Shown piece after piece: positions 1 through 64,000 of a DNA stretch of 64,000 nt. A program made the translations under genes and the position numbers. This DNA comes from Aurantiochytrium sp. KH105 (taxonomy: Eukaryota > Sar > Bigyra > Thraustochytrida > Thraustochytriidae). The stretch spans positions 28,271 to 92,270 of the forward strand of contig BGKB01000225.1 of the NCBI GenBank assembly GCA_003116975.1. The letters run 5' to 3'. Position 1 is the stretch's first letter, and every line of letters starts with the position of its first letter. Under the pieces are notes generated by a model. It saw only the letters and a list, made by a program, of their open reading frames with translations. It was not told the origin of the DNA and searched no databases.

Positions 1-2484
1 CGCGCGATCCCAGGCGGAGGAGGCCAACAAAGAACCCCCACGCAGCTTTCGCGCGACCGGCCTCGACCCCCCGCGGCGGCCGCGAGCGCAGCCAGGTTTC
101 GAGAAGGGAGCCGATCCCTGCGGCAGAACGTACTAACAGTTAGTTAGTACTCAGGTGCACAACGGGGCCGCGCAAAAAGAAGAGAGGGGGCACGCGCCGG
201 CAAGCCAAGCCAAGCCAAGCCAAGCCAAGCGAGGGAGAGCAAGCAGGAGCACGCGTCGGGGCCGCGGGGCTGCAGCCGCCACAGCGAGGGGACAGCCTGC
301 CAGTGGCCGGCCTGTACGCACGGGCAAGTCTTGGCACGCAGAAGCTCTCATCGCGCGGAGCACCGCGGGCGCGCGCGCGCGTCGCCGGGACCCGCTGCCG
401 GTCGATTTCTTTCATCAATCTCTCCCTCCCTCATCCATCTCTTGACCTCCCCCGCTCGCACGCGGCAGCAGCAGCCATAACACACCACCCAACCCCGACC
501 TGCCGAGCCGCCAACTCCGTGCTCTAGACGCCGGGCTCCAGCAGCGCAGGCCGCGTAGCGCAAGCGCCAAACGTAGCCAGCCAGCCCTAGCGGCAGGGGG
601 CGCGCGCCGGCGAGCGGCCGCAGTGGCCGGCCTTCGCTTCCCTCTCCCTTCTTCCGCGTGCCAAAACCACCAAGCAAAGAAACAAACCCTGGCCGCCCGG
701 AGGAAGCACCGCGGCCGTCTCTGCTGCGTACTGCCCGGTGGGGCCCGTGCCGGAGCCAGCCAGCCAGCCCTGCGCAGCAAGCGAGACAGCAATAGATCGA
801 TCGATCGATCGATCAAGGGCCGCCGGCTCGAGGGCTCGTTTGATTGCCTAGTTTCTCCTCCGTCTTTTGTTTACTTGGTCCCGTGTCCCGTGCCGGGCGC
901 GAGAGCCGCTCTCCGAGGCCGCGAGGGCTGTACGCGCGCGCGGAGAGAGGAGAGAAGAGACAGAGAGCGCGGCGAGCTCGTGCGGCCGTCCCTCGCTCGC
1001 GCGCGCTTTCTGTCTCGCGCCGCGTGCACGCGCACGTCGCTGTCGCGCGTGCATAGATTGAGTGAGAGGCAGCGAGCTAGGCGAGACGTACAGCGAGCGA
1101 GGAGCGGCTCTGCGGCCGCCGCAGTGCAGAGAGAGAAGAGCACAAGGAAGGGCGACAAACCCGAGACCTTCTCTCCGGCAGGCAGCAAGGCGAGCGAGCG
1201 AGCGAGCGACAGCAGCGCCCGCCCGTCCGTCGCCGCCGAGATCTCCCAAGCGAGCCCGAGCCCAGAACCGGCAGAGGCCAGGAGCGAGCGAGCGTAGCGA
1301 GCGTCCGCCTTCCGGGTTAGTTGGATCTACCTGGCTGGCGATTGCTTGCTTTCTTTCTTTCCTCCTTTCTTCTCCATCGCAGCCAAGCCTACATCCGCAC
1401 GGCGCTCGCTCAGCCCACTCGGCTCAGCGAGAGACGCACGACCGCAGGCAGACCGGCAGCAGCAGCGGCGGCGGCAGCAGCAGGAGCAGGCGCGGGACGA
1501 GCCCCGTGGCCCCACGGCGGGCAGCCAGCCCAGGCCTCCCTTGCAGCCCGGTCTCTCTCCCTCCCTCCCAAGCCAGCAAGCAAGCCATCCATCCATCCAT
1601 CCATCCGCTCGCGCCTCGTCCAGGCGCGCAGTGCAGCGCACGCCCGTGACGGTCGCGAGCGGGTCTCGAGTGGCCTCCGCAGCGCGTCTGCGCGACGTAC
1701 GTTCGTCTTGCCCAGGCCTCCGCCCTCCTTCGCCTCGCTGAGCGCGGGCGCCTCGCAGACGGAGCGTCCCATTCATTCATCCCTCAAGCCCGCTAAAGGC
1801 CGAGCGCTGCAAAGCCAAGCAAGCCGCGCCAAGCCTTGCCAAGCGAGAGCAGAGCAGAGCAGAGCAGAGCAAGACAGCGAGCGAAAGCCGCGCGAGGCCG
1901 TCCGTCCGTCTGTCGATTCCAGGCTCGGCCGAGAGTCTCGCGGCCGTCGCGCGAGATCAGGAAGCAGCGGGCAGGGAAGGCAAGGAGGAAGGAAGGAAGG
2001 AAGGAAGGAAGGAAGCAGCGCGAGAGACCCAGGCTCGCCCCCGCCCGCCTCGCCGGAGATAGATACGCAGAAAGCAAGCAAGCAAGCAAACCCGAGACGC
2101 AGGAGACCGGGCGCGACGCGAGGAGACGCGAGGCGAGGCGAGGATCCGGGCGGCGCGGCCGGCGCGAAGGGAGCTGCGGACGGTCTCGCAGGCCGGGCGG
2201 CTTGGCTTGGCGCGGCAGAAGTCGGGTCTCCGGGAGAGCGGGTCGCAGTCGCTCGCATCGGGGACTCGGGTGGGAGAGCCATCCATCACTCGGCGACCCA
2301 AGGCGCCTCGCCTGACCTGACGTCGATCGGTCGGCCGGTCAGCGGAAGAAGACCAAAAAGCAAAGCGGGGTCGGTCGCCTGACCGACGCGAGCGACCCTG
2401 GTTGCCGTCGGCCGCAACGGACTCGGGCATCGGCAGAGCGAAGCAGCAGAGCAGACACGGAACGAGCGAGCGCCGGTGAACAGG
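1..2484. promoter_or_regulatory. GC-rich, repeat-laden 5' flank of the first gene
   Basis: No convincing gene is seen. The long open frames here are low-complexity artefacts of GC-rich repeats, rich in Arg, Ala, Ser and Pro. Simple repeats are dense: a CCAAG pentamer run at 201-230, GATC tetramers at 794-814, ATCC tetramers at about 1585-1606, AGAGC pentamers at about 1846-1871, GGAA tetramers at about 1984-2015 and GCAA at about 2071-2089. The stretch probably holds promoter and 5' UTR sequence for the gene starting at 2485, but no TATA-like or other core element stands out. Confidence 0.5.
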
Positions 2485-3564
2485 ATGGCGCTCGCATGGC
2501 TGCGCAGAGCGCTCAAAGGGACGAGCTATGACGAGGAGGGCAGGCTCGTCCCGCCGCTCAAGCGGCAGCGCGACGAGATGCACACGAGCGCGCACGCCGC
2601 CGCGCCCCAAGAAGAGCGCAAGGACAGCGACGACAGCAGGCAAGTCGAGATCTTCAACCGCGAGGACCACCTCTGCACCAGCACAGGGGGGCCTGCGACT
2701 CCGAGCCCTTGCGCGAGCCCCTGCGCCAGGCAACTCGAAAATGAGCGAACGGCGGCCAAGGCTGCGCGCATCGAAAAGCTCGTCGTCGCACGCCTGCAGC
2801 GCGACAAGGAACTTCACCAACAGCTGGCCAAGTACTTTGGCATGCAGAGGCACGTCGTGGTCACCTCGGCCAGCTTTGACATGTGGACCGACGTCCTTGC
2901 GTGGCGGCCCATGTTCGAGGGACTCGCCGCGCTTTGCAAGCATGTCATGAGCGCCACAAAGCGAGAGGTTGCCATTGTCGAAATTCTTACGGTGCTCCTC
3001 GTTCTCTTGCACGCGGAGCGCTTCGCTGCGCTCGTCTCGCTCGATGATCTGGCTGCAATTCTCGCCGATCTCGCTGGAGACGAGACTGTCAACGCAACAA
3101 GCGGTTTCGCCACACGCGAGACAGGCATTCTTGTGCAGCAGCAACAGCAGCACCAGCAGCAACAACAGCAGCAACAACAACAACAAGCGCACCACCACCA
3201 CCACCACCACCATCACCACACGCACACACATGGGAATGCGCATGGCGCAGATGCAGCGGTACGCGGCGCGGCTGCGAGCCTTCCTGGCTGGGACAAGGCG
3301 AAATTTTTCGAAATTTTCGAATCCAAGGTTCTCGAGGGCGAGGTGCGCGGAGACGCCGTCTCCGCAGAGACTCTGGAGAGCATGCTCGCCGGCATGGAGC
3401 CTGGCATTGACTCCTCATTTCTCGCCTATGCCACCTTTACCCTTTTCTCAACTTTTGCCAAATCATGCAAGACCAACCTGACCCTCAGCGAGCTTGCGCA
3501 GCTCGTTAACGCCCTCGACCTCGCTGTCTCCGCGCAGCGTTCCCCGCGCTCCGTGCGCTCATGA
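2485..3564 (+). CDS. Hypothetical protein with polyGln/polyHis tract
   Basis: The frame encodes 359 residues from the ATG at 2485; a GTG nine bases upstream is in frame but unlikely as a eukaryotic start. The N-terminus is basic (motif LKRQRDE near residue 30). Residues about 85-210 look mostly helical. A glutamine-rich run begins near residue 218 and is followed at once by about ten histidines and HTHTH, encoded by CAG/CAA and CAC/CAT repeats. The C-terminal 100 residues are again predicted helical, resembling small helical bundles, and the protein ends in a Ser/Arg tail. I recognise no domain. The gene is intronless, and the region downstream is sparse. The GC-rich codon usage matches the recognised genes and supports it being real. 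Confidence 0.7.
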   Translation: MALAWLRRALKGTSYDEEGRLVPPLKRQRDEMHTSAHAAAPQEERKDSDDSRQVEIFNREDHLCTSTGGPATPSPCASPCARQLENERTAAKAARIEKLVVARLQRDKELHQQLAKYFGMQRHVVVTSASFDMWTDVLAWRPMFEGLAALCKHVMSATKREVAIVEILTVLLVLLHAERFAALVSLDDLAAILADLAGDETVNATSGFATRETGILVQQQQQHQQQQQQQQQQQAHHHHHHHHHHTHTHGNAHGADAAVRGAAASLPGWDKAKFFEIFESKVLEGEVRGDAVSAETLESMLAGMEPGIDSSFLAYATFTLFSTFAKSCKTNLTLSELAQLVNALDLAVSAQRSPRSVRS

Positions 3565-6500
3565 CTCTTTTCAACCCCCCCGTGCCTGATTCCTAAATTT
3601 CATGATGAGCCTGACGCTGATACTCAATCCTTCCAAGATTATAAATTATGTACGATCTGTATAAATTGCTCTCTCTTCTCATGCCGCATCTGCCGTCACT
3701 TGTCTGACCGGACCGCCCAGCCATCAATATCTCGGATGCGTCTACCTCAGTGACAGTGAAGACCGCTTCGCTTCGCGATACAAGACCGCAACTGTGGTAG
3801 GGAGACAAGGGGGCCCAAGAGCGGGTCGGGAAACTGCGCCGCACGACGGGCATTGGAGAGTCGCGTAGCGCGCGTTCAGAGGCACACGTTTATTGACCGA
3901 CAGTGACAGTGACAGTGAGTGCGCACGTCGAAGATGGTTTCCCCAGCCACTCGCGAGAACGCAAGCCCGGCACGGGCGGTATAATCACGCAACGCGTTCA
4001 GGTGCGTGAACGTCGACGTACGGAAAGGATGATGCACCTGTCCGCAGACGCTGCTGCGAGTCTCTCGGAGACATAGAGAGAATGAGAACAAAACAGAGAG
4101 AGAGAGAGAGAGACCGCTTCAAACAACAACCCGTGTATTGATTGGGAAATAGCAGACGCATTCTGCGTCGGTCGGTGCTCTCCAAGCTTGACTTCACGAT
4201 TCCCGAACTTTTTCGATCGACTGAGGCGGCGCAAATGCAAGGCTTTTATGCTCTGCTCAAAAGCCACAGCCAATCGCTCGAATACACTTTTGTAAAAGGT
4301 AAATGGATAAGCGCTACGAGCATGCGCGTTTGCATCCTAAAAAATCGTTCGCGTCGAGTCAAAACTTTTATCAGAAAATTCGGAGAATTAATTCTGCTCA
4401 AGTTGGGAGCGGGGCGCCTCACTCATTGAAGCAAAGATCTTCCACGGAATGATCGCTGCCTTTACAATCAGCTGCTGCAGGACAAAACAACGTTGCGTGA
4501 TGCTGGACGATCATCCAGCCATCCAGCGCGCAGTGGAAGTAGCCAAGCCAGCAAAAGTTCGAAAGTTTCCAAATTTTTATTCTCGCGCAAAATTCACTTG
4601 CGTTCTCATCTTCTGTGCATCGCTACGCTCAGCGCTAGATACATTGACAGAGAGTGCAGTCATGAAGGTATCCACCACCTCTATAATCAAAATTGCAGCC
4701 ATGAACAAGACTGATACAATAGAGCTACCAAAACTCGTTTACCGTGCGAGAGGCGTCGATGGTGATCCGCGTGGCGAGCTTGAATGCCACTTGTTCGTCA
4801 AGCTGGAGGGCCCGCACCCGGCCCTAGTTCTCTCACATGATTTTCGTGTCGCAGGTCTCCTTGAAAGGTCGCGACGCACTCTTCCCGTGCGTAGTACGTC
4901 CGCTTGTCCGTGTTTTTCTTTTCATCCGTGCACTCACTCATGTGGCTCGGTTCTAATGGTGAGATCCTGCTTTTGACGCTTTCGATCGCAGCAAACTCTG
5001 GCCAAACAGCGACAGCGCTTGCACAGAAAGTCACCTTCGAGGCTCTCGGGTTCAGTAAGGTTCAGTAAGTATGCAGTCTGTTCGAGCCACTGACCCGAGG
5101 TGTCGTCGCCCATGACCATATTTTCTTTGCTAAAAGCGTGTCCATGATCGAACTTCAGGATGTTAGCCCCATGCAGCTCCGGCGGACACCGAATTTCCCG
5201 TTCGAGCGTCCATGCTGCAAACGCAGCGTAAGCTTGAAGGGGTACAAGTGTAGTGTGCTTCTCCATGATTTGATTCTTGTCCCGCATTTCAAAGTCGTTC
5301 GCGGCTGCATCAAAGGCGTCGAAAATGACAGATTCGCATCCGAGTGTCTTCATCGAATCAATGTCGTCCTTTCGAGGCAGTGCGACGTTTGCCACAGGTT
5401 TTGGCTCTTCGTCCCAGGCGCCGGCAGGGAGTTTGCACACGATGTGATGCCGAGAAAAGGGCGACGCTGGGGCCGGGTGTAACGCCACCAAATTCTATCT
5501 CTGACTCCCACTCGGTCTTAAGAAAGACACATGTTGTAAATCTTGCGAGCAAAACGCCTCACTCTTTTGTTCCTTGTCTTGATAGTAATACGCGGACGCA
5601 TTGACATGAAGTTGATGTCGCTCCTGACGGAAATTGTTATTGTACTGTCAGCGCACAAGGAAAAAAAAAGGCAATACTGATGAGGAGGTAATCGGCACTT
5701 GACGCTTGCAAAGACGCGGACCTCGCCGCAGCCAAAGTTCATTCCTGATGCGGCTTTACCGGTGTTTCAAGCAACGACAGAGAGCTTCTCTATAGATTCA
5801 CTCCGACGTCGGCACCGAAGCCAATCGAAGGTGGGGAAGGTCAAGGAGCATCTTGCTCGGCCAGGCAGCGATCAAGATGAGTGGGTGCAAGGTTCGCCCA
5901 CGATGAATCTCGCCCCTCGCTCCGCGTCGTCCGTCCGTGCGCCCCTGCATTCCCGCCCCTATTCCAAGGCCTGCGCTTTCTGCTGCTTCTGCAACACACA
6001 TCCCGTTTGAGCCCTCGCGCGTCCTCCCTCTGCGACGGCAGCGTCGGTCGCGGCTTGAGGCAGACACCGCGAGTGCCGCCTCAACTCGAAGACTGCGACC
6101 GCCGGTCGGACCGCCCTCGCCGCATCTCCTCGCAGCGCGTGCAGAAGAGGAGCGAAGAGTTGCGAAGAGACGAGCGTCGCAGGCGCGCGGTAGTCGCGCG
6201 CAGGCGGCTGCGACCGGCAGCACCCGTCGCGGCGCACGCGATGGAGAAGCGGGGGGGGAAGGCGCCTCTCGCGTTGACGTAGTAGCAAGGCATCGCATGC
6301 TGCGCGAGTGTGCTGCGCGGGTGTGCAAGCAAGGGACGCAAGGCGAGAAGGAAGGTGCACGGCGAAGTAGTATAGTGCAGGAGTCGGCCGGCAGCAGAGC
6401 GCAAACGAAGCGAGACAAGCGACCGAAGCGAACACGAGCGTCCAGGAGCACGTACGCAGCGGATGCAGCAGCGAGCGGAGCGGGGGCGTAGCGCGCGGGG

Positions 6501-6626
6501 GGAAAGGGGGAAGGAGGAGCGACGCGGCGGCACGAGCGATCGCAGCGCGGTGCAAAAAGGGCGAGCGATTACTGAGAGAGAAGGGGAGAAAGAACAAGCG
6601 TGTGCACGGCTACTCAAGACGAGAAG
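3565..6626. other. Sparse intergenic region with simple repeats
   Basis: This is a lower-GC stretch with no recognisable gene except the doubtful minus-strand frame described separately. It contains a threefold ACAGTG repeat near 3898-3917 and an AG dinucleotide run at about 4096-4113. From about 5900 to 6600 the sequence becomes CpG-rich again, as expected for the promoter and 5' UTR of the LRR gene that follows. Confidence 0.5.
4934..5491 (-). CDS. Doubtful open frame, possibly an exon or gene remnant
   Basis: This 185-codon open frame on the minus strand has a more protein-like composition than the shadow frames around it: balanced residues, with segments such as QAYAAFAAWTLEREIRCPPE and FDHGHAFSKENMVMGDD. 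It does not begin with ATG (the first codon is TTG), and the first internal Met is about 46 codons in, so if real it is an internal exon, a truncated gene or a pseudogene. The last 25 codons (Cys/Arg-rich) look like read-through into an intron or flank. I do not recognise a family. Upstream and downstream exons could not be identified with confidence. Confidence 0.25.
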   Translation of the reverse strand: MVALHPAPASPFSRHHIVCKLPAGAWDEEPKPVANVALPRKDDIDSMKTLGCESVIFDAFDAAANDFEMRDKNQIMEKHTTLVPLQAYAAFAAWTLEREIRCPPELHGANILKFDHGHAFSKENMVMGDDTSGQWLEQTAYLLNLTEPESLEGDFLCKRCRCLARVCCDRKRQKQDLTIRTEPHE

Positions 6627-9600
6627 ATGAATACCGTGAAGAAGCTCACTGCCCGCATGAAGCGGGCGCCTCGGGCCCATGGTGATGACCATGCGCCTTC
6701 TCTCGCGCATGATGCGGCCAATTAAGATGACGCGTCGCTCGGTTACCTTTCGGACAATGACGAAGACGTAAACGAGGACGTCCATGAGCATCTTGACAAT
6801 CATGGGGACGAAGAAGTGGACGAAGCGTACGACGGAAGCAAGGCCGGTGACGCGTACAGAGAGAGAGATGAAGGAGAGAGCGATGACGATGACGACGATG
6901 AGGACGAAAATTATTATGATGACTATGGCGGCGGCGGTGGCGATAGCGGTGAAGACGGGCAAGAAGAAGAGGACGATGACGACGAAGATCGCGCCGGTGA
7001 CGGGAGCGAAGATAAGTCGCCCGAAGAAGAAGGCCACGAGGAAGAAGGTCAAGAGGAAGAAGGCCTCGAGAAAGGTCTCAGCGGGCAACGTGCGGTCGAG
7101 AAGGCAATCGATCTGATGCGGAACGGCGTCAAAACGATTGAGTACGTTGAAGTGCTAACTAAGGGGATCGAAAGGTTTCGTGCGATTTGACCTATTGACA
7201 TTTTTTTTTCCAAATTATACTCAGTCTCACCAAACGTTCTATCGGCGACGAAGGAACTATTGCGCTGGGAGAAGAGCTTGGTACGAACACCTCACTCGTT
7301 TCGTTGAAGTAAGTTAGCGTTTGAGCGAAATTTGGTTTGATGGAAGCGCGCGCATGTTTGCGCAAGGATAGAACCGGAGTGGTCGAATTGAGTGCAATAT
7401 TACACAATGCCAGGAGGACACTGACTTTATGTGCTTGTCGCCATCACCCAGTCTCGAAAAGAATGGGATCCATGGAGAGGGCGGCGCTGCTCTGGCCGAA
7501 GCCCTGCACCAGAACTCCTCGCTTTCCTCGCTTTCGTAAGTCAAAGCCTGTCGCGGAGTTGATTAGAGTACAGTACCAATAAGAGCTGCTCTGGTAAAGG
7601 CAGCTGAATATTAGCGTCGTAACGACGCCGTTATACCACAAGCAAGAGACTGACAACCACAGACTTTCAATGAGTGCAGTCTCAAGTGCAACAGCATTGG
7701 TGTCGATGGCGCGGTTGCTTTTGCTCACACATTGAGCGTGAACATCGCGCTCTGCTCGCTGAAGTAAGTTGAGCCTCAATCTGTCGTTTTGACACAAAAA
7801 TGGCCTCGTGCAAATATTGCCGGAATCCTCTAGTCGAGCACTCAGCTCCGGTGCCATCTTTTCGGTGTCAAGGTCACATCAAGCGAAGAGAGAAATTCCT
7901 GGAAATGAGTTGATCGAAGACTCACATGACTCGCTCATTGTCACGACGTCAACAGTCTTGGAAGCGACTGGGACCAGAACCACAATAACATTGGAGACGA
8001 TGGGGTCTTGGCGCTCGTCGATGCTCTGGGCGACAATACCGTACTTACGTCCTTGGAGTAAGTTGGTGGCTTGAGATAGGTGCAGAGGACTTGTTACGGC
8101 ACACCTGCGCCAGATTCGGAAATTACAAGACTGACATCTCGAGTTGTTTTCACTGGCAACACACAGTCTCAGCTTCAACGGCATCAGCGAGGTTGGCGGC
8201 AAAGCAATCGCAGACTTGCTCTCCACGAACACGTCGCTGCATATTCTCAGGTAAGCTCTGATTCAATCTTGACAATGGTCAACGAGGCAACATGCATATA
8301 TTTCTGCGTGAAGGAAGGCAGGTGGGCGTTCGTGGCGGAGAGCAGAAAGGCGGGACTGCGCCAAGACGACGGCGACGGCGACATGAGGGTGGACACTGAC
8401 AGCCATTTCGCGCTCATCACTGAATGCAATCAATGCAATGAATGCCATGCCACACCACAATCATCATGCACAGTCTTTCCTCGAACAACATCGGCGACGA
8501 TGGCGCCGTTGGTCTCGGGGAAGGCTTGGGCAAGAACAGCTCGCTTACGTCTTTGTAGTAAGTTGGTTCGGTTGTGTTTTGCTGCGTTTGATTGGAGGCA
8601 AGACTTTGGATTGGACAACGCAAGAAAGTTNGCTGCGAAAAACATCGGCGTTGCTGGTCAGATGACAATTGCCGAGGTGCTCTTGACAAAGAATGGTGGC
8701 TTGCGTGAAATCGAGTAAGTTGTGTTTGGGCATGGTTTTTGCCCTGAAGAAAGTATGAAATTTCTGCATACTAATCTCGCCGTTCTATTCTTCAATCAGT
8801 GGCCTACCTGAGCTACCATCAAGCTCATGGACCGAGATGCTCCAAGCTTCGAAAGGCGACGCTCAGGTGAAACGAATTTGGGAGTATCTCTTTGACAAGG
8901 ATGAAGAAAAATGGACGTCGGCCGCGCATGAGCTGGCCGGGGAATCGGCGCACATATTTGCGGTCCTTCTTATTGTTCTCACTCAATTTGACGCGGGGAC
9001 GCAGGAGACGCAGATGCGTCTCGAGGATCCCGAATTTTGGCTTTGAAGCACGAAGATGCGAACGAAAAGCAGAAAGAGGGACAGGATGAAGACGCCAATC
9101 TTCCCTTAATCCATGCTCTGTTTGACTGTCACGCGACCAGAACGGAATTTTCCCTTCTCGAACGTTTTTGCGACGAAGTTCTCATGACGTGCCTGTCTCT
9201 CAAAGATGGTCTATCGCTGATGAAGGCTGAAGACGGCGGTGGTCGAACGGTTCGTTCACTTGCGCTCACAAATAAAAACACCAAGGGGTGGGCCAAAACG
9301 TATGGCACATATCTCGATCGTTACAGTGTCATGGAAGGCCCTCCAGTCCACGAATCGAAATCATGTGCGGTGCACTACGCGACGGATATTCAAACAAACA
9401 AAGCAGTGGCGCTCAAGATCATGCGAGAAAAAAAGCAGTACAATCGTGAGATTCGTGCACGCACAGCTGCAGACGGCGGAGATGCGAGTCCTAAAGGGTG
9501 TTTGCCACTTCTTGACCATGTGGACGAAGAGCTATGCCTGGTCATGCAAAGAGGATCGCGTTCGCTTTTCGAAGCCATCAACACGGAGCGCTTTGCTGGC

Positions 9601-11796
9601 CGCGATCTGCGAAAGATCCGCATGATCGCATACAAGATTCTTTCTGCAGTCAAAAGTCTGCACGACAGCGGTCGCATTCATGGCGACATCAAGCCGCGCA
9701 ACGTTGTGCGTGTTAGTGCTCCAAAGCAACACACGTTTTTGAATGAAGAAAAAGGAGGTCGTCTCGCGGTGCCAGACGAATGGCGAAAAAATGTGACTGG
9801 AGAGCGTCCTGACGCCATCGACGACGAAGATTGGCAACTCATTGATTTGGACGCATCGGCACCGATTTCGACGCCGGAGAAAAAAAGGGTCGTCACGGAA
9901 AAGGTGAGCACTGGCTATGCAGCCCCCGAATTAGCCAAATGGCATTTCTTGCCTGAAGCAAAAAGGGACAAGACGCCGCTGGCTGACCCGGCGATCGATG
10001 TTTGGGGCTTTGGCGTGGTTCTTTTCCAGATGCTCTCGGGCACAAAACTTTTCATGGTCGACGAGTCCGACGACAATCTCGTGGCAAGACACGACAAGGT
10101 GGAGCTCATGAATTGGCTTGCGCTGGACGATGAACGTCTTCATCGCATCAAGAGTCGTCATGAGAAAGATGAGGAGAAGGAGGGCGAGAACGACGGTGAG
10201 ATGATCGGGGATGAGGATAGCGTGAAGACAGATGGTCTCGATGCGGATACTTTCCAGATCGAGGCCGCGCGCGACTTGGTGCGATTTTGTCTTCGCGGCG
10301 ATGCGAACGAACGCATAAAAATAGATCAAATTCTCAACGAGCATCCGTTTTTTGAGACCCTTCGCAACCTAAGCCATGAGAACGAAGAGGTAGATACTAC
10401 GGCCACCAAGGTCGCGCGCGCGAACAAGCGCGATTTCTCTCGTTTCTCTCGCCGTGTGATGAGCCTTCACAGGCGCGTGATTCCCAAACGATTCAGTCTT
10501 TTTGGTCGCACGACCAAGTCGCGACTGAACAGAAATACAAGGTCGAGTATCTTTTACGAGGAACGTGCCCATAACGAACTCATTGCGCTCCCGACATACC
10601 ACTTTTTCCTGTCGCACGTGCAGTCGCAGGCGGCAGGGACTGTCAAGGACCTTGCAGCTGGCCTTGATCGCCACCGAATGTCATCTTGGGTGGATATGAA
10701 TGCCACTGAGATCCACCTCCAGAGCATGCATCGCGGCATCCTTTCGTCTCAGTGCTTTATCATGGTGCTCACCAAAGATGTACTGTTTCGGCCCTACTGT
10801 CTCGCCGAGTTGCATTATGCCGTTGAGTACTTTGGCCGAGCAGAAGGTGGGCTGGCGAAGCACATTTTCTTCATTGTCGAAGAAGATACCCGATTTCACC
10901 CATGGAACCATCATAACGTGCCATGGCATTGTTCTTCCAAAGATCTAGTTGCGGGCGAGGACCTTTCGCATCGACAAGGAGCTGGCGATGACAGAGCTTT
11001 CAGTCCTAGCTCAGGCTTGAGCAAGCTGGGCGCATGCACCTTTTGGTCAACGAGGCAAGACGATGCGTTGCAGCATCCTGGCGGCGACGAGGCAGATGCA
11101 GAAACACATGTATCTAAACTTGAGACTTTGTTGAAGGAGCTAGAGCTGCAGGACTGGAGAGGAGTTCCTGTGCAGCCAGAACAGATACTGAACAATGCGG
11201 AGACGGCTCTGTCAGAATGCAAACGTATCCCATATCGTCGACGTCTCTTTGAGGAAGATGCAATGCTGCGTGTTCTGGCAGAGAGAGCAGGATTCCAAGC
11301 CATCCCACATCACATTGGAAAAAATGCTACAAACGAGGAGAAGGAAGTTCTTCGACTGGCAGTGGTGGGCAAACAAAGCTCCAAGGCAGTCAAAAGCTTT
11401 GGACACAAGCTTCGTGAGCAAAAGGTTTCTGTGGATGATGCCAATCCTCAAGTCATCGTGGTCATACTTGAGAAAGGTTGCTGGGATGACGTCCAAACAT
11501 TTTGGGAGGACCAATCCCAAAAAGGAAACGATGCTGAGGAAATGGGAGCTCCTCTGCTTGCAGTCGCGGTCTGCGGTACTGATGAGGAGTGGGATTTCAA
11601 GTACAAGAATAAGTTTAAAAACCCTGCACTCCGTTCTATTCTCTTTGACCGCCTCGAGGTGCTCATGTGGCGGGATGCTCCTGGAGCTAAAAACCGGGAT
11701 CCCGAAAAGTACATTGTGGAACACGAGGAACCAGCGCTCATCACGGAGCTTTGCTCACGTGCGAAAATGTTGCAGCGGCCTCCTCTCAAAACCTGA
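6627..11796 (+). CDS. LRR-kinase-TIR receptor-like protein (multi-exon; frame break near 9035)
   Basis: Proposed exons: 6627-6680 (tentative), 6727-7174, 7225-7308, 7452-7535, 7680-7763, 7956-8057, 8167-8250, 8474-8557, about 8629-8714 and 8800-11796. Introns 50-223 nt long separate the LRR exons, mostly with GTAAG donors. Exon 2 is very acidic (Asp/Glu runs). Seven exons each encode one ribonuclease-inhibitor-type LRR (LxxNxIGxxGxxALAxxLxxNxSLxSL). The last exon holds a protein kinase and a TIR domain. Counting from codon 9037, the kinase has VALK Lys127, HGDIKPRN with Asp217, DLD in place of DFG at 270-272, and APE at 296-298. The TIR starts near 521 (FFLSH) and has a CLAEL glutamate at 591, matching the plant TIR catalytic Glu position. 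About 270 further residues follow. A one-base deletion in the T run near 9035-9038 splits the last exon into two frames; adding one T gives a continuous protein. A weak-donor intron 8963-9048 is the alternative. The first exon and start are least certain. Confidence 0.75.
7225..8714 (+). repeat. Array of seven LRR-coding exons, one repeat per exon
   Basis: Exons 7225-7308, 7452-7535, 7680-7763, 8167-8250 and 8474-8557 are each exactly 84 nt (28 codons). Exon 7956-8057 is 102 nt (six extra residues before the Asn). The last is 86 nt as given and contains the unresolved base 8631; it needs one more base to stay in frame. Every intron interrupts in phase 2 at the same point of the repeat, just before the first consensus Leu, so a repeat module can be gained or lost without breaking the frame. 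Donors are nearly invariant (GTAAGTT, GTAAGTC or GTAAGCT). Confidence 0.85.
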
Positions 11797-13065
11797 ACCC
11801 CTTTTGAAACAATTGTATTCCTTTTGCATCCTTGCTCATCGCTCAAGAGAAGCTCGACATTGAATCTGATCGTATGCTGTATGAAGGGTCCCACTTTGAC
11901 ATTTCTTGAATTCCCCGCGCCACAAGAGCCTCTCTTAGGTTCAAAGTGATGAGTTGCACAGGTGCAAGTGGACAAAACAATGGGTCTTGGTAAGCAAAAA
12001 TTATCTCGCCAATTTGCAGCATCTGATCCTTGACGGATTTTATGAGCCGAGGCATATTTTAGAAGTCCTTTGCCAAGGTTTGCGGCACGATGTGAGTGGC
12101 TGAAGGCATGTTGCGCATCCGAGACACGCTTAAAGACCTCTGCAGATCAGAAGCTAGCGCGAATCCAATCATAGCAGCAGCAGCAGCAGCAGCAAAAGCG
12201 ACACAAGACAGCGGCAGTAGAAATAGTAAAAGGATGTCTCTTGCTTGACTTCAATAGATGGATGATCCAGGAAGTGATCCTCTCTGGGAATGCTAGACCA
12301 GCTCGGAAGCTCATCATACCAAGGCCTAACGGTCATGACACGTAGTGGCTGAGCGATGACTATCAGGCATGCTCGTCGTGTGCCTGAAGAATGTTGCTTG
12401 CACACTTTGACTTTGAATGCATCTGTGTCCTTTCTATCTGAAGCTTCGAGAGATCTTGTCGTGGCCTCCACATTAAATTAAAAATGCGCTGACGCAACAA
12501 GAAGGAAAGATGCGTCAACGATCTGCAAACAGAAGTGGATCAATTTGGCAAATGTATTCTTTTTGATCTGGTCTATGTCACTTTACACGGGAGTTCACTA
12601 TGTGATCGAGCCAAAATGGAAGAAGATCACTAATCGCTAGATGTGGGACAACAAGTTTGCACAAGCAACAACAAACAAGGTACTCATAATTTTTCGTTGA
12701 CAAGCAGTCCCTGAAAGGGCAGCCTCATTTGCATAAGATGAAAAGTTATGGCGCCGTCTGTTGCCCATGCTCCGTGCACCATATAAGACTTTCCACAAAG
12801 GCTCTTTGCAACCCCACTTCTTCATTTCCCCTCTGTCCGCACGAGAACGGTACAACTAAGTCAGAAAAGGTTCAGTGCCGCGGGTGATGACGCAAACCAG
12901 AAAGTCCTCCGCTGTCCCCCGTAAGGTGTGCAAATCCGGCAGGTCCCATCTTACTTGACCCAGTGTTCGCGCTAGGACGGGGCGAGATACGGACTTTCGC
13001 CGCTGTTTGCGACGCCGCTTTAGGCAGGACCTCGCGTCGTAGTCACCTCAACTCCCTGCCAAATC

Positions 13066-13101
13066 GTCGAATCGAATCGAATCAAATCAAATCAAATCAA
13101 A
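13066..13101 (+). repeat. AATCG/AATCA pentanucleotide repeat
   Basis: About three AATCG units followed by four AATCA units, in the intergenic region far upstream of squalene synthase. Confidence 0.85.
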
Positions 13102-14885
13102 GCTAGGCAAATCAGATCAAAGAATCCAGAGCAAACCAAACCGAGGCCGCGGCCCTCGCCATCCTGGCTCTCGCAAGAGCTCGGGGGCACCCCGAAGGAC
13201 GAACCGCCCTGCCCCGCGCGCGACAGAAACGGCGAGACGCAGCTTCCCCGCCCTCGTTCACAATGGGGACGAAGGCACTTCTGTGGTGGCCTCGCCGGCG
13301 ACCGCGAGCGCGTCGTAGACTGCGGTCTCGAGGAGGTGAGGGAACATGGCGAGCGCGATGGAGAGCGAAAAGTCGAAGGCACCTTCGGGTCTATGGTCGG
13401 CGATAATCAGCGGATGCGTGGCAGCAGTGAGTTAGTTACGCGTTGAAGATGGTGGGTGTACCACGTGTGTGTGCAGCCTTGACGAGCGGCGTGTGATGTG
13501 GCTGCAAGGATGGCTGTGGACGGATGTATTTTGCTGCGAGCGAGCGAGCGTGCGTGCGTGCGTGCGTGCGTGTGAGCGAGCGCGCACACATCGCTCTTCA
13601 TCATCTTCCCCTTCCTCTACTTCTCCTTCTTCATCTTCCGGCTTCTGCTCAGCCGCCGCTTGTTCGGATCATCCTCGACCCTTGACAGACCAACCGACCG
13701 ACCTGCACCAACCGACCGGCCGGCCCGATCGACCAAGACGCGCAACGCTGTGAGGCCACTCCGTCCTGACAGAGCGAGCCGTGCCTTCCGCAGTCGCCAG
13801 GGCTCTTCTCAGGTCGGTCCCCTGCGAGCCCTGGCGCGCTGCAGCTTCTTCACTGCCGCCACACCGAGATCAAGGGTTTAGTTTGTAGCGCAGTCAGCCG
13901 CCGCAGCCGAGCCCCGTCGCGCCGCGCCAAGGCCGGAGAAGGAGAGAAAAAAGGAAGCCCGTCTCGACTCTGGTGTCCGCTGGCCCTGGCGGATGTCGGC
14001 TTGCTCATTCTGCTCGCCGCCTGATCAAAGTGCGATTCCTCGCCCGCTCGCTCGCGTCTTTGCTTGCTTCTTGCTTGCTTGCTTTCTTGCTTTCGTCTGC
14101 CAGCTTGTTCTCTTGCGTCGGTGTCGATCTGGCGACCCTGGCGGTGGTAGAGTCATACTGTCTGCCATGGCTGCTGCTACAAAATGAGAAAACCAGAAAA
14201 CAAAGAAGGAAAAGTAGAAAAGAAAGAAGCAGAAAAGCGCAGAAAAGCAGGAAAAAGGGGAAAGGCCTCTGTTCGTTCGCTGCTTTCGCCGTCTCGCTGC
14301 GCGCGAAGAGGCGGGGCAGCGCGTGCCGGCAGCAAAGCCGGAGTCGAGTCGAGTCGCGTCGCGTCGCGCCGCGGCCTCGGAGCGGAGCCCGGCGTCTGGC
14401 CCAGCCAGCCAGCGAGCCCCGCGCGAGCGAGCGAGCGAGCGAGCGAGGCACGCGCGCGCGCGCAGGCACGCCGCAGGCAGGCTCGCAGCCGGCCAAGGAG
14501 GAGGAGCCGAGCGTCTGCGCAGCGGGAGCGACGCGCACGAGGGAGGCGTCATCCATCGGCGCCAGCAGAGCAGAGCAGAGCGGAGCAGAGCGGAGCGGAG
14601 CAGAGCGGAGCGGAGCAGGGCAGCGCGAGGGCGGCCGCGAGAGGCGGGCCCCGGCGACGCGCCGAGGACGAGGAGAGGAGCGCGGCAGCGCCGCTTGCAG
14701 CAAGAGCGCGGTGGGTGGAGCGGGTTGAGTTGAGTTGAGTTGAGTCTCGGCTCCGCTCGCTCGCCGAGCCAGCCAGCAAGCCAGCTGGCAGCGAGGTCCG
14801 CTCGCTTCAGCGGCAAGGTCGGCGCAGCAAAGTGCGACGAAGCGATAAATAGCGCGGGGCAGCTCAGCAAAGGTTTGCCAGCTCA

Positions 14886-14937
14886 GCCAAGCCAAGCCAA
14901 GCCAAGCCAAGCCAAGCCAAGCCAAGCTAAGCCAAGC
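14886..14937 (+). repeat. CCAAG pentanucleotide repeat
   Basis: About ten CCAAG units with one TAAG variant, 36 bp upstream of the squalene synthase ATG. The same unit occurs at 201-230. Confidence 0.9.
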
Positions 14938-14972
14938 CGAGCGCAGCAAATAAAAAAACACATTCGCCCAAG

Positions 14973-16526
14973 ATGATGTCCATGGTCACATTCTCGCTCG
15001 AGGTGCTCATCTGCTTCGTGCTGGTGGACTTCCTCGTGGCGTCGCAGTGGGGATCGCTCATTGCCGCCTTCACCACCTTCCTCTTCATCCTCTCTCAGCT
15101 CGACGTCCTCTCCACGTCGCGCAAGGAGGACAAGAAGCAAGGCGGCTATGGTCAAATCCAGGAAATCAAGCACCCCCTCATCCAGATGCTCCGTCCCTCG
15201 GAGCTCTACGCCGTCATGCGCTACAAGACGGGCGCCTTTTCTCGGCCATCGTACCTTGGCGCCGGCCTCGAGGGCCTCAACCTCGACAAGGACCACATCG
15301 AGTTCTGCTCCGTCAAGCTCAAGCAGGTGAGCCGCTCCTTTGCCACCGTGATCACCTTTCTCCCCAACACCAGCGAGGCCCCCATTCGCCTCGCTGTTGG
15401 TATCTTTTACATTGTCCTCCGCGCACTCGATACCGTCGAAGACGACATGAACCTCGCCAACTTTGACAGCTATGTCCTCGACGAGGACAAGACCGACGTT
15501 GGTGACGCCCGCCTCGCTGCGAAGGAGCGCCTTCTCCGCCAGTTCGCCACGCGTCTCCGCGACTCTGTCGAGGGCGCTGCGCACAAGCACCAGCCTCTGG
15601 CTGGCTTTGGCGAGGGTGCCGAGCGCGAGCTCGTTGAAAACATGGAAGCCGTTGTCTACAGCATGTCCGTCCTGCCTCCCAAGCTCCAGGAAGTCATTTA
15701 CGACATCACCGACGAAATGGCCGTCGGTATGGCCGAATTCGCTTCGCGGGATCTCAAAAACGGTACCGAGGACGAAAAGGACTTTGAGCATTACTGCCAC
15801 ACCGTTGCCGGCACCGTTGGCGACGGTCTCACGCGCATCTTCGCCGCCGGCGGCTATTGCCCCGCGGACCTTGTCAACCGCCGCGACCTTTGGGACTCCA
15901 TGGGCAGCTTTCTCCAGCGCACCAACATTATCCGCGACTACCTCGAGGACCTCGTCGATGGCCGCGCCTGGTGGCCGCGCTCCGTCTGGGAGCTCTACGT
16001 CCCCAAGGACTCCTCCGAGTTCGCCCGCTCCAAGTCCCTTTCCCGACTTGCTGACACCGCGTCAATTGAGTCCGGCCAGAGCACGAGCTGTCTGAACCAC
16101 ATGATCGCCGATGCCCTGGAGCGCGTCAACCATTGTCTTCAGTACTTGGAGAACTTTGACGACCCAGACATTGTCTCCTTTTGTGCTCTGCCCCAGGTTA
16201 TGGCCATCGCAACGCTTTCTGTCTGCTTTGATAACCCCAAGGTTTTTCAAGGCGTCGTCAAGATCCGCAAGGGCCAGGCTGCGCGCATTATGCTTGACCT
16301 CAGCCCCATGGAGCATCCCGATATCCGTGACCTTCAAAGCAATTACCTCGACTGGTTTGCGCGTTGCACTCGCGAAATCCAGCAAAAGGCCCAGCGCGCA
16401 TCGCGTCTCGACCCTCAGGCACAGCGCGTCGACACCATCTGTAGCAAGATCGTCAAGGTTGTCGACGCCAAGCTTCAGTGTCTGCAAGAATCCTCGACCC
16501 CTCTTGGCCGTCCCCACGCCGACTAA
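14973..16526 (+). CDS. SQS: Squalene synthase (farnesyl-diphosphate farnesyltransferase)
   Basis: This is a 517-residue intronless gene. The enzyme condenses two farnesyl diphosphates to presqualene diphosphate and reduces it with NADPH to squalene, the first committed step to sterols, on the ER membrane. The family motifs are clear: FYIVLRALDTVEDDM near residue 145 (first Asp-rich site), YCHTVAGTVGDGL near 274, and FLQRTNIIRDYLED near 313 (second Asp-rich site). The membrane anchor is unusual: residues about 4-43 contain two hydrophobic segments, while the C-terminus (ending GRPHAD) is hydrophilic. Animal, fungal and plant enzymes are usually anchored by a C-terminal segment. A second Met follows directly at codon 2. 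A CCAAG pentamer repeat lies 36-87 bp upstream. Family assignment is firm. Confidence 0.97.
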   Translation: MMSMVTFSLEVLICFVLVDFLVASQWGSLIAAFTTFLFILSQLDVLSTSRKEDKKQGGYGQIQEIKHPLIQMLRPSELYAVMRYKTGAFSRPSYLGAGLEGLNLDKDHIEFCSVKLKQVSRSFATVITFLPNTSEAPIRLAVGIFYIVLRALDTVEDDMNLANFDSYVLDEDKTDVGDARLAAKERLLRQFATRLRDSVEGAAHKHQPLAGFGEGAERELVENMEAVVYSMSVLPPKLQEVIYDITDEMAVGMAEFASRDLKNGTEDEKDFEHYCHTVAGTVGDGLTRIFAAGGYCPADLVNRRDLWDSMGSFLQRTNIIRDYLEDLVDGRAWWPRSVWELYVPKDSSEFARSKSLSRLADTASIESGQSTSCLNHMIADALERVNHCLQYLENFDDPDIVSFCALPQVMAIATLSVCFDNPKVFQGVVKIRKGQAARIMLDLSPMEHPDIRDLQSNYLDWFARCTREIQQKAQRASRLDPQAQRVDTICSKIVKVVDAKLQCLQESSTPLGRPHAD

Positions 16527-16714
16527 ACCAGCGAGGCAACTTTACCACCCACCCACCCACCCAGAACAACATTCAAGATCGTAAAATGTCTCCATTTCAT
16601 GAATCAGTCGGAGCTTTGTCCTCCCAAGCGTGTGAATGCATTTTTCTTTTCTTACTATTTCTTCTTCTTCTTCTTGTTCTTGAAAAATCGTTTGCTTGTG
16701 CTTGAGCTTGAGCT

Positions 16715-18184
16715 TTAGGCAATAGCAATGGGAAGTTGTTTTGCACCAATGGAGCCGGATTTATACGAGACGGCGCGCGGCGATTGTGGCAGCTCCAAAC
16801 GAGTATCGACGGATCGATGCACATCCCAGTTAGCAAAAGCTTGATCCAGGTCCTCGCTCGCTTCCGAACCTTCCCCGGACCGAGGTTGCGAGCCGCCCAA
16901 AAGTAAACGGACGTCAAGATGTGTCAAATCTGCATCAAAGTTTGCGACTTCGTCACGAAAGTTCTTTGAACGCCATGTCGCTTTGCCAGAGCTCACCGCG
17001 ATCGGGGCTGGATATCCGCGTGCGCGCAGTCGCGACCAGTCAATCCCTGCGAAAAAGGGGTGCATGTACAATTCATTTACATTTTGGCATCCAAGCCGTC
17101 GAGTCGGGGCCCGTTGCAGCAGCGAATGAATGAGGCCACGCGCTGTTCTTGACAAACGCACATTGGAGGGGAAGCGAACTTGCTCGACATTGAGAATCCG
17201 CCGAAAAGTCAAGATCTCGTTCACCTGCGCAAAAGGTGTCTCGCCTACGAGCAAGTCATACAGCATTACACCATAGCTCCACCAGTCCGCGGCCCGTCCG
17301 TACTCACGAATTGGGCTTCGCCATCGTTGTGTACGATGGCACAAAAGTACTTCGGGCGCCATGTAAGGCGCGCTTCCGCAAACAGTTCGCGCTCCCATAA
17401 AAGCGCCCACGCCAACTCGCGATAGCCCAAAGTCGGCCAACTTTACATGTCCCGTTGCGTCGAGCAACATATTCTCGCACTTGAGATCGCGATACGCCAC
17501 GCTACGTCTGTGCAGATATGCCAAAGCGTCCAGCACTTGAGCCGCATATAAGCGTGCAGTGTCTTCCGAGAAACGTGTAAGCCGGCGAAGATGAAAATAC
17601 ACCTCGCCGCCGGGACAATATTCGCTGACCAGGCATACTTGCGAAGCGGTCTGAAAGGCGCACTTGAGCTTGAGCACGAAGGGGTGTGACCCGCATTCCA
17701 TCATGACTCGGCGCTCCGTCAATGTGTGCCGGATTTGTCCTCGCGCGTGAAGCGATTCCTTGTCCATCACTTTGATTGCCACGAGCTCATCGTTCTTCTC
17801 GTCGCCACGCGAGTCCTGCGCGCGCCGTCCAATGTACACCTGACCAAAGGAACCTCGGCCAAGCATGCATGCAACTTCGAAGCCGCCCAAATTCACAGTT
17901 GAGAACGGCCGTGCCTTGCGTGTAACCCAAAGCGAACGCAGACTTAGTCGCGGTCGCTGCAGCCGACGGCGCGTGGCCGCCAACGCCGTCGCATACTGTT
18001 CGAGCTTGTAAAGTCTCGAGGTCTCCTTCGCGCTTCCCAGACTGGTGTGCTTGCCCTGCTCGTGGAGGCTCACGTGCACTTTCGTGAGCGGCGCCATCTT
18101 CCTTGCGCCTTTCTTTGCCTTACGGCAAATTTCTGGTTCTTCGAGTCGTAAAACTGGGCTCTCCCTTTTCGGGTTTTGCCTCAT
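16715..18184 (-). CDS. AGC-family serine/threonine protein kinase
   Basis: 489 residues; a second in-frame Met near residue 30 (MAPLTK) is an alternative start. The kinase domain starts near residue 100: glycine loop GRGSFGQVY, VAIKVMDKE lysine, HRD-equivalent YRDLKCEN, DFGLSR, and the AGC-type activation loop RTVCGSAPYMAPEV with the phosphorylatable Thr replaced by Val-Cys-Gly-Ser context. DWWSYGVMLYDLLVGETPF is typical of Akt/S6K/PKA-like kinases. A C-terminal AGC tail follows (HPFFAGIDW, then FRDEVANFDADLTH); a weak hydrophobic-motif candidate (FANWDV) occurs near the end. No PH or other lipid-binding domain is visible in the 100-residue basic N-terminus. It converges on squalene synthase with 188 bp between the stop codons. 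The exact subfamily is not resolved. Confidence 0.93.
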   Translation of the reverse strand: MRQNPKRESPVLRLEEPEICRKAKKGARKMAPLTKVHVSLHEQGKHTSLGSAKETSRLYKLEQYATALAATRRRLQRPRLSLRSLWVTRKARPFSTVNLGGFEVACMLGRGSFGQVYIGRRAQDSRGDEKNDELVAIKVMDKESLHARGQIRHTLTERRVMMECGSHPFVLKLKCAFQTASQVCLVSEYCPGGEVYFHLRRLTRFSEDTARLYAAQVLDALAYLHRRSVAYRDLKCENMLLDATGHVKLADFGLSRVGVGAFMGARTVCGSAPYMAPEVLLCHRTQRWRSPIREYGRAADWWSYGVMLYDLLVGETPFAQVNEILTFRRILNVEQVRFPSNVRLSRTARGLIHSLLQRAPTRRLGCQNVNELYMHPFFAGIDWSRLRARGYPAPIAVSSGKATWRSKNFRDEVANFDADLTHLDVRLLLGGSQPRSGEGSEASEDLDQAFANWDVHRSVDTRLELPQSPRAVSYKSGSIGAKQLPIAIA

Positions 18185-19055
18185 CGTGAGGCCACGCGTC
18201 GCGCGTCGCGCGAGGCGCGAGGCGAGAGGCGAGGCGCGAGGCTGGCTTTCACGATTGACCGGCCGCTCGCGAGCATCTGAGAGCGAGACCGGCGCCGCCC
18301 GAGGGCCGAGCCAAAGTCTCTAAGAACTGCCAGGAGCCGGGCTGGGCCCCGACTCGTGGGACGACATCTGCTTGTACTTTACTACTATACACATTGTTCG
18401 CATTGTACACTGGCCCTACGACGGGAGCAAGCAAGCAAGCAAGCAAAAGCAGACTGGACGACAGACAACTCACGGTGGTAGTAGGCTATAGACGGACGAA
18501 CAAACGGCAAAGGGTCGCACACACCGGAAGCGGCGAGCCCGTGAGAGGCGGATCATTGACCAACGTCGACAACTTCCTTAGCGTGCCTGCCTGCCTTCCT
18601 GCTAGCGAGATTGGCGGATCGAGCAAGAGGCGGATCACTACCCCTTTTCGTTCGAGATCGCTCGGACGAGTGCCTGATTGCCTGCCTGCTTGGTGATGGA
18701 CGCTACGAGGAGGATTTGACTTATTTGAGGGAAGAATAAAAAAAAGCCGGAATGCGCGGTGGTCGGTGAGTGCGCCAGGAAGAAGCCAGCAACTTTTTGT
18801 GTGGCGGCTCTGGATCGACCAGCAATCGTTTCGTTCGAGCTCAACTTGAAGAGCTCGTTTTCAAATGTCCGGCCTTACCTACGTCTTTCGATAGTCACGC
18901 GACCTGCGCCGTGATTGATTTTGTATTTTTAGTTTGAACTAGTGACTGCTTTTTGAGAATTCCGCAAATCACTGGCAGCCCAAGCAAGAAACAGATCGAA
19001 TGACTTTGCATATTTTGTTACTGCAAAGTAGGAGTAGGCAATTTCTTTTATTTTT
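18185..19055. other. Intergenic region upstream of the AGC kinase
   Basis: The region holds the 5' flank of the AGC kinase and the 3' flank of the Tubby-like gene, both on the minus strand. A GCAA tetramer repeat lies at about 18427-18447 and GCGAGGC-type repeats at about 18205-18242. No gene or RNA is seen. Confidence 0.45.
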
Positions 19056-20895
19056 TCAGGTGACAAGTCGCTTTGACGTAAAGGCAGAGACGGCAATAGC
19101 CATGGCTTGGAAAGGCGAGATCGGATGGCGAAAGTCCAGCGAGAAACGGTCCTTGAGCACCTTGCCAAAGCGCAGACAGACAGTGTCTGCTCCAAACTCC
19201 TCCTCCATTGTCTCATTTTGCGCTTGCGGCACAAGCATAAAGTTCTTCTTGGAGGCCATCTTTACGCGCGAATTAAAATTGAGCGTCCACGCTTGAAGCT
19301 CCTCGTTCCATTGAGGCTTCAAGGTGTCAAACTCGAGCAGTTCAGAGAGCTCCTCGGACTCTACCGCGCGATACTCGTCTCCTTTGCGAGCTTGCAGCTT
19401 TTGAATTAGATTCATATCCTGAGCATGTCGAGTTCGCGTTGTGCCCTTATAGCGATCGGCCAGCGAACGTCGCTGACCGCGCAAGCCTTGTTCGGGATCC
19501 CAGCGCGGAAGCACGGCCTTGAGGCTGTTAGGGACACGACCCAAGACATTGTGTTCGTACATGATGTAGCCCAGCTCATGGTGCCGTATCTTTCGCGTGG
19601 ACGTTGGGTTCGAGACACGATAGTCATGCACAGTGAGTGCGGTGCCTGCAAAGTTTTGTTCCATACAGCCCAGGTACCGTGACGACTCGGGGTGCATCGG
19701 AATGTCCTTGATGTCCCCATCGAGCTTAATGTCTTGCGAATTGTGGAAGATGATGCGGCCTTTGCCGCTCCGTGGAAGCACAGCGCCGAGAAGAAATTTA
19801 TTGTCTGACTCACGGAAAAAGTGAAGCGAGATGATCTTCTCGCTGCGCCATCGCAGAATATAGCCATACACCATGTCCATGTGCTCGGGCGGCTCGTAGA
19901 TTCTGCTTTTTTGTTTGTAAATAATGCTGCGCGCCTCGGAGGCGTCCTCGTCGCCCACGCCAAAGGCATCCTGTATTCTGGTTGCGGTGCGAAAGCGAAT
20001 GCGATACGGACCGGCCTTTTGAGCCTCTTTAAGCATTTCCTCGATCCTCTCCAAACACAGACCTGCGCAAGATTCTCCATTGATGTTGACAAGGAAGTCA
20101 CCAACGTGAATTTCGTTCGACCATGGCCGATCCCCGTCACTCCCGCCAGCCGCACGCGGGCCTCCGTCGAGGAACTCGGAACGAGGGAGTTCGTCCACGA
20201 CGGCCGACTTGCCCAGCCAGTCGTCATCAAAGGTTAGACCAGACTTGCCCGGAAGAAATTTCACTTCGTAAATCTCATCTGGGGGTGGTGGCAGCGGTGC
20301 AAAGGTTTGCGGGAACGGCCTTGCTGCTGGGGCCGCGATAGCTCGTTGACCTCCAGGCGAAGGTGGCTGGATGTTGACTAAAGATTTGACATTCATGAAC
20401 GGATCGTACGAGTCCAAACGCGACCGGTCGCCTTCGTCATCGCTATCTTCGCCGAGAAACTCAGACGGGTCAACCAGACCTGTGCCGCATTGCGAGCAAG
20501 CTTCAATCTCAAGAGGACAGAGAGTCCCGCACGAGGTGCAGTAAATCTCTTCGGGGATCGCCTCTTCCTCCTCATCGTCGTCGTCATCATCGTCATCGTC
20601 GTCGTCGTTGTCGGCTTCTCCACCGCTGATGCCGCGGTCGGCACTGGCGGCTTGCTCGATGCCCACGAGGTCATCTGTTTCAACGAGTTGACCATCGCTC
20701 CGTCGTCCCTTNGCCCGCGCCCTCGCCCGCGCCCGCGCCGCCCGCGCCGCCCGCGCCGCCCGCGGCGGCTCGCGCGGCGGGATGGCGCGGCGGCGGCGCC
20801 TGCGAGCCCGCGCCGAAGGCGCCGCGCGGGGCGGCCGCAGAGGCCGCGGCGGCGCCGCCCAGCAGGCCGCCCTCCTCGTCGCTGTCGCTGTCCAT
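19056..20895 (-). CDS. Zinc ribbon-PDZ-Tubby domain protein (frame break at unresolved base 20712)
   Basis: The protein has about 612 residues once the frame is repaired. The likely start is the ATG at 20895 (MDSDSDEEGG), followed by a Gly/Ala-rich linker; at 20712 the frame changes, and dropping the N joins the two frames cleanly. Then come an Asp/Glu run, a CxxC-x10-CxxC zinc ribbon (YCTSCG...CSQCG, near residue 118), a PDZ-like domain (VKFLPGKSGLTF near 211, then VGDFLVNINGESC), and a C-terminal Tubby domain from about 343 (YGYILRWRSEK) to the end, with the diagnostic tail FGKVLKDRFSLDFRHPISPF followed by QAMAIAVSAF. Tubby domains bind phosphoinositides and, in animals and plants, act in ciliary trafficking or membrane-tethered signalling. 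The combination with a zinc ribbon and PDZ is unusual. It is divergent from the Dad1-like gene, 158 bp away. Confidence 0.85.
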
Positions 20896-21053
20896 GGCGC
20901 CGCTCCCGCCTCCGCGACACACCGCGGCGCTCGAGGCGCGCGAATCCAAATCTGAATCCAGGTCTGCAAATCCAAATCTGCCTCGCCCGCGCTCGCCTCC
21001 CGCGCCGACCTCGCCCACCTCGAGCTCGAGCTCGACGCCGCGGCGGAGGAGGG
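20896..21053. promoter_or_regulatory. Compact bidirectional promoter between Tubby-like and Dad1-like genes
   Basis: Only 158 bp separate the proposed start codons of two divergent genes, so both promoters must overlap here. The interval is GC-rich and contains a CTCGAG/GAGCTC cluster near 21019-21035. No TATA-like element is seen. Confidence 0.5.
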
Positions 21054-21593
21054 ATGGACGCCGACAAGCGCGCGGACGCGGACGCCTTCCGGACGGAGCG
21101 CGACCATCTCCTCGGAGAGATCGTCCAGGTGCGTGAGGAGAGAGTCGAGGAAAGGGCGCAACCGTCGAGGCGGAGACGGAGACGGAGACGGCGCGCGAGG
21201 GCGGCGTGCTCCTGGGGTCGTTGGGGGACGAAGGGGGAGATGAGCGGCCGCGGCGCGGAGAAAGCGTGTGCGGGCGGATGCGGAAAAGGGGGTGCAGGTG
21301 GATTTTGGGCGGAAAGAGGAAATGGTGGAGATGGAGGCGATGCGGCAGACGCTTTGGCGAGACGGCGAGCGACGGGTGAGGGCTTGGCGCAGAAGGGATG
21401 TACTGACGATGATTTGCAAACGCGTACACTTTGCTTCGTGTTATACAATGATGATGATCTCCAACAGGGATTGCGCGACGCCACGTCCGAGATGCGCAAG
21501 CTGAACCGTAACATGGAGCATGTTGTTGAGATCGGCAAGGGTTTCGAGCGTTCTGCCGTGCTCTGGGAGGCTTTCTGCAAGGATCTCAAATAA
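21054..21593 (+). CDS. DAD1: DASH/Dam1 complex subunit Dad1-like protein (two exons)
   Basis: Exon 1 is 21054-21128 (25 codons, phase 0, donor GTGCGT) and exon 2 is 21468-21593 (41 codons plus TAA, acceptor CAACAG); the intron is 339 nt. The 66-residue product matches the small Dad1 family end to end: FRTERDHLLGEIV, then the helix ATSEMRKLNRNMEHVVEIGK, then GFERSAVLWEAF. In fungi Dad1 is part of the ten-subunit DASH/Dam1 ring that couples kinetochores to microtubules. The only frame covering both exons runs through the intron and would give a spurious 367-residue protein, so automated annotation could miss the gene. Recognition rests on family patterns remembered for this short protein; splice sites and phase are seen directly. 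No other DASH subunit is in the window. Confidence 0.82.
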   Translation: MDADKRADADAFRTERDHLLGEIVQVREERVEERAQPSRRRRRRRRRARAACSWGRWGTKGEMSGRGAEKACAGGCGKGGAGGFWAERGNGGDGGDAADALARRRATGEGLAQKGCTDDDLQTRTLCFVLYNDDDLQQGLRDATSEMRKLNRNMEHVVEIGKGFERSAVLWEAFCKDLK

Positions 21594-22250
21594 TCTACTC
21601 TTCTCTTTCTCAAGGCTAGAAAACCCGAAACTGTATAAATGCTCCGAGAAGGTGTAGACTTCGCATCATCCTTACAGTATACAGTCGTGGCCTCTCACTA
21701 CGATGAGAGGTCACCGTTCTAATTATCAAACGTTCCTCCCCGGCCCGCGTGTCGCGAGCTTGCTTGTTTGCTTGCTAGCTTGTTGCTTGCTAGCTTGTCT
21801 GCTTGCTAGCTTGTCTGCTTGTTTATGCGTTCCTCCTTGGCACGGCTCGCGCTGCTCCTGTTGCCGCTTGCTATGCTTTCGTTGGTCGCAACACGGTAAG
21901 ATTCCTTCTCTCCTTCCACTATAGTATACCTAGTAAGTAGGCCTGGTATAACTCAACCACCACTTGAACGCAATGCAATCCAGTTCAACAATCCAGAGCA
22001 GGCAAGGCAAACGACCGGTACTGCAGCAGCAACCGCCGCCGCTCGCGGGCCCGCACGTGCGCGCGAGGACAGCGGGGAGAAGGGCGCGCCGCGGGAGGGT
22101 GAGCAGAAGCCCCGCGCAGCGCCTGAGCGAGTCGCGCGCCGCACAACTTCGAGAGGGCGGAGCGTGCAGCGAGCAAGCCGGCGAGCTCGTTGGCAAAGCA
22201 CGTCGCGCGTCCGTGGTGTGGCGTAGCGTGGCGTATCTTGACCGGAGAGG
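21594..22250. promoter_or_regulatory. 5' flank of RCC2 gene with GCTT/GCTAGC repeats
   Basis: A pyrimidine-biased repeat of GCTTGCTTG/GCTAGCTTGT units fills about 21756-21825. The remaining sequence up to the ATG at 22251 is GC-rich. No gene is seen. Confidence 0.5.
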
Positions 22251-23822
22251 ATGTCGGGCGCAGCGTCGGGCGAGGATGAAAAGAAGGGCGGCGAGGTCGT
22301 CTTTGCCGGCCACGCAAGCTGGAGCATGCTAGGCAAGAACTCCAAGACGAGCAATTTTGACGGCGTGGAAAACCAGCTTTTGTGGGGCTTCCAACGTCTC
22401 AAGCCGCTCGTAGGTATCAAGGTGACCAAGGTCATCTCTGGACCTAACTCCGGAACATGCATCGCACTGAGCGCCACCGGCCAGGCGTACACGTGGGGCC
22501 GAAACATGCATGGCCAGCTCGGACATGGCCATCAGACAAACCTCTACAACCCCACCCCCGTCGAGGTGCCCAACTCGGAGTCCATCATCGGCGGCGGTGC
22601 CGGCCCGAACCATACGCTTCTCTATAGTGCGCGTGGGTCCCTCTTTGCGGCTGGTCTCGGCAAGTCGGGACAGCTCGGGATTGGGCGCAAGGTCGACATG
22701 GTGAAAAAGTTCGTTACCGTCGACATTGCAAGCGTCATCACCGCGGCCGCCTGTGGCCGTGACTTTTCCATCATCGTCGGCAGCCACGGTGTCATTTACT
22801 CTTTTGGTCATCCAGAAAAGGGCGTTCTCGGCAACGGAACCGAGGGAAAGACCCTCGAGCGCTCCAACAAGTACACCTTTGAGTGCACCACGCGCCCCGA
22901 GCCCATCGTCGCCCTGCAACGTGCCTACGGCGACGTGACCATCACCGATGTGGCCTGTGGCGCCCAGCACACGTGTGCCATGGACACCCAAGGGCGCATC
23001 TACACCTGGGGCTTTGGCGGCTTTGGTCGTCTTGGCCACGGCGACAACAAGGACCACTTTGAGCCCACAGCTGTCGAACTCTTCTCCATGGAACCCCCAC
23101 CCCTGGACCCGAACATTCCCAAGTTTATGCAGAACCAGCAACCCAAGATCCGTGGAACGCAAATCACCTGCGGGTCCACTTCTACCTTTGTTGTCGCCGG
23201 AGAGCCGTACAACTCACTGTACATGTTCGGCATCACCAAGCGATCCGGGGAGGCTACTATGCGACCTGTGGTCGAGAACAATGTTCAGGGCTGGCGCTGC
23301 CGCTCCGTTTCTTGCGGCAACACCTCCATTTGCTTTGCGTCTGAGCGTAAGCTCATTACCTGGGGACCCAGCCCAACCTATGGCGAACTCGGCTACGGCG
23401 AGGGCGAGAACATTCCGCGCTCTTCTACTGTTAGCAAGGAGGTCGATGCTCTCTCTGGCGCCCTGACGCTTCAGGTCGCCTCAGGTATGGCCTTTTCTCT
23501 CGCCATTATCGACACTTCAGATGACACCTCCAAGGAAAAGGTTGAAGCCCTGCCAGTCTTTGCACCCGCCGAGGTTGACCCGGCGCTTGCCAAAGCCGCC
23601 GCGCAAAAGTCTCTGGAGGAGCGCCGTGCCAAGCGTGCAAAGAAAAAGACCAAAGCAAAGCGCCCTGCAAATAACGAGGAAGATGACGAAGATGATGACG
23701 CGCCCATTGACGTCGATGATGAAGACGACGATGACGCTTCAGCCGGCGACGATGACGATGATGACGAAGAGGAGGAAGAGGAGGAAGAAGTCAAGCCCAA
23801 GGCCAAGCGCCGCAAGAAGTAG
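22251..23822 (+). CDS. RCC2: RCC2/TD-60-like protein, RCC1-repeat beta-propeller
   Basis: 523 residues, intronless. RCC1-type repeats run from about residue 40 to 430, with units such as AYTWGRNMHGQLGHGH, VACGAQHTCAMDTQGRIYTW and GFGGFGRLGHGDNKDHFEP. The signature WGPSPTYGELGYGEG followed by SSTVSKEVDALSG matches RCC2 (TD-60) rather than RCC1, whose Ran-exchange residues are not expected here. RCC2 in animals associates with centromeres and the midzone and regulates Rac1/Arf6 and the chromosomal passenger complex; the role in this organism is inference. The C-terminal 80 residues are a highly charged tail: basic KRAKKKTKAKRP, Asp/Glu runs, then basic KPKAKRRKK, likely a nuclear localisation signal. 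It converges with the large Rabconnectin gene (530 bp between). Confidence 0.93.
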   Translation: MSGAASGEDEKKGGEVVFAGHASWSMLGKNSKTSNFDGVENQLLWGFQRLKPLVGIKVTKVISGPNSGTCIALSATGQAYTWGRNMHGQLGHGHQTNLYNPTPVEVPNSESIIGGGAGPNHTLLYSARGSLFAAGLGKSGQLGIGRKVDMVKKFVTVDIASVITAAACGRDFSIIVGSHGVIYSFGHPEKGVLGNGTEGKTLERSNKYTFECTTRPEPIVALQRAYGDVTITDVACGAQHTCAMDTQGRIYTWGFGGFGRLGHGDNKDHFEPTAVELFSMEPPPLDPNIPKFMQNQQPKIRGTQITCGSTSTFVVAGEPYNSLYMFGITKRSGEATMRPVVENNVQGWRCRSVSCGNTSICFASERKLITWGPSPTYGELGYGEGENIPRSSTVSKEVDALSGALTLQVASGMAFSLAIIDTSDDTSKEKVEALPVFAPAEVDPALAKAAAQKSLEERRAKRAKKKTKAKRPANNEEDDEDDDAPIDVDDEDDDDASAGDDDDDDEEEEEEEEVKPKAKRRKK

Positions 23823-24352
23823 GCGAGTTAATCTGCCTCGTTCACCAGAGCAACCCCGAGCTTCGTATTTGGACCGACACTCGAACTGACTGAAGAAAAA
23901 AAATTATCCTTCTTCGCGACAATCTATAAGAGAACACGAGAATATATGTTTGGAAGCTTCAAGCTTGTGTCTTTTGCTTGTATTCGCAGACGGTCTCGAT
24001 AACGAATGGATCGCGCAGATCCTCATCATTGGTTCAACCCATTCGATTAGCTCGCTCGTCTTCTCAACTAAGCTTCATCGAATGCCATGTGACGCTCATG
24101 GTCAGTCAGACCAGGCAAACGTGGCAAACGTACTTCCCGTCGGAATTTGGAGCAGACACAAGCCCGTGGATCACATGCGCGAAAGGGGAATCCACGTTTC
24201 CCCCGCCCCTTTGGCACCGGAAGAAAACACGAAAATTGCACCCCAAAAAGGTATCTCCATTGCGCTCCCACAATTGCGCACTCTTCCAAGACAGTTCAAG
24301 CGTCTGGGAATCCAAATCATCAATTTATCATCCATCTTCTTACTACTTACAT
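23823..24352. other. Convergent 3' intergenic region
   Basis: This is AT-richer sequence between the stop codons of RCC2 (plus) and the Rabconnectin-like gene (minus). No gene, RNA or repeat stands out. It should contain both polyadenylation regions. Confidence 0.4.
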
Positions 24353-27300
24353 CTACAGCGCAAGCGAAGAGAGAGGGGTCATCTTGACCGTTCCATCAGC
24401 GCCGCAAGAATACAAAAAGTCGCGCGAGAACGTTACATCCGTTGTGCCACGCTGCGACAGAATGCTGTCACTCGTAAGCTCGTTAACGAACATGTGCGTC
24501 GGATGCATGTTCGTCAAGTGTGCATGCGAGGCCAGTCTGCCCGATCGATATGACCACAACTTGACGGAGCCATCCGTGGACCCACTCGCAAAGTAGCGCC
24601 CACCCGTCGGGTGAACCGCGAGAGAGCGGATAGCCTTGCTGTGCACATGGTCCTCTTCCAGAATCAGCATGCGCTGTCGCAGGTCAAAGACGCCAATCTG
24701 CCCATTGCCGCCACCCACAATCACCACCTGCTGGTCTTGCAGATATGCGAGTGAGTACGCCACGCTGTGCGCGCAGCAGTGTACGGACGCCACACGACAC
24801 GACCGGGGTGGCATGGACAAATCCCAGAGACATAAATTCTCCGAATGCTGACTCTGTCCCGCCGACGCAAAGATGTTGCCATTGTAGTTCAAAAACGCGC
24901 AGTCCAAGGTCCGCTTTGTATGGCACGCAAACTGCCCAAAGGGCTCGTTTTCACTATCGCGGCAGTCTGCGAGATTCCACAGCAAGACATGGCCTGCAGA
25001 GTCGCACGCCGCGAAGCGCATGCCATCTTCTGAAATCCGCACTCGCGTCGTATGACCGTGCTTCCATTTGCGGGCGTCATCAGAGGGCTTGCGCAGTCGC
25101 ACAACGGGCTCCTCCGGATCCCGCGCCGCATCCCAAATCATTGCCGAACCGTCGTATTGCGCCGTCACATAGAGCGGGAGAAATGGGTGGCTCGACACAT
25201 GCATCACCGTTCGCACCGTCTCCTCATTCTTCTTGTGGTGCGACGAAACGTGCGGAAGCAGTCGTGTCCGCGACCCGCCGTGTCCGCCGTCCGACGCAGA
25301 CGATCCATTCGAGGACAACGAGCGCGAGCTCTGAAGGAGCGCTTCCACGCGGCTGTGCGAACTAACACGGTGCAAAAAGCTGTCGCAATAAAGATTGTTG
25401 TTGAGAGGAATTCGCAGGGAATCGTTGAACCAGATTTGCCCAGCATCCTGACTCACCATCAGCAAAGATTTGGCGGACGAGCTCCATGCATGCTGCAGCA
25501 CGCTATTTCTGCCTTTCCGCTCGCTCGCAGACGACCGTTTGCGCGACGATCGACGAAGGCGAATGTGTGGACGACGAATCTTTGACGCGTGGAGCATAAC
25601 TCCCCGCGACGAGAGACGCCGCATCGATAGATGGTGGTGGTGATGATGGTGATGGTGTGCACTTCGGCTCGAGCCCACCTCACTATTCTCCGTCGACGAT
25701 CCCACGCCGTGCGCTGTCCCCTTGGCCTTGGCCAAAGATTCGTCCGACATTGAACGCCGACGCAAGCGGCGCAATGGGTCCGCAGGCTGCGATTGCGCTC
25801 GATTGTGAAGAGGAACGGCCGGCGAAGATGAAACATCCGGACCCGAAACCCCGAGCGGTGATCGCGTCAGTTGCATGGACCGATGCGCACGCAAGGGATA
25901 GCTGCCCTCGTCTTCGGAGGTCCCCAACATGTCATCATCGTCATCATCATCCCCATCGTTCTCTCCAAATGAATGTCGCACCACCTCGCAACCCTTCTCC
26001 GAGGCCACCACCAAGGTTCCGTCGAGAGCGTGCACCGGATCCACAGACAAAAAGAGCGTTCCCGACGCAGAATGCACAACCTTGGCATTGTCTGTGCAAA
26101 AGATTGTCGAGTCCGGAATGATACCCGAGCGTGCTTGCTCCTGATCGATCGATCTCCCCGTCCAGCGAGCCGTGGCATCGACGATCCGCAGCTGCTCCTT
26201 GCCTTTGATTGCGTTCCAAAGTTTCGACTTGTCTTCGTCGGCAAAGGCTTGCACCTTCATCTGCTCCAGACGCGCGCGCGCCGCACTCGACAAGCCCACC
26301 GGAATGCTGCTCATGTAAAGGTTTGCGAGCATGGCCCAGTTCACGGGCCAGCACGATTGCACGAGCTCCTCCATGAGTTCCAGACAGTACACCTCGGGAT
26401 GCAAAGCTTTCTCTGCTGGCGAGGTGGGGCTCCCCGGAGTGCTACCGGATTTAGGAGAGTGTACGAGTTGAGGCGGCTGTCCCTGCATCAGGTAAAGCTT
26501 GTCTCGTACCCGTGTCACGAGAGTGAGAACACTTCGCATCACTGCGACATTCATGAGTCGCTCCGCGTACGTCAGACCCCACGCGACCATGTCCTCTTCC
26601 TCGCTTTCGACCTCGTCCTCGCCGACAGTTCCCGAGAGGGCGGTCAAATCATCGCGAAAGTTTTTGCCCTGACGATGCTGCGCCGATGCAGCAAACATGA
26701 GCAGCTCCTCGTAGTCGAACCAAGTGTTGGCCAACTCGAGACCTGTCTGGCGAATCGCGGACGGTGCAAATGATTCGTCCAAAAGAGCTTGCACGAGCCC
26801 GTGCTGGCCCATTGAATACGCAGCAGCAAAAAGCGCAACCCGCGCGTAGGCGTCGAGCATCTCTCTGTACTGCTGTGCGATTTCCGAGATCTCTTCGTCG
26901 GCAGATTCGGGCTCTTGACCTGCCCCGTTACCTGCGTCGCCACTGCCATTGTTCACTCCATTGTTGCCATTACTATCGTCGGCGATGTCGTCGCGCGGCT
27001 TACGCGCGGTGAGAGCAGGAGGCAAATGAAGCTTGTCCAGGCCAGGAATGACCGGCGCCGCGTGAAAGATCTCGTGCGCGGCTGCTGCAAGATCGACCAG
27101 AAGCACTGCATAGGCGGCAAGTCTGCGCCCCGGTAGCAAGGTGCGCTCTGCGGCTACGCCCAAAGTGGCATTGCCGTGACCAAGCGCCACAAAGCTATCC
27201 ATGACCGAATGCAGCAGCTGCTGCAATCGAATCAAAAAGGCCGGCTGATTCACGTCGCTAAGCATTCGAATTACCGTAAACTCCACAGCCAAATGGTTCG

Positions 27301-30300
27301 AGGCACGCGAGATCCGCCAGAGCGACTCGAGAATGTCCTGAGGGGGGCAACGAGCAAGCTGCTCGTTGACGGCGTGCAAGTCCTGGCGCAGCTTGGACAC
27401 ACGGTCTGGCGACGGCACCATTCTTGAAGTGCTACTTTCTCGCGCATCATCGCCCTTGGTGTCAGCTCCGCCGCTACCTGCTCCAGTGCTTGCGTGAGCT
27501 TTAAGCAAGAGTGGGTGCAGCACTTGCGCGGCAAGCCTCAGCCGAGTCTGTTCGATACACGATCGACAGAGACCAGACTCGATCGTCTGCAAAGTAAGGA
27601 GTGACAATAGTGGAATACCTGTTGACGCGGCGTGACTGGCGGCGCGCGCCATACTATCATGGAGCACGCGGTGAGCAGCTCGAGACTGTACAAGGGGTGC
27701 CAACGCGCTTTGTTTGCTGCCTGCTTGAATCAATGTGCGAATGTACGACGGTTCGAGCGAGTTGAATGAGCGTGTCAGCCCGGGATAGGGCGCGTTACTC
27801 AGCTTTTCAAGCAACTCCCTGTTGACGAGACCCTTTCGAAGAAGCGTCGGGAGATCATCAAAGACGCGAAAACCCTCCTCGTCCGCACTGGTGGTCCCAA
27901 GAATTGCACTTTCGCTTGCATCTCCTGGCACGGCACCACCAACCTTGGTTTCACCATGCTGCTGCTGCTCTGCGAGAAAGGCTTCGCGATCCTCAACAAA
28001 GGCCAACAAAGCGCCTACAGGGTCTCCGGCAACAGTGTGACACATGCTTGCGAGCCAGTGGTCCATCGTATACAATGCAAGGGGCTTAATCGTGTACTCC
28101 CACACAGTGCGTTGCACCTCGCCGTCCGCGCCTTCAACGAGCTTGCACACAAAGACAGCAAGCTGAAAATCACCGAGGTTCTTGATGCAGACGTTGACGG
28201 CCTCGGCAAGTCGCTTGCCAAGGACAAAAAAGGAAGCCGCCTCCAGATACTTTTTCTTGCGCAAGAGCGAATAGGCGTTCTTCACGGCCACCGTTTGCCA
28301 ATGTTCATCTGAAAAATCGTTCGCGAGCAGCTCCGCGGCCTTGGTGTTCTTGGCAAGCTTGAAAAGCCCGCTCACCACTGACGCCTTGTTGAGCGCAAAA
28401 TAAAAGAGAGCGCACGAGAATGGATCTTTAGTCTTGCTCTCCTTGAATTGAACCTTGGCGAGATCCTCTGCCAGAACGCGCACTGCATGAGTGCTTCGAA
28501 GCCAAAGACCCACGCCAATCTCCTTTGCGTCATCCCACGTTGACTCGCCGGGAGGCAAACACTTGGCGAGCAGGGCGTCTTGGCTATCAGAGTCCAGAGC
28601 CCAGAGCAGATCGGCCGTGGGCATGGCACGTGGGCGCTCCGACAACGGAAGCACGCGCTTCGACACACGAAAGAGCTGGTACGCCAGCATAAACTTCGCC
28701 CCGCACTTGTCTACAGAGTCCCCAAAGCCACCTTTGTCAGCATCGTTCATTCCATACACGTCGTCGAAAACACCCGCGAGCGCTGTCAGCTGGAGCTGTT
28801 CCAGCGGGGGCATGTCCTTGATCGTGTACGAGACCAAGAGCTCCGCCAACTCGGATCGAGATCTTTCGACGTCCTGAGTAGGATCCGAGAGCGTTGTCTG
28901 CGCTGCGGAGGAGGTCAGCATGGAGTCCCAGGGATCCTCGTCAAAGAGCGCCGCAGCGGCACCTCCCGTTGTACGTTGTGTTGATGAGCCACCCATGGAC
29001 CAGTCGTCGTCCGCAAAAAGAGCTGCTGCAGTGTCTTTGCCACCCGAGGTATCGTCCTGGCTCTGTGCAGCGTCTTGACTGGCGGCATCCTCATGGTCAG
29101 TGGTAGAAGGGGCCATTTCGTTTTCAGCATCGTTCCAGATCTCCCGCACAATCTCGTGCAATTCGATATCAGGGGCAGACACGAACATTGCAGAGCGAGG
29201 AGGAGCCTCATCTTGTCCGTAAGCGTCTTCATTCTCTTGTTTCTTTTCCTCGAGTGCGGCCAGAATGGTCTTAAGAATGGCGCGCACAGGCGAAACGCAA
29301 CCTGCGCGCAGCAACTCCAAGATTGGCCTGGGGCGGTGCAGCGCCATGGGCAGCTGGAGGGCGACGGCGGCGTCACCGAGACCATTCAGAGCCTCGAGCT
29401 GCTCTGTCCTGCTGCTAGAAACTCCTTTTCCCTCGAGCTGCATACGGCGACGTAGCATGTTGAGTTCTTTGGCCATGTCGCCCACAGGCGGGTGCCGCAC
29501 CCAGCCCTGAAAGAGGTGCAGCTGATTTGAAGTTGCGGCAATAAGGCCAAAGTCGCGTCCGGACCAAGCAATTCCCACGAGCTTGGCGCGACGCAGTGCA
29601 GCTCGTGTCGAGCCCAAGAGCTTGAACTCGACAGCCTGGTCACGCGCGACAAGACTGAAACCCGATCGCGCGCGCGAGTACAGCAGCACCTTGGCAGCGG
29701 CACTTTGCCCGTTTTCAGTCGCTTCGTGGATGCCAATGCCCAAGACGCTCACACCGGCCCCGAGATAAAGCGCACTTGCCGTTTCGACAGTGCAACGACC
29801 GGCCACGTCATCTTGTACGCAAATCGTACTCTGCAGACCGTGACTCAAATGACACAGGCCAGGCGCCCAAACGCGCACGAGGCCAGATTCGTGAACCGTA
29901 ACGATGCCGCCCGAGCTCGCATTTGCAATACTCGTGGCGGGGTCATCTGGGATGAGCACAAAGGTCTCGATGGGACCCTCTTCAGCAAAGCCTTGCAGCT
30001 CGCATTTACCGTTCTCGAGAGCGACAAGCGCGAGTGCGCCATGTCCGAAGAGCTGTTTGTCCGAGACCGGAGCGACGCAGAGAGGGGATGCCCCAGAGGA
30101 GAATTGGCGCACCCGCGCCTCACCGACCTCAATGCCGGGAACTGCACGCATAATCTCCGTCACGGGTACAATGACCAAGTCATTGGAAGCAGTGTGAATA
30201 CCGAAGTGCACCTTGTACCTGCCGTCACGCACGGCAAAAACGTATCGAGCAGGCTCCCCAGACAAGGCCCCGATAGCCGTCTGAAGAGCGTCCGGCACAG

Positions 30301-32854
30301 CCGCTTCGGACCACGAGTAGGCTGCGATACCCAAACGCAGCCACAAGTGCGCCCGTCCGTTATTGTCAATGATGAGACAGATCATGTGATGCTCTGCAAT
30401 CTCAGAGACGATGGCGCGCGAAATGTTCCCTTCCATGGGCAAGGGAACTGCACCGCTGCGCACAATGGCGTCCGCGTCGATGTCCTCTTCACGAGACCCG
30501 GAGCGCACGGGCCAGGCTACCGCGAAGCCGCTCCGATCAATCGTTGTGACCCAATAGGCCTCCTCGAGGCTCGAGTAGTTGCTCGCGAGGTCAATGACGC
30601 GCTCGTACACGATTTCTGTGATTTCGGTGGTATGTCCACGGGCAAGGCAAAGCGTCATGTGTGTGACTGTCCCGTACGCAGAGTTCATCTTCATGGTGTC
30701 GTTTTCCGCAAACGAGTAAACGAGGCCTGATTCGCCAAATGAAAGCGTTTCGATATTTCTCGGGTTGATGTCAAAGACACAGGTCGAAGGCCAGGGATCG
30801 CGCTCGGTGTGCGGATCAAACTCCTGCGTCACACGGCAGGTGGCCACGAAACTGTTGTAAACGTGGGCTGCCCAGTTGGTGGGCGCCGAGCGCCGTGTCG
30901 CAGCCTCGTCAAAAAAGTCCTCGCGAGACTCGTAGTGCAAGAGCTCCTCGTCCGACTGGCCGCAGACGTGACGCGTCAGGTAGACATCGTCCGGACGACG
31001 CAGTACGAGCGGGTTACTGTTGGACCCGAGCTCGACATGAGAAAAGATCTTGGAACACGACTTATTCCAGGGGGAAATGTGAATGTCGCGGCGCGGCGAA
31101 TCACTCAGGCCCTCAAGGCTCCACATGCAGACCTGGCCGGCCTGGTCCACGGCGACGAGCCAGTCAAGAGAGCTTTGGCTTTCCTGCGCAATGGGACCCG
31201 TGCGCAGCTCCACAGACTGCTTTTGATGATCTCCCCATACTGTTGTCTGGTGCGCGTGACTTTGGAAAAAGGGGCTCGCCGAGCTAAAACCGACGACAAA
31301 GTCCTCCCGAACCTGGGCGTACATGTTGTGTTCGGGAAAGGGCGAGCGCAAGCCCTCAAAGTAGTTGATGAACTTGAGCCAACCAATGCTGCGGAGGGGT
31401 CGATGGCGGGTGTCGATGTGTATTGCCACAAACATGGCGAGTTCTTCGGTCTGCGGATCAGACTCTTGCCAAATGCGAACAATGTGGTCTGCACAGAGAG
31501 TGACGAGACTTTGTGGGGTGTGCGAATGCTGCGCTTTCACATGATACGAGTGTCCATCGGACCGCGCCCGCCACTGCAGGGCAAGGATCTCGCGCGGATG
31601 AAAGAGAGACAGGTAGTCCATATTGCCAAAGAGGCTGTCACCCTCGAACCAGACGCGAACCTCGAGCGAGTGCTCCGACACGCTGGCAAACATGCGCGAG
31701 TCCGCAGAAAAGTCTACGAGGGTGATCTGACCTTCTGCCTCTTCGAGAACCCAGCTGGCGTCAAAGGCTGCGATTCGTTCGTCCTCGCTGTCAAGGCTGT
31801 TGGCTCCGTCCATGCTCTGACGAGGGAACTCGTAGCCGGGAAGGTCGTCTTCGTCACGGGGACTAAAGTCCCCGCCGTGTTCACTTGCGGCCCGCAACTC
31901 TGATTCCGAGGTGACGTGGTTCCTGCGCCGGGTGAACGGCTCGCTCCTGACGTCATCTTCGCCGAGGGTCGCTCCAGAGGGTGAGAGTGTTCCGTTTGTG
32001 GCAGCTGGAGACCGCGAGGCCAGGAGCCGTGCATGATTTCTGTCCGTGTTGGCTGACGTAAAGGCTGCAGACCCGCCGCTGTGCACACTGCCTGCGATGC
32101 TGCTTGCGCCGCTAGGTCCAATCGCGTTTGCCTCGGGGGACCAGAGCACAAGTTGTGTTCCGCCCGAGACGAGATGTCTACCCTCGGAAGCCCACGTGAG
32201 ACACTGTACAGCGCCGGCGGGCTCGAGAACGGAAATGAGTTCCCATTCCAGAACATTACGCTCCGTCGGGTTGAAAATGGACACGCGGCCAAAGGAGCCC
32301 ACCGCAAAGGCCGCGCAATAGCTTGCGTCCGGATCGAGCGGGTGAGATCCAAGTTTGGCGCTCGGTGGCTTACACCAGGCAAGCGCTGTGATATTCCACT
32401 CGGAGGCGTCGTTGTCCGTCCCAGCGTCGCTTTCTTGTGCGCCAGCACTCGCGCCAGCGCCAGCGCCAGCGTCGGCGCCGTCCCCCGGCGCGTCAGGCGA
32501 TGGTGACCCTCCTCCATTGCGATGCCGGTGAAAGTGGTCCCTGTGTCGGCGCAAATCGATTGTCTGCCAAAGACTGAATGATTTGCTTTGACTCGAGGCA
32601 CCTGCGGCGCCGCTGCAAAGGACCGAGAGCTGGCCAGCGTTCGAGGCAGCAATCACCCATTCCCTCCCGGCATGCAGGCCCCAGCAAAAAATGGGCTCGC
32701 ATCCGGGTACCACACGACGCTGTACAACCTGCGGTATCGCATGTTGTTTCTCATGTCGCATGTTTTTGGCAGCAGCTTCGGCATCACGGTCATCTTGTTG
32801 GGAATGCAGGTAGCCGTGCGAGATGACTGCAGGTCTCCTTGAGTTGCTCGTCAT
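24353..32854 (-). CDS. DMXL: Rabconnectin-3 alpha / DMXL / Rav1-like giant WD40 protein
   Basis: 2,833 residues in a single uninterrupted frame starting at the ATG at 32854. The N-terminal half contains WD40 repeats (for example residues about 60-600) interrupted by long Ser/Gly-rich linkers. A Rav1-C type helical region lies about residues 1320-1760, with family-typical stretches such as FYFALNKASVVSGLFKLAK, YSLLRKKKYLEAASFFVLGK and LAVFVCKLVEGADGEVQ. A C-terminal WD40 propeller occupies the last 350 or so residues (for example IRSLAVHPTGGRYFASGSTD). Rav1 and DMXL proteins are the core of RAVE/Rabconnectin-3, which reassembles V1 onto Vo of the vacuolar H+-ATPase. A poly-His tract near 25630-25660 and Asp runs sit in linkers. 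The absence of introns over 8.5 kb is notable. It shares an upstream region with the divergent secreted repeat protein. Confidence 0.93.
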   Translation of the reverse strand: MTSNSRRPAVISHGYLHSQQDDRDAEAAAKNMRHEKQHAIPQVVQRRVVPGCEPIFCWGLHAGREWVIAASNAGQLSVLCSGAAGASSQSKSFSLWQTIDLRRHRDHFHRHRNGGGSPSPDAPGDGADAGAGAGASAGAQESDAGTDNDASEWNITALAWCKPPSAKLGSHPLDPDASYCAAFAVGSFGRVSIFNPTERNVLEWELISVLEPAGAVQCLTWASEGRHLVSGGTQLVLWSPEANAIGPSGASSIAGSVHSGGSAAFTSANTDRNHARLLASRSPAATNGTLSPSGATLGEDDVRSEPFTRRRNHVTSESELRAASEHGGDFSPRDEDDLPGYEFPRQSMDGANSLDSEDERIAAFDASWVLEEAEGQITLVDFSADSRMFASVSEHSLEVRVWFEGDSLFGNMDYLSLFHPREILALQWRARSDGHSYHVKAQHSHTPQSLVTLCADHIVRIWQESDPQTEELAMFVAIHIDTRHRPLRSIGWLKFINYFEGLRSPFPEHNMYAQVREDFVVGFSSASPFFQSHAHQTTVWGDHQKQSVELRTGPIAQESQSSLDWLVAVDQAGQVCMWSLEGLSDSPRRDIHISPWNKSCSKIFSHVELGSNSNPLVLRRPDDVYLTRHVCGQSDEELLHYESREDFFDEAATRRSAPTNWAAHVYNSFVATCRVTQEFDPHTERDPWPSTCVFDINPRNIETLSFGESGLVYSFAENDTMKMNSAYGTVTHMTLCLARGHTTEITEIVYERVIDLASNYSSLEEAYWVTTIDRSGFAVAWPVRSGSREEDIDADAIVRSGAVPLPMEGNISRAIVSEIAEHHMICLIIDNNGRAHLWLRLGIAAYSWSEAAVPDALQTAIGALSGEPARYVFAVRDGRYKVHFGIHTASNDLVIVPVTEIMRAVPGIEVGEARVRQFSSGASPLCVAPVSDKQLFGHGALALVALENGKCELQGFAEEGPIETFVLIPDDPATSIANASSGGIVTVHESGLVRVWAPGLCHLSHGLQSTICVQDDVAGRCTVETASALYLGAGVSVLGIGIHEATENGQSAAAKVLLYSRARSGFSLVARDQAVEFKLLGSTRAALRRAKLVGIAWSGRDFGLIAATSNQLHLFQGWVRHPPVGDMAKELNMLRRRMQLEGKGVSSSRTEQLEALNGLGDAAVALQLPMALHRPRPILELLRAGCVSPVRAILKTILAALEEKKQENEDAYGQDEAPPRSAMFVSAPDIELHEIVREIWNDAENEMAPSTTDHEDAASQDAAQSQDDTSGGKDTAAALFADDDWSMGGSSTQRTTGGAAAALFDEDPWDSMLTSSAAQTTLSDPTQDVERSRSELAELLVSYTIKDMPPLEQLQLTALAGVFDDVYGMNDADKGGFGDSVDKCGAKFMLAYQLFRVSKRVLPLSERPRAMPTADLLWALDSDSQDALLAKCLPPGESTWDDAKEIGVGLWLRSTHAVRVLAEDLAKVQFKESKTKDPFSCALFYFALNKASVVSGLFKLAKNTKAAELLANDFSDEHWQTVAVKNAYSLLRKKKYLEAASFFVLGKRLAEAVNVCIKNLGDFQLAVFVCKLVEGADGEVQRTVWEYTIKPLALYTMDHWLASMCHTVAGDPVGALLAFVEDREAFLAEQQQHGETKVGGAVPGDASESAILGTTSADEEGFRVFDDLPTLLRKGLVNRELLEKLSNAPYPGLTRSFNSLEPSYIRTLIQAGSKQSALAPLVQSRAAHRVLHDSMARAASHAASTGIPLLSLLTLQTIESGLCRSCIEQTRLRLAAQVLHPLLLKAHASTGAGSGGADTKGDDARESSTSRMVPSPDRVSKLRQDLHAVNEQLARCPPQDILESLWRISRASNHLAVEFTVIRMLSDVNQPAFLIRLQQLLHSVMDSFVALGHGNATLGVAAERTLLPGRRLAAYAVLLVDLAAAAHEIFHAAPVIPGLDKLHLPPALTARKPRDDIADDSNGNNGVNNGSGDAGNGAGQEPESADEEISEIAQQYREMLDAYARVALFAAAYSMGQHGLVQALLDESFAPSAIRQTGLELANTWFDYEELLMFAASAQHRQGKNFRDDLTALSGTVGEDEVESEEEDMVAWGLTYAERLMNVAVMRSVLTLVTRVRDKLYLMQGQPPQLVHSPKSGSTPGSPTSPAEKALHPEVYCLELMEELVQSCWPVNWAMLANLYMSSIPVGLSSAARARLEQMKVQAFADEDKSKLWNAIKGKEQLRIVDATARWTGRSIDQEQARSGIIPDSTIFCTDNAKVVHSASGTLFLSVDPVHALDGTLVVASEKGCEVVRHSFGENDGDDDDDDDMLGTSEDEGSYPLRAHRSMQLTRSPLGVSGPDVSSSPAVPLHNRAQSQPADPLRRLRRRSMSDESLAKAKGTAHGVGSSTENSEVGSSRSAHHHHHHHHHLSMRRLSSRGVMLHASKIRRPHIRLRRSSRKRSSASERKGRNSVLQHAWSSSAKSLLMVSQDAGQIWFNDSLRIPLNNNLYCDSFLHRVSSHSRVEALLQSSRSLSSNGSSASDGGHGGSRTRLLPHVSSHHKKNEETVRTVMHVSSHPFLPLYVTAQYDGSAMIWDAARDPEEPVVRLRKPSDDARKWKHGHTTRVRISEDGMRFAACDSAGHVLLWNLADCRDSENEPFGQFACHTKRTLDCAFLNYNGNIFASAGQSQHSENLCLWDLSMPPRSCRVASVHCCAHSVAYSLAYLQDQQVVIVGGGNGQIGVFDLRQRMLILEEDHVHSKAIRSLAVHPTGGRYFASGSTDGSVKLWSYRSGRLASHAHLTNMHPTHMFVNELTSDSILSQRGTTDVTFSRDFLYSCGADGTVKMTPLSSLAL

Positions 32855-34702
32855 GATAACTATCTATTTGAGGCCGAGCGGAAATGATGGTGCGAGCCAA
32901 GAGAAAGGCGCTTGGGGTCTTTTACGAAACGGATAAGAGATGTGTCTCGCCTCGCCGCACCTCGCCGCAACGTCGCACCGCACAGACTTGTGCGGTGACT
33001 TTCGTACCTGGAAAAAATAATAAAGGCCGGGCTGAGCGGGTCTCGGACACGTCCTTAGTACCCGGGTCGCAGCCGAAGCCACAGCGCTTTGCCCGCGCTT
33101 CTAGCTAGACAGGTCTATCCGAGCCGGCCGGGAGGCAAGCAGATAGGCAGGCAGGCACGCGGGCGTGCGGGCAGGCGAGCAGGCCAGCGCGCGAGTAGAC
33201 GTGCCGGCTGATGATGGGGCAGACGAGCTGTGCCGCGAGCACGCTAGCTGCGCGCTGTGCCAGGGACGGGGCGCTCGCTCTCCCCGACTTCACTCACGCG
33301 CCGCGCGCGCGCGCTGTCCCTGCGCCGGGCCGGGAGGTCGCTCCGGCGCGAGCGGCCTCGGCGGGCGACCGGGCTGCGCCTTCGCGCGACTCGCCGCGGG
33401 CTCACGCGACGTCGGGCTCAGGCTGCGAGCTTCGGATTTGACTGCACAGTGCTCTCTCCGCTCTGCTCCCTCACATCAACGAAAAAGAATCCGGGTCGGT
33501 AAGCCCACGTAGCAGAAACCGCTACGATTCCCAAAAGCCCTGGATCGACAGATACTGTCGAGTCCTCGGGCCTCGTCTCGGGCATTGTGTGACGTCGTGC
33601 CACGCGGGTCGGGAGACGGCAGGCCAGGTTACACGCTGCTCATATTCCGTTGGTGTCGAACATGCGTTGTGTCTGGGGCCTCGAAAGGAAAAAAAAAAAA
33701 AGCGTGTAGGGCCTAGGATCTGGCTAAAGAAAAAAAGGTGTCGGTACTTTGGATGTGAAGAAAACGCATATGGTTTTTCAGGTTTAGGCCTGGATGCATG
33801 GTGATTGATGTTGCACAGGATTTTCTCTGAAAGCGTAGCGAAAGCATCCTTGTCTTAGTTCGAAATTCTGGGACATCAGATTTCTCATCATCCGTAAGAA
33901 GGAAAATAATGAAGGAGAAGAAGAAGAAGAAGAATTACTCGAAGAAGAAGAGAACGCATACATAAAAACGAGACAAGCTTTGACCTCCTTGTGGAGGCGC
34001 GTTTGAGGCAAAGATCCATTGCCAACAAAATCAACTTTAAAGGATGAGGGTAATGGGCTGCATGTCGAAATCCTTTCAAGTGACCTCCGCCATATTGTCC
34101 CATTATTATAACATTGATAACCTTTAGAACAATAGCGGAACCCTTTTTCCGAAGATCTTTTATGCAACGGAAGGTTTACGAAGTCTCGTATGACGTTTAT
34201 TGTTATTTATACTTGTGCATTTATTCACGGATACCAAATAGGAGAGTGAAAGACCTCATTTGAGGGCATTGAAAGACCGGGAGCGTTGCCTCGTGGACGT
34301 GATGCTGAAGCAGCTGCTTCTTCTCCAGAACAAGATCAGACAGATTCCAAGGTACGTCCCGCGGCGAGGCATTGCGCGAGGCCGCGCTGCGTCACGCCAG
34401 GCCGCGCTTTCTCCCCGCGTCAGTAAACCTTTGTGTTTCTCGCTTCCATACGCGTGCGGCCGACGAAGCCGGCGTGCCGCGCGGCTCGGCCCATCAACGA
34501 TGGCATCGCCCATGGCCAAAAACCACCCGTGCTTGACGGTTGCCAGAGCAGCAAGCAACTAACGCTCGAGACTTTTCCCGCGCGAAGCAAGCAAACAGGC
34601 ACGCACGCACGCACGCACACACGCACATACGCACGCGGAAGAGCGAAAAAGAAGCAGATCAGCAAAGGACCGATCGCACGCGATAAAGTCGAGCAGAGAA
34701 AA
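32855..34702. promoter_or_regulatory. Divergent intergenic region with an AT-rich island
   Basis: This lies between two divergent genes. The part 32855-33600 is GC-rich, with GCAGGCA repeats near 33135-33170. From about 33650 to 34260 base composition drops sharply to AT-rich, with a poly-A run at about 33690-33702 and a GAA repeat at about 33917-33950. GC-rich sequence returns to the next gene, with a CGCA repeat at about 34601-34615. The minus frame at 33784-34167 has Ser runs from the GAA repeat and is not supported. Confidence 0.45.
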
Positions 34703-35830
34703 ATGCCGGCCATGAAGAAGATCGTGCTCGCCGTTGCGGCCGTGGTGTCCGTTCTCAGCGGCGCCGCTTCGGCTCAACAGCTCGCGTCTGAGACGGTCCG
34801 CGTCTCGGTGACGCTGCCCGTCAACGTGCCTCTGGAGGTTCCCGCTGGCAAGAGCTTCAAGGACGCAGCTGCTGAGTTTTGCGAGCGCAACGGGCTCGCC
34901 GCCGTCCACGTGGATACGATCGAGCAGGCGCTCGAGGCGCGCTGGCAAGAGATGCAGGCGGAGCATCGTGTCCGTGATCAGTGCATTGCTTGGCAGCTGA
35001 GCTACGGAGTGGCGCCCAACAAGTCCTGGGGCACGATGCCGAACGATCTTCGCGTGGAATGGCTCGAAAAGTCGTGCGACACCCTCGTCCCCGCCGACCC
35101 TCCGGCCCCGCTCGTCTCCATGGACGTTTCTGTCGGGGACAACTCGGTGGTGACTCTTCGCGCCTTTGCTGGCGATACGGTCGGTAGCGCCGTGGAGCGA
35201 TTTTGCAGCACGCACGGAATCGACCTGGAAGCCAACGAGAGCGTCCTGGTTGAGGCGCTTGCCAAGAAGATCGAGGATATGCGCGCTGCACAGGCGCAAC
35301 CGCCCGCAGGAAAGGAGGAGCAGCAAAAGGCGGGCGAGACCGAGCAGGCCGGAGACCGCAAGTTCCTGTTTTCCATTCCTTTCCAGGTCGACGGCGTCCT
35401 TGCTCGTCTCCGTGTTCATGAGGGTGACGACCTCGAGGAGCTCGTCCGCGTGTTTTGCAACTCGCAGAACTTGAGCATTGCCGAGTACGGCGCGGTGGTG
35501 CGTAAGGCTATCATTGACACGAGTGCAGAGGTCACCAAGCAGCTGGAGCAGGAATTGATGGCGGCCCAGCAAGAAGAGCAGCAGCAGCAGCAGCAGGCTG
35601 AGCAGGCGCAATCCAAGACCGGGGTCGAGGAGAGCTCTGACCCACTCCTCCTCCTCGACGTGCCTATCAGCGTCGACGGCGTTGACTTTAGCATGAAGCT
35701 CTACGATGGCGATATCGTCAACCACAAGATCACTGCTTTCTGCAAGGAGCACAATCTCGATGAAGCCCAGCACGGTGCTCTTCTTCTCAACCACATTCGA
35801 CAGCGCACCGAGGCCCTTCGCAACAACTAA
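34703..35830 (+). CDS. Secreted or ER-luminal protein with four copies of a ~55-residue repeat
   Basis: 375 residues from the ATG at 34703 (a second Met at codon 4). A signal peptide is clear: MKK, hydrophobic core IVLAVAAVVSVLSG, probable cleavage after AASA near residue 24. Four diverged modules lie at about 32-84, 137-193, 221-276 and 315-371. Each has a beta-strand pair around V.V.V, a GD or AGK turn, then a helix with an FC pair (59-60, 167-168, 251-252, 346-347), then another helix; the pattern is (VDG)..l.V..GD....v..FC..h.l. Between modules 1 and 2 is a different stretch containing SWGTMPNDLRVEWLEKSCD. A Gln/Glu run (284-303) separates modules 3 and 4. No transmembrane segment or KDEL-type signal is seen after the signal peptide. 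I do not recognise a named family; the module topology suggests a small beta-grasp-like fold, which is inference. Confidence 0.85.
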   Translation: MPAMKKIVLAVAAVVSVLSGAASAQQLASETVRVSVTLPVNVPLEVPAGKSFKDAAAEFCERNGLAAVHVDTIEQALEARWQEMQAEHRVRDQCIAWQLSYGVAPNKSWGTMPNDLRVEWLEKSCDTLVPADPPAPLVSMDVSVGDNSVVTLRAFAGDTVGSAVERFCSTHGIDLEANESVLVEALAKKIEDMRAAQAQPPAGKEEQQKAGETEQAGDRKFLFSIPFQVDGVLARLRVHEGDDLEELVRVFCNSQNLSIAEYGAVVRKAIIDTSAEVTKQLEQELMAAQQEEQQQQQQAEQAQSKTGVEESSDPLLLLDVPISVDGVDFSMKLYDGDIVNHKITAFCKEHNLDEAQHGALLLNHIRQRTEALRNN

Positions 35831-35969
35831 CATGTAAGTCCTCGGCTCCTTGCCTTCTAAAAAAAATAAAAAATACTTACATGCACTGTCAGCAAAAAGA
35901 GAAAAGACAAACAAGCCTGTTGAGTTTACCATTGCCATTGATTGCTTTCTCGCTCGCTTGTCTGTTTGT

Positions 35970-36001
<32 letters not shown>

Positions 36002-36261
36002 CTGCTTGCTTATTGCGATGACATGTCCTACATTCGCTCCATACAACTCCTCACTCGCCTCACTCTCTCTATTATCAACGGGCTGCAGCAAAAATCTGTT
36101 GCGAAGGGGACGAGAACGAGCGCGCAAGCTCAAGTGCGCGACGCGGCGGGCGCGAGACCGCGGGGGAGTAGAGAAGAAAAGGCAAGAGACGAGGCAGTGC
36201 TCAGGTGATCCAAGGTGCGAGGTACCGGCCGTGTCAGTGCGTAAACGCGGGCGAAGGAAAG
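35831..36261. promoter_or_regulatory. 5' flank of NPL4 with GCTT repeat
   Basis: A GCTT tetramer repeat of about ten units lies at about 35957-36012 between two plus-strand genes. No other feature is seen. Confidence 0.45.
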
Positions 36262-37800
36262 ATGCTTGTGCGGCTGAGGACCAAAGTTGGCATGTGGAGG
36301 CAGGAGACCTCCGAAGGCGCCCCACTCGCCGAGCTCATTGCCACCGTGGAGCACGACAAGTCCGTAAGAATCAAGAAGGTGTCGCTCAAGCCTGACTTTT
36401 CGCAAGAAATCCAGGACCAACGCGCCAAACCGCTGCGTGAGTTTGGCATCAAGCACGGCGATATCCTCTACGTTGACGCTGAGGGCGCTGTACCCGGCAG
36501 CGGTGGTGCAGCAGGGGCATCTGCCAGTAAAAATGGCGGCGGACTCGCTGGCGCAGGGCCGCGAAAAATCGATGCCCACGGCAACTTGGTCAAAGCCGAG
36601 AATGAGGTCGATCCGCAAGGGTTCCGCCCGGGTCTTCAGTCGTTGCGCACGCAAAAGCTGCACTGGACCTTGACGGACATGGTGGAATTTGACCAAAAGT
36701 ATACTTTTGAAATCAAGGGCGAACAGAAATCCTTTTGCGCCAGTGCCAGCCTCGATGCAGACTCGTGCAACCGATTTCAAATGTACTTGCAAAATTTTGG
36801 CTTTCTGCAGCCGCGATGCGCCTACCTGTACGGCAAATTTGTCGACGCCGAAGACATTCCCGGTAGCGTCGAGCACCGCGCCAAACATGGCTCCGAGGAT
36901 GAGAAGAAGGCGGCAGCCGCCGCCACAGGGGCCACCGCGGGTAGCTCGGTGTCAGAGCTCAAAGCCTCGGGTAGGCGGCAAATCAAGGTGGAGGACCTCG
37001 AGAAAATGGTGAAACAGGACGAGCGCCCGGAAAAGGGTGTCATTGTGCATGCCTTTTATGAGCCTTTGCAGGAAGCCTCTGCAGAGGGCGTGCAATTGCT
37101 CGAGGACCCTCGTGAAGAAAAAGTCGAAGCGGTCGCCAAGGCCCTCGGGCTCGAAAAAGTGGGCTTCCTCTTTTCACACCCGCCTGGCCGCGAGGGATAC
37201 ACGATTTCCACACACGAGGTCAGCAACGCTGCAGAGCAAGCCCTCGAAGCAACCGACGGCAAAATGGACAGCCCCTTTGTTGTCGTCAAGGTAACGAGCG
37301 AGAGCGGTAACGCCTCCTTTGATGCCTTTTCGCTCACGCCACAGTGCCTCGAGATGGTCGCAGAGGACGCACTCCTTAGCATGCGCGATGCGCCGGGTCA
37401 CTCTGCCGTTAATGAGACGTTTACGGTGATTGTCGAGAAGAAAGGCGCCGAGGTTGTGGACAACGACTTCTTCATTAAACGTGTGCCTATTCTCAGTCAC
37501 ACGAGTCCCTTTGCAGGCGCTTTCCCGCGCTACAACCGCATTCAGGGCGACCAGCCCTCGGCACAGGCGCTCAAGCGTGTCTTGGAGCCTTTGGGCCGCA
37601 ACCCCTCCGACGCGGCCCTTGCCAAGGCTCTTGCCGATTTCCAGGTTCTCATTTACCTCACGGAGCTCTTTGATTCCGAAGAGGACATTACGAGCATCGC
37701 ACGCTCTGTGGCTTCGCACGTTGTGCCAGGTCAAGAGCCTGTTCCGATCCAGGAGGGCTACAAGCTGCTCATGTTTTCCATGGCTGGAATTGAGAATTAG
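36262..37800 (+). CDS. NPL4: NPL4, ubiquitin-recognition cofactor of Cdc48/p97
   Basis: 512 residues from the ATG at 36262 (an upstream in-frame non-ATG extension is ignored). An N-terminal ubiquitin-like/UBX-like domain (about 1-75) is followed by a Gly/Ala linker and an MPN-like plus NPL4 C-terminal region. Key matches are YLYGKFVDAEDIP, HAFYEPLQ, LLEDPREEKVEAVAKALGL, KVGFLFSHPP, FDAFSLTPQCLEMV and VDNDFFIKRVPILSH. With Ufd1, NPL4 delivers ubiquitylated clients to the Cdc48 ATPase in ER-associated degradation and chromatin extraction. The protein follows the plant pattern: the cysteine-rich zinc-finger segment of yeast and animal NPL4 is missing, and only isolated Cys residues remain. An insertion of about 55 charged residues splits the MPN-like domain between YGKF and HAFYEP. 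No intron is seen. Confidence 0.92.
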   Translation: MLVRLRTKVGMWRQETSEGAPLAELIATVEHDKSVRIKKVSLKPDFSQEIQDQRAKPLREFGIKHGDILYVDAEGAVPGSGGAAGASASKNGGGLAGAGPRKIDAHGNLVKAENEVDPQGFRPGLQSLRTQKLHWTLTDMVEFDQKYTFEIKGEQKSFCASASLDADSCNRFQMYLQNFGFLQPRCAYLYGKFVDAEDIPGSVEHRAKHGSEDEKKAAAAATGATAGSSVSELKASGRRQIKVEDLEKMVKQDERPEKGVIVHAFYEPLQEASAEGVQLLEDPREEKVEAVAKALGLEKVGFLFSHPPGREGYTISTHEVSNAAEQALEATDGKMDSPFVVVKVTSESGNASFDAFSLTPQCLEMVAEDALLSMRDAPGHSAVNETFTVIVEKKGAEVVDNDFFIKRVPILSHTSPFAGAFPRYNRIQGDQPSAQALKRVLEPLGRNPSDAALAKALADFQVLIYLTELFDSEEDITSIARSVASHVVPGQEPVPIQEGYKLLMFSMAGIEN

Positions 37801-38092
37801 GGTTTTGGTCTTGGTCGAGGCCAAGGTCTACTTGCCCAACAAAGAAAAGCTGTTGTTATCCTTGCACGTAATGATGCGAAGAAAACAGAATGTGGTTTTT
37901 TCAGAAACAAAACAAAAAACTCTTATGAACACGAAAGCAAGCGTCACGTGTCACGCGAGCCGGCGATTGAGGAAAACTTTACTTTAATCCTAACAGTAAG
38001 TAAAAAAAATGCAGAGCAAAATACTTTGACAGTTTTAAAATCTTTTGAAGGAGAGCCCGAGCTTTTCTCGTTACGCCCGAGTTTCTCCCCTT
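37801..38092. other. Convergent 3' intergenic region
   Basis: Just under 300 bp of AT-richer sequence separates the NPL4 stop from the stop of the dioxygenase on the other strand. Nothing else is seen. Confidence 0.4.
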
Positions 38093-39139
38093 TCAACGGC
38101 GTCTCCTTCGCTTCGACGGGGGATTCCCAAATGACCCAAACCCAAGCGGCAACATGGCCCGCATCTGAGCCTCGGAGATGGCGCGTTCTATTGGACATTG
38201 CTGCGCAGCGTCAGCGTTCAGGCCTACCCGCATCCGCTCCCGAAATTGGACGCATGGGTTGGCGATAAAACGCACGCCAGACGTGCCCTCCGTTGGTGCA
38301 AAATTCTTGCCGCGGGCGTGCAGCAAGAATGGGTGGCACAACGCTACATCGCCAGCTTTACCGCGCACCTCAACAGGCTGATCAAGAGCGCCTGGAATAC
38401 GCATAGCGCGTTTCGAGACTTGACTGCCTGGTAAACCTTGCGAGGCCTCGGGAGTCGCATCCATGAGGACCTTGGTGACCGCTACATGGGAACCCGAGGC
38501 AAGAGCGGTCCCTCCACACTCGGGACCAATGTCGCTAAAGAGAAATATGGGCAATAGTGCTTGCTCTGCGCTGTCAAGACGGTGCGCAAAGTGCGCGCCA
38601 TCGACGTGCCAAGCACCATCGGCGCCCCACTCCTGCTTGTCTGCCCTTTCCTCTGGCCACGAGATAGCCCACCAACCAAGTCCAAACTTGTCCTCGTGCC
38701 AACGATCTCGACCTCCGGTGAGCTGGTCGATGGCTCTCAAGACCCGAGCAGAGAGTACCTCATTCACCCAGTCTCGCTCCAGATATTCAACGGCTGCTTC
38801 GCTCGAACCTCGAGCATCCTGCTTGGTCTCTACTTTGGGAGAATCTTGCCGTGAGGGCGAAGGCGCTCGCCCAGGCGGGAAAAAGACCTTGCGCATGCCA
38901 ACATGGTGCGGCCAGCTCGACCGTTCTTCCCGCTGAATTCCATGTGTCGCTCTGAGTTGAGGCCACAATTCTGTTTCTCGAACACGATGGGCTACATTTG
39001 GAGAAAACCCCTCGCGAAGCATTACATAGCCATCACGGACAAAGGCTTCTATGTCTTCTGGCGAAAGCACCTCCTCAACCGAGGGCACCGGTGTGGTAGT
39101 ATGGGCGCTCTGGTGATCCGTAGCGCTCAAAATTGTCAT
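38093..39139 (-). CDS. Phytanoyl-CoA dioxygenase-like Fe(II)/2-oxoglutarate oxygenase
   Basis: 348 residues from the proposed ATG at 39139. The domain starts about residue 27 (LSPEDIEAFVRDGYVMLREG, the usual PhyH entry helix and strand). Iron-binding residues are seen as WHVDGAH (HxD) and a distal His in HPFLLHARGKN, followed by an Arg (GVRFI) expected to bind 2-oxoglutarate. Between them sits FLFSDIGPECGGTALASGSH, typical of the PhyH family. The substrate is unknown: the family includes phytanoyl-CoA hydroxylases and many uncharacterised hydroxylases. The C-terminus is an Arg run (KRRRRR). The proposed start lies inside the 3' end of the coiled-coil gene on the same strand in another frame (65-nt overlap). 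A later Met would remove part of the domain, so either the overlap is real or the first exon lies elsewhere. Confidence 0.8.
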   Translation of the reverse strand: MTILSATDHQSAHTTTPVPSVEEVLSPEDIEAFVRDGYVMLREGFSPNVAHRVRETELWPQLRATHGIQREERSSWPHHVGMRKVFFPPGRAPSPSRQDSPKVETKQDARGSSEAAVEYLERDWVNEVLSARVLRAIDQLTGGRDRWHEDKFGLGWWAISWPEERADKQEWGADGAWHVDGAHFAHRLDSAEQALLPIFLFSDIGPECGGTALASGSHVAVTKVLMDATPEASQGLPGSQVSKRAMRIPGALDQPVEVRGKAGDVALCHPFLLHARGKNFAPTEGTSGVRFIANPCVQFRERMRVGLNADAAQQCPIERAISEAQMRAMLPLGFGSFGNPPSKRRRRR

Positions 39140-40466
39140 ATGCTGGGCTGTTTCCTCGAGCGTACGAGTTGCTTGATGTCGTGGTGGAGGCGGCGACGGT
39201 GGTGGCGGCGGCGGAGGAGGTGGTCGTGGCGGGATGGGATGGAGTGACGCTAAAACGTGACTCTCCATAGGTTCGATGCCAGGCCGCATCCTCTCGTCCT
39301 CCGTTTCTTGAGTCGTTTCCGAGGTACTGTCTTTCGCTTGCATCCTTGTGATGGAAAAGTGGACTTTGAATCTGCTGCGAGCGAAGGTCAGGATTCTGCG
39401 TAGGTACAAAAGGATTTGATGCAGGTAAATAAGGTCTGGTTTCACTCCGCGACGGCGTACGCTCTGCTCCCCAGTTTGAACCTTCTGCTACAAGAGGGTC
39501 AGACGGGAGCGCTCGAAGTTTGTCTCGAAGGCGATCAAGGAGCTTGTTTGTACGTCTTTCCTGAACGTCAAGCGCTTCGGCCAGAGCGGCGCGATCCGTG
39601 TCTGCGTTGCGCCGGAGCGTCCCCACCTTGGTCTCTAGATCCTCTGTACGTATAACTAGCGTGTCGAGCTGCTCCTTGAATCGCTCGATTGGCTCGTTGG
39701 CGTGCGCCGACGAAGCGCCGTTTTGGGCAAGCGGAAGCCTGCTGCGAAGATCCGCAAGTTTGCCTTCGAGATCCGAAGCCCTCCTATCAAGATCGGTGAG
39801 CTGTGCGAGTCGATTATTTTCAGTATTCTCGTGCCTTGTCTCAACCGCGTCCAGGCGATCTGCCAGGTCTTTGTAGCGCTCGTCGCCTTGCGCCGAAGCC
39901 TCGAGTTGCACGTCGGCGAGTTTGGTTTGAAGTCTAGCAAGGGCTCTCGCGTTCTCCTGCACTCGACGATCCAAAGAGCTTGAAATACTTTGGGCTTTAG
40001 GCCCGCTTTGCACAAGCTCGGCAAGGTTGTCGAGGCGAGTCTCCAAGAAGTCGATTCTGCGATCGGATTCTTCTTGGGCTTGGCTCTGTTGGAGGACAAC
40101 TTTGGAGAGCTCGTTGACAGTCTCCGATATAGCGTCTGCAGTAGGGCGCAGGTCTTCGAACGCTTCGTGGCGAAGATCCTCGCAGAGGAGCTCAAGGTCC
40201 TGAAGCCGCTCTTGTTGCTGGGCAAGTAGAGTCCGCGTTTGGGCTTGGCCTGGGGGTGGTGAATGGAGTCGAGGGCTGGCTTCTGCGCGACGGCGCGAGG
40301 TCAGGTCTGTCTGTGTGCGTGGCCTTGTGTGTAAAGTGCCTCTTGTGTGCCCTTTCGGGCTCAGGCGCCGTCGTTGTTGTGCCGCCTTCCTCGTTGTCGC
40401 CGTCGTCGTGGCAAGAGACGGTTTTCTCCTCGTCGTCGTCGTCGTCGTCGTTGCGTGCGCTCGCAT
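39075..40466 (-). CDS. Coiled-coil protein of unknown function
   Basis: 463 residues from the ATG at 40466. The N-terminus is Thr/Arg-rich and partly encoded by a GTC/GAC repeat near 40425-40455. From about residue 75 to 300 there are long heptad-like helices, for example LLAQQQERLQDLELLCEDLR, LDRRVQENARALARLQTKLA and LDRRASDLEGKLADLRSRL, with few breaks. The remaining 160 residues are disordered, rich in Ser, Thr, Asn and Pro. I recognise no named family; SF-assemblin-like or generic cytoskeletal coiled coils are possible. It diverges from the Kelch gene (581 bp) and overlaps the dioxygenase gene at its 3' end. Confidence 0.65.
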   Translation of the reverse strand: MRAHATTTTTTTRRKPSLATTTATTRKAAQQRRRLSPKGHTRGTLHTRPRTQTDLTSRRRAEASPRLHSPPPGQAQTRTLLAQQQERLQDLELLCEDLRHEAFEDLRPTADAISETVNELSKVVLQQSQAQEESDRRIDFLETRLDNLAELVQSGPKAQSISSSLDRRVQENARALARLQTKLADVQLEASAQGDERYKDLADRLDAVETRHENTENNRLAQLTDLDRRASDLEGKLADLRSRLPLAQNGASSAHANEPIERFKEQLDTLVIRTEDLETKVGTLRRNADTDRAALAEALDVQERRTNKLLDRLRDKLRALPSDPLVAEGSNWGAERTPSRSETRPYLPASNPFVPTQNPDLRSQQIQSPLFHHKDASERQYLGNDSRNGGREDAAWHRTYGESRFSVTPSHPATTTSSAAATTVAASTTTSSNSYARGNSPAYDNFERYGSPERPYYHTGALG

Positions 40467-41047
40467 CTGCAAGCTCGTTATCGCGCGACTAATGCTGGCT
40501 GCTACAGCGCTTGCCCTCTTGCTCTGTGCGCGCGTGCGCGCTCTAGTAGATAGATCGCAAGCTTGAGCAGGACAAACTCTATCACTCGTTGCTCACCTCC
40601 TCCTTCTTCTTTCAATCTGCACAACCCATTTCCGAATTCGTCCGTGAGCGCAACCCATTTCGGCACACCGCGGCTCGTCATGATTTTTTCCCAAGGGGTG
40701 CCTGGTTGATCTAACCACCACGAGCACGGCGAGAGACAAGCCCATCGGAGGTAGTAGTCCCCAAACCCCTGCGCTCCTTTCCTTGCCGGCGTGCCTCAGT
40801 GGCTGGCTGATTTTCCTCGAGCGGTGGAGTCCGCTCGGAGCTGCACGACTTTGAGGAGGTGCAGACAGAGAGCTCGAGTAAGACGTGGCTGGAGCTTGTC
40901 GCAGACAAAGACAGCTTGGCTGTCCTGCCCGCCCTGCCTTGCCCTACGCTACTCCACGCCACGCCAGGAGGCAAGGGGGAAAAAAAGCGAGAGGAGGAGA
41001 TCACGAAGAAGCAGAAATAGGAAACAACTTGGACGAACACACATAAG
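40467..41047. promoter_or_regulatory. Divergent promoter region, coiled-coil gene and Kelch gene
   Basis: 581 bp between two divergent start codons. GC-rich near both ends. No core promoter element or RNA gene is evident. Confidence 0.4.
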
Positions 41048-42826
41048 ATGAGCCTGCACGACGCGCTGTACCAGAGCGAGGGCGAGCAAGAGGAGGCTGC
41101 GGCTCGCAACGAGGATGAGGAGGTCATTGACGTGGAAGAGATTCTGCGAAAGTACACCACGAAAAAGAAGTCAGCAAGCCCGCAACGAAGCGAGGATGGC
41201 GAAAGCGTTGTCTTGCGCAACCTGACTGCCGAAGTGGAGGCGGAAAGCGAGTTGCCAGATGATTTTGCGAGCCGCAAGACGCGCGATGGGCGCGTGGAGC
41301 TCCAACTTTCTTCGTTTACCGGCCGCATCGTGCTTCCTATGGGCGTCAAGGTGATTTCTCAAACGAGCACGCGAAGGCGCGAGGCGCCTTGTGACAGCTC
41401 TTACGGGTCAGCGTCGCCACTCATGCATCGCCATGATGACACGGATAGTGGCCAGAGCTCTGATGAGGAAGCGCACGCTGTTCCGCAAAAGAGCTTGCGT
41501 TCGCCCCGAGAAATGGCGACGAAGTCAAAGTTTCTCTCTTCGCCCACATGCACAGACGCAGGTGGTTGTGCAGCCGCTACAGTCGGTGTTGTGGAAGCCA
41601 AGCCTGCAAAGACAGCACGCAAAGAAACACGCCCTGCTCCACGCTGGGGCGCCAGCCTTACGGCGACGCAGCCGGGCAAGATACTCTTGTTTGGTGGCGA
41701 GTCCAAGTCGCACGCAGAGCTCATGGGCGATGTGCATATTTGCACTGTAAACCCAGATGGAAAGAGCGCGACGTGGAGCACGCCTGCTGGGTGGGAGGGG
41801 ACGCCCACAGCCTGGCACTCTGCCACTTATCTGCCCAATACGGGCCATCTTGTCGTATTTGGCGGTGTGACCGAAGAGGGCGAGACCGACGCCTGCAATG
41901 TCTTTGACTGGGACATTGGGCTTTGGTACCCGTTGACGACGAGCGGCCTTGGACCGAGTGCCCGCATGGGCCACTCGGCGTGCGCGCTGGGCAAGGGTGG
42001 GGAGCGACTTTTTATCTTTGGCGGCAAAGCTGGGCGCCGCGAGCTCAACGACCTGTACATGCTCAACACACAGAACTGGCGCTGGACGCGACCCGAAACC
42101 AAGGGAAACGCGCCACGCGCGCGCGTCTTTCATGCATGTGCTGCCGCCGGTCTCCATCGAATGGTGGTGATGGGGGGTCGAATTGGCGAGTCAAAGCTTC
42201 TGGACGATGTGCACGTATTGACCGAGGACACCTTTGGTGCCCTGTCGTGGTCGTCGCCAGTCGTGACCGGCATCTACTTTCGCCCGCGTTGCGGGCATGT
42301 GGCGGTGCCAAAGCCCACTTCAGGCGCCAAAATTTTCATCACGGGTGGATGGGACACCACCAAGAATAAGGTTTACGAGGATATCTTTTGTTTGGATGTG
42401 GATGATGCACACATGACAAATGTTTCGCAAGCAGCAGCATCAACATCAGTAAAAATCAGCGCTGTGAGCGGGCATGGAGCTGCCATTGACGCGCAGTCGG
42501 AAGCCTTGGTCATTTTTGGCGGACAAACTTCGGCGGAGGCGGGCGAGGAGACAATTTCCAATGAAACAGAAGTTGTGCTGCTCGGGCCCGCCAAGGCCGA
42601 GCGGCCAGCCTCTCCTTCAAGTAAGCGAAAGGCCGATGCAGATGTGCGACAAGTAAAGCACGCGACACCGACGCGCGAAGATCGCAAGGTAGCTTCTGCA
42701 TCAAGTTCAACGAAGCGAAAGCTCGCACACAAGGCATCCTCGAAGCAGGACCTCGTTGGGCGACTCGTGAAGCCGCGTCGATATGTGGAGAGGGCGCCCC
42801 CTGCTCTCGACCTGAGTGAACTTTGA
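41048..42826 (+). CDS. Kelch-repeat beta-propeller protein
   Basis: 592 residues, intronless. The N-terminal 195 residues are acidic and low in structure. Kelch-type repeats run from about 200 to 510, with recurring motifs: ILLFGGESKSHAELMGDV, HLVVFGGVTEEGETDACNVF, RLFIFGGKAGRRELNDLYML, MVVMGGRIGESKLLDDVHV, KIFITGGWDTTKNKVYEDIF and LVIFGGQTSAEAGE, six blades. The C-terminal 85 residues are basic and Ser-rich with several KRK clusters, consistent with a nuclear protein. Kelch propellers are protein-interaction modules; no BTB, F-box or other effector domain is visible. Partners cannot be guessed from the sequence. Confidence 0.88.
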   Translation: MSLHDALYQSEGEQEEAAARNEDEEVIDVEEILRKYTTKKKSASPQRSEDGESVVLRNLTAEVEAESELPDDFASRKTRDGRVELQLSSFTGRIVLPMGVKVISQTSTRRREAPCDSSYGSASPLMHRHDDTDSGQSSDEEAHAVPQKSLRSPREMATKSKFLSSPTCTDAGGCAAATVGVVEAKPAKTARKETRPAPRWGASLTATQPGKILLFGGESKSHAELMGDVHICTVNPDGKSATWSTPAGWEGTPTAWHSATYLPNTGHLVVFGGVTEEGETDACNVFDWDIGLWYPLTTSGLGPSARMGHSACALGKGGERLFIFGGKAGRRELNDLYMLNTQNWRWTRPETKGNAPRARVFHACAAAGLHRMVVMGGRIGESKLLDDVHVLTEDTFGALSWSSPVVTGIYFRPRCGHVAVPKPTSGAKIFITGGWDTTKNKVYEDIFCLDVDDAHMTNVSQAAASTSVKISAVSGHGAAIDAQSEALVIFGGQTSAEAGEETISNETEVVLLGPAKAERPASPSSKRKADADVRQVKHATPTREDRKVASASSSTKRKLAHKASSKQDLVGRLVKPRRYVERAPPALDLSEL

Positions 42827-43099
42827 TGCACTCCAAAGAACGCTGCCATGCAAGCGAGCAAACAAGCATGGTAAACGAAGTAGGAAAGGAAGAAAAGAAG
42901 GAAAGATTCAGCCTAAGCTAGAGCTGGAGCTCGGCCAGAACGTTGCGCTTGCTGGCACAACGTTTGAAGGAGAAAAAAAAGAAAGGCTTGGCGGTGCGAG
43001 TAAATGTGAAACTGAAGTAGTGCGGTATGTATTCCTGCAGTAGCGAGATTGATAAACAAAACAGAAGATTGTATTGATGAACGAGTCTCAGAAGCATGT
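42827..43099. other. Convergent 3' intergenic region
   Basis: Short purine-rich gap between the Kelch gene and ADAT2 stop codons. Nothing else is seen. Confidence 0.4.
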
Positions 43100-43702
43100 T
43101 CACGACAAGGTGTCGGCGCCAACATCTTGATCGACTTTTGTCGGGGACGGAGAGGGGGCGGAGAATTTTGCAGCGAGCGTGTCTCTGGATTGCGGGTTCT
43201 CGCGTTGATAGAATTTCTGCAAGAGAGAGACTGCTTCGTCCGCAAGAAGGCCTGCGCGCAGGTCAGCATCTGGGTCGACAGTGATGACGGATCCACATCC
43301 ACCAAACTTGTCGTTGCCGCAGCCAAAGGTGATTTTTCGCACCCCAACCTCGCGCAGCGCGCCGGCGCACATGATGCAGGGCTCGCAGGTTACAAAGAGC
43401 TCGGAAGAAGCGAGAAGGTCCTTTGCGCTGGGTCCAACCCTTGCAAAGAGACGATCGATGGCAACGATTTCCGCGTGGCGCGTTGCATTGGCCTCCTCAT
43501 TGGTTTCGTTGCCGCCACTCGTCAGCACCGTTTCCTCGGCGGCGACGTTTTCTTCACCTTGTCTCACAACAAATACGCAGCCGATCGGAACCTCTCGTCT
43601 CGCGAACGCTGCTTCTCCCTCGGCAAGCGCCGCGCGCATCCAGCGTGCTGCTCCTGCTCCTGCTCCTGCCTCGTGGTGGTTTTCCAGAGAGCTGCTCATC
43701 AT
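43100..43702 (-). CDS. ADAT2: tRNA-specific adenosine-34 deaminase catalytic subunit, ADAT2/Tad2-like
   Basis: 200 residues from the ATG at 43702 (Met-Met start; the longer frame upstream begins with GTG). The CDA-fold active site is complete: TRHAEIVAID supplies the zinc-ligand His76 and catalytic Glu78, and CEPCIMCAGAL supplies Cys109 and Cys112. FGGCGSVI and the C-terminal ADEAVSLLQKFYQRENP are close to ADAT2, separating it from cytosine and guanine deaminases. ADAT2 pairs with ADAT3 to convert adenosine 34 of tRNA anticodons to inosine, needed to read C-ending codons. The ADAT3 partner is not in the window. The 25-residue C-terminal extension is low-complexity. Confidence 0.93.
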   Translation of the reverse strand: MMSSSLENHHEAGAGAGAARWMRAALAEGEAAFARREVPIGCVFVVRQGEENVAAEETVLTSGGNETNEEANATRHAEIVAIDRLFARVGPSAKDLLASSELFVTCEPCIMCAGALREVGVRKITFGCGNDKFGGCGSVITVDPDADLRAGLLADEAVSLLQKFYQRENPQSRDTLAAKFSAPSPSPTKVDQDVGADTLS

Positions 43703-46311
43703 GAGACGTCTGCGTCCGCTTGCCCGGTGGCCCGCCCGACCCACCAGGCTAGGCCCGGTCCAAGTCTTCCTTCGCCTTGGTCTCGTGTCGTCTCGTCTCG
43801 TCTCGTCTCGGTGCTCGCGCTCGCGCTCTCAAGTTTCTCGCCCGCCCCGCCGCGGGGCGCGCAGAAGCGCCGGCGCGCAGATCACCCCAAAATGGATTGT
43901 TGTTGACTCGTCGCGCCCGACCCTTCCTTGTGAATGAATGCAGGCAGAATCGCAGGTGAAGGGGAGAGAGGACGGCGGCCATTCATCGTCCATGCAAACT
44001 GACTGGTGGAGGTGCTCTCCAGCCTGCCATGGCTGGCGGGCCTCTGCCTGCCGAGGCTGCCTGGCCGTGCAGTTTGCAGGGCCGAGCTTCTTCTGGGACA
44101 TGCATCATGCGCGAAATGAGCTCAGAGGATCGGGGACTCGCCTTCTCCTCCAAGTCCCGGTCCCATCCTAAATCATAATTGTGACTCACTGCACAGGTCA
44201 CAGTCCACTTCGCTTGCCACCTCGCTGCTGCATGTGCCGGCTGCTGCAGCTGCAGTTGCAGCTGCAGCTGCTCCTCGTCGAGCCCCGCGGACATTTCTCG
44301 CCTGCTCCACCCCTGCCCTCGCGCCCCGGGTCCAGCTTTCAGCGGCTTCGAGACCCCCTCGGCCTTGCTATCCACGCTGTGCATGCACGCCGCGCACAGC
44401 ACACCGCGCACAGCATCTGTATCTGTATGCATGCATCTGCCTGTATGCACGCAGCTGCAGGCAGCTGCCTGGCTGCAGTCCATGCTCGCCTCTGCCGCGG
44501 GAACGATCCGCGCACGGCGCCGAGCTTTTCGGTCCGTGAGCCGGGCTCGACGCGACTGGGACCGGCGCGACGGAGGCCCCTCGCGAGGGACGCGGCACCT
44601 CCGCGGACGCAGACGGGCGTGGCGAGAGAGGGGCTGGACTGGATTCGAGAGGATCGTACAGAGTCGGCTGGCGATACGACTGCGAGCAGGATGTACGTGC
44701 GCGCTGCGCCTCGTTTTGCGTTGATCGCGGTGGTTGTATTGGCTACGCACACGACGTAGTAGGGACGATCTCGTGCCGCGGAGGATCCCAGCGCCGCCCT
44801 GCCGCCGCGTCCCGGCTGCACTGGCCGCAGCCGCTGCAGCTGCAGCTGCAAAGGAAGAAAGGGCCGCGGCCCTGCCGGTGCTGCCCATTCGCGTGGCGGG
44901 CAACGGCGCAGAGCACAGAGCACGGAGAGAGCAGCCGGGCTCGAGCACGGAGGCGAGGCCGGACGCGGGCGAGGCGACGCGCAAGCCAACGTCTCTCCCC
45001 GCGCGCGCACGGGACCCGGGGAGGAGGCGCTGTTCTGGAGCGGAAGGCACAGCGAGTCCGGTGGCAGCGGCGCGGCGCACGTGCGCGAGGCAGATGAGCC
45101 TCGCGGGGAAACGTGGGAGGCGCGGGCCGCCTTAACGCGCGCGAGGGGCGGGAAGGGGCCGGGGCGCGCGGACAGAGAGGAGGAGAGAGGAGGGGAACGG
45201 GAGGAACCACCTTACGTAGCGGAGACTTTTCTCCAGGCACGGGCCGCGACATGCGAGGAGGGAATGTGAGGGGCGTACCAAGGCTTGGTTTACTCACGGC
45301 GGATCCCAGTGGAGGTTTCCTCCGGTATGGATTTTCCGAGTGGACAAAGCGAGCGGGGTTGACCAAGTGTGGGATTCCGAGGCGATCACGTGGTATGGCC
45401 TTGCAATCCTGCCTCAGTGGTATAGTTGGAGACTGCGGGTGTAACCCCCCTCGCCACGAGCGAGGACACACTAAGACTGGGCTTGGCGTATGAGGGCACG
45501 GATCCACCAGTGAAGGGAGTCGCAGCGATGCCCAGTGGACACGTCCACTGCGGGGCGGCTCCGGAAATCGTTCAAACCTGGGCAGATCAAATTCAAATTC
45601 GAAAAGCAGCAACAAGCAGCCAGGTAGCCAGGCAGTCAGGCACGTACGCCCGCTCGCGCGTGCGTGCGCTCGTCAGTCCGCACGCCCTCGCGCCCGCGCC
45701 GACCCCGCGCGCGCCCAGCCGCCCTCCACGCGCGCGTTGCCCGCTCCCCCGCCCACCCGCCCCCCCGCCCCCGCGCCCCCGCGCGCGGTCTCGCACCGGA
45801 CGGACAGCGAGCGAGGGCCGGCAAAGCGGTAACAAGGCCGCTCTTGCCCCCTCGCTTCCCCCGCTCCGAGACACCCGCCCCGAGGCAGCCCAGCCCAGTC
45901 TAGCGTGCGCCACGCGCGCTAGGCCAGCGAGACAGCCAGCCCAGCGCGGCGTAGCAGCGCAGCGAAGCAGGCAAGGTCTGTCTGATCGAGCCGCGTGCGC
46001 GAGAGAGAAAAGACCGACAGACAAGACAGACGCAAAAAGGCACCCCTTTACTACTATAAAAGAGGCCCGCCAGTACACGCATACGCGCAAGGACAAGGAC
46101 AACAGCGTCGCGCTCGAGGAGAAGCAGATCGCGTGCTCGTATCGCTCGAGCCCGTCTGCTAAAGAGTACAACAAGCACAAGAACAACAACAGGAAAGTCT
46201 TTCCGCCAGTCGAACTTTGAGGAAAGTAAAATAAAAAGTAGCAGAGCACGTACCAACAGACGAGAGCAAGCTCCAGAGCGTACACAGCCGAACGACAACA
46301 AAGAGCGCAAG
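43703..46311. promoter_or_regulatory. Large divergent intergenic region, possibly holding a structured RNA
   Basis: 2.6 kb between divergent genes with no supported coding sequence. Repeats: GTCTC pentamers at about 43777-43811; palindromic CTGCAG/CAGCTG clusters at about 44236-44278, 44446-44480 and 44826-44850; TGCATGCA near 44425. The segment 45240-45600 is less repetitive and contains short perfect hairpins (GGAGG/CCTCC at about 45311-45323; CAGTGGA/TCCACTG at 45533-45550). The interval 45620-45860 is extremely GC-rich and C-skewed. Confidence 0.45.
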
Positions 46312-47370
46312 ATGACATCAACGCCGGCGGAAAGCAAGACGCAGCAGCAGGCGCAACTTCATCAGCAACAGCAGCAGCAGCAGAAGCGACTTTCCTCGCG
46401 ACTCGCGAGCGTGTCGGAATCCAAATCGGACGACGACCAGAGCAGCGCCCGCAGTGAGCGCAGCGAGTCCTCCGTAGACTTTGCCATGCCCGAACAATGC
46501 GCAGAGGGTGGCCTCAACCTCGAGATCACACAGAATCCTCTGCAAGTGTTCTGGAAAGATGAAGGTGGTCGCGGCAACTACCTCACCGCCACAGCCACCG
46601 TGCGCGGCGTCGAACAATACGGCAAAGTTACCATCATCCCGAGTCTCATGTACGAGAACTTTGCCGAAGTTGAAGATGCCGAGGAGATCCTTCGCGTCAT
46701 TTCCGTCGAGCCCAAGATGGTGACTCGTTCCGGACAACGCGTCACGGTCAAGTTCCGCATTGAAAAGGTGAGCCGCCGTAAAGATGGTCGCAAGTTCCGT
46801 CTTTCCCTTGGCTGCGACAAGGAGGGCGCGCTCGCAGAGCGAGCCTGCACTTCTCCTGTCATGGTTCTCTCCAAGCGCAAGTCCCAAGCTGCGGTTCTCC
46901 AAGCGCACAATGGCTACCGTGCTCCTGCAGGCACCCCCGCGCGCAAGACGTCCGGCGTCAAGCGTAAGGCTGCGCACACGCAGCGTCGCTCGTCTCTCCC
47001 CGTGACCAAGGTGGAGCATCAACAGCACATGCACCATCATCCGCAGCACCAAGCCCACATGCATCATCCTCAACAAGCTCCGGCGCACCACCACGTCGCC
47101 CAGCTTGATGCCCTTCGTACCACTGTGGGTGCGCTTGAATCGAAGCTCTCGGCGCTTGTGGACAGAGTCATCTACCTCGAGAAGGAGAACAAGCGCCAGG
47201 CTATTGCCCTTGCGGAGAGCTTTCGCGCCCCGGAACCGGAGCCAGTGTCTTCGCCCAGCACCCATGCATTCGAGGACGACTTTGGCGAGTGGAACATGGA
47301 CAACACCAACCCCGATCTCTCCTTCAACTTTGGCCTGCCGAGTGGCGCAGCTTCTCCGGCCGATTTCTAA
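46312..47370 (+). CDS. Putative DNA-binding regulator with beta-rich domain and coiled coil
   Basis: 352 residues, intronless. Residues 1-55 are Gln/Ser-rich (polyQ at 18-24). A conserved-looking beta-rich domain spans about 68-190, with strands such as YLTATATVRGV, GKVTIIPSLMYEN and QRVTVKFRIEKVSRRKDGRKF, closing with SPVMVLSKRK. The VSRRKDGRKFRLSL...SPV.VLSK pattern resembles, from memory, a domain in other heterokont proteins of regulator type, but I cannot name the family. A basic stretch (210-227) may be a nuclear localisation signal, then a His/Gln-rich linker (235-262), a heptad segment LDALRTTVGALESKLSALVD (265-300) likely to dimerise, and an acidic/aromatic tail (FEDDFGEW...LSFNFGL) like an activation domain. 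Transcription-factor role is inference from this layout. Confidence 0.75.
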   Translation: MTSTPAESKTQQQAQLHQQQQQQQKRLSSRLASVSESKSDDDQSSARSERSESSVDFAMPEQCAEGGLNLEITQNPLQVFWKDEGGRGNYLTATATVRGVEQYGKVTIIPSLMYENFAEVEDAEEILRVISVEPKMVTRSGQRVTVKFRIEKVSRRKDGRKFRLSLGCDKEGALAERACTSPVMVLSKRKSQAAVLQAHNGYRAPAGTPARKTSGVKRKAAHTQRRSSLPVTKVEHQQHMHHHPQHQAHMHHPQQAPAHHHVAQLDALRTTVGALESKLSALVDRVIYLEKENKRQAIALAESFRAPEPEPVSSPSTHAFEDDFGEWNMDNTNPDLSFNFGLPSGAASPADF

Positions 47371-48399
47371 GATTTCAGGCCCCAAGAATTGTACACATTG
47401 CACACACACACACACCAACACACACCGCTCACCCACATTTTCACGTACACACATCCGCTTTACACCCCTATACACATACACAAATACACACACACGCTGA
47501 CATTTGTCATAGCGAGCGAGCACCTCGAGCGTGCTCATGCATAGACATAGAAGTAGGCCGCCTGCACATGCGGAGGTGGATGGCTCCACTTCAGAGTTGC
47601 GATTTTCAAGGGCAAGGGTTCGCATACCGGAACGAGTGGGATGAATGATGCGACGGACAACTCTGTCTATTCGCATTCTCTTCTTCTCGTCCCGCGCAAG
47701 ATCTGAATGGGAGTTTGAACCTACGGTTTGGCGTCTTTTCGTCAAGCCGCCATCGGTTCCTCTTTCTCGATCGCTCCCCCCTTTTATGTGTTCACTGCTA
47801 TCCTCAACGGCTCGAGACTCGACCGAACGGCCAACCAACCGTAACAACGAGGTTTTGGCTGGTGTCAAGAAGTCAAGAAGACGAAAATGACTCTCGAGGG
47901 TAGCCGTGACACGCCTGTACACATTGTAAATGAAAAGCATGCATCCTAACCCGACGCCTGCCCACAGCTTCGCAACGCTGCACGAGCTTGAACCCCTCGT
48001 CAATGCGACGTGTTCAAACGTGATCTTGCGCAAGTCCCGCGCTTGGACACATGTACATAAAATTACATACAACGATTCATAGCACGTATACATCTTCCTA
48101 CCTTCCCATCGCTAGCGTCTAAGTCGACATTTATTTATTTTTTCCCCATCAAGTTTGTGCAAACGATCGCCCTCGAAAGCCAGCCAATCAGCAAGACAGC
48201 AGCCAGCCAGCGAGTTAGCTGGACAGACACCTCATTCATCGATTCTAGAAGAGGAAGAAAAACAATATTTCGTTCGATCGATCGATGAATTGATTAAGCT
48301 TCGTTGCACAATACGAGACAAAGTCAAAGGATGCGCGAGGCTAGTCCAGGTTCACCGTCGATCCAGAGTGCTAGAGTACGAGGTGCAGACCCACCTCAG
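47371..48399. other. Convergent 3' intergenic region with CA-rich tract
   Basis: A CA-rich microsatellite-like tract covers about 47399-47495. The rest is lower-GC with a GATC repeat near 48275-48287. The long minus-strand frame spanning 46318-48093 is a shadow of the gene before it and is not supported here. Confidence 0.4.
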
Positions 48400-49182
48400 C
48401 TATGTCCAGGCCACGAGCAAAATAAGCACAAAGAGCACCCCAAGGAGCGAAAGAATAGTCCAGGTCTGGCACCTGCTGTTCGACTTGAGGATCTTATCCA
48501 TCTTGCTGAGCGTGGCCTCGAGTCGAGTCGAAGCAGCCTCGACGTCGTCGCCCAAGTCGTCGAGCATGATGTTTTGCGCATCGATCTCCTCCCCGATCGC
48601 CGTGGCCATGTGACCAAGCCGCGATGCACCCTGCTCGAGCTCGTCAAGATGCTCATCTTGCTGTCGCTGCGCCATGAGCTGTTGTTGCTGTTGATCCTCA
48701 ATAAAGGCTTGATTTGACGCTGCGGCAGCAGCCGCCCCAAGAGCACCACCGTCAGCATTGTTGTTGCTGCGTCGCAAGAGATCCTTCTTGGCATCTGCCT
48801 CGAGCTTGCCCACGGTCTGTGCGCTCGTCATTGACCCCTGCATCGACCTGATCTCGTTTTTGATCTCACGCATGAACGCCTGTCGGCTGTTGAGCTCGCC
48901 ATCTGAAATGTGCGCAAAGTTTGATCGGTGCGTCTGCACGCGCTTCAGGACCTGGTCCAGGTCTGCGGCGCTACTCTGCAGACTGTTCAGTTCGGCCTTG
49001 AGCGATGCGTGTTCGTTCTGGAATGTTTTGTTCTGCGCCGTGTCTGTGGTCTCCAGCAAGTGCTTCCACTGCGCGAAGCGCTTCGACGCCTTTTGCACGT
49101 GAGCCTGCAGCTCGTCCCGAAACGCGTAGAACGGGTCGTCCGAAGTCGACGACCCGATCAAGGGAACTTCGATCGAAGACAT
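48400..49182 (-). CDS. STX6: Syntaxin-6 family Qc-SNARE
   Basis: 260 residues. The N-terminal syntaxin-6 three-helix domain starts with DDPFYAFRDELQAHVQKA and includes FAQWKHLLET and FMREIKNEIRSMQ. A polyAla/polyGln linker follows (about 148-170). The Qc-SNARE motif spans about 172-235 (LDELEQGASRLGHMATAIGE, then EIDAQNIMLDDLGDDVEAAS), with the zero-layer Gln in DAQNIM. A single C-terminal transmembrane anchor (TILSLLGVLFVLILLVAW) ends the protein. Members act in trans-Golgi network and endosome fusion. The length matches animal syntaxin 6 (about 255). The gene is divergent from SF3B1. Confidence 0.95.
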   Translation of the reverse strand: MSSIEVPLIGSSTSDDPFYAFRDELQAHVQKASKRFAQWKHLLETTDTAQNKTFQNEHASLKAELNSLQSSAADLDQVLKRVQTHRSNFAHISDGELNSRQAFMREIKNEIRSMQGSMTSAQTVGKLEADAKKDLLRRSNNNADGGALGAAAAAASNQAFIEDQQQQQLMAQRQQDEHLDELEQGASRLGHMATAIGEEIDAQNIMLDDLGDDVEAASTRLEATLSKMDKILKSNSRCQTWTILSLLGVLFVLILLVAWT

Positions 49183-49938
49183 CGCGAGTTACTTGGTCCA
49201 GTTCGGGGCCACGTCCACACCGAGGTCACTTTGCCCCGCCCTCGCGTCGCGCGCTCGCTCGCTCGCTCGTTCGTTCGTTCGTCCGAAACCTCAGCGCCTC
49301 GCGCCGTCGGTTCTCAGACTCGTGCTGTCTGCGCGACGCGGGCGGCGTCCTGCGCGCGGCACGAAAGAAGCGCCGCGAGTCTGCTCTCCGCGCCGCGCCG
49401 TGCCGCGCCGTGCCGCACAGCGCCCTCGCGTCTCGCCGCGGCGTGCCTTCGCGCAGCGCCTCGCCTCGCCTCGCCTCGCCTCGCCAGGATCTCGTTCTGC
49501 GTGCCTCGGGCCGCCCGACCGCAACGAAGCTATAGCTCCACTTTGTCGCCCGCCCCGGCAAGTGGAGCAAATCTTTTTCCCCACTCGCGGCGGAGTCTTG
49601 CGAAGGCTGACCATGCTGAAAGAAAAGAAAGCCGCGGGGGCGGGCGGCGGCAAAAGAATGAAACAAAAAGGGCCGCGGCCGCGACCGCAAGTGAAGAATG
49701 GGGGCTATAACCCACTGTGCGCTGGCGCAGCTAGAGAAGGGAGCGCGGCGAGTGCCATCCAAACCCGAGTAGGTCGAGCGGGAGGACTCGCGCAGACCGT
49801 CTGCGCGCCGTGCCGCGGGCGGAGCTGCTGCGCGCACGCCGGAGACAGGCGCCGGGGAACGGAGCGCCGCCCGCAGATTGCGCGCCGGCATCGAGACTCG
49901 CAAAGGCAGAGCGGCAGACGTAGGCTCGGAGAGCCGCC
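49183..49938. promoter_or_regulatory. Divergent promoter region, syntaxin 6 and SF3B1
   Basis: GC-rich 756 bp with GCTC/GTTC tetramers near 49255-49282 and a CCTCG pentamer repeat at about 49459-49485. No gene is seen; open frames are low-complexity. Confidence 0.45.
49459..49485 (+). repeat. CCTCG pentanucleotide repeat
   Basis: About five CCTCG units within the divergent promoter of syntaxin 6 and SF3B1. Confidence 0.85.
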
Positions 49939-52900
49939 ATGTCGGGCCACGAGATCAAAGACCTGACGGCGCTGCGCGGCGCCTCGCACCCTGCCTTTCG
50001 AGGCGAGGGCGCGCAGGCAGACGGGAATGAGGGCGACGAAGCAGAGGATGCGCAGGCTTTGCGCGAGCACCTTGAAAATGCCTCTGGGACCAAGAGCACG
50101 CGAATCGTGGACAACGAATCAGATTATCAAAAACAACGTCATAAAATGGGAGATATGCTCCAACACGGAAACGAGACCTATCAAGAGCGCATGGCCAGGC
50201 GCAAGGCCGAAGACCTGGCGGCACGAAGTGCGCATCAGGAACCTATGGGTCCTCCTTCATCACCTATGGGCCGCCCTCCATCACATTCGACACCGTCTTC
50301 CACGGCAGCGACAGGATCTTCGCAGTCTCGCAGCAAGAGACGTCGATGGGACGATGATGGGTCGACGCCACCGACATCATCTTCCTCGTCCGTTACCTCC
50401 TCTTCGTCGGCGCTTGCTGCTCGTACAAACGGACTCGCTTCTGCGCGAGACAGCAGCCACCTCAGTGGCACTGATGCAGACATGAGCTCGGACAACGAGG
50501 CAAGGGAAGGAGGCAAAGAGGGTCGCGGCGCAGCAACAACGACGCGGCGTCGGCGACGATGGGACGCTGCCCCTGACGAGGCTGCGGCCTCCATCACGGC
50601 GTCAATGCCAGCACCCGCTCCTGTAACATCATCAGCAGTCGATGACGCGCTCGAAACACAATCCGACGCAGGCGCCTCGGTGGCTACAAGCGCGACAATC
50701 ATGACTCGGGCTGAGAGGGATATTGCCGAGCGGAATCGCCCCCTCACGGATGAAGAACTCGACGCCATGCTACCCAGTGAGGGTTACGCGGTCGTGGCGC
50801 CACCCGCCTCGTACAAGCCGCCGACGCGCGATGCGACAAGCATCATTGTTGATGCGAGCTCCTTTACGGTGAGCGGGGGCGAAGACGTGAATGGCCCTAC
50901 AAGTTCTGGTGCGACCGCCTTGGACGAAAATGCTTCACCCGAAGAACGTGTAGGTGCTCTTTTGCAACGCATCATGGATGGCACACCGGCGCAACGCAAG
51001 GTTGGCTTGCGACACATTTCTCGGCGCGCGCGAGAGTTTGGTGCTGGCGCGATTTTTGGCCAGGTCTTGCCAATGATGATGAGCCCCACACTCGAGAATC
51101 AACAACGACACCTCCTCGTCAAGGTGATCGGTCGTGTCCTGTACCGCTTGGACGATCTGGTCTGTCCCTATGTAGATCAGATTCTCGTGCCTGTCATGCC
51201 TCTACTTATTGATGAGGACTTTTTTGCTCGAGCCGAGGGTCGCGAAATCATCGCTAACTTGAGCAAGGCTGCAGGCGTGCCGACCATGATTGCAGCTTTG
51301 CGACCAAACGTGGACCATAAGGAAGAGTATGTTCGTAATGTCACCGCTCGTGCATTTGCGGTCGTTGCGTCGGCAATGGGCATTGCAAGTTTGGTCCCCT
51401 TTCTCCGCGCCGTTTGCGCGAGCAAGTCGTGGCACGCAAGGCATACTGGTGTCAAGGTCGTGCAGCAAATTGCCGTCCTCGTTGGATGCGCAGTGCTTCC
51501 GCACCTCACGAGCCTTGTCGGGGTTGTAAAGAACGGACTCGAGGACAAAGTCACCAGGGTGCGGGACATGACGGCTCTGGCTCTGGCAGCCTTGGCTGAG
51601 TCTGCCCACCCGTACGGCATCGAGTCATTTGATCCCGTCCTCGAACCGCTTTGGCACGGTGTACGCCAACATCAGGGTAAAACGCTGGCCTCGTTTCTCA
51701 AGGCTGTCGGCGCGCTCATTCCGCTTTTTGATGACGAAGAGTATGCTTCGTACTTTGCCAAAGAGGTGATGGCCATTCTGATCCGCGAGTTCAAGTCTTC
51801 GGATGATGAGATGCGCAGAATTTGCCTGCACGTTTTGCGGCAATGCGTCAAAAGCGATTGCGTCAGTGCTGCGTACTTGCGGGAGAGCGTGTGTCCTGAA
51901 TACTTTCGCAACTTTTGGATTCGGCGTATGGCGTTGGAGCGACGAAACGCAAAGCAGGTCGTGGAGACAACAACGACGCTGGCCAACAAGCTCGGGGCGG
52001 CAGATGTAGTGGCGCGGATCGTGGACGAGCTCAAGGATGAAAACGAGGCGTATCGGCGCATGGTCATGGAGGCCTTGAGTGAAATTGTCGCCAACCTCGG
52101 TGCTGCCGATATTTCTTTGAATCTCGAGCAGCGACTCGTGGACGGGGCCATGTACGCCTTTCAAGAGCAAGGTTCTGTTGCCGCCAAGAGCTCGGCAGAA
52201 GATAGCCGCCAGGTCGATCGCGAGTCAGCCACAATTCTGAGTGGCTTCAGCACGATTCTCAACGCGCTTGGCGAACGCAGCAAGCCCTACCTGGCTCAAA
52301 TCGCTGGCATTATCAAGTTTCGCTTGAATAGCAAGGATGCAGTCATTCGTGCTCAGGCCGCAGATCTTTGTGCGCTGGTGGCACCTTTGCTCAAACTGTG
52401 CAAGGAGGACCAGCTCTTGGCGCATCTAAGCGTCGTCCTCTTTGAGAATCTTGGCGAAGAATATCCCGGGGTCTTGGGGTCCATCATCGGTGGTCTGGCT
52501 GGCATTGTGAGCTCCATCGGTATGACAAAGATGGCGCCCCCCATCAAGGACTTGCTGCCCCGCGTCACTCCGATTCTCAAGAATCAAAACCCAAAGGTTC
52601 AAGAAAATGCGATCGCGCTCGTGGGACGCATAGCAGCTCGTGCCCCAGAGCAGGTCGCGGCACGCGAGTGGATGCGCATTTGCTTTGAGCTCATTGAGCT
52701 TTTGCGTGCAAAGCAAAAGTCTATTCGTCGTGCGGCTGTAGCAACCTTTGGCTACATTGCTGAGGCAGTTGGCCCCCAGGACATCACTCACGCTCTTCTC
52801 AACAATCTCAAGGTGGCCGATCGCTCGTCACGCGTCTGCTCCACGGTAGGTCTCGCCGTAGTAGCCGAGTCTTGTGGCCCGTTTACCGTGCTCCCCTCGC

Positions 52901-53511
52901 TGCTGACAGACTACCGCTTCACGGACAGTAATGTGCAGCATGGTGTCCTCAAGTCGCTAAGCTTTTTGTTCCAGTACATTGGTGAATCGTCGAAGGATTA
53001 CATTTACAGCGTAATCACCTTGCTCACAGACGCTCTTTGCCAACGTGACGCGGTTCATCGTCAGACCGCTTGCTCCGTGGTGAAGCACCTTGCTCTTGGC
53101 GTCTACGGCGCTGGATGCGAGGATGCCCTTGTGCATCTTCTGAACTTTGTGTGGCCCAACATTTTCGAAGAGTCTCCACACGTGATCGCCGCTGTGTTTG
53201 AGGCTGTGGAGGGCATTCGTGTCGCGCTTGGCGCTCACATGGTGTTCTTGTACGTGCTGCAGGGTCTCTTTCACCCTGCGCGACGCGTGCGAGAGGTGTA
53301 TTGGCGCATTCACAACAATCTCTACGTTTACGGCGGCGAAAAGCTCATCCCTGTGTACCCGAGGCTTCCACCAGACTATGCATTGCCAGAATCTCGGCCT
53401 ACAGACATTTCTGCACGCAAGCACCAACTTGTCGAGGTCCTCTCTGCGCCGAAAGCAGAGGCTGAGATCCGCAATTCTTACGAAAACACCTATCTCGATC
53501 TCTTTGTGTAG
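49939..53511 (+). CDS. SF3B1: Splicing factor 3B subunit 1 (SF3B1/SF3b155)
   Basis: 1,190 residues, intronless; human is about 1,304. SF3B1 is the HEAT-repeat scaffold of the U2 snRNP that clamps the branch-point helix. The C-terminal 850 residues align throughout with known SF3B1, for example [38 protein letters not shown]-like SAREWMRIC, and [20 protein letters not shown]. In the drug-binding hinge the residues corresponding to human K1071, R1074 and V1078 appear conserved (KSIRRAAV). The position matching human K700 appears to be Arg (KVTRVRDM). The N-terminal region is shorter, with two RRW-type U2AF-ligand motifs (Trp137, Trp208) where human has several. Residue correspondences rely on remembered human numbering. 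Confidence 0.97.
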
Positions 53512-53835
53512 TAAAAAAAATAGACAGGACGAAAACAAAATGAACCACAAACAATCACAGTCAACAACTTAATGTGTTTGTTGCGCGCAAGGACGTGCCT
53601 ACAATCGGCCCAGGACGTAGTACTGCCAGTAGGCCCTTGGGGCTGTCGCTAAAGGTTTCCAACGTTGGTCTTGGTGGTTCAATCGTCAATTTCAATCAAA
53701 ACAAAACAAAAACACATTTTTTTTCAATTAGCAGCAGCAGACAGAGCAGCCAACAAAGCCTGTTTGCACGAGGATCGTCAACGACAAAGAGGACGGGCGG
53801 GCGGGGGAGCGCGCGTGCGTGGGCGATCGAGGACC
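53512..53835. promoter_or_regulatory. Intergenic region between SF3B1 and LSM3
   Basis: 324 bp with A-rich tracts near 53512-53560 and 53700-53725, then GC-rich sequence to the LSM3 start. It must hold the SF3B1 3' end and the LSM3 promoter. Nothing else is seen. Confidence 0.4.
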
Positions 53836-54358
53836 ATGTCGGCAGTGCGTACACCACTGGACGTGGTGGCGCTCAGCATTGATGAGCGCATCTTTGTCAA
53901 GTGCCGCGGCGGCAGGGAGCTGCGCGGCAAGCTGCACGTAAGTCCTCGGGCGGGCATGGTGATGAACGAGGGGCGCTTCGCGGGCTTCAGACGGTTGTGC
54001 GCGCGCGCGGCCCCTCTAGGCTTGGGTCCGAACGGATGGTGCACGAGTGAAGACGGCAAGTGCTTGCCTTGAATAAATTGATAAACTGACTGCACGGTTC
54101 GCTCTCTAACGCAGGCCTTTGACCAACACCTGAACATGATCCTTGGCGACGTGGAGGAGACCATCAAGGAGGAAAGTGATGGAAAGGAAACTGTAGGTTT
54201 GATGCGTTTTCTGAGGCTATTGTTTGGTTTGCGGGTTCGAAGATGAATATTTGCTAATCTGTTTCCTGTATCTTCCGCAGGAGGTGAAACGTGAGAAGGA
54301 GCTTCTTTTCGTGCGTGGCGATGTCGTCATCCTCGTCAGCCCTCCCGTGAGCACTTAA
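53836..54358 (+). CDS. LSM3: U6 snRNA-associated Sm-like protein LSM3 (three exons)
   Basis: Exons 53836-53937, 54115-54192 and 54281-54358, all phase 0, with introns of 177 and 88 nt (donors GTAAGT and GTAGGT). The 85-residue product is a near-complete match to LSM3: PLDVVALSIDERIFVKC (Sm1 start), [20 protein letters not shown] with the ELRGxLxxFDxHxNxxL core, VEETIKE, then Sm2 LLFVRGDVVILVSPP. LSM3 belongs to both the LSm2-8 ring on U6 snRNA in the nucleus and the LSm1-7 ring in cytoplasmic mRNA decay. A TGCTAAT branch-point-like sequence sits upstream of exon 3. Because each exon is short, simple open-frame searches miss the gene. It lies next to SF3B1 on the same strand. Confidence 0.95.
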
Positions 54359-54694
54359 ATCCAGGTCCAATACGTTTGCGAGGGCATTTAGAGGAAAAGT
54401 AACATTCACATAGAAGTCTACCTCGACAAGACTCTATCTTGAATTCAATCTGAGTCCACTTCAAAATTAGAAATAACTGCATTCTTCTCGTGAGGAAGTG
54501 AGTTTGAAGGGGCTGATCAGTACGCGAGCAAGCGTCCCGATCAAGTTTGGAGAATGTTCGAGGTTTTCACAACGCCTTTTAACGCAGCCGCGGGCATCGT
54601 TTAAAAGGGGACGTTTCTAGCGTGATTTATAATATCTTTTGATCTATCTGTTTGGGCCAACACGTGCTGTGAGGAAAAAAATATGCTCTGACTG
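54359..54694. other. Convergent 3' intergenic region
   Basis: 336 bp between LSM3 (plus) and the aminoacylase gene (minus). AT-richer; no gene, repeat or RNA is seen. Confidence 0.4.
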
Positions 54695-56017
54695 TCACGT
54701 GGAAGCCTCATAGTTGGCAAGCGCAGGGATAATCGCATCATATGCTGCAATTCCTTCGAGGAAGACTGATCGCTCGAGGTACTCGTTATGGTCGTGCAAG
54801 AGGATTGGAGTGCGAGCCATCGGGGAAAAACCAAGAGCAGGAATACCTAACACCCGCAAAAACCGTGAATCAGAAGCGACAGGGAAGACCTCTCGCGAAA
54901 TTTTGAGACCAGCCTTTTCAGTAGCATTCTTAAAGGTGGCCCACAGCTCGTCACTCTCGTCAAAGGACCACACCGCATGAATATCGCGATCGTCATGACC
55001 ATATCTGGGATCGAACATCCAGCTCATGCCAGCTTCACAGCACCAGCCATCGAGCATTTTACGCACGTCCTTGATGGGCATAGTCACGGGTACCCGGATG
55101 TCAAAACCGGCCGTGGCTGACGTCGGAATCACATTGAGCGAGAAACTCTTGCCTCCATCCGTGGAGACACCGGCTTGGAGAGCAGTCAAGTTGATAGTGA
55201 GAACATCGCCAAGCTTCTTTGCCTCGCAGTGCTTGCAGCCTGATACACTCAAGCCGAGAAGCGCCTCTTGTTCGCGGCGTAGAGTAAAAGCCTTGTTGGC
55301 CATGGTGAGCAGCTTTTCGACGGCCGTATTTTGAATGAAGCGACTGCCGTGGCCCGTGGGGCCCTCGCACTTGACTAAGACCCACATGGGCATGCGCTCG
55401 CCGTAAAAAACGGTGCAAGCTGGATCTTGAGCGTCGTTTGCCATTCCCTCGTCGAGGGCGATACAGACTTTACCAATGATGCGGTCGAAATGACCATCTC
55501 TTACAAAGGCGCCCATGCCATCTTGACTTCCAATCTCCTCGTCAGGAGTGAACGTGAGCCACACAGATCGCTTGAAAAGGTGAGAGACTTTGGCAGCATC
55601 GCCGCCAACGCGTTCGAGAGCCGCGCGGTATGCTCGTGCCATCGAAAGCACATATTGCGCACAGACGCTCTTCATGTCCTGTGTTCCGCGGCCATAGATT
55701 CGACCGTCTTTTTCTACGGCGGCCCATGGATCGACGTCCCAATGTTCGTCCATGGCCGGCACCACATCATAATGCGAGTGAAGCAACACCGCGTCGAGGC
55801 TAGGGTCTTCGCCGCGCACCTCGACCACGAGGACGGGCTTCTTCTCGACGGCCTCGACAAGCTTAGTGGACGCAAGCGGGATGAGCTCTTTAATGCGTGA
55901 GGCGAGCCACTCTGCGCAGTCTCGATAAACACCCGTGGGACCTTCTGCCGAGACCGTCCGGAAGCGCAAGAGGTCGCGGAAAAACTCGACTTCTTCTTCT
56001 TCTTCGTGCTCTGCCAT
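54695..56017 (-). CDS. ACY1: Aminoacylase-1-like M20 metallopeptidase, copy 1
   Basis: 440 residues from the ATG at 56017; the longer frame upstream reads through a CTCTG repeat and is not coding. Zinc-site motifs are complete: HSHYDVVP (His82, Asp84), GRGTQDMKS (Asp114), TPDEEIG (catalytic Glu pair), ALDEG, and a late His near the C-terminus (LLHDHNEYLE). PTGHGSRF belongs to the dimerisation/lid domain. Aminoacylase-1 hydrolyses N-acyl-L-amino acids in the cytosol; substrate range cannot be read from the sequence. The N-terminus is a Glu run (HEEEEEVEFF). It lies in tandem behind copy 2 (56440-57771) on the same strand with 422 bp between. Confidence 0.92.
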   Translation of the reverse strand: MAEHEEEEEVEFFRDLLRFRTVSAEGPTGVYRDCAEWLASRIKELIPLASTKLVEAVEKKPVLVVEVRGEDPSLDAVLLHSHYDVVPAMDEHWDVDPWAAVEKDGRIYGRGTQDMKSVCAQYVLSMARAYRAALERVGGDAAKVSHLFKRSVWLTFTPDEEIGSQDGMGAFVRDGHFDRIIGKVCIALDEGMANDAQDPACTVFYGERMPMWVLVKCEGPTGHGSRFIQNTAVEKLLTMANKAFTLRREQEALLGLSVSGCKHCEAKKLGDVLTINLTALQAGVSTDGGKSFSLNVIPTSATAGFDIRVPVTMPIKDVRKMLDGWCCEAGMSWMFDPRYGHDDRDIHAVWSFDESDELWATFKNATEKAGLKISREVFPVASDSRFLRVLGIPALGFSPMARTPILLHDHNEYLERSVFLEGIAAYDAIIPALANYEAST

Positions 56018-56439
<422 letters not shown>

Positions 56440-57771
56440 TTAGTTTTTATAGTGGTTGGCAAGCGCAGGGAGGATCTTGTCGTAGACAGCGATGCCCTCG
56501 AGAAAAACGGAACGCTCAAGGTACTCGTTGTGCTCGTGCAAAAGAACGGGGGAACGCGCCATGGGCGAGAAGCCGAAAGCGGGGATATTCACACCACGCA
56601 AGAAGCGCGAGTCAGTCCCAGCAGGGAAGATTTCTGGGGAGACCTTGACACCAACACCCTTGGTAGCCTCGGAGAAAACGGACCACCACTCATCATTTTC
56701 GTCAATTGAAGAGACGGCATGGATATCACGATCGTCATGACCGGTTTTCGGATCAAACATCCAGCTCATGCCAGCTTCACAGCACCAGTCATCGAGCATC
56801 TTACGCACGTCCTTGATGGGCATGGTCACCGGCACCCGAATGTCAAAACCGGCCGTGGCTGACGTCGGAATTACATTGAGCGAGAAACTCTTGCCTCCGT
56901 CCGTGGAGACACCGGCTTGGAGAGCAGTCAAGTTGATGGTGAGAACATCGCCAAGCTTCTTTGCCTCGCAGTGCTTGCAGCCCTCACCGGTGGCACCCAA
57001 AATTTGCTCCTGCTCACGACGCTTTGCAAAAGCCTTGTTGGCCATGGTGATCAGCTTTTCCACCGCCGTGTTCTGAATAAAGCGACTGCCGTGGCCCGTG
57101 GGGCCCTCACACTTGACCAATACCCACATGGGCATTCGCTCGCCGTAAAAGACAGTGTACTCCGCCTCCTCCTTGTCGTTGGCAAGGCCTTCGTCGAGCG
57201 CCACAGCTACCTTGCCAATAATATTTTCAAGGTGGCCGCCCCTGATAAATGCGCCCATGCCATCCTTGCCGCCAATTTCCTCATCGGGAACAAAGGTGAG
57301 CCAGATCGAGCGCTTGAAGAGGTAGCTTACCTTGCTGGCGTCGCCGTCTGCATTCTCAAGAGCCGCGCGATACGCACGTGCCAGAGAGAGTACATATTGC
57401 GCACAGACGCACTTCATGTCCTGCGTACCGCGGCCGTAAATGCGACCATCCTTTTCAATAGCGGCCCAGGGATCAATGTCCCAGTGTTCGTCCATGGCCG
57501 GCACCACATCGTAGTGGGAGTTGAGGAGGATTGCATCCAGACTCGGGTCTTCGCCACGCACCTCGACAACGAGAATTGGCTTCTTTTCCACTGCTTCTAC
57601 AATCTGCGTCGAAGCGATCGGGACGAGCTCCTTGACGCGCTTCTCGAGCCACTCGACGCAGTCGCGGTACGCCCCAGTCACCGGTCCTTCTGCGGATACC
57701 GTACGGAAACGCAAGAGTTCGCGGAAGAAATCGACCTCTGCTGCTTCGTGCTCCTCGATGGCGTTCGTCAT
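56440..57771 (-). CDS. ACY1: Aminoacylase-1-like M20 metallopeptidase, copy 2
   Basis: 443 residues from the ATG at 57771. The same catalytic set as copy 1 is present: NSHYDVVP, GRGTQDMKC, VPDEEIG, ALDEG and LLHEHNEYLE. One difference is at the metal-site neighbourhood: His before SHYD in copy 1 is Asn here, but the zinc-ligand His in HYD is kept. The paralogs share most of their sequence; a central 223-bp block (56760-56982 here, 55018-55240 in copy 1) differs at only about nine positions, against roughly a quarter to a third in flanking parts. No intron is seen. Its start codon faces the divergent VWA gene 617 bp away. Confidence 0.92.
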   Translation of the reverse strand: MTNAIEEHEAAEVDFFRELLRFRTVSAEGPVTGAYRDCVEWLEKRVKELVPIASTQIVEAVEKKPILVVEVRGEDPSLDAILLNSHYDVVPAMDEHWDIDPWAAIEKDGRIYGRGTQDMKCVCAQYVLSLARAYRAALENADGDASKVSYLFKRSIWLTFVPDEEIGGKDGMGAFIRGGHLENIIGKVAVALDEGLANDKEEAEYTVFYGERMPMWVLVKCEGPTGHGSRFIQNTAVEKLITMANKAFAKRREQEQILGATGEGCKHCEAKKLGDVLTINLTALQAGVSTDGGKSFSLNVIPTSATAGFDIRVPVTMPIKDVRKMLDDWCCEAGMSWMFDPKTGHDDRDIHAVSSIDENDEWWSVFSEATKGVGVKVSPEIFPAGTDSRFLRGVNIPAFGFSPMARSPVLLHEHNEYLERSVFLEGIAVYDKILPALANHYKN

Positions 57772-58388
57772 TCTCTCCTACGCAACGATTGCCGAGGCCG
57801 TGCGAGGCGCGAGGCAGCCGCAACCCGTGCCGGGGCTGACGTTTTCGCCTAAAGGTTTCTCTGGCCGGTGACGGGCCGCTGCTCTCTTTCTCCGTCTCTC
57901 CCTCGCTCCCTTGCTCTTTGTTTTGTTTTTGGTCTGCACGTCGTCTGTGTCGGGGAGACAAGCCCCAAAATTTCGATCTTCTCACCTCTTAATCAAAACG
58001 ATCCGTTCCGGTGACAGCCCCCGGGGTCCGGCAGCATACCTGCCAGTGGCACTTGTCTGACTGTGACCGTGACAGGGACAGTGCCGATGGAGGATGGTGC
58101 ATTACTCGGCAAGCCAGTTTTTTGTGCAGTGCACAGCCACAGTCACAGTGCTCAGCAGCGCCTGCGCTCAGCGAATTGCCAGACCAACGGTCAAGCACAT
58201 GTAAATCGAGCGAGGCGGGTGCTGTCCGCCGCACTTCGTACGCTCATATACGTGAGACACATCAGGCGGACGGCTGGGCCTTGGTAAGGGGCCATCGGTC
58301 GAAAGCAAAGCAGGAGGGAGAAGCACAAAGAGAGCAAAGGCTCTATTAAGGTCAGCAAACCCACATGGCGAAGTTAACATAAGTGCTG
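57772..58388. promoter_or_regulatory. Divergent promoter region, aminoacylase copy 2 and VWA protein 1
   Basis: 617 bp, moderately GC-rich. It contains clustered GTGAC/CACAG words: GGCACTTGTC (58037-58046) can pair with GACAGTGCC (58077-58085), and TGACTGTG and CACAGTCA recur. These may be binding sites or hairpins. No gene is seen. Confidence 0.4.
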
Positions 58389-60650
58389 ATGGAAGCAATG
58401 ATGAGACTGCCCCCTGTATTGAGAGTTCTCGCCGTCGCCGTGGTCGCTCTGAGCTCGCCATCGATGACACATGCCGCGAACCCAAATTGCGAGTGCCTTA
58501 CATCGTTTCCGCAGTCCTTATTGGATTCGGATCTCTACGATGAAGAAGCCAATTGCCTGTACTACTCGGACGGCGCAACTACGTACTGCTACAACATTTC
58601 CTACGGTCTCAACGAATGTTCAGCTCATGATGAGAGCCTTGACCCATACTGCTCAGGGCTCTTTCCTCCGGGATTTTGCGAGCAGTCATTTTGTTTTGTC
58701 GACAGCTCCTGTACGAGTGATTCATACGCGTCAACCTACTTTCCAGGACACGGCCTGTACTACTCGTACGAGACGTGCGGGTCTTATAACTCGTTCGCCA
58801 CATGGATTGGAGACGACCTACCACATAGCATGACCGATCTCATTGCGCTCGTGGAAGGGTACGCTCTAAGCGCCAAGCAAGCCCTCGAAGCAAATCTTCA
58901 GGACGTTCGTTATCTTCTCCGTGCAGGTAATGCTGAGGACTGCATTCTGCAGTCGGCATGCGAAGAGTGCAGTAGCTGTGAAGGAAACGAATGTTGGGAC
59001 CAGGACATTGATACGAAAAGAACGAACGTTGTTTTCAATCCAAGTTTAGAAGCCACAACACCTGAGAATGCCACAAAGGAGCTCGCGTGCATGGCAAATT
59101 ATATTGCATCGACGTATCGTCGTACCGCGGCCAAGGAGTATAACAACGAAGGGCGTATTGCATACCAATACTTTGGGTCCCAGGACACGGGCGCGATGGT
59201 GCAATGGCCGGCATTAGAGTTTTGCAGCAATGATTTCGATGCGCGGCAACGACCATGGTATGCTAGTGCGGCGAGTGGTCCCAAAGACATTGTCATCGTG
59301 ATCGATGTTAGCGGATCAATGTGGGGATCACGAATTGAACTTGCTCGTTCAGCTGCCAAGGCTGTGCTGCGCACCTTGACCTGGGTCGACAACGCAAACA
59401 TTGTTATTTTCGATCATGCATACAAAGACCGCTATGCAACAAGTCTTCGACCAGCCACCGAAAGCGAAATCGCCCTAATGGCCACTTGGATTGACGAGAA
59501 TGTAGTTGCTTCTGGGGGTACAGACTTTGAGGAGGCTCTCGGGGTCGCTGCGACCATGCTTGCTGAGAGTTCGGCCTGCAGCAAAGCAATTCTCTTTATG
59601 ACTGATGGCGAAGATGGAACTGGTTTTGACGAGTCGTCACTTGAAGAAGTCTCTTCCGATACAGTCATTTTCTCTTATGCAATTGGGTCTGGAGCAACGA
59701 TTGAACCGCTGCAGACGATGGCGTGTGCAACGGGCGGAATATTCTACCCTGTTGAATCAGAAGCCAACCTGCCGAGTGTCATGGCCAGCTATTACCAATA
59801 CTTTGTGCAGCTCGCAGACCCTTGCGCTGTAAGTTGGACTCGATATACCGATGCTATGACGGGCGTAGAGCTGTTTGGCGGATGCACGGCCATTTTTGAT
59901 ACCCTTGCAAACGAGACAGTCCTTCAAGGAGTAAATTGCGTGGATCTGAATTTGATTGTGGAGCCTGGCATGCTACAGACTTGCAACAACAACGCGTACG
60001 ATACTTTCGTTGATATCATGAAAAGCCAAGCTGCGCGCTGTGGCGATCTGGCCAGCGTTGGCGGATGTGCGCTCAGTAAACTTCGTCAGCAAGTCGGTTT
60101 TTCTTCGGTGTGCTCCGCGGACAGCGCCTTCTCCTCATGTGGGAATACAAACATTGCCTACAATGCATCATCGTGCCCAGCTCCGAATCCGAATCGCTTC
60201 AATGACATTATTCTAGAAGGTTGCGACGCAGACTACAACAGTTGTGGCGCCTTTTCCTCGACCTCCACTCAAACCCCCACTTCTTCTCTTACCGATGACA
60301 TCGCCGCGGCAATGAGCTCTATTGCCTACATTGTTCTGGGCGTTGGTGTCTTTGTCGTTGGTGTCTCAATAGCTTGCGTCTGTTTGTGCCTTAAGGCGAT
60401 GAAGAAGAGAAACAGAGTCAGCCTGCCGCCGTCGGCAATAGCAGGTCCGCCTCTTGTCCGAACTGGATATCAGGCTGCAGCTGGTCCTGCGCCAGGCACT
60501 GGATATCAGGCTGCAGCAGGTCATGCGCAAGGCGCTGGGGCAGCTGCCAGCGCAGGGCCCAGCGTAACAGTTCCTGTCGCTGCAATGTCTGTGGTAGCAG
60601 TTCCCGTGGCCGAGCTGGCAGTGAATGAGGAAACATTTGACGCGAAATGA
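58389..60650 (+). CDS. Alpha-2/delta-like VWA membrane protein 1
   Basis: 753 residues from the ATG at 58389 (an upstream GTG frame is ignored). Signal peptide to about residue 30 (LAVAVVALSSPSMTHA). A Cys-rich ectodomain follows, then a VWA_N-like stretch (AYQYFGSQDTGAM, DFDARQRPWYASAASGPKD) leading directly into a VWA domain with a perfect MIDAS: DVSGSMWGS (Asp306), the Thr in SGGTDFEEAL, and the Asp in MTDGEDG. This order matches the alpha-2/delta auxiliary subunits of voltage-gated calcium channels, though no Cache motif is firmly seen. After more Cys-rich sequence is one transmembrane helix (about 640-665, YIVLGVGVFVVGVSIACVCL) and a cytoplasmic tail with two GYQAAAG repeats. A surface adhesion or channel-accessory role is inference. 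It converges with its paralog at 61007-63109. Confidence 0.88.
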   Translation: MEAMMRLPPVLRVLAVAVVALSSPSMTHAANPNCECLTSFPQSLLDSDLYDEEANCLYYSDGATTYCYNISYGLNECSAHDESLDPYCSGLFPPGFCEQSFCFVDSSCTSDSYASTYFPGHGLYYSYETCGSYNSFATWIGDDLPHSMTDLIALVEGYALSAKQALEANLQDVRYLLRAGNAEDCILQSACEECSSCEGNECWDQDIDTKRTNVVFNPSLEATTPENATKELACMANYIASTYRRTAAKEYNNEGRIAYQYFGSQDTGAMVQWPALEFCSNDFDARQRPWYASAASGPKDIVIVIDVSGSMWGSRIELARSAAKAVLRTLTWVDNANIVIFDHAYKDRYATSLRPATESEIALMATWIDENVVASGGTDFEEALGVAATMLAESSACSKAILFMTDGEDGTGFDESSLEEVSSDTVIFSYAIGSGATIEPLQTMACATGGIFYPVESEANLPSVMASYYQYFVQLADPCAVSWTRYTDAMTGVELFGGCTAIFDTLANETVLQGVNCVDLNLIVEPGMLQTCNNNAYDTFVDIMKSQAARCGDLASVGGCALSKLRQQVGFSSVCSADSAFSSCGNTNIAYNASSCPAPNPNRFNDIILEGCDADYNSCGAFSSTSTQTPTSSLTDDIAAAMSSIAYIVLGVGVFVVGVSIACVCLCLKAMKKRNRVSLPPSAIAGPPLVRTGYQAAAGPAPGTGYQAAAGHAQGAGAAASAGPSVTVPVAAMSVVAVPVAELAVNEETFDAK

Positions 60651-61006
60651 GAAGAGATGCTTGATCGCTCGCGGATGGGTGGCACTACATACATGCTGCG
60701 CATCCAAAACAAAATCAGCTTTTGGCGCAGCTGACGTGGCAAGCTTTTCCCGACAAGGTTCGCCAGTCACCCCGGCGACGCATGGCGATATTCTTCTGAC
60801 GTATGATGACGCCCACAAAAATCCCATGCGCATGACAGTCCGACGATCGTATCAGCATCGCTTCGGCCGATGTTTACACCAAATTTTGTGTAGGCTGCCG
60901 TAGGATAGACTTTACGGGAATGCATGAAATTTATGTAATTAAAATTAAAAATAAGATTTTTTGAAGTCTTCGTCGACAGTAACATTTTGTAAGTAAATAA
61001 CGATTA
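60651..61006. other. Convergent 3' intergenic region between VWA paralogs
   Basis: 356 bp, AT-rich toward 60920-61010. It separates the two convergent VWA genes. No gene or repeat is seen. Confidence 0.4.
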
Positions 61007-63109
61007 TTACAGTCTCGTGGCCTTGGTCCCCTCGACAACGACCGCGACTGGAATGGCGGGGGTCGCTTGCCCCTGTGAAGAAGGAGGATCAAGAGGAGGA
61101 GACGAGGTGTTTCTGTCTGCTTGCCCAGACGACTTTGCTTGGGTTGGCGAGGCACGTCGGTTGCGACAACAGCACAGTCCCAAAACAACAAGTGCCACAA
61201 GGCCGCCGAACACTCCACCAACAATGGCTCCAACCTGATTCGACGAGTCATCAGTAGAAGATGTCAGATCGCCGCAGCTGTCGAAGCTAGTCGCACAGTC
61301 TTCGAGAATTATATCACTGAAACGATTGGCATTCGGTGACGGACATGACGAGGCGTTGAAAGCAATGTTCGTGTTCTCGCACGAAGTGACCGAGAGGTCT
61401 GCCTCGCAGACTGCTGACGAGCCCATGTCCGCTCGGAGCTTTTTCAGAGCGCAGTCGCTCACGACGCTTTCTTCGCTACAGATTTCAGCTTGGCTGCGAA
61501 TGAGCTCGACAAACTGGTTGTAGGCGTTGTTACCGCAAGTCTGTAGCTGTTTCGGGCCGACAATTAAATTCAGATCAACGCAGTTCACGCCCTGAAGAAC
61601 CGTTGAATTCGTAGTCGTGTCGAAGATCGCCGCACATCCCCCGAGAAGCTCCGCGCCTGTGATCGCATCTGTGTACTGGACCCAATTTACTGCACACGGG
61701 TCCGCGAGCTGGACAAAGTACTGATAGTAGCTGGACATTACGTCTGGCAGCTCACTTGCTTCACTAATGTTGTAAAAAATCCCTTTTCTTGCGCAGGCCA
61801 TATTCTGCAGAGGCTCAGACACGGCACCCGAGCCGAGCGCATACGAGAAAATGATCACATCAGACGGGACGGAGTTCAGAGCCGAGTCGTCAAAGCCCGT
61901 GTTGTCGTCACCGTCTGTCATGAAAAGGATGGCCTTATTGCAAGCCGAACTGCCAGAGAGCATCTGGCCAGCTGAGCTCAGCGCTTCCTCAAACTCAGTT
62001 CCGCCTCCTGCTTGAACATTCTGGTCTACCCAAGCTAACATACTCTCGAGGGTGTCCTCTGTCGTTGTTTTCAAGGAGGAGGAGTACTGCGCTGTGATGC
62101 CGCTCTCAAAGAGAATGATGTTGGCCCGGTCGACCCAGGTGAGCGTTCGAAGCACAGCCTTGACAGCATCGCGCGCGAGCGCGATGCGTGTTCCGGTCAT
62201 GGAACCGCTGACGTCAATGACTAGCACAACGTCCCTCTGTCCGCTCGCCGCGCTTGCATACCAGGGGCGTTGTCGAGCGTCAAAGTCGTAGCTGCAAAAC
62301 TCAGACGCAGGCCACTGCACCATGGCACCCGTGCTCTGCGATCCAAAGTACTGGTATGCGATGCGACCATCGTCATTGTACTCCTTGGCCGCGGTGCGAC
62401 GATACGTTGAAGTGATATAGCCCGCCATGCAGGAGAGCTCCTCAATCTCGTCTGCCGAGGCCACGTTCTCGAGGTTGGGATTGAAAACTACGTTGACACC
62501 ACGAGTATTGATGGATTGATCCCAGCATTCGTTTTCTTCACACGTCGTGCAGCCGTCGCAGCTGGAGACGAGATTGCACTCTTCAGTCGCGCCTGTCTGC
62601 ACGAGACCCCGCACCTCCTGCACGTTTTCCTCGAGAGCCTGCTTGGCGCTGAGCACATAGGCCTCGACCAGAGCGATGAGGTCGGTCATGCTGCGCGGTA
62701 CATCGTCCGTTGCCCAGGTGATGAAAGAGTTGATCGAGCCGCACGTCTCGTACGAGTAGTACAGACCATAGCCCGGAAAGTACGAGGACTCGTATCGATC
62801 GCTCGAGCACGAGCTGTCCACGAAGCAGAAGCTTTGATCGCAAAAGTCAGGAGGGAAGAGTGTCGAGCAAAAGGGGTCGAGGTCCTCATCATGCGCCGCG
62901 CACTCGTTGAGTCCGTAGGAGAGAGGGTAGCAGTACCTTATTCCACCATCCTCATAGTACAAGCAGTTCTCGGTCTCGTCGTAGAGGTCAGACTGGCGCA
63001 GCGCCAGGGGGAACTCCGTCAGACACTCGCAGCCTGCCTCGGCTGCTTTTGTCACGACCGGTACCACGCAGAGCGCTGCGAGCACTTTTAAGCTTTTGGT
63101 CGCCGCCAT
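61007..63109 (-). CDS. Alpha-2/delta-like VWA membrane protein 2
   Basis: 700 residues from the ATG at 63109; 13 codons upstream begin with GTG and are ignored. Signal peptide MAATKSLKVLAALCVVPVVTKAAEA. Domain order is the same as in the partner gene: Cys-rich segment (CECLTEFPL, FCFVDSSCSSD), VWA_N-like (AYQYFGSQSTGAM, DFDARQRPWYASAASGQRD), VWA with MIDAS DVSGSMTGT, GGGTEFEEAL and MTDGDDN, second Cys-rich block, then one transmembrane helix (GAIVGGVFGGLVALVVLGLC) and a short basic, Pro/Ser-rich tail unlike that of the paralog. Cysteine positions are conserved between the two, so the fold is shared while tail and stalk have diverged. Inverted, tail-to-tail duplicate. Confidence 0.88.
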   Translation of the reverse strand: MAATKSLKVLAALCVVPVVTKAAEAGCECLTEFPLALRQSDLYDETENCLYYEDGGIRYCYPLSYGLNECAAHDEDLDPFCSTLFPPDFCDQSFCFVDSSCSSDRYESSYFPGYGLYYSYETCGSINSFITWATDDVPRSMTDLIALVEAYVLSAKQALEENVQEVRGLVQTGATEECNLVSSCDGCTTCEENECWDQSINTRGVNVVFNPNLENVASADEIEELSCMAGYITSTYRRTAAKEYNDDGRIAYQYFGSQSTGAMVQWPASEFCSYDFDARQRPWYASAASGQRDVVLVIDVSGSMTGTRIALARDAVKAVLRTLTWVDRANIILFESGITAQYSSSLKTTTEDTLESMLAWVDQNVQAGGGTEFEEALSSAGQMLSGSSACNKAILFMTDGDDNTGFDDSALNSVPSDVIIFSYALGSGAVSEPLQNMACARKGIFYNISEASELPDVMSSYYQYFVQLADPCAVNWVQYTDAITGAELLGGCAAIFDTTTNSTVLQGVNCVDLNLIVGPKQLQTCGNNAYNQFVELIRSQAEICSEESVVSDCALKKLRADMGSSAVCEADLSVTSCENTNIAFNASSCPSPNANRFSDIILEDCATSFDSCGDLTSSTDDSSNQVGAIVGGVFGGLVALVVLGLCCCRNRRASPTQAKSSGQADRNTSSPPLDPPSSQGQATPAIPVAVVVEGTKATRL

Positions 63110-64000
63110 CTTGAAGCCTGTAACGTAGTTAGATGCAAAGGCCGGCACGTTTCACGAACCAACCTGAAGGTAACGAACGCAAGGCGGCCCTGAACTAGCC
63201 AGACGTCGTCTCCCAGTCGCGCGCCACCTCGCTGCTCGCCGTCTCGCCGTTCGGCGCCGTCCTTTGTAGCGCAAGGCTTTAGCTCCTCCTGTTTCAGATT
63301 TGCTGCCCCGCCAAGCCGCGAGCAGGCGCGTGCTCCTCGCGGCAAGATGACGGGGCAAGGCCGCACACCCGCAGCCCGCTCGTTGGAATGCGCTGAGTCC
63401 CCGCCACGGCCTTGCTCCATTTCCCCCTCTCGCCACTCGCCCTCCGGCCCGTCTCGGCGGCCCCGCGCGGCCTGGAGAGCGCAAGAACAGCTCGAGAGAA
63501 CTTCGACCGTGCTGCTGCCGGTCTCATCGCGGGCGCCAACTGCGAGGTCGGCCGCCCGCTCGCTTCTCGGGCTGCAGCTGCGGCCGTGAAACCTGCTTAC
63601 CCGACGCCCTCATCGTCTCGCACCTCCCTGCCTCGGCCTATAACAGGGAGTTCGCGCGGGGAGAGAGGAAACTGCGCTGCGGTAGCTGCGGGAGTAGTGG
63701 TGTGGGTCCGCAGCCGTTCTGGATACGCTCCACTCGCGGCGCTCCAACAGGCTGCGAAGCGCAGAGGAGGTACACAAAGTCCACGGAAACGCGACGGGGA
63801 GGCGGCGCGGGATGGACGCTTCGATCGCGCGCGCCGGCGAACGCGACGCGGGCTGGCAGTTCCCGCGCGGTTCCCGCCCGACTTGACACGGACGGGCGAC
63901 CATGGCGGCAGAGGCCGGGCGAACCAAGGAGAACGACTCATAGTCTGCTAGCTAGCTATAGCTAGCTAGCTGTACCTGGGCTAGTATGATATCCCGATGA
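63110..64000. promoter_or_regulatory. 5' flank of VWA protein 2
   Basis: GC-rich sequence with no supported gene. A TAGC/AGCT palindromic repeat lies at about 63944-63972. A gene beyond the window edge may begin here. Confidence 0.4.

Follow-up and report, generated by a model that had tools for sequence, protein, structure and literature searches.

By sequence comparison, the gene described here, located in a window of 64,000 nucleotides (the whole stretch of DNA analyzed), is one member of a paralogue family encoding leucine-rich repeats (LRRs), a protein kinase and a TIR domain. The order of these domains in one protein, first proposed by the initial annotation, is borne out by two loci, L033 and L065, each of which encodes LRR_6, Pkinase and TIR_2 in one uninterrupted frame, so that the architecture does not depend on splice guesses. 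The window copy itself is a damaged or mis-assembled member of this family. The LRR-kinase-TIR family may represent a new kind of innate-immune receptor.

Gene structure and domain architecture

All features of the window gene lie on the forward strand. Exon 1 (6627 to 7141) starts with an ATG at 6627 and encodes an acidic N-terminal region; its donor is read at 7142 because the phase there matches that of the first LRR exon. Seven RI-type LRR units precede the kinase-TIR frame, and six of them are AG...GT phase-2 exons containing one LRR each: 7225 to 7308 (84 nt, phase 2 at both ends), 7452 to 7535, 7680 to 7763, 7956 to 8057 (102 nt), 8167 to 8250, and 8474 to 8557. The seventh unit (8629 to 8714) is a remnant of the last LRR exon, with the 5' end and acceptor disturbed by an N at 8631. 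The last exon (8800 to 11796) comprises a linker, the kinase, the TIR domain and a conserved C-terminal domain. Within it, the open frame from 8992 to 11796 encodes 934 amino acids with Pkinase at residues 126 to 454 (9e-22; 9367 to 10353) and TIR_2 at residues 538 to 630 (3.7e-8; 10603 to 10881). The C-terminal domain (11227 to 11793) shows no Pfam match in the three members scanned, and its assignment as a second TIR was rejected at an hhalign probability of 0.9%. Neither Rfam nor a tRNA search gave a match in the window, and Rfam was also empty on L001 and L005.

The paralogues show the same LRR exons with AG/GT boundaries as the window copy; L033 and L065 lack the one-LRR-per-exon layout and carry the LRRs within the single frame. 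The recurrence of the exons in the paralogues and the presence of all three domains in one frame at two loci exceed what would be expected by chance. In the window, the frame entering the last exon from the LRRs stops at 9046 and the kinase-TIR portion is found in another frame, as would be expected if the LRRs belonged to one gene, with its end near 9046, and the kinase and TIR to an adjacent gene that starts near 9184. This arrangement is highly improbable, as the seven nearest paralogue frames (L010 to L013 and L015 to L017; 993 to 1133 amino acids) start before the equivalent point, cross the equivalent of 9046 unbroken and run through kinase and TIR, and the single-frame loci already refute it for the family.

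The claimed absence of an NB-ARC/NACHT core holds: a profile scan of the window protein P0001 and of L010, L029, L033, L037 and L065 gave no match to either domain. Genome-wide, at least 150 matches to TIR_2 are found, besides 17 to NACHT and 2 to NB-ARC, the latter just over the cut-off; none of the NB-ARC/NACHT matches lies on a contig carrying the kinase-TIR matches of the family. ROC-COR is absent from the kinase-TIR proteins scanned and present in the sister genes C16 and C90. No transmembrane helix or signal peptide is evident by hydropathy, the sole test applied, in nine kinase-TIR frames and exon 1 of the apparent allele C215 (top 19-residue Kyte-Doolittle mean of 1.62; multi-exon LRR arrays left out). 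The LRR-kinase-TIR receptors are probably cytosolic.

The kinase residues K142, E153, D232, N237 and D285 are kept in all 22 alignment rows. The HRD motif takes the form HGD in 21 rows and HAD in 1, and DFG is replaced by DLD in all 22. The closest PDB matches of the family kinase are CLK/DYRK kinases. The TIR domain of the window protein reaches a TIR_2 score of 34.3 bits against a curated cut-off of 28, and L065 lies exactly at the cut-off. The CLAEL glutamate (codon 10807 to 10809), which we take to be the catalytic position of TIR NADases, is retained as the initial annotation stated, with E in 18 of the 20 family TIRs. It aligns with a glutamate of 4lzp; the alignment to the other PDB TIR found, 7uxr, ends before that position. 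The low TIR_2 score and the replacement of the glutamate by G in the two remaining copies (C68 and C21) would suit a nonenzymatic scaffold that leaves the kinase as the sole output, a somewhat unlikely reading given the retention of this residue in the other copies and its agreement with 4lzp.

Matches to bacterial defense families were not taken as membership: PADLOC mad6 (1.7e-27) and PD-T4-6 fall on the kinase, PDC-S66 (PADLOC) touches the TIR domain at 7.7e-4, and NCBIfam matches lie far below their cut-offs. Pattern matches in 52 stretches of IMG/VR and 66 of GTDB yielded no confirmed viral or prokaryotic relative when scanned with the alignment of the family, each scan being seeded from two short peptide patterns that could miss distant relatives.

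Condition of the window locus

Several lesions make it probable that the gene in the window has not remained intact. Exon 1 contains an in-frame TAA at 6723 to 6725, a position at which the apparent allele C215 (L064) and the paralogues C69 and C42 are open. Position 8629 of the window aligns to position 6589 of L064 and position 8633 to position 6789, so that about 200 bases present in the allele are missing from the window, and the N at 8631 marks an assembly collapse within the LRR array. The seven RI-type repeats of the initial annotation were all recovered, but because of this collapse their number is only a lower bound for the window copy. The six LRR exons are indeed in phase 2, but the proposal of continuous splicing and a single repairable base makes too little of the lesions in this copy, namely the TAA, the frame break near 9046 and the collapsed array.

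The apparent allele is itself altered. C215 has lost kinase and TIR in frame, and one of its LRR exons lacks the GT that the donor site should have; exon 1 and the last exon keep open frames. The window locus itself may therefore be dead, given the breaks in the assembled copy and the loss of both kinase and TIR from the apparent allele. A pseudogene or decaying haplotype, in which one allele carries the stop, the frame break and a contracted array and the other a kinase-TIR deletion, is the slightly favored explanation. It is in line with the absence of the TAA and the frame break from the allele and the compared paralogues, with the losses in C215, and with the paralogue C116, which is likewise split across two frames. 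Against it, the assembly is poor in this region, so that some lesions could be errors, and C215 with its open exons might retain a role as a partner protein made of LRRs only.

Variation and sharing of the LRR cassettes

The number of LRR units among the relatives ranges from 7 up to 22 or more. The variation lies in a central cassette, of which the window assembly retains a single copy (the exon at 8474 to 8557), compared to 2 copies in C215, at least 3 in C57, 5 in C42, 10 in C69 and at least 21 in C9. In young arrays, the differences between cassettes concentrate on the concave strand, the binding face, whose codons differ by about 50%, compared to 7 to 13% for the introns. The respective values for concave codons and introns are 0.51 and 0.128 in C9 (17 cassettes), 0.50 and 0.07 in C69 (8 cassettes), and 0.56 and 0.09 in C42 (5 cassettes), where other exon codons also exceed the introns. 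The LRR-ROC-COR-TIR gene C16 (8 cassettes) shows 0.49 compared to 0.149. In older arrays the introns have diverged as well (33 to 35%): C24 has a weak excess at concave codons (p=0.03), C33 shows none that reaches significance (p=0.16), and in C41 the relation is inverted (0.27 versus 0.35).

In all 13 arrays, allelic pairs included, pN/pS at concave sites exceeds that of the other sites, with concave-site values of about 1 (bootstrap 0.92 to 1.25) that are not clearly above 1. Two allelic pairs were compared: a concave-site excess is absent from C5/C21 and only mild in C68/C21. A set of 43 cassettes contains 32 combinations of left and right codon words and three four-gamete pairs.

The cassettes extend beyond the kinase-TIR genes. 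The window cassette at 8285 to 8629, introns included, recurs in four genes of the ROC-COR-TIR type (C303, C101, C342 and C90), in arrays that precede COR-A by 1 to 3 kb, with 83 to 94% identity, compared to 95% in the best kinase-TIR relatives. The ROC-COR-TIR gene C16 has only 47 bp in common with the kinase-TIR arrays tested.

Proposed function and relation to known systems

The family fairly likely comprises cytosolic, germline-shuffled non-self receptors built from an acidic N terminus, an RI-type LRR sensor, a kinase, a TIR domain and the C-terminal domain. We infer a function of the LRR-kinase-TIR proteins in immunity, which the hypervariable binding face of the LRRs makes more likely. 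In the proposed mechanism, the LRR face would bind a non-self or damage ligand, upon which the kinase-TIR module would be released or clustered. Here, the kinase would fill the switch or relay role held by NB-ARC in plant TIR-NLRs, and clustered TIRs would cleave NAD+, so that a signal is made or the cell is killed. New specificities would arise through unequal crossing-over or conversion in the homogenized introns; as these introns sit inside the ligand-binding β-strand, each recombination event could rejoin left and right strand halves.

Hypervariable LRR faces would also fit self/non-self typing, and thraustochytrids live among bacteria and detritus, so that allorecognition or the sensing of prey and surfaces could be served instead of defense. 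This role is unlikely, since a TIR architecture with no recognizable membrane anchor would favor intracellular surveillance. A wider form of the immune-receptor reading is tentatively put forward: a unicellular heterokont with no sign of NLR expansion might have assembled its repertoire of intracellular immune receptors by joining shuffling LRR cassettes, drawn from one shared pool, to kinase-TIR and ROC-COR-TIR chassis, with half-strands rejoined and a kinase or Roco GTPase replacing the NB-ARC switch. In its boldest form, the cassettes would also be rearranged somatically or by alternative splicing.

The combination of LRR sensor and TIR effector in one cytosolic protein resembles that of plant TIR-NB-ARC-LRR proteins, whose TIR glutamate lies in a C-x-x-E-L motif. 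The proteins described here differ in the absence of NB-ARC, the kinase in between and the reversed order, with the LRRs N-terminal and the TIR towards the C terminus. Animal NLRs contain 28-residue RI-type LRRs encoded by exons duplicated as units; in contrast to them, the family has a kinase and a TIR and no NACHT. The presence of a kinase in an LRR protein recalls the LRRK-type ROCO kinases (LRR-ROC-COR-kinase), apart from the lack of ROC-COR in the proteins scanned, the best PDB matches to CLK/DYRK and the added TIR. LRR receptor-like kinases differ by the signal peptide and transmembrane helix, neither of which hydropathy indicates here.

LRR exon shuffling is already known from brown-algal ROCOs and Tetrahymena. 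Brown-algal LRR-ROC-COR genes, also heterokont, feature tandem arrays of one LRR per exon with phase-2 introns, shuffled 72-bp exons encoding 23-residue LRRs, and positively selected concave-face sites, and are proposed immune receptors (Teng et al. 2024, PMC11378527). That paper cites Zambounis et al. 2012 for brown-algal ROCO genes with shuffled LRR exons. Concave-face diversification is likewise clear in C9, C69, C42 and C16, in this case with 84-nt RI-type exons. LRR-ROC-COR is reported to be the sole brown-algal structure (PMC11378527), whereas here both kinase-TIR and ROC-COR-TIR chassis use common cassettes. The LRR genes of the ciliate Tetrahymena show exact-length exons, an extreme phase-2 bias, variable copy number and some kinase fusions (PMC6564038), but the exons measure 90 bp and the term TIR is absent from the main text of that paper. 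Among ROCO-TIR proteins, TPR-ROCO-TIR from the species Chondrus crispus (mentioned in PMC11378527) joins a Roco GTPase to a TIR, as do the sister ROC-COR-TIR genes, but contains TPR instead of shuffled LRR exons and has no kinase-TIR.

No LRR-kinase-TIR protein was found among the best-ranked PMC literature matches, most subscription papers lying outside this scope, and the PMC literature searched held no paper combining TIR, thraustochytrid and immune. The papers searched offered no precedent for the kinase-TIR chassis or the cassette sharing. If the proposed readings are true, a kinase can replace the nucleotide-binding switch between LRR sensor and TIR effector, and a protist shuffles one pool of exon cassettes between different receptor families. 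The family provides a testable system for TIR signaling without NLRs, and for whether the shuffled LRR exons of a single-celled heterokont make non-self receptors.

A photosynthetic alga as the source was rejected, as the genome search gave no match to a light-harvesting protein. The source is likely a heterokont and probably a thraustochytrid, as the genome contains two pairs of strong PfaD-type matches, which fit a thraustochytrid PUFA synthase.

Domain organization of the kinase-TIR family

The kinase-TIR open frame of the candidate gene (8992-11796) encodes 934 aa, with a protein kinase at residues 126-454 (Pfam, 9e-22) and a TIR domain (TIR_2) at residues 538-630 (3.7e-8). A conserved C-terminal domain follows the TIR (11227-11793); it shows no Pfam match in the three members scanned and opens with a YRRR motif that is invariant in 16 of 16 aligned rows. 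Upstream lie six LRR exons (7225-8557), five of 84 nt and one of 102 nt, each containing one RI-type LRR, bounded by an AG acceptor and a GT donor and in phase 2 at both ends. The array closes with a seventh LRR, whose end is at 8714. The first exon begins with the ATG at 6627 and is acidic, D and E making up 36% of the allele's version. The kinase-TIR protein is probably cytosolic, since nine kinase-TIR frames and one exon 1 contain no strongly hydrophobic segment (top 19-residue mean of 1.62; multi-exon LRR arrays were outside this test). Nine of the 10 neighboring frames scanned (14931-63151) match ordinary families, namely, squalene/phytoene synthase, kinase, Tub, RCC1, Rav1, NPL4, SF3b1/HEAT, and two VWA proteins; the frame at 2383-3561 has no family match in the same scan.

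A protein search, with 49 of 184 candidates scored, reveals at least 76 matched stretches in the same 76-Mb genome, the eleven best being 58 to 86% identical (the window itself excluded). Many members are near-identical pairs on different contigs, as expected of a diploid assembly, and the gene number per haploid set is therefore probably about half of that counted. The genome itself we infer to be a diploid thraustochytrid assembly: it has two pairs of PfaD-type matches (710 and 682 bits), as in thraustochytrid PUFA synthase, and no light-harvesting protein was found in it. The family is of more interest than the initial annotation could show.

Two paralogous loci, L033 and L065, settle the LRR-kinase-TIR architecture at the level of sequence and without a splicing model, because in each a single frame contains LRR_6, Pkinase, and TIR_2 (1,284 aa of a 1,313-aa frame in L033; a 1,570-aa frame in L065, where TIR_2 lies exactly at the cutoff). 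The reading of separate LRR and kinase-TIR genes is refuted for the family by these single frames. Two kinase-only members, on contigs C182 and C96, have frames of 506 aa in which HGDVEP replaces HGDIKP.

An alignment of 22 large frames (20 with a TIR and 2 with the kinase only) shows the kinase residues K, E, D, N, and D kept in all 22 rows, with HRD altered to HGD in 21 rows and HAD in 1 and DFG altered to DLD in 22. CLK and DYRK kinases lead the PDB matches of the family profile among the best 60 of 417, and the TIR profile weakly matches two PDB TIR sequences, 7uxr and 4lzp. The glutamate of the TIR motif C-x-x-E-L is present in 18 of 20 family TIRs; the copies on C68 and C21 carry G instead, with the kinase and LRR array retained. 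A cytosolic receptor for non-self or damage is a moderately favored role, in which the LRR array would sense the stimulus, the kinase would relay the signal from this sensor, and the TIR would be the output; the steps beyond the sensor we infer.

Lesions in the window copy and its apparent allele

The initial annotation described one gene joined by a single repairable base. The architecture holds, but the description fits the window copy only in part: exon 1 is interrupted by a TAA in frame at 6723, and the reading frame entering the last exon from the LRRs stops at 9046, with the kinase-TIR in a different frame. The N at 8631 stands for more than one unknown base, as the window jumps by ∼200 bases there relative to contig C215; the repeat array is therefore collapsed, and seven LRRs are a lower bound.

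C215 is apparently the other haplotype of this locus, collinear with the window at 95 to 97% identity in 20001-24000, 89.5% over 2283-8626, 82% over 8633-9268, and 86% over 11301-13258. Here, exon 1 is open, and the array has one extra 341-bp cassette (an LRR exon with its intron). C215 (L064, C215:44500-53900) retains the LRR exons, one of them without GT at the expected donor, together with the last exon's flanks; the kinase and TIR are lost in frame, with residues 16-92 joined to 771-931 in a 360-aa frame. The whole protein is encoded by neither apparent allele in the present assembly, and the lesions in both may be assembly errors.

Variability of the LRR arrays

The LRR units found number 7 in the window, where the array is collapsed; 8 in C215; 11 in C42; 16 in C69, which has an N gap; 20 in both C68 and its partner C21; and at least 22 in C9, where the array reaches the edge of the stretch examined. 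The central units of C69, C9, and C42 are exon-intron cassettes, those compared being 318 to 373 bp (three C9 intervals of other length were excluded). Five codons of the concave strand, the predicted ligand-binding face, were fixed beforehand from the LxxLxLxxN motif and not chosen from the data. Introns, other exon codons, and concave-strand codons differ by 12.8%, 12%, and 51% in C9 (17 cassettes); 7%, 12%, and 50% in C69 (8 cassettes); and 9%, 28%, and 56% in C42 (5 cassettes), where other exon codons are thus also above introns. The concave differences occur at all three codon positions, and column tests against introns give P values of 8.9e-10 (C9), 2.5e-13 (C69), and 1.6e-13 (C42), uncorrected and from nonindependent columns and pairs. 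The LRR-ROC-COR-TIR gene on C16 (8 cassettes) behaves similarly (concave 0.49 versus intron 0.149; P = 2.4e-6). Arrays with old introns show little concave excess (C24, P = 0.03; C33, P = 0.16) or the reverse (C41, 0.27 versus 0.35). Two allelic pairs were compared; the excess is mild in one and absent from the other.

Across 39 central cassettes, pN/pS is 1.06 at concave codons (bootstrap, 0.92 to 1.25) versus 0.61 elsewhere, the latter depressed by the selection of cassettes by motif; without this selection, all 13 arrays, the allelic ones among them, have a higher value at concave codons than elsewhere. The variable codons form a limited set of multibase words, 23 left and 16 right, in 32 combinations among 43 cassettes, with three four-gamete pairs. 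We read these patterns as follows: conversion or unequal crossing-over has made introns and framework uniform, old diversity is retained at the binding face, and recombination pairs left and right words anew.

Cassettes common to two TIR chassis

The genome contains 124 COR-A matches and at least 150 TIR_2 matches. Of the 150 listed, 91 have a COR-A no more than 2.5 kb upstream on the same strand; no kinase-TIR locus is close to any of the remaining 59, and the kinase-TIR family is therefore additional to the listed 150. No sign of NLR expansion appears in the genome, as searches give 2 NB-ARC matches, barely over the cutoff, and 17 NACHT matches, 15 over the cutoff.

The window cassette (8285-8629) has 79 matches in the genome, some directly upstream of COR-A and TIR: on C303 (24134-25821) and C101 (240478-241813) at 92 to 94%, C342 (907-1235) at 94%, and C90 at 83 to 90%, comparable to its best kinase-TIR relatives at 95%. 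The four may include alleles or duplicates of one another. The C90 LRR-ROC-COR-TIR gene has ∼700 bp, introns included (L058, 98-813), in common with kinase-TIR arrays at 74 to 91% identity; the C16 gene has only 47 bp in common with the arrays tested. Because these matches cross kinase-TIR and ROC-COR-TIR genes, LRR cassettes, judged by their similarity, move between the two chassis or have been common to both recently.

Exon shuffling and ROCO-TIR fusion are already known principles, since earlier reports describe brown-algal ROCO genes with 72-bp phase-2 LRR exons and positively selected concave sites and name a red-algal TPR-ROCO-TIR (PMC11378527), and describe Tetrahymena LRR genes with 90-bp phase-2 exons, some joined to kinases (PMC6564038). 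The RI-type exons of KH105 differ from both in their length of 84 nt. Neither the LRR-kinase-TIR chassis nor 84-nt RI-type cassettes common to kinase-TIR and ROC-COR-TIR genes were found in the literature searched.

More arrays of window-like cassettes lie at C66:327582-329218, C116:20641-25019, and C9:125139-126406 and on C133, C143, and C217. Among other TIR loci, L005 is an ankyrin-TIR, L001 and L003 carry a TIR without another Pfam domain, and C137 (L056) has WD40-like repeats, judged by eye, upstream of a ROCO-TIR.
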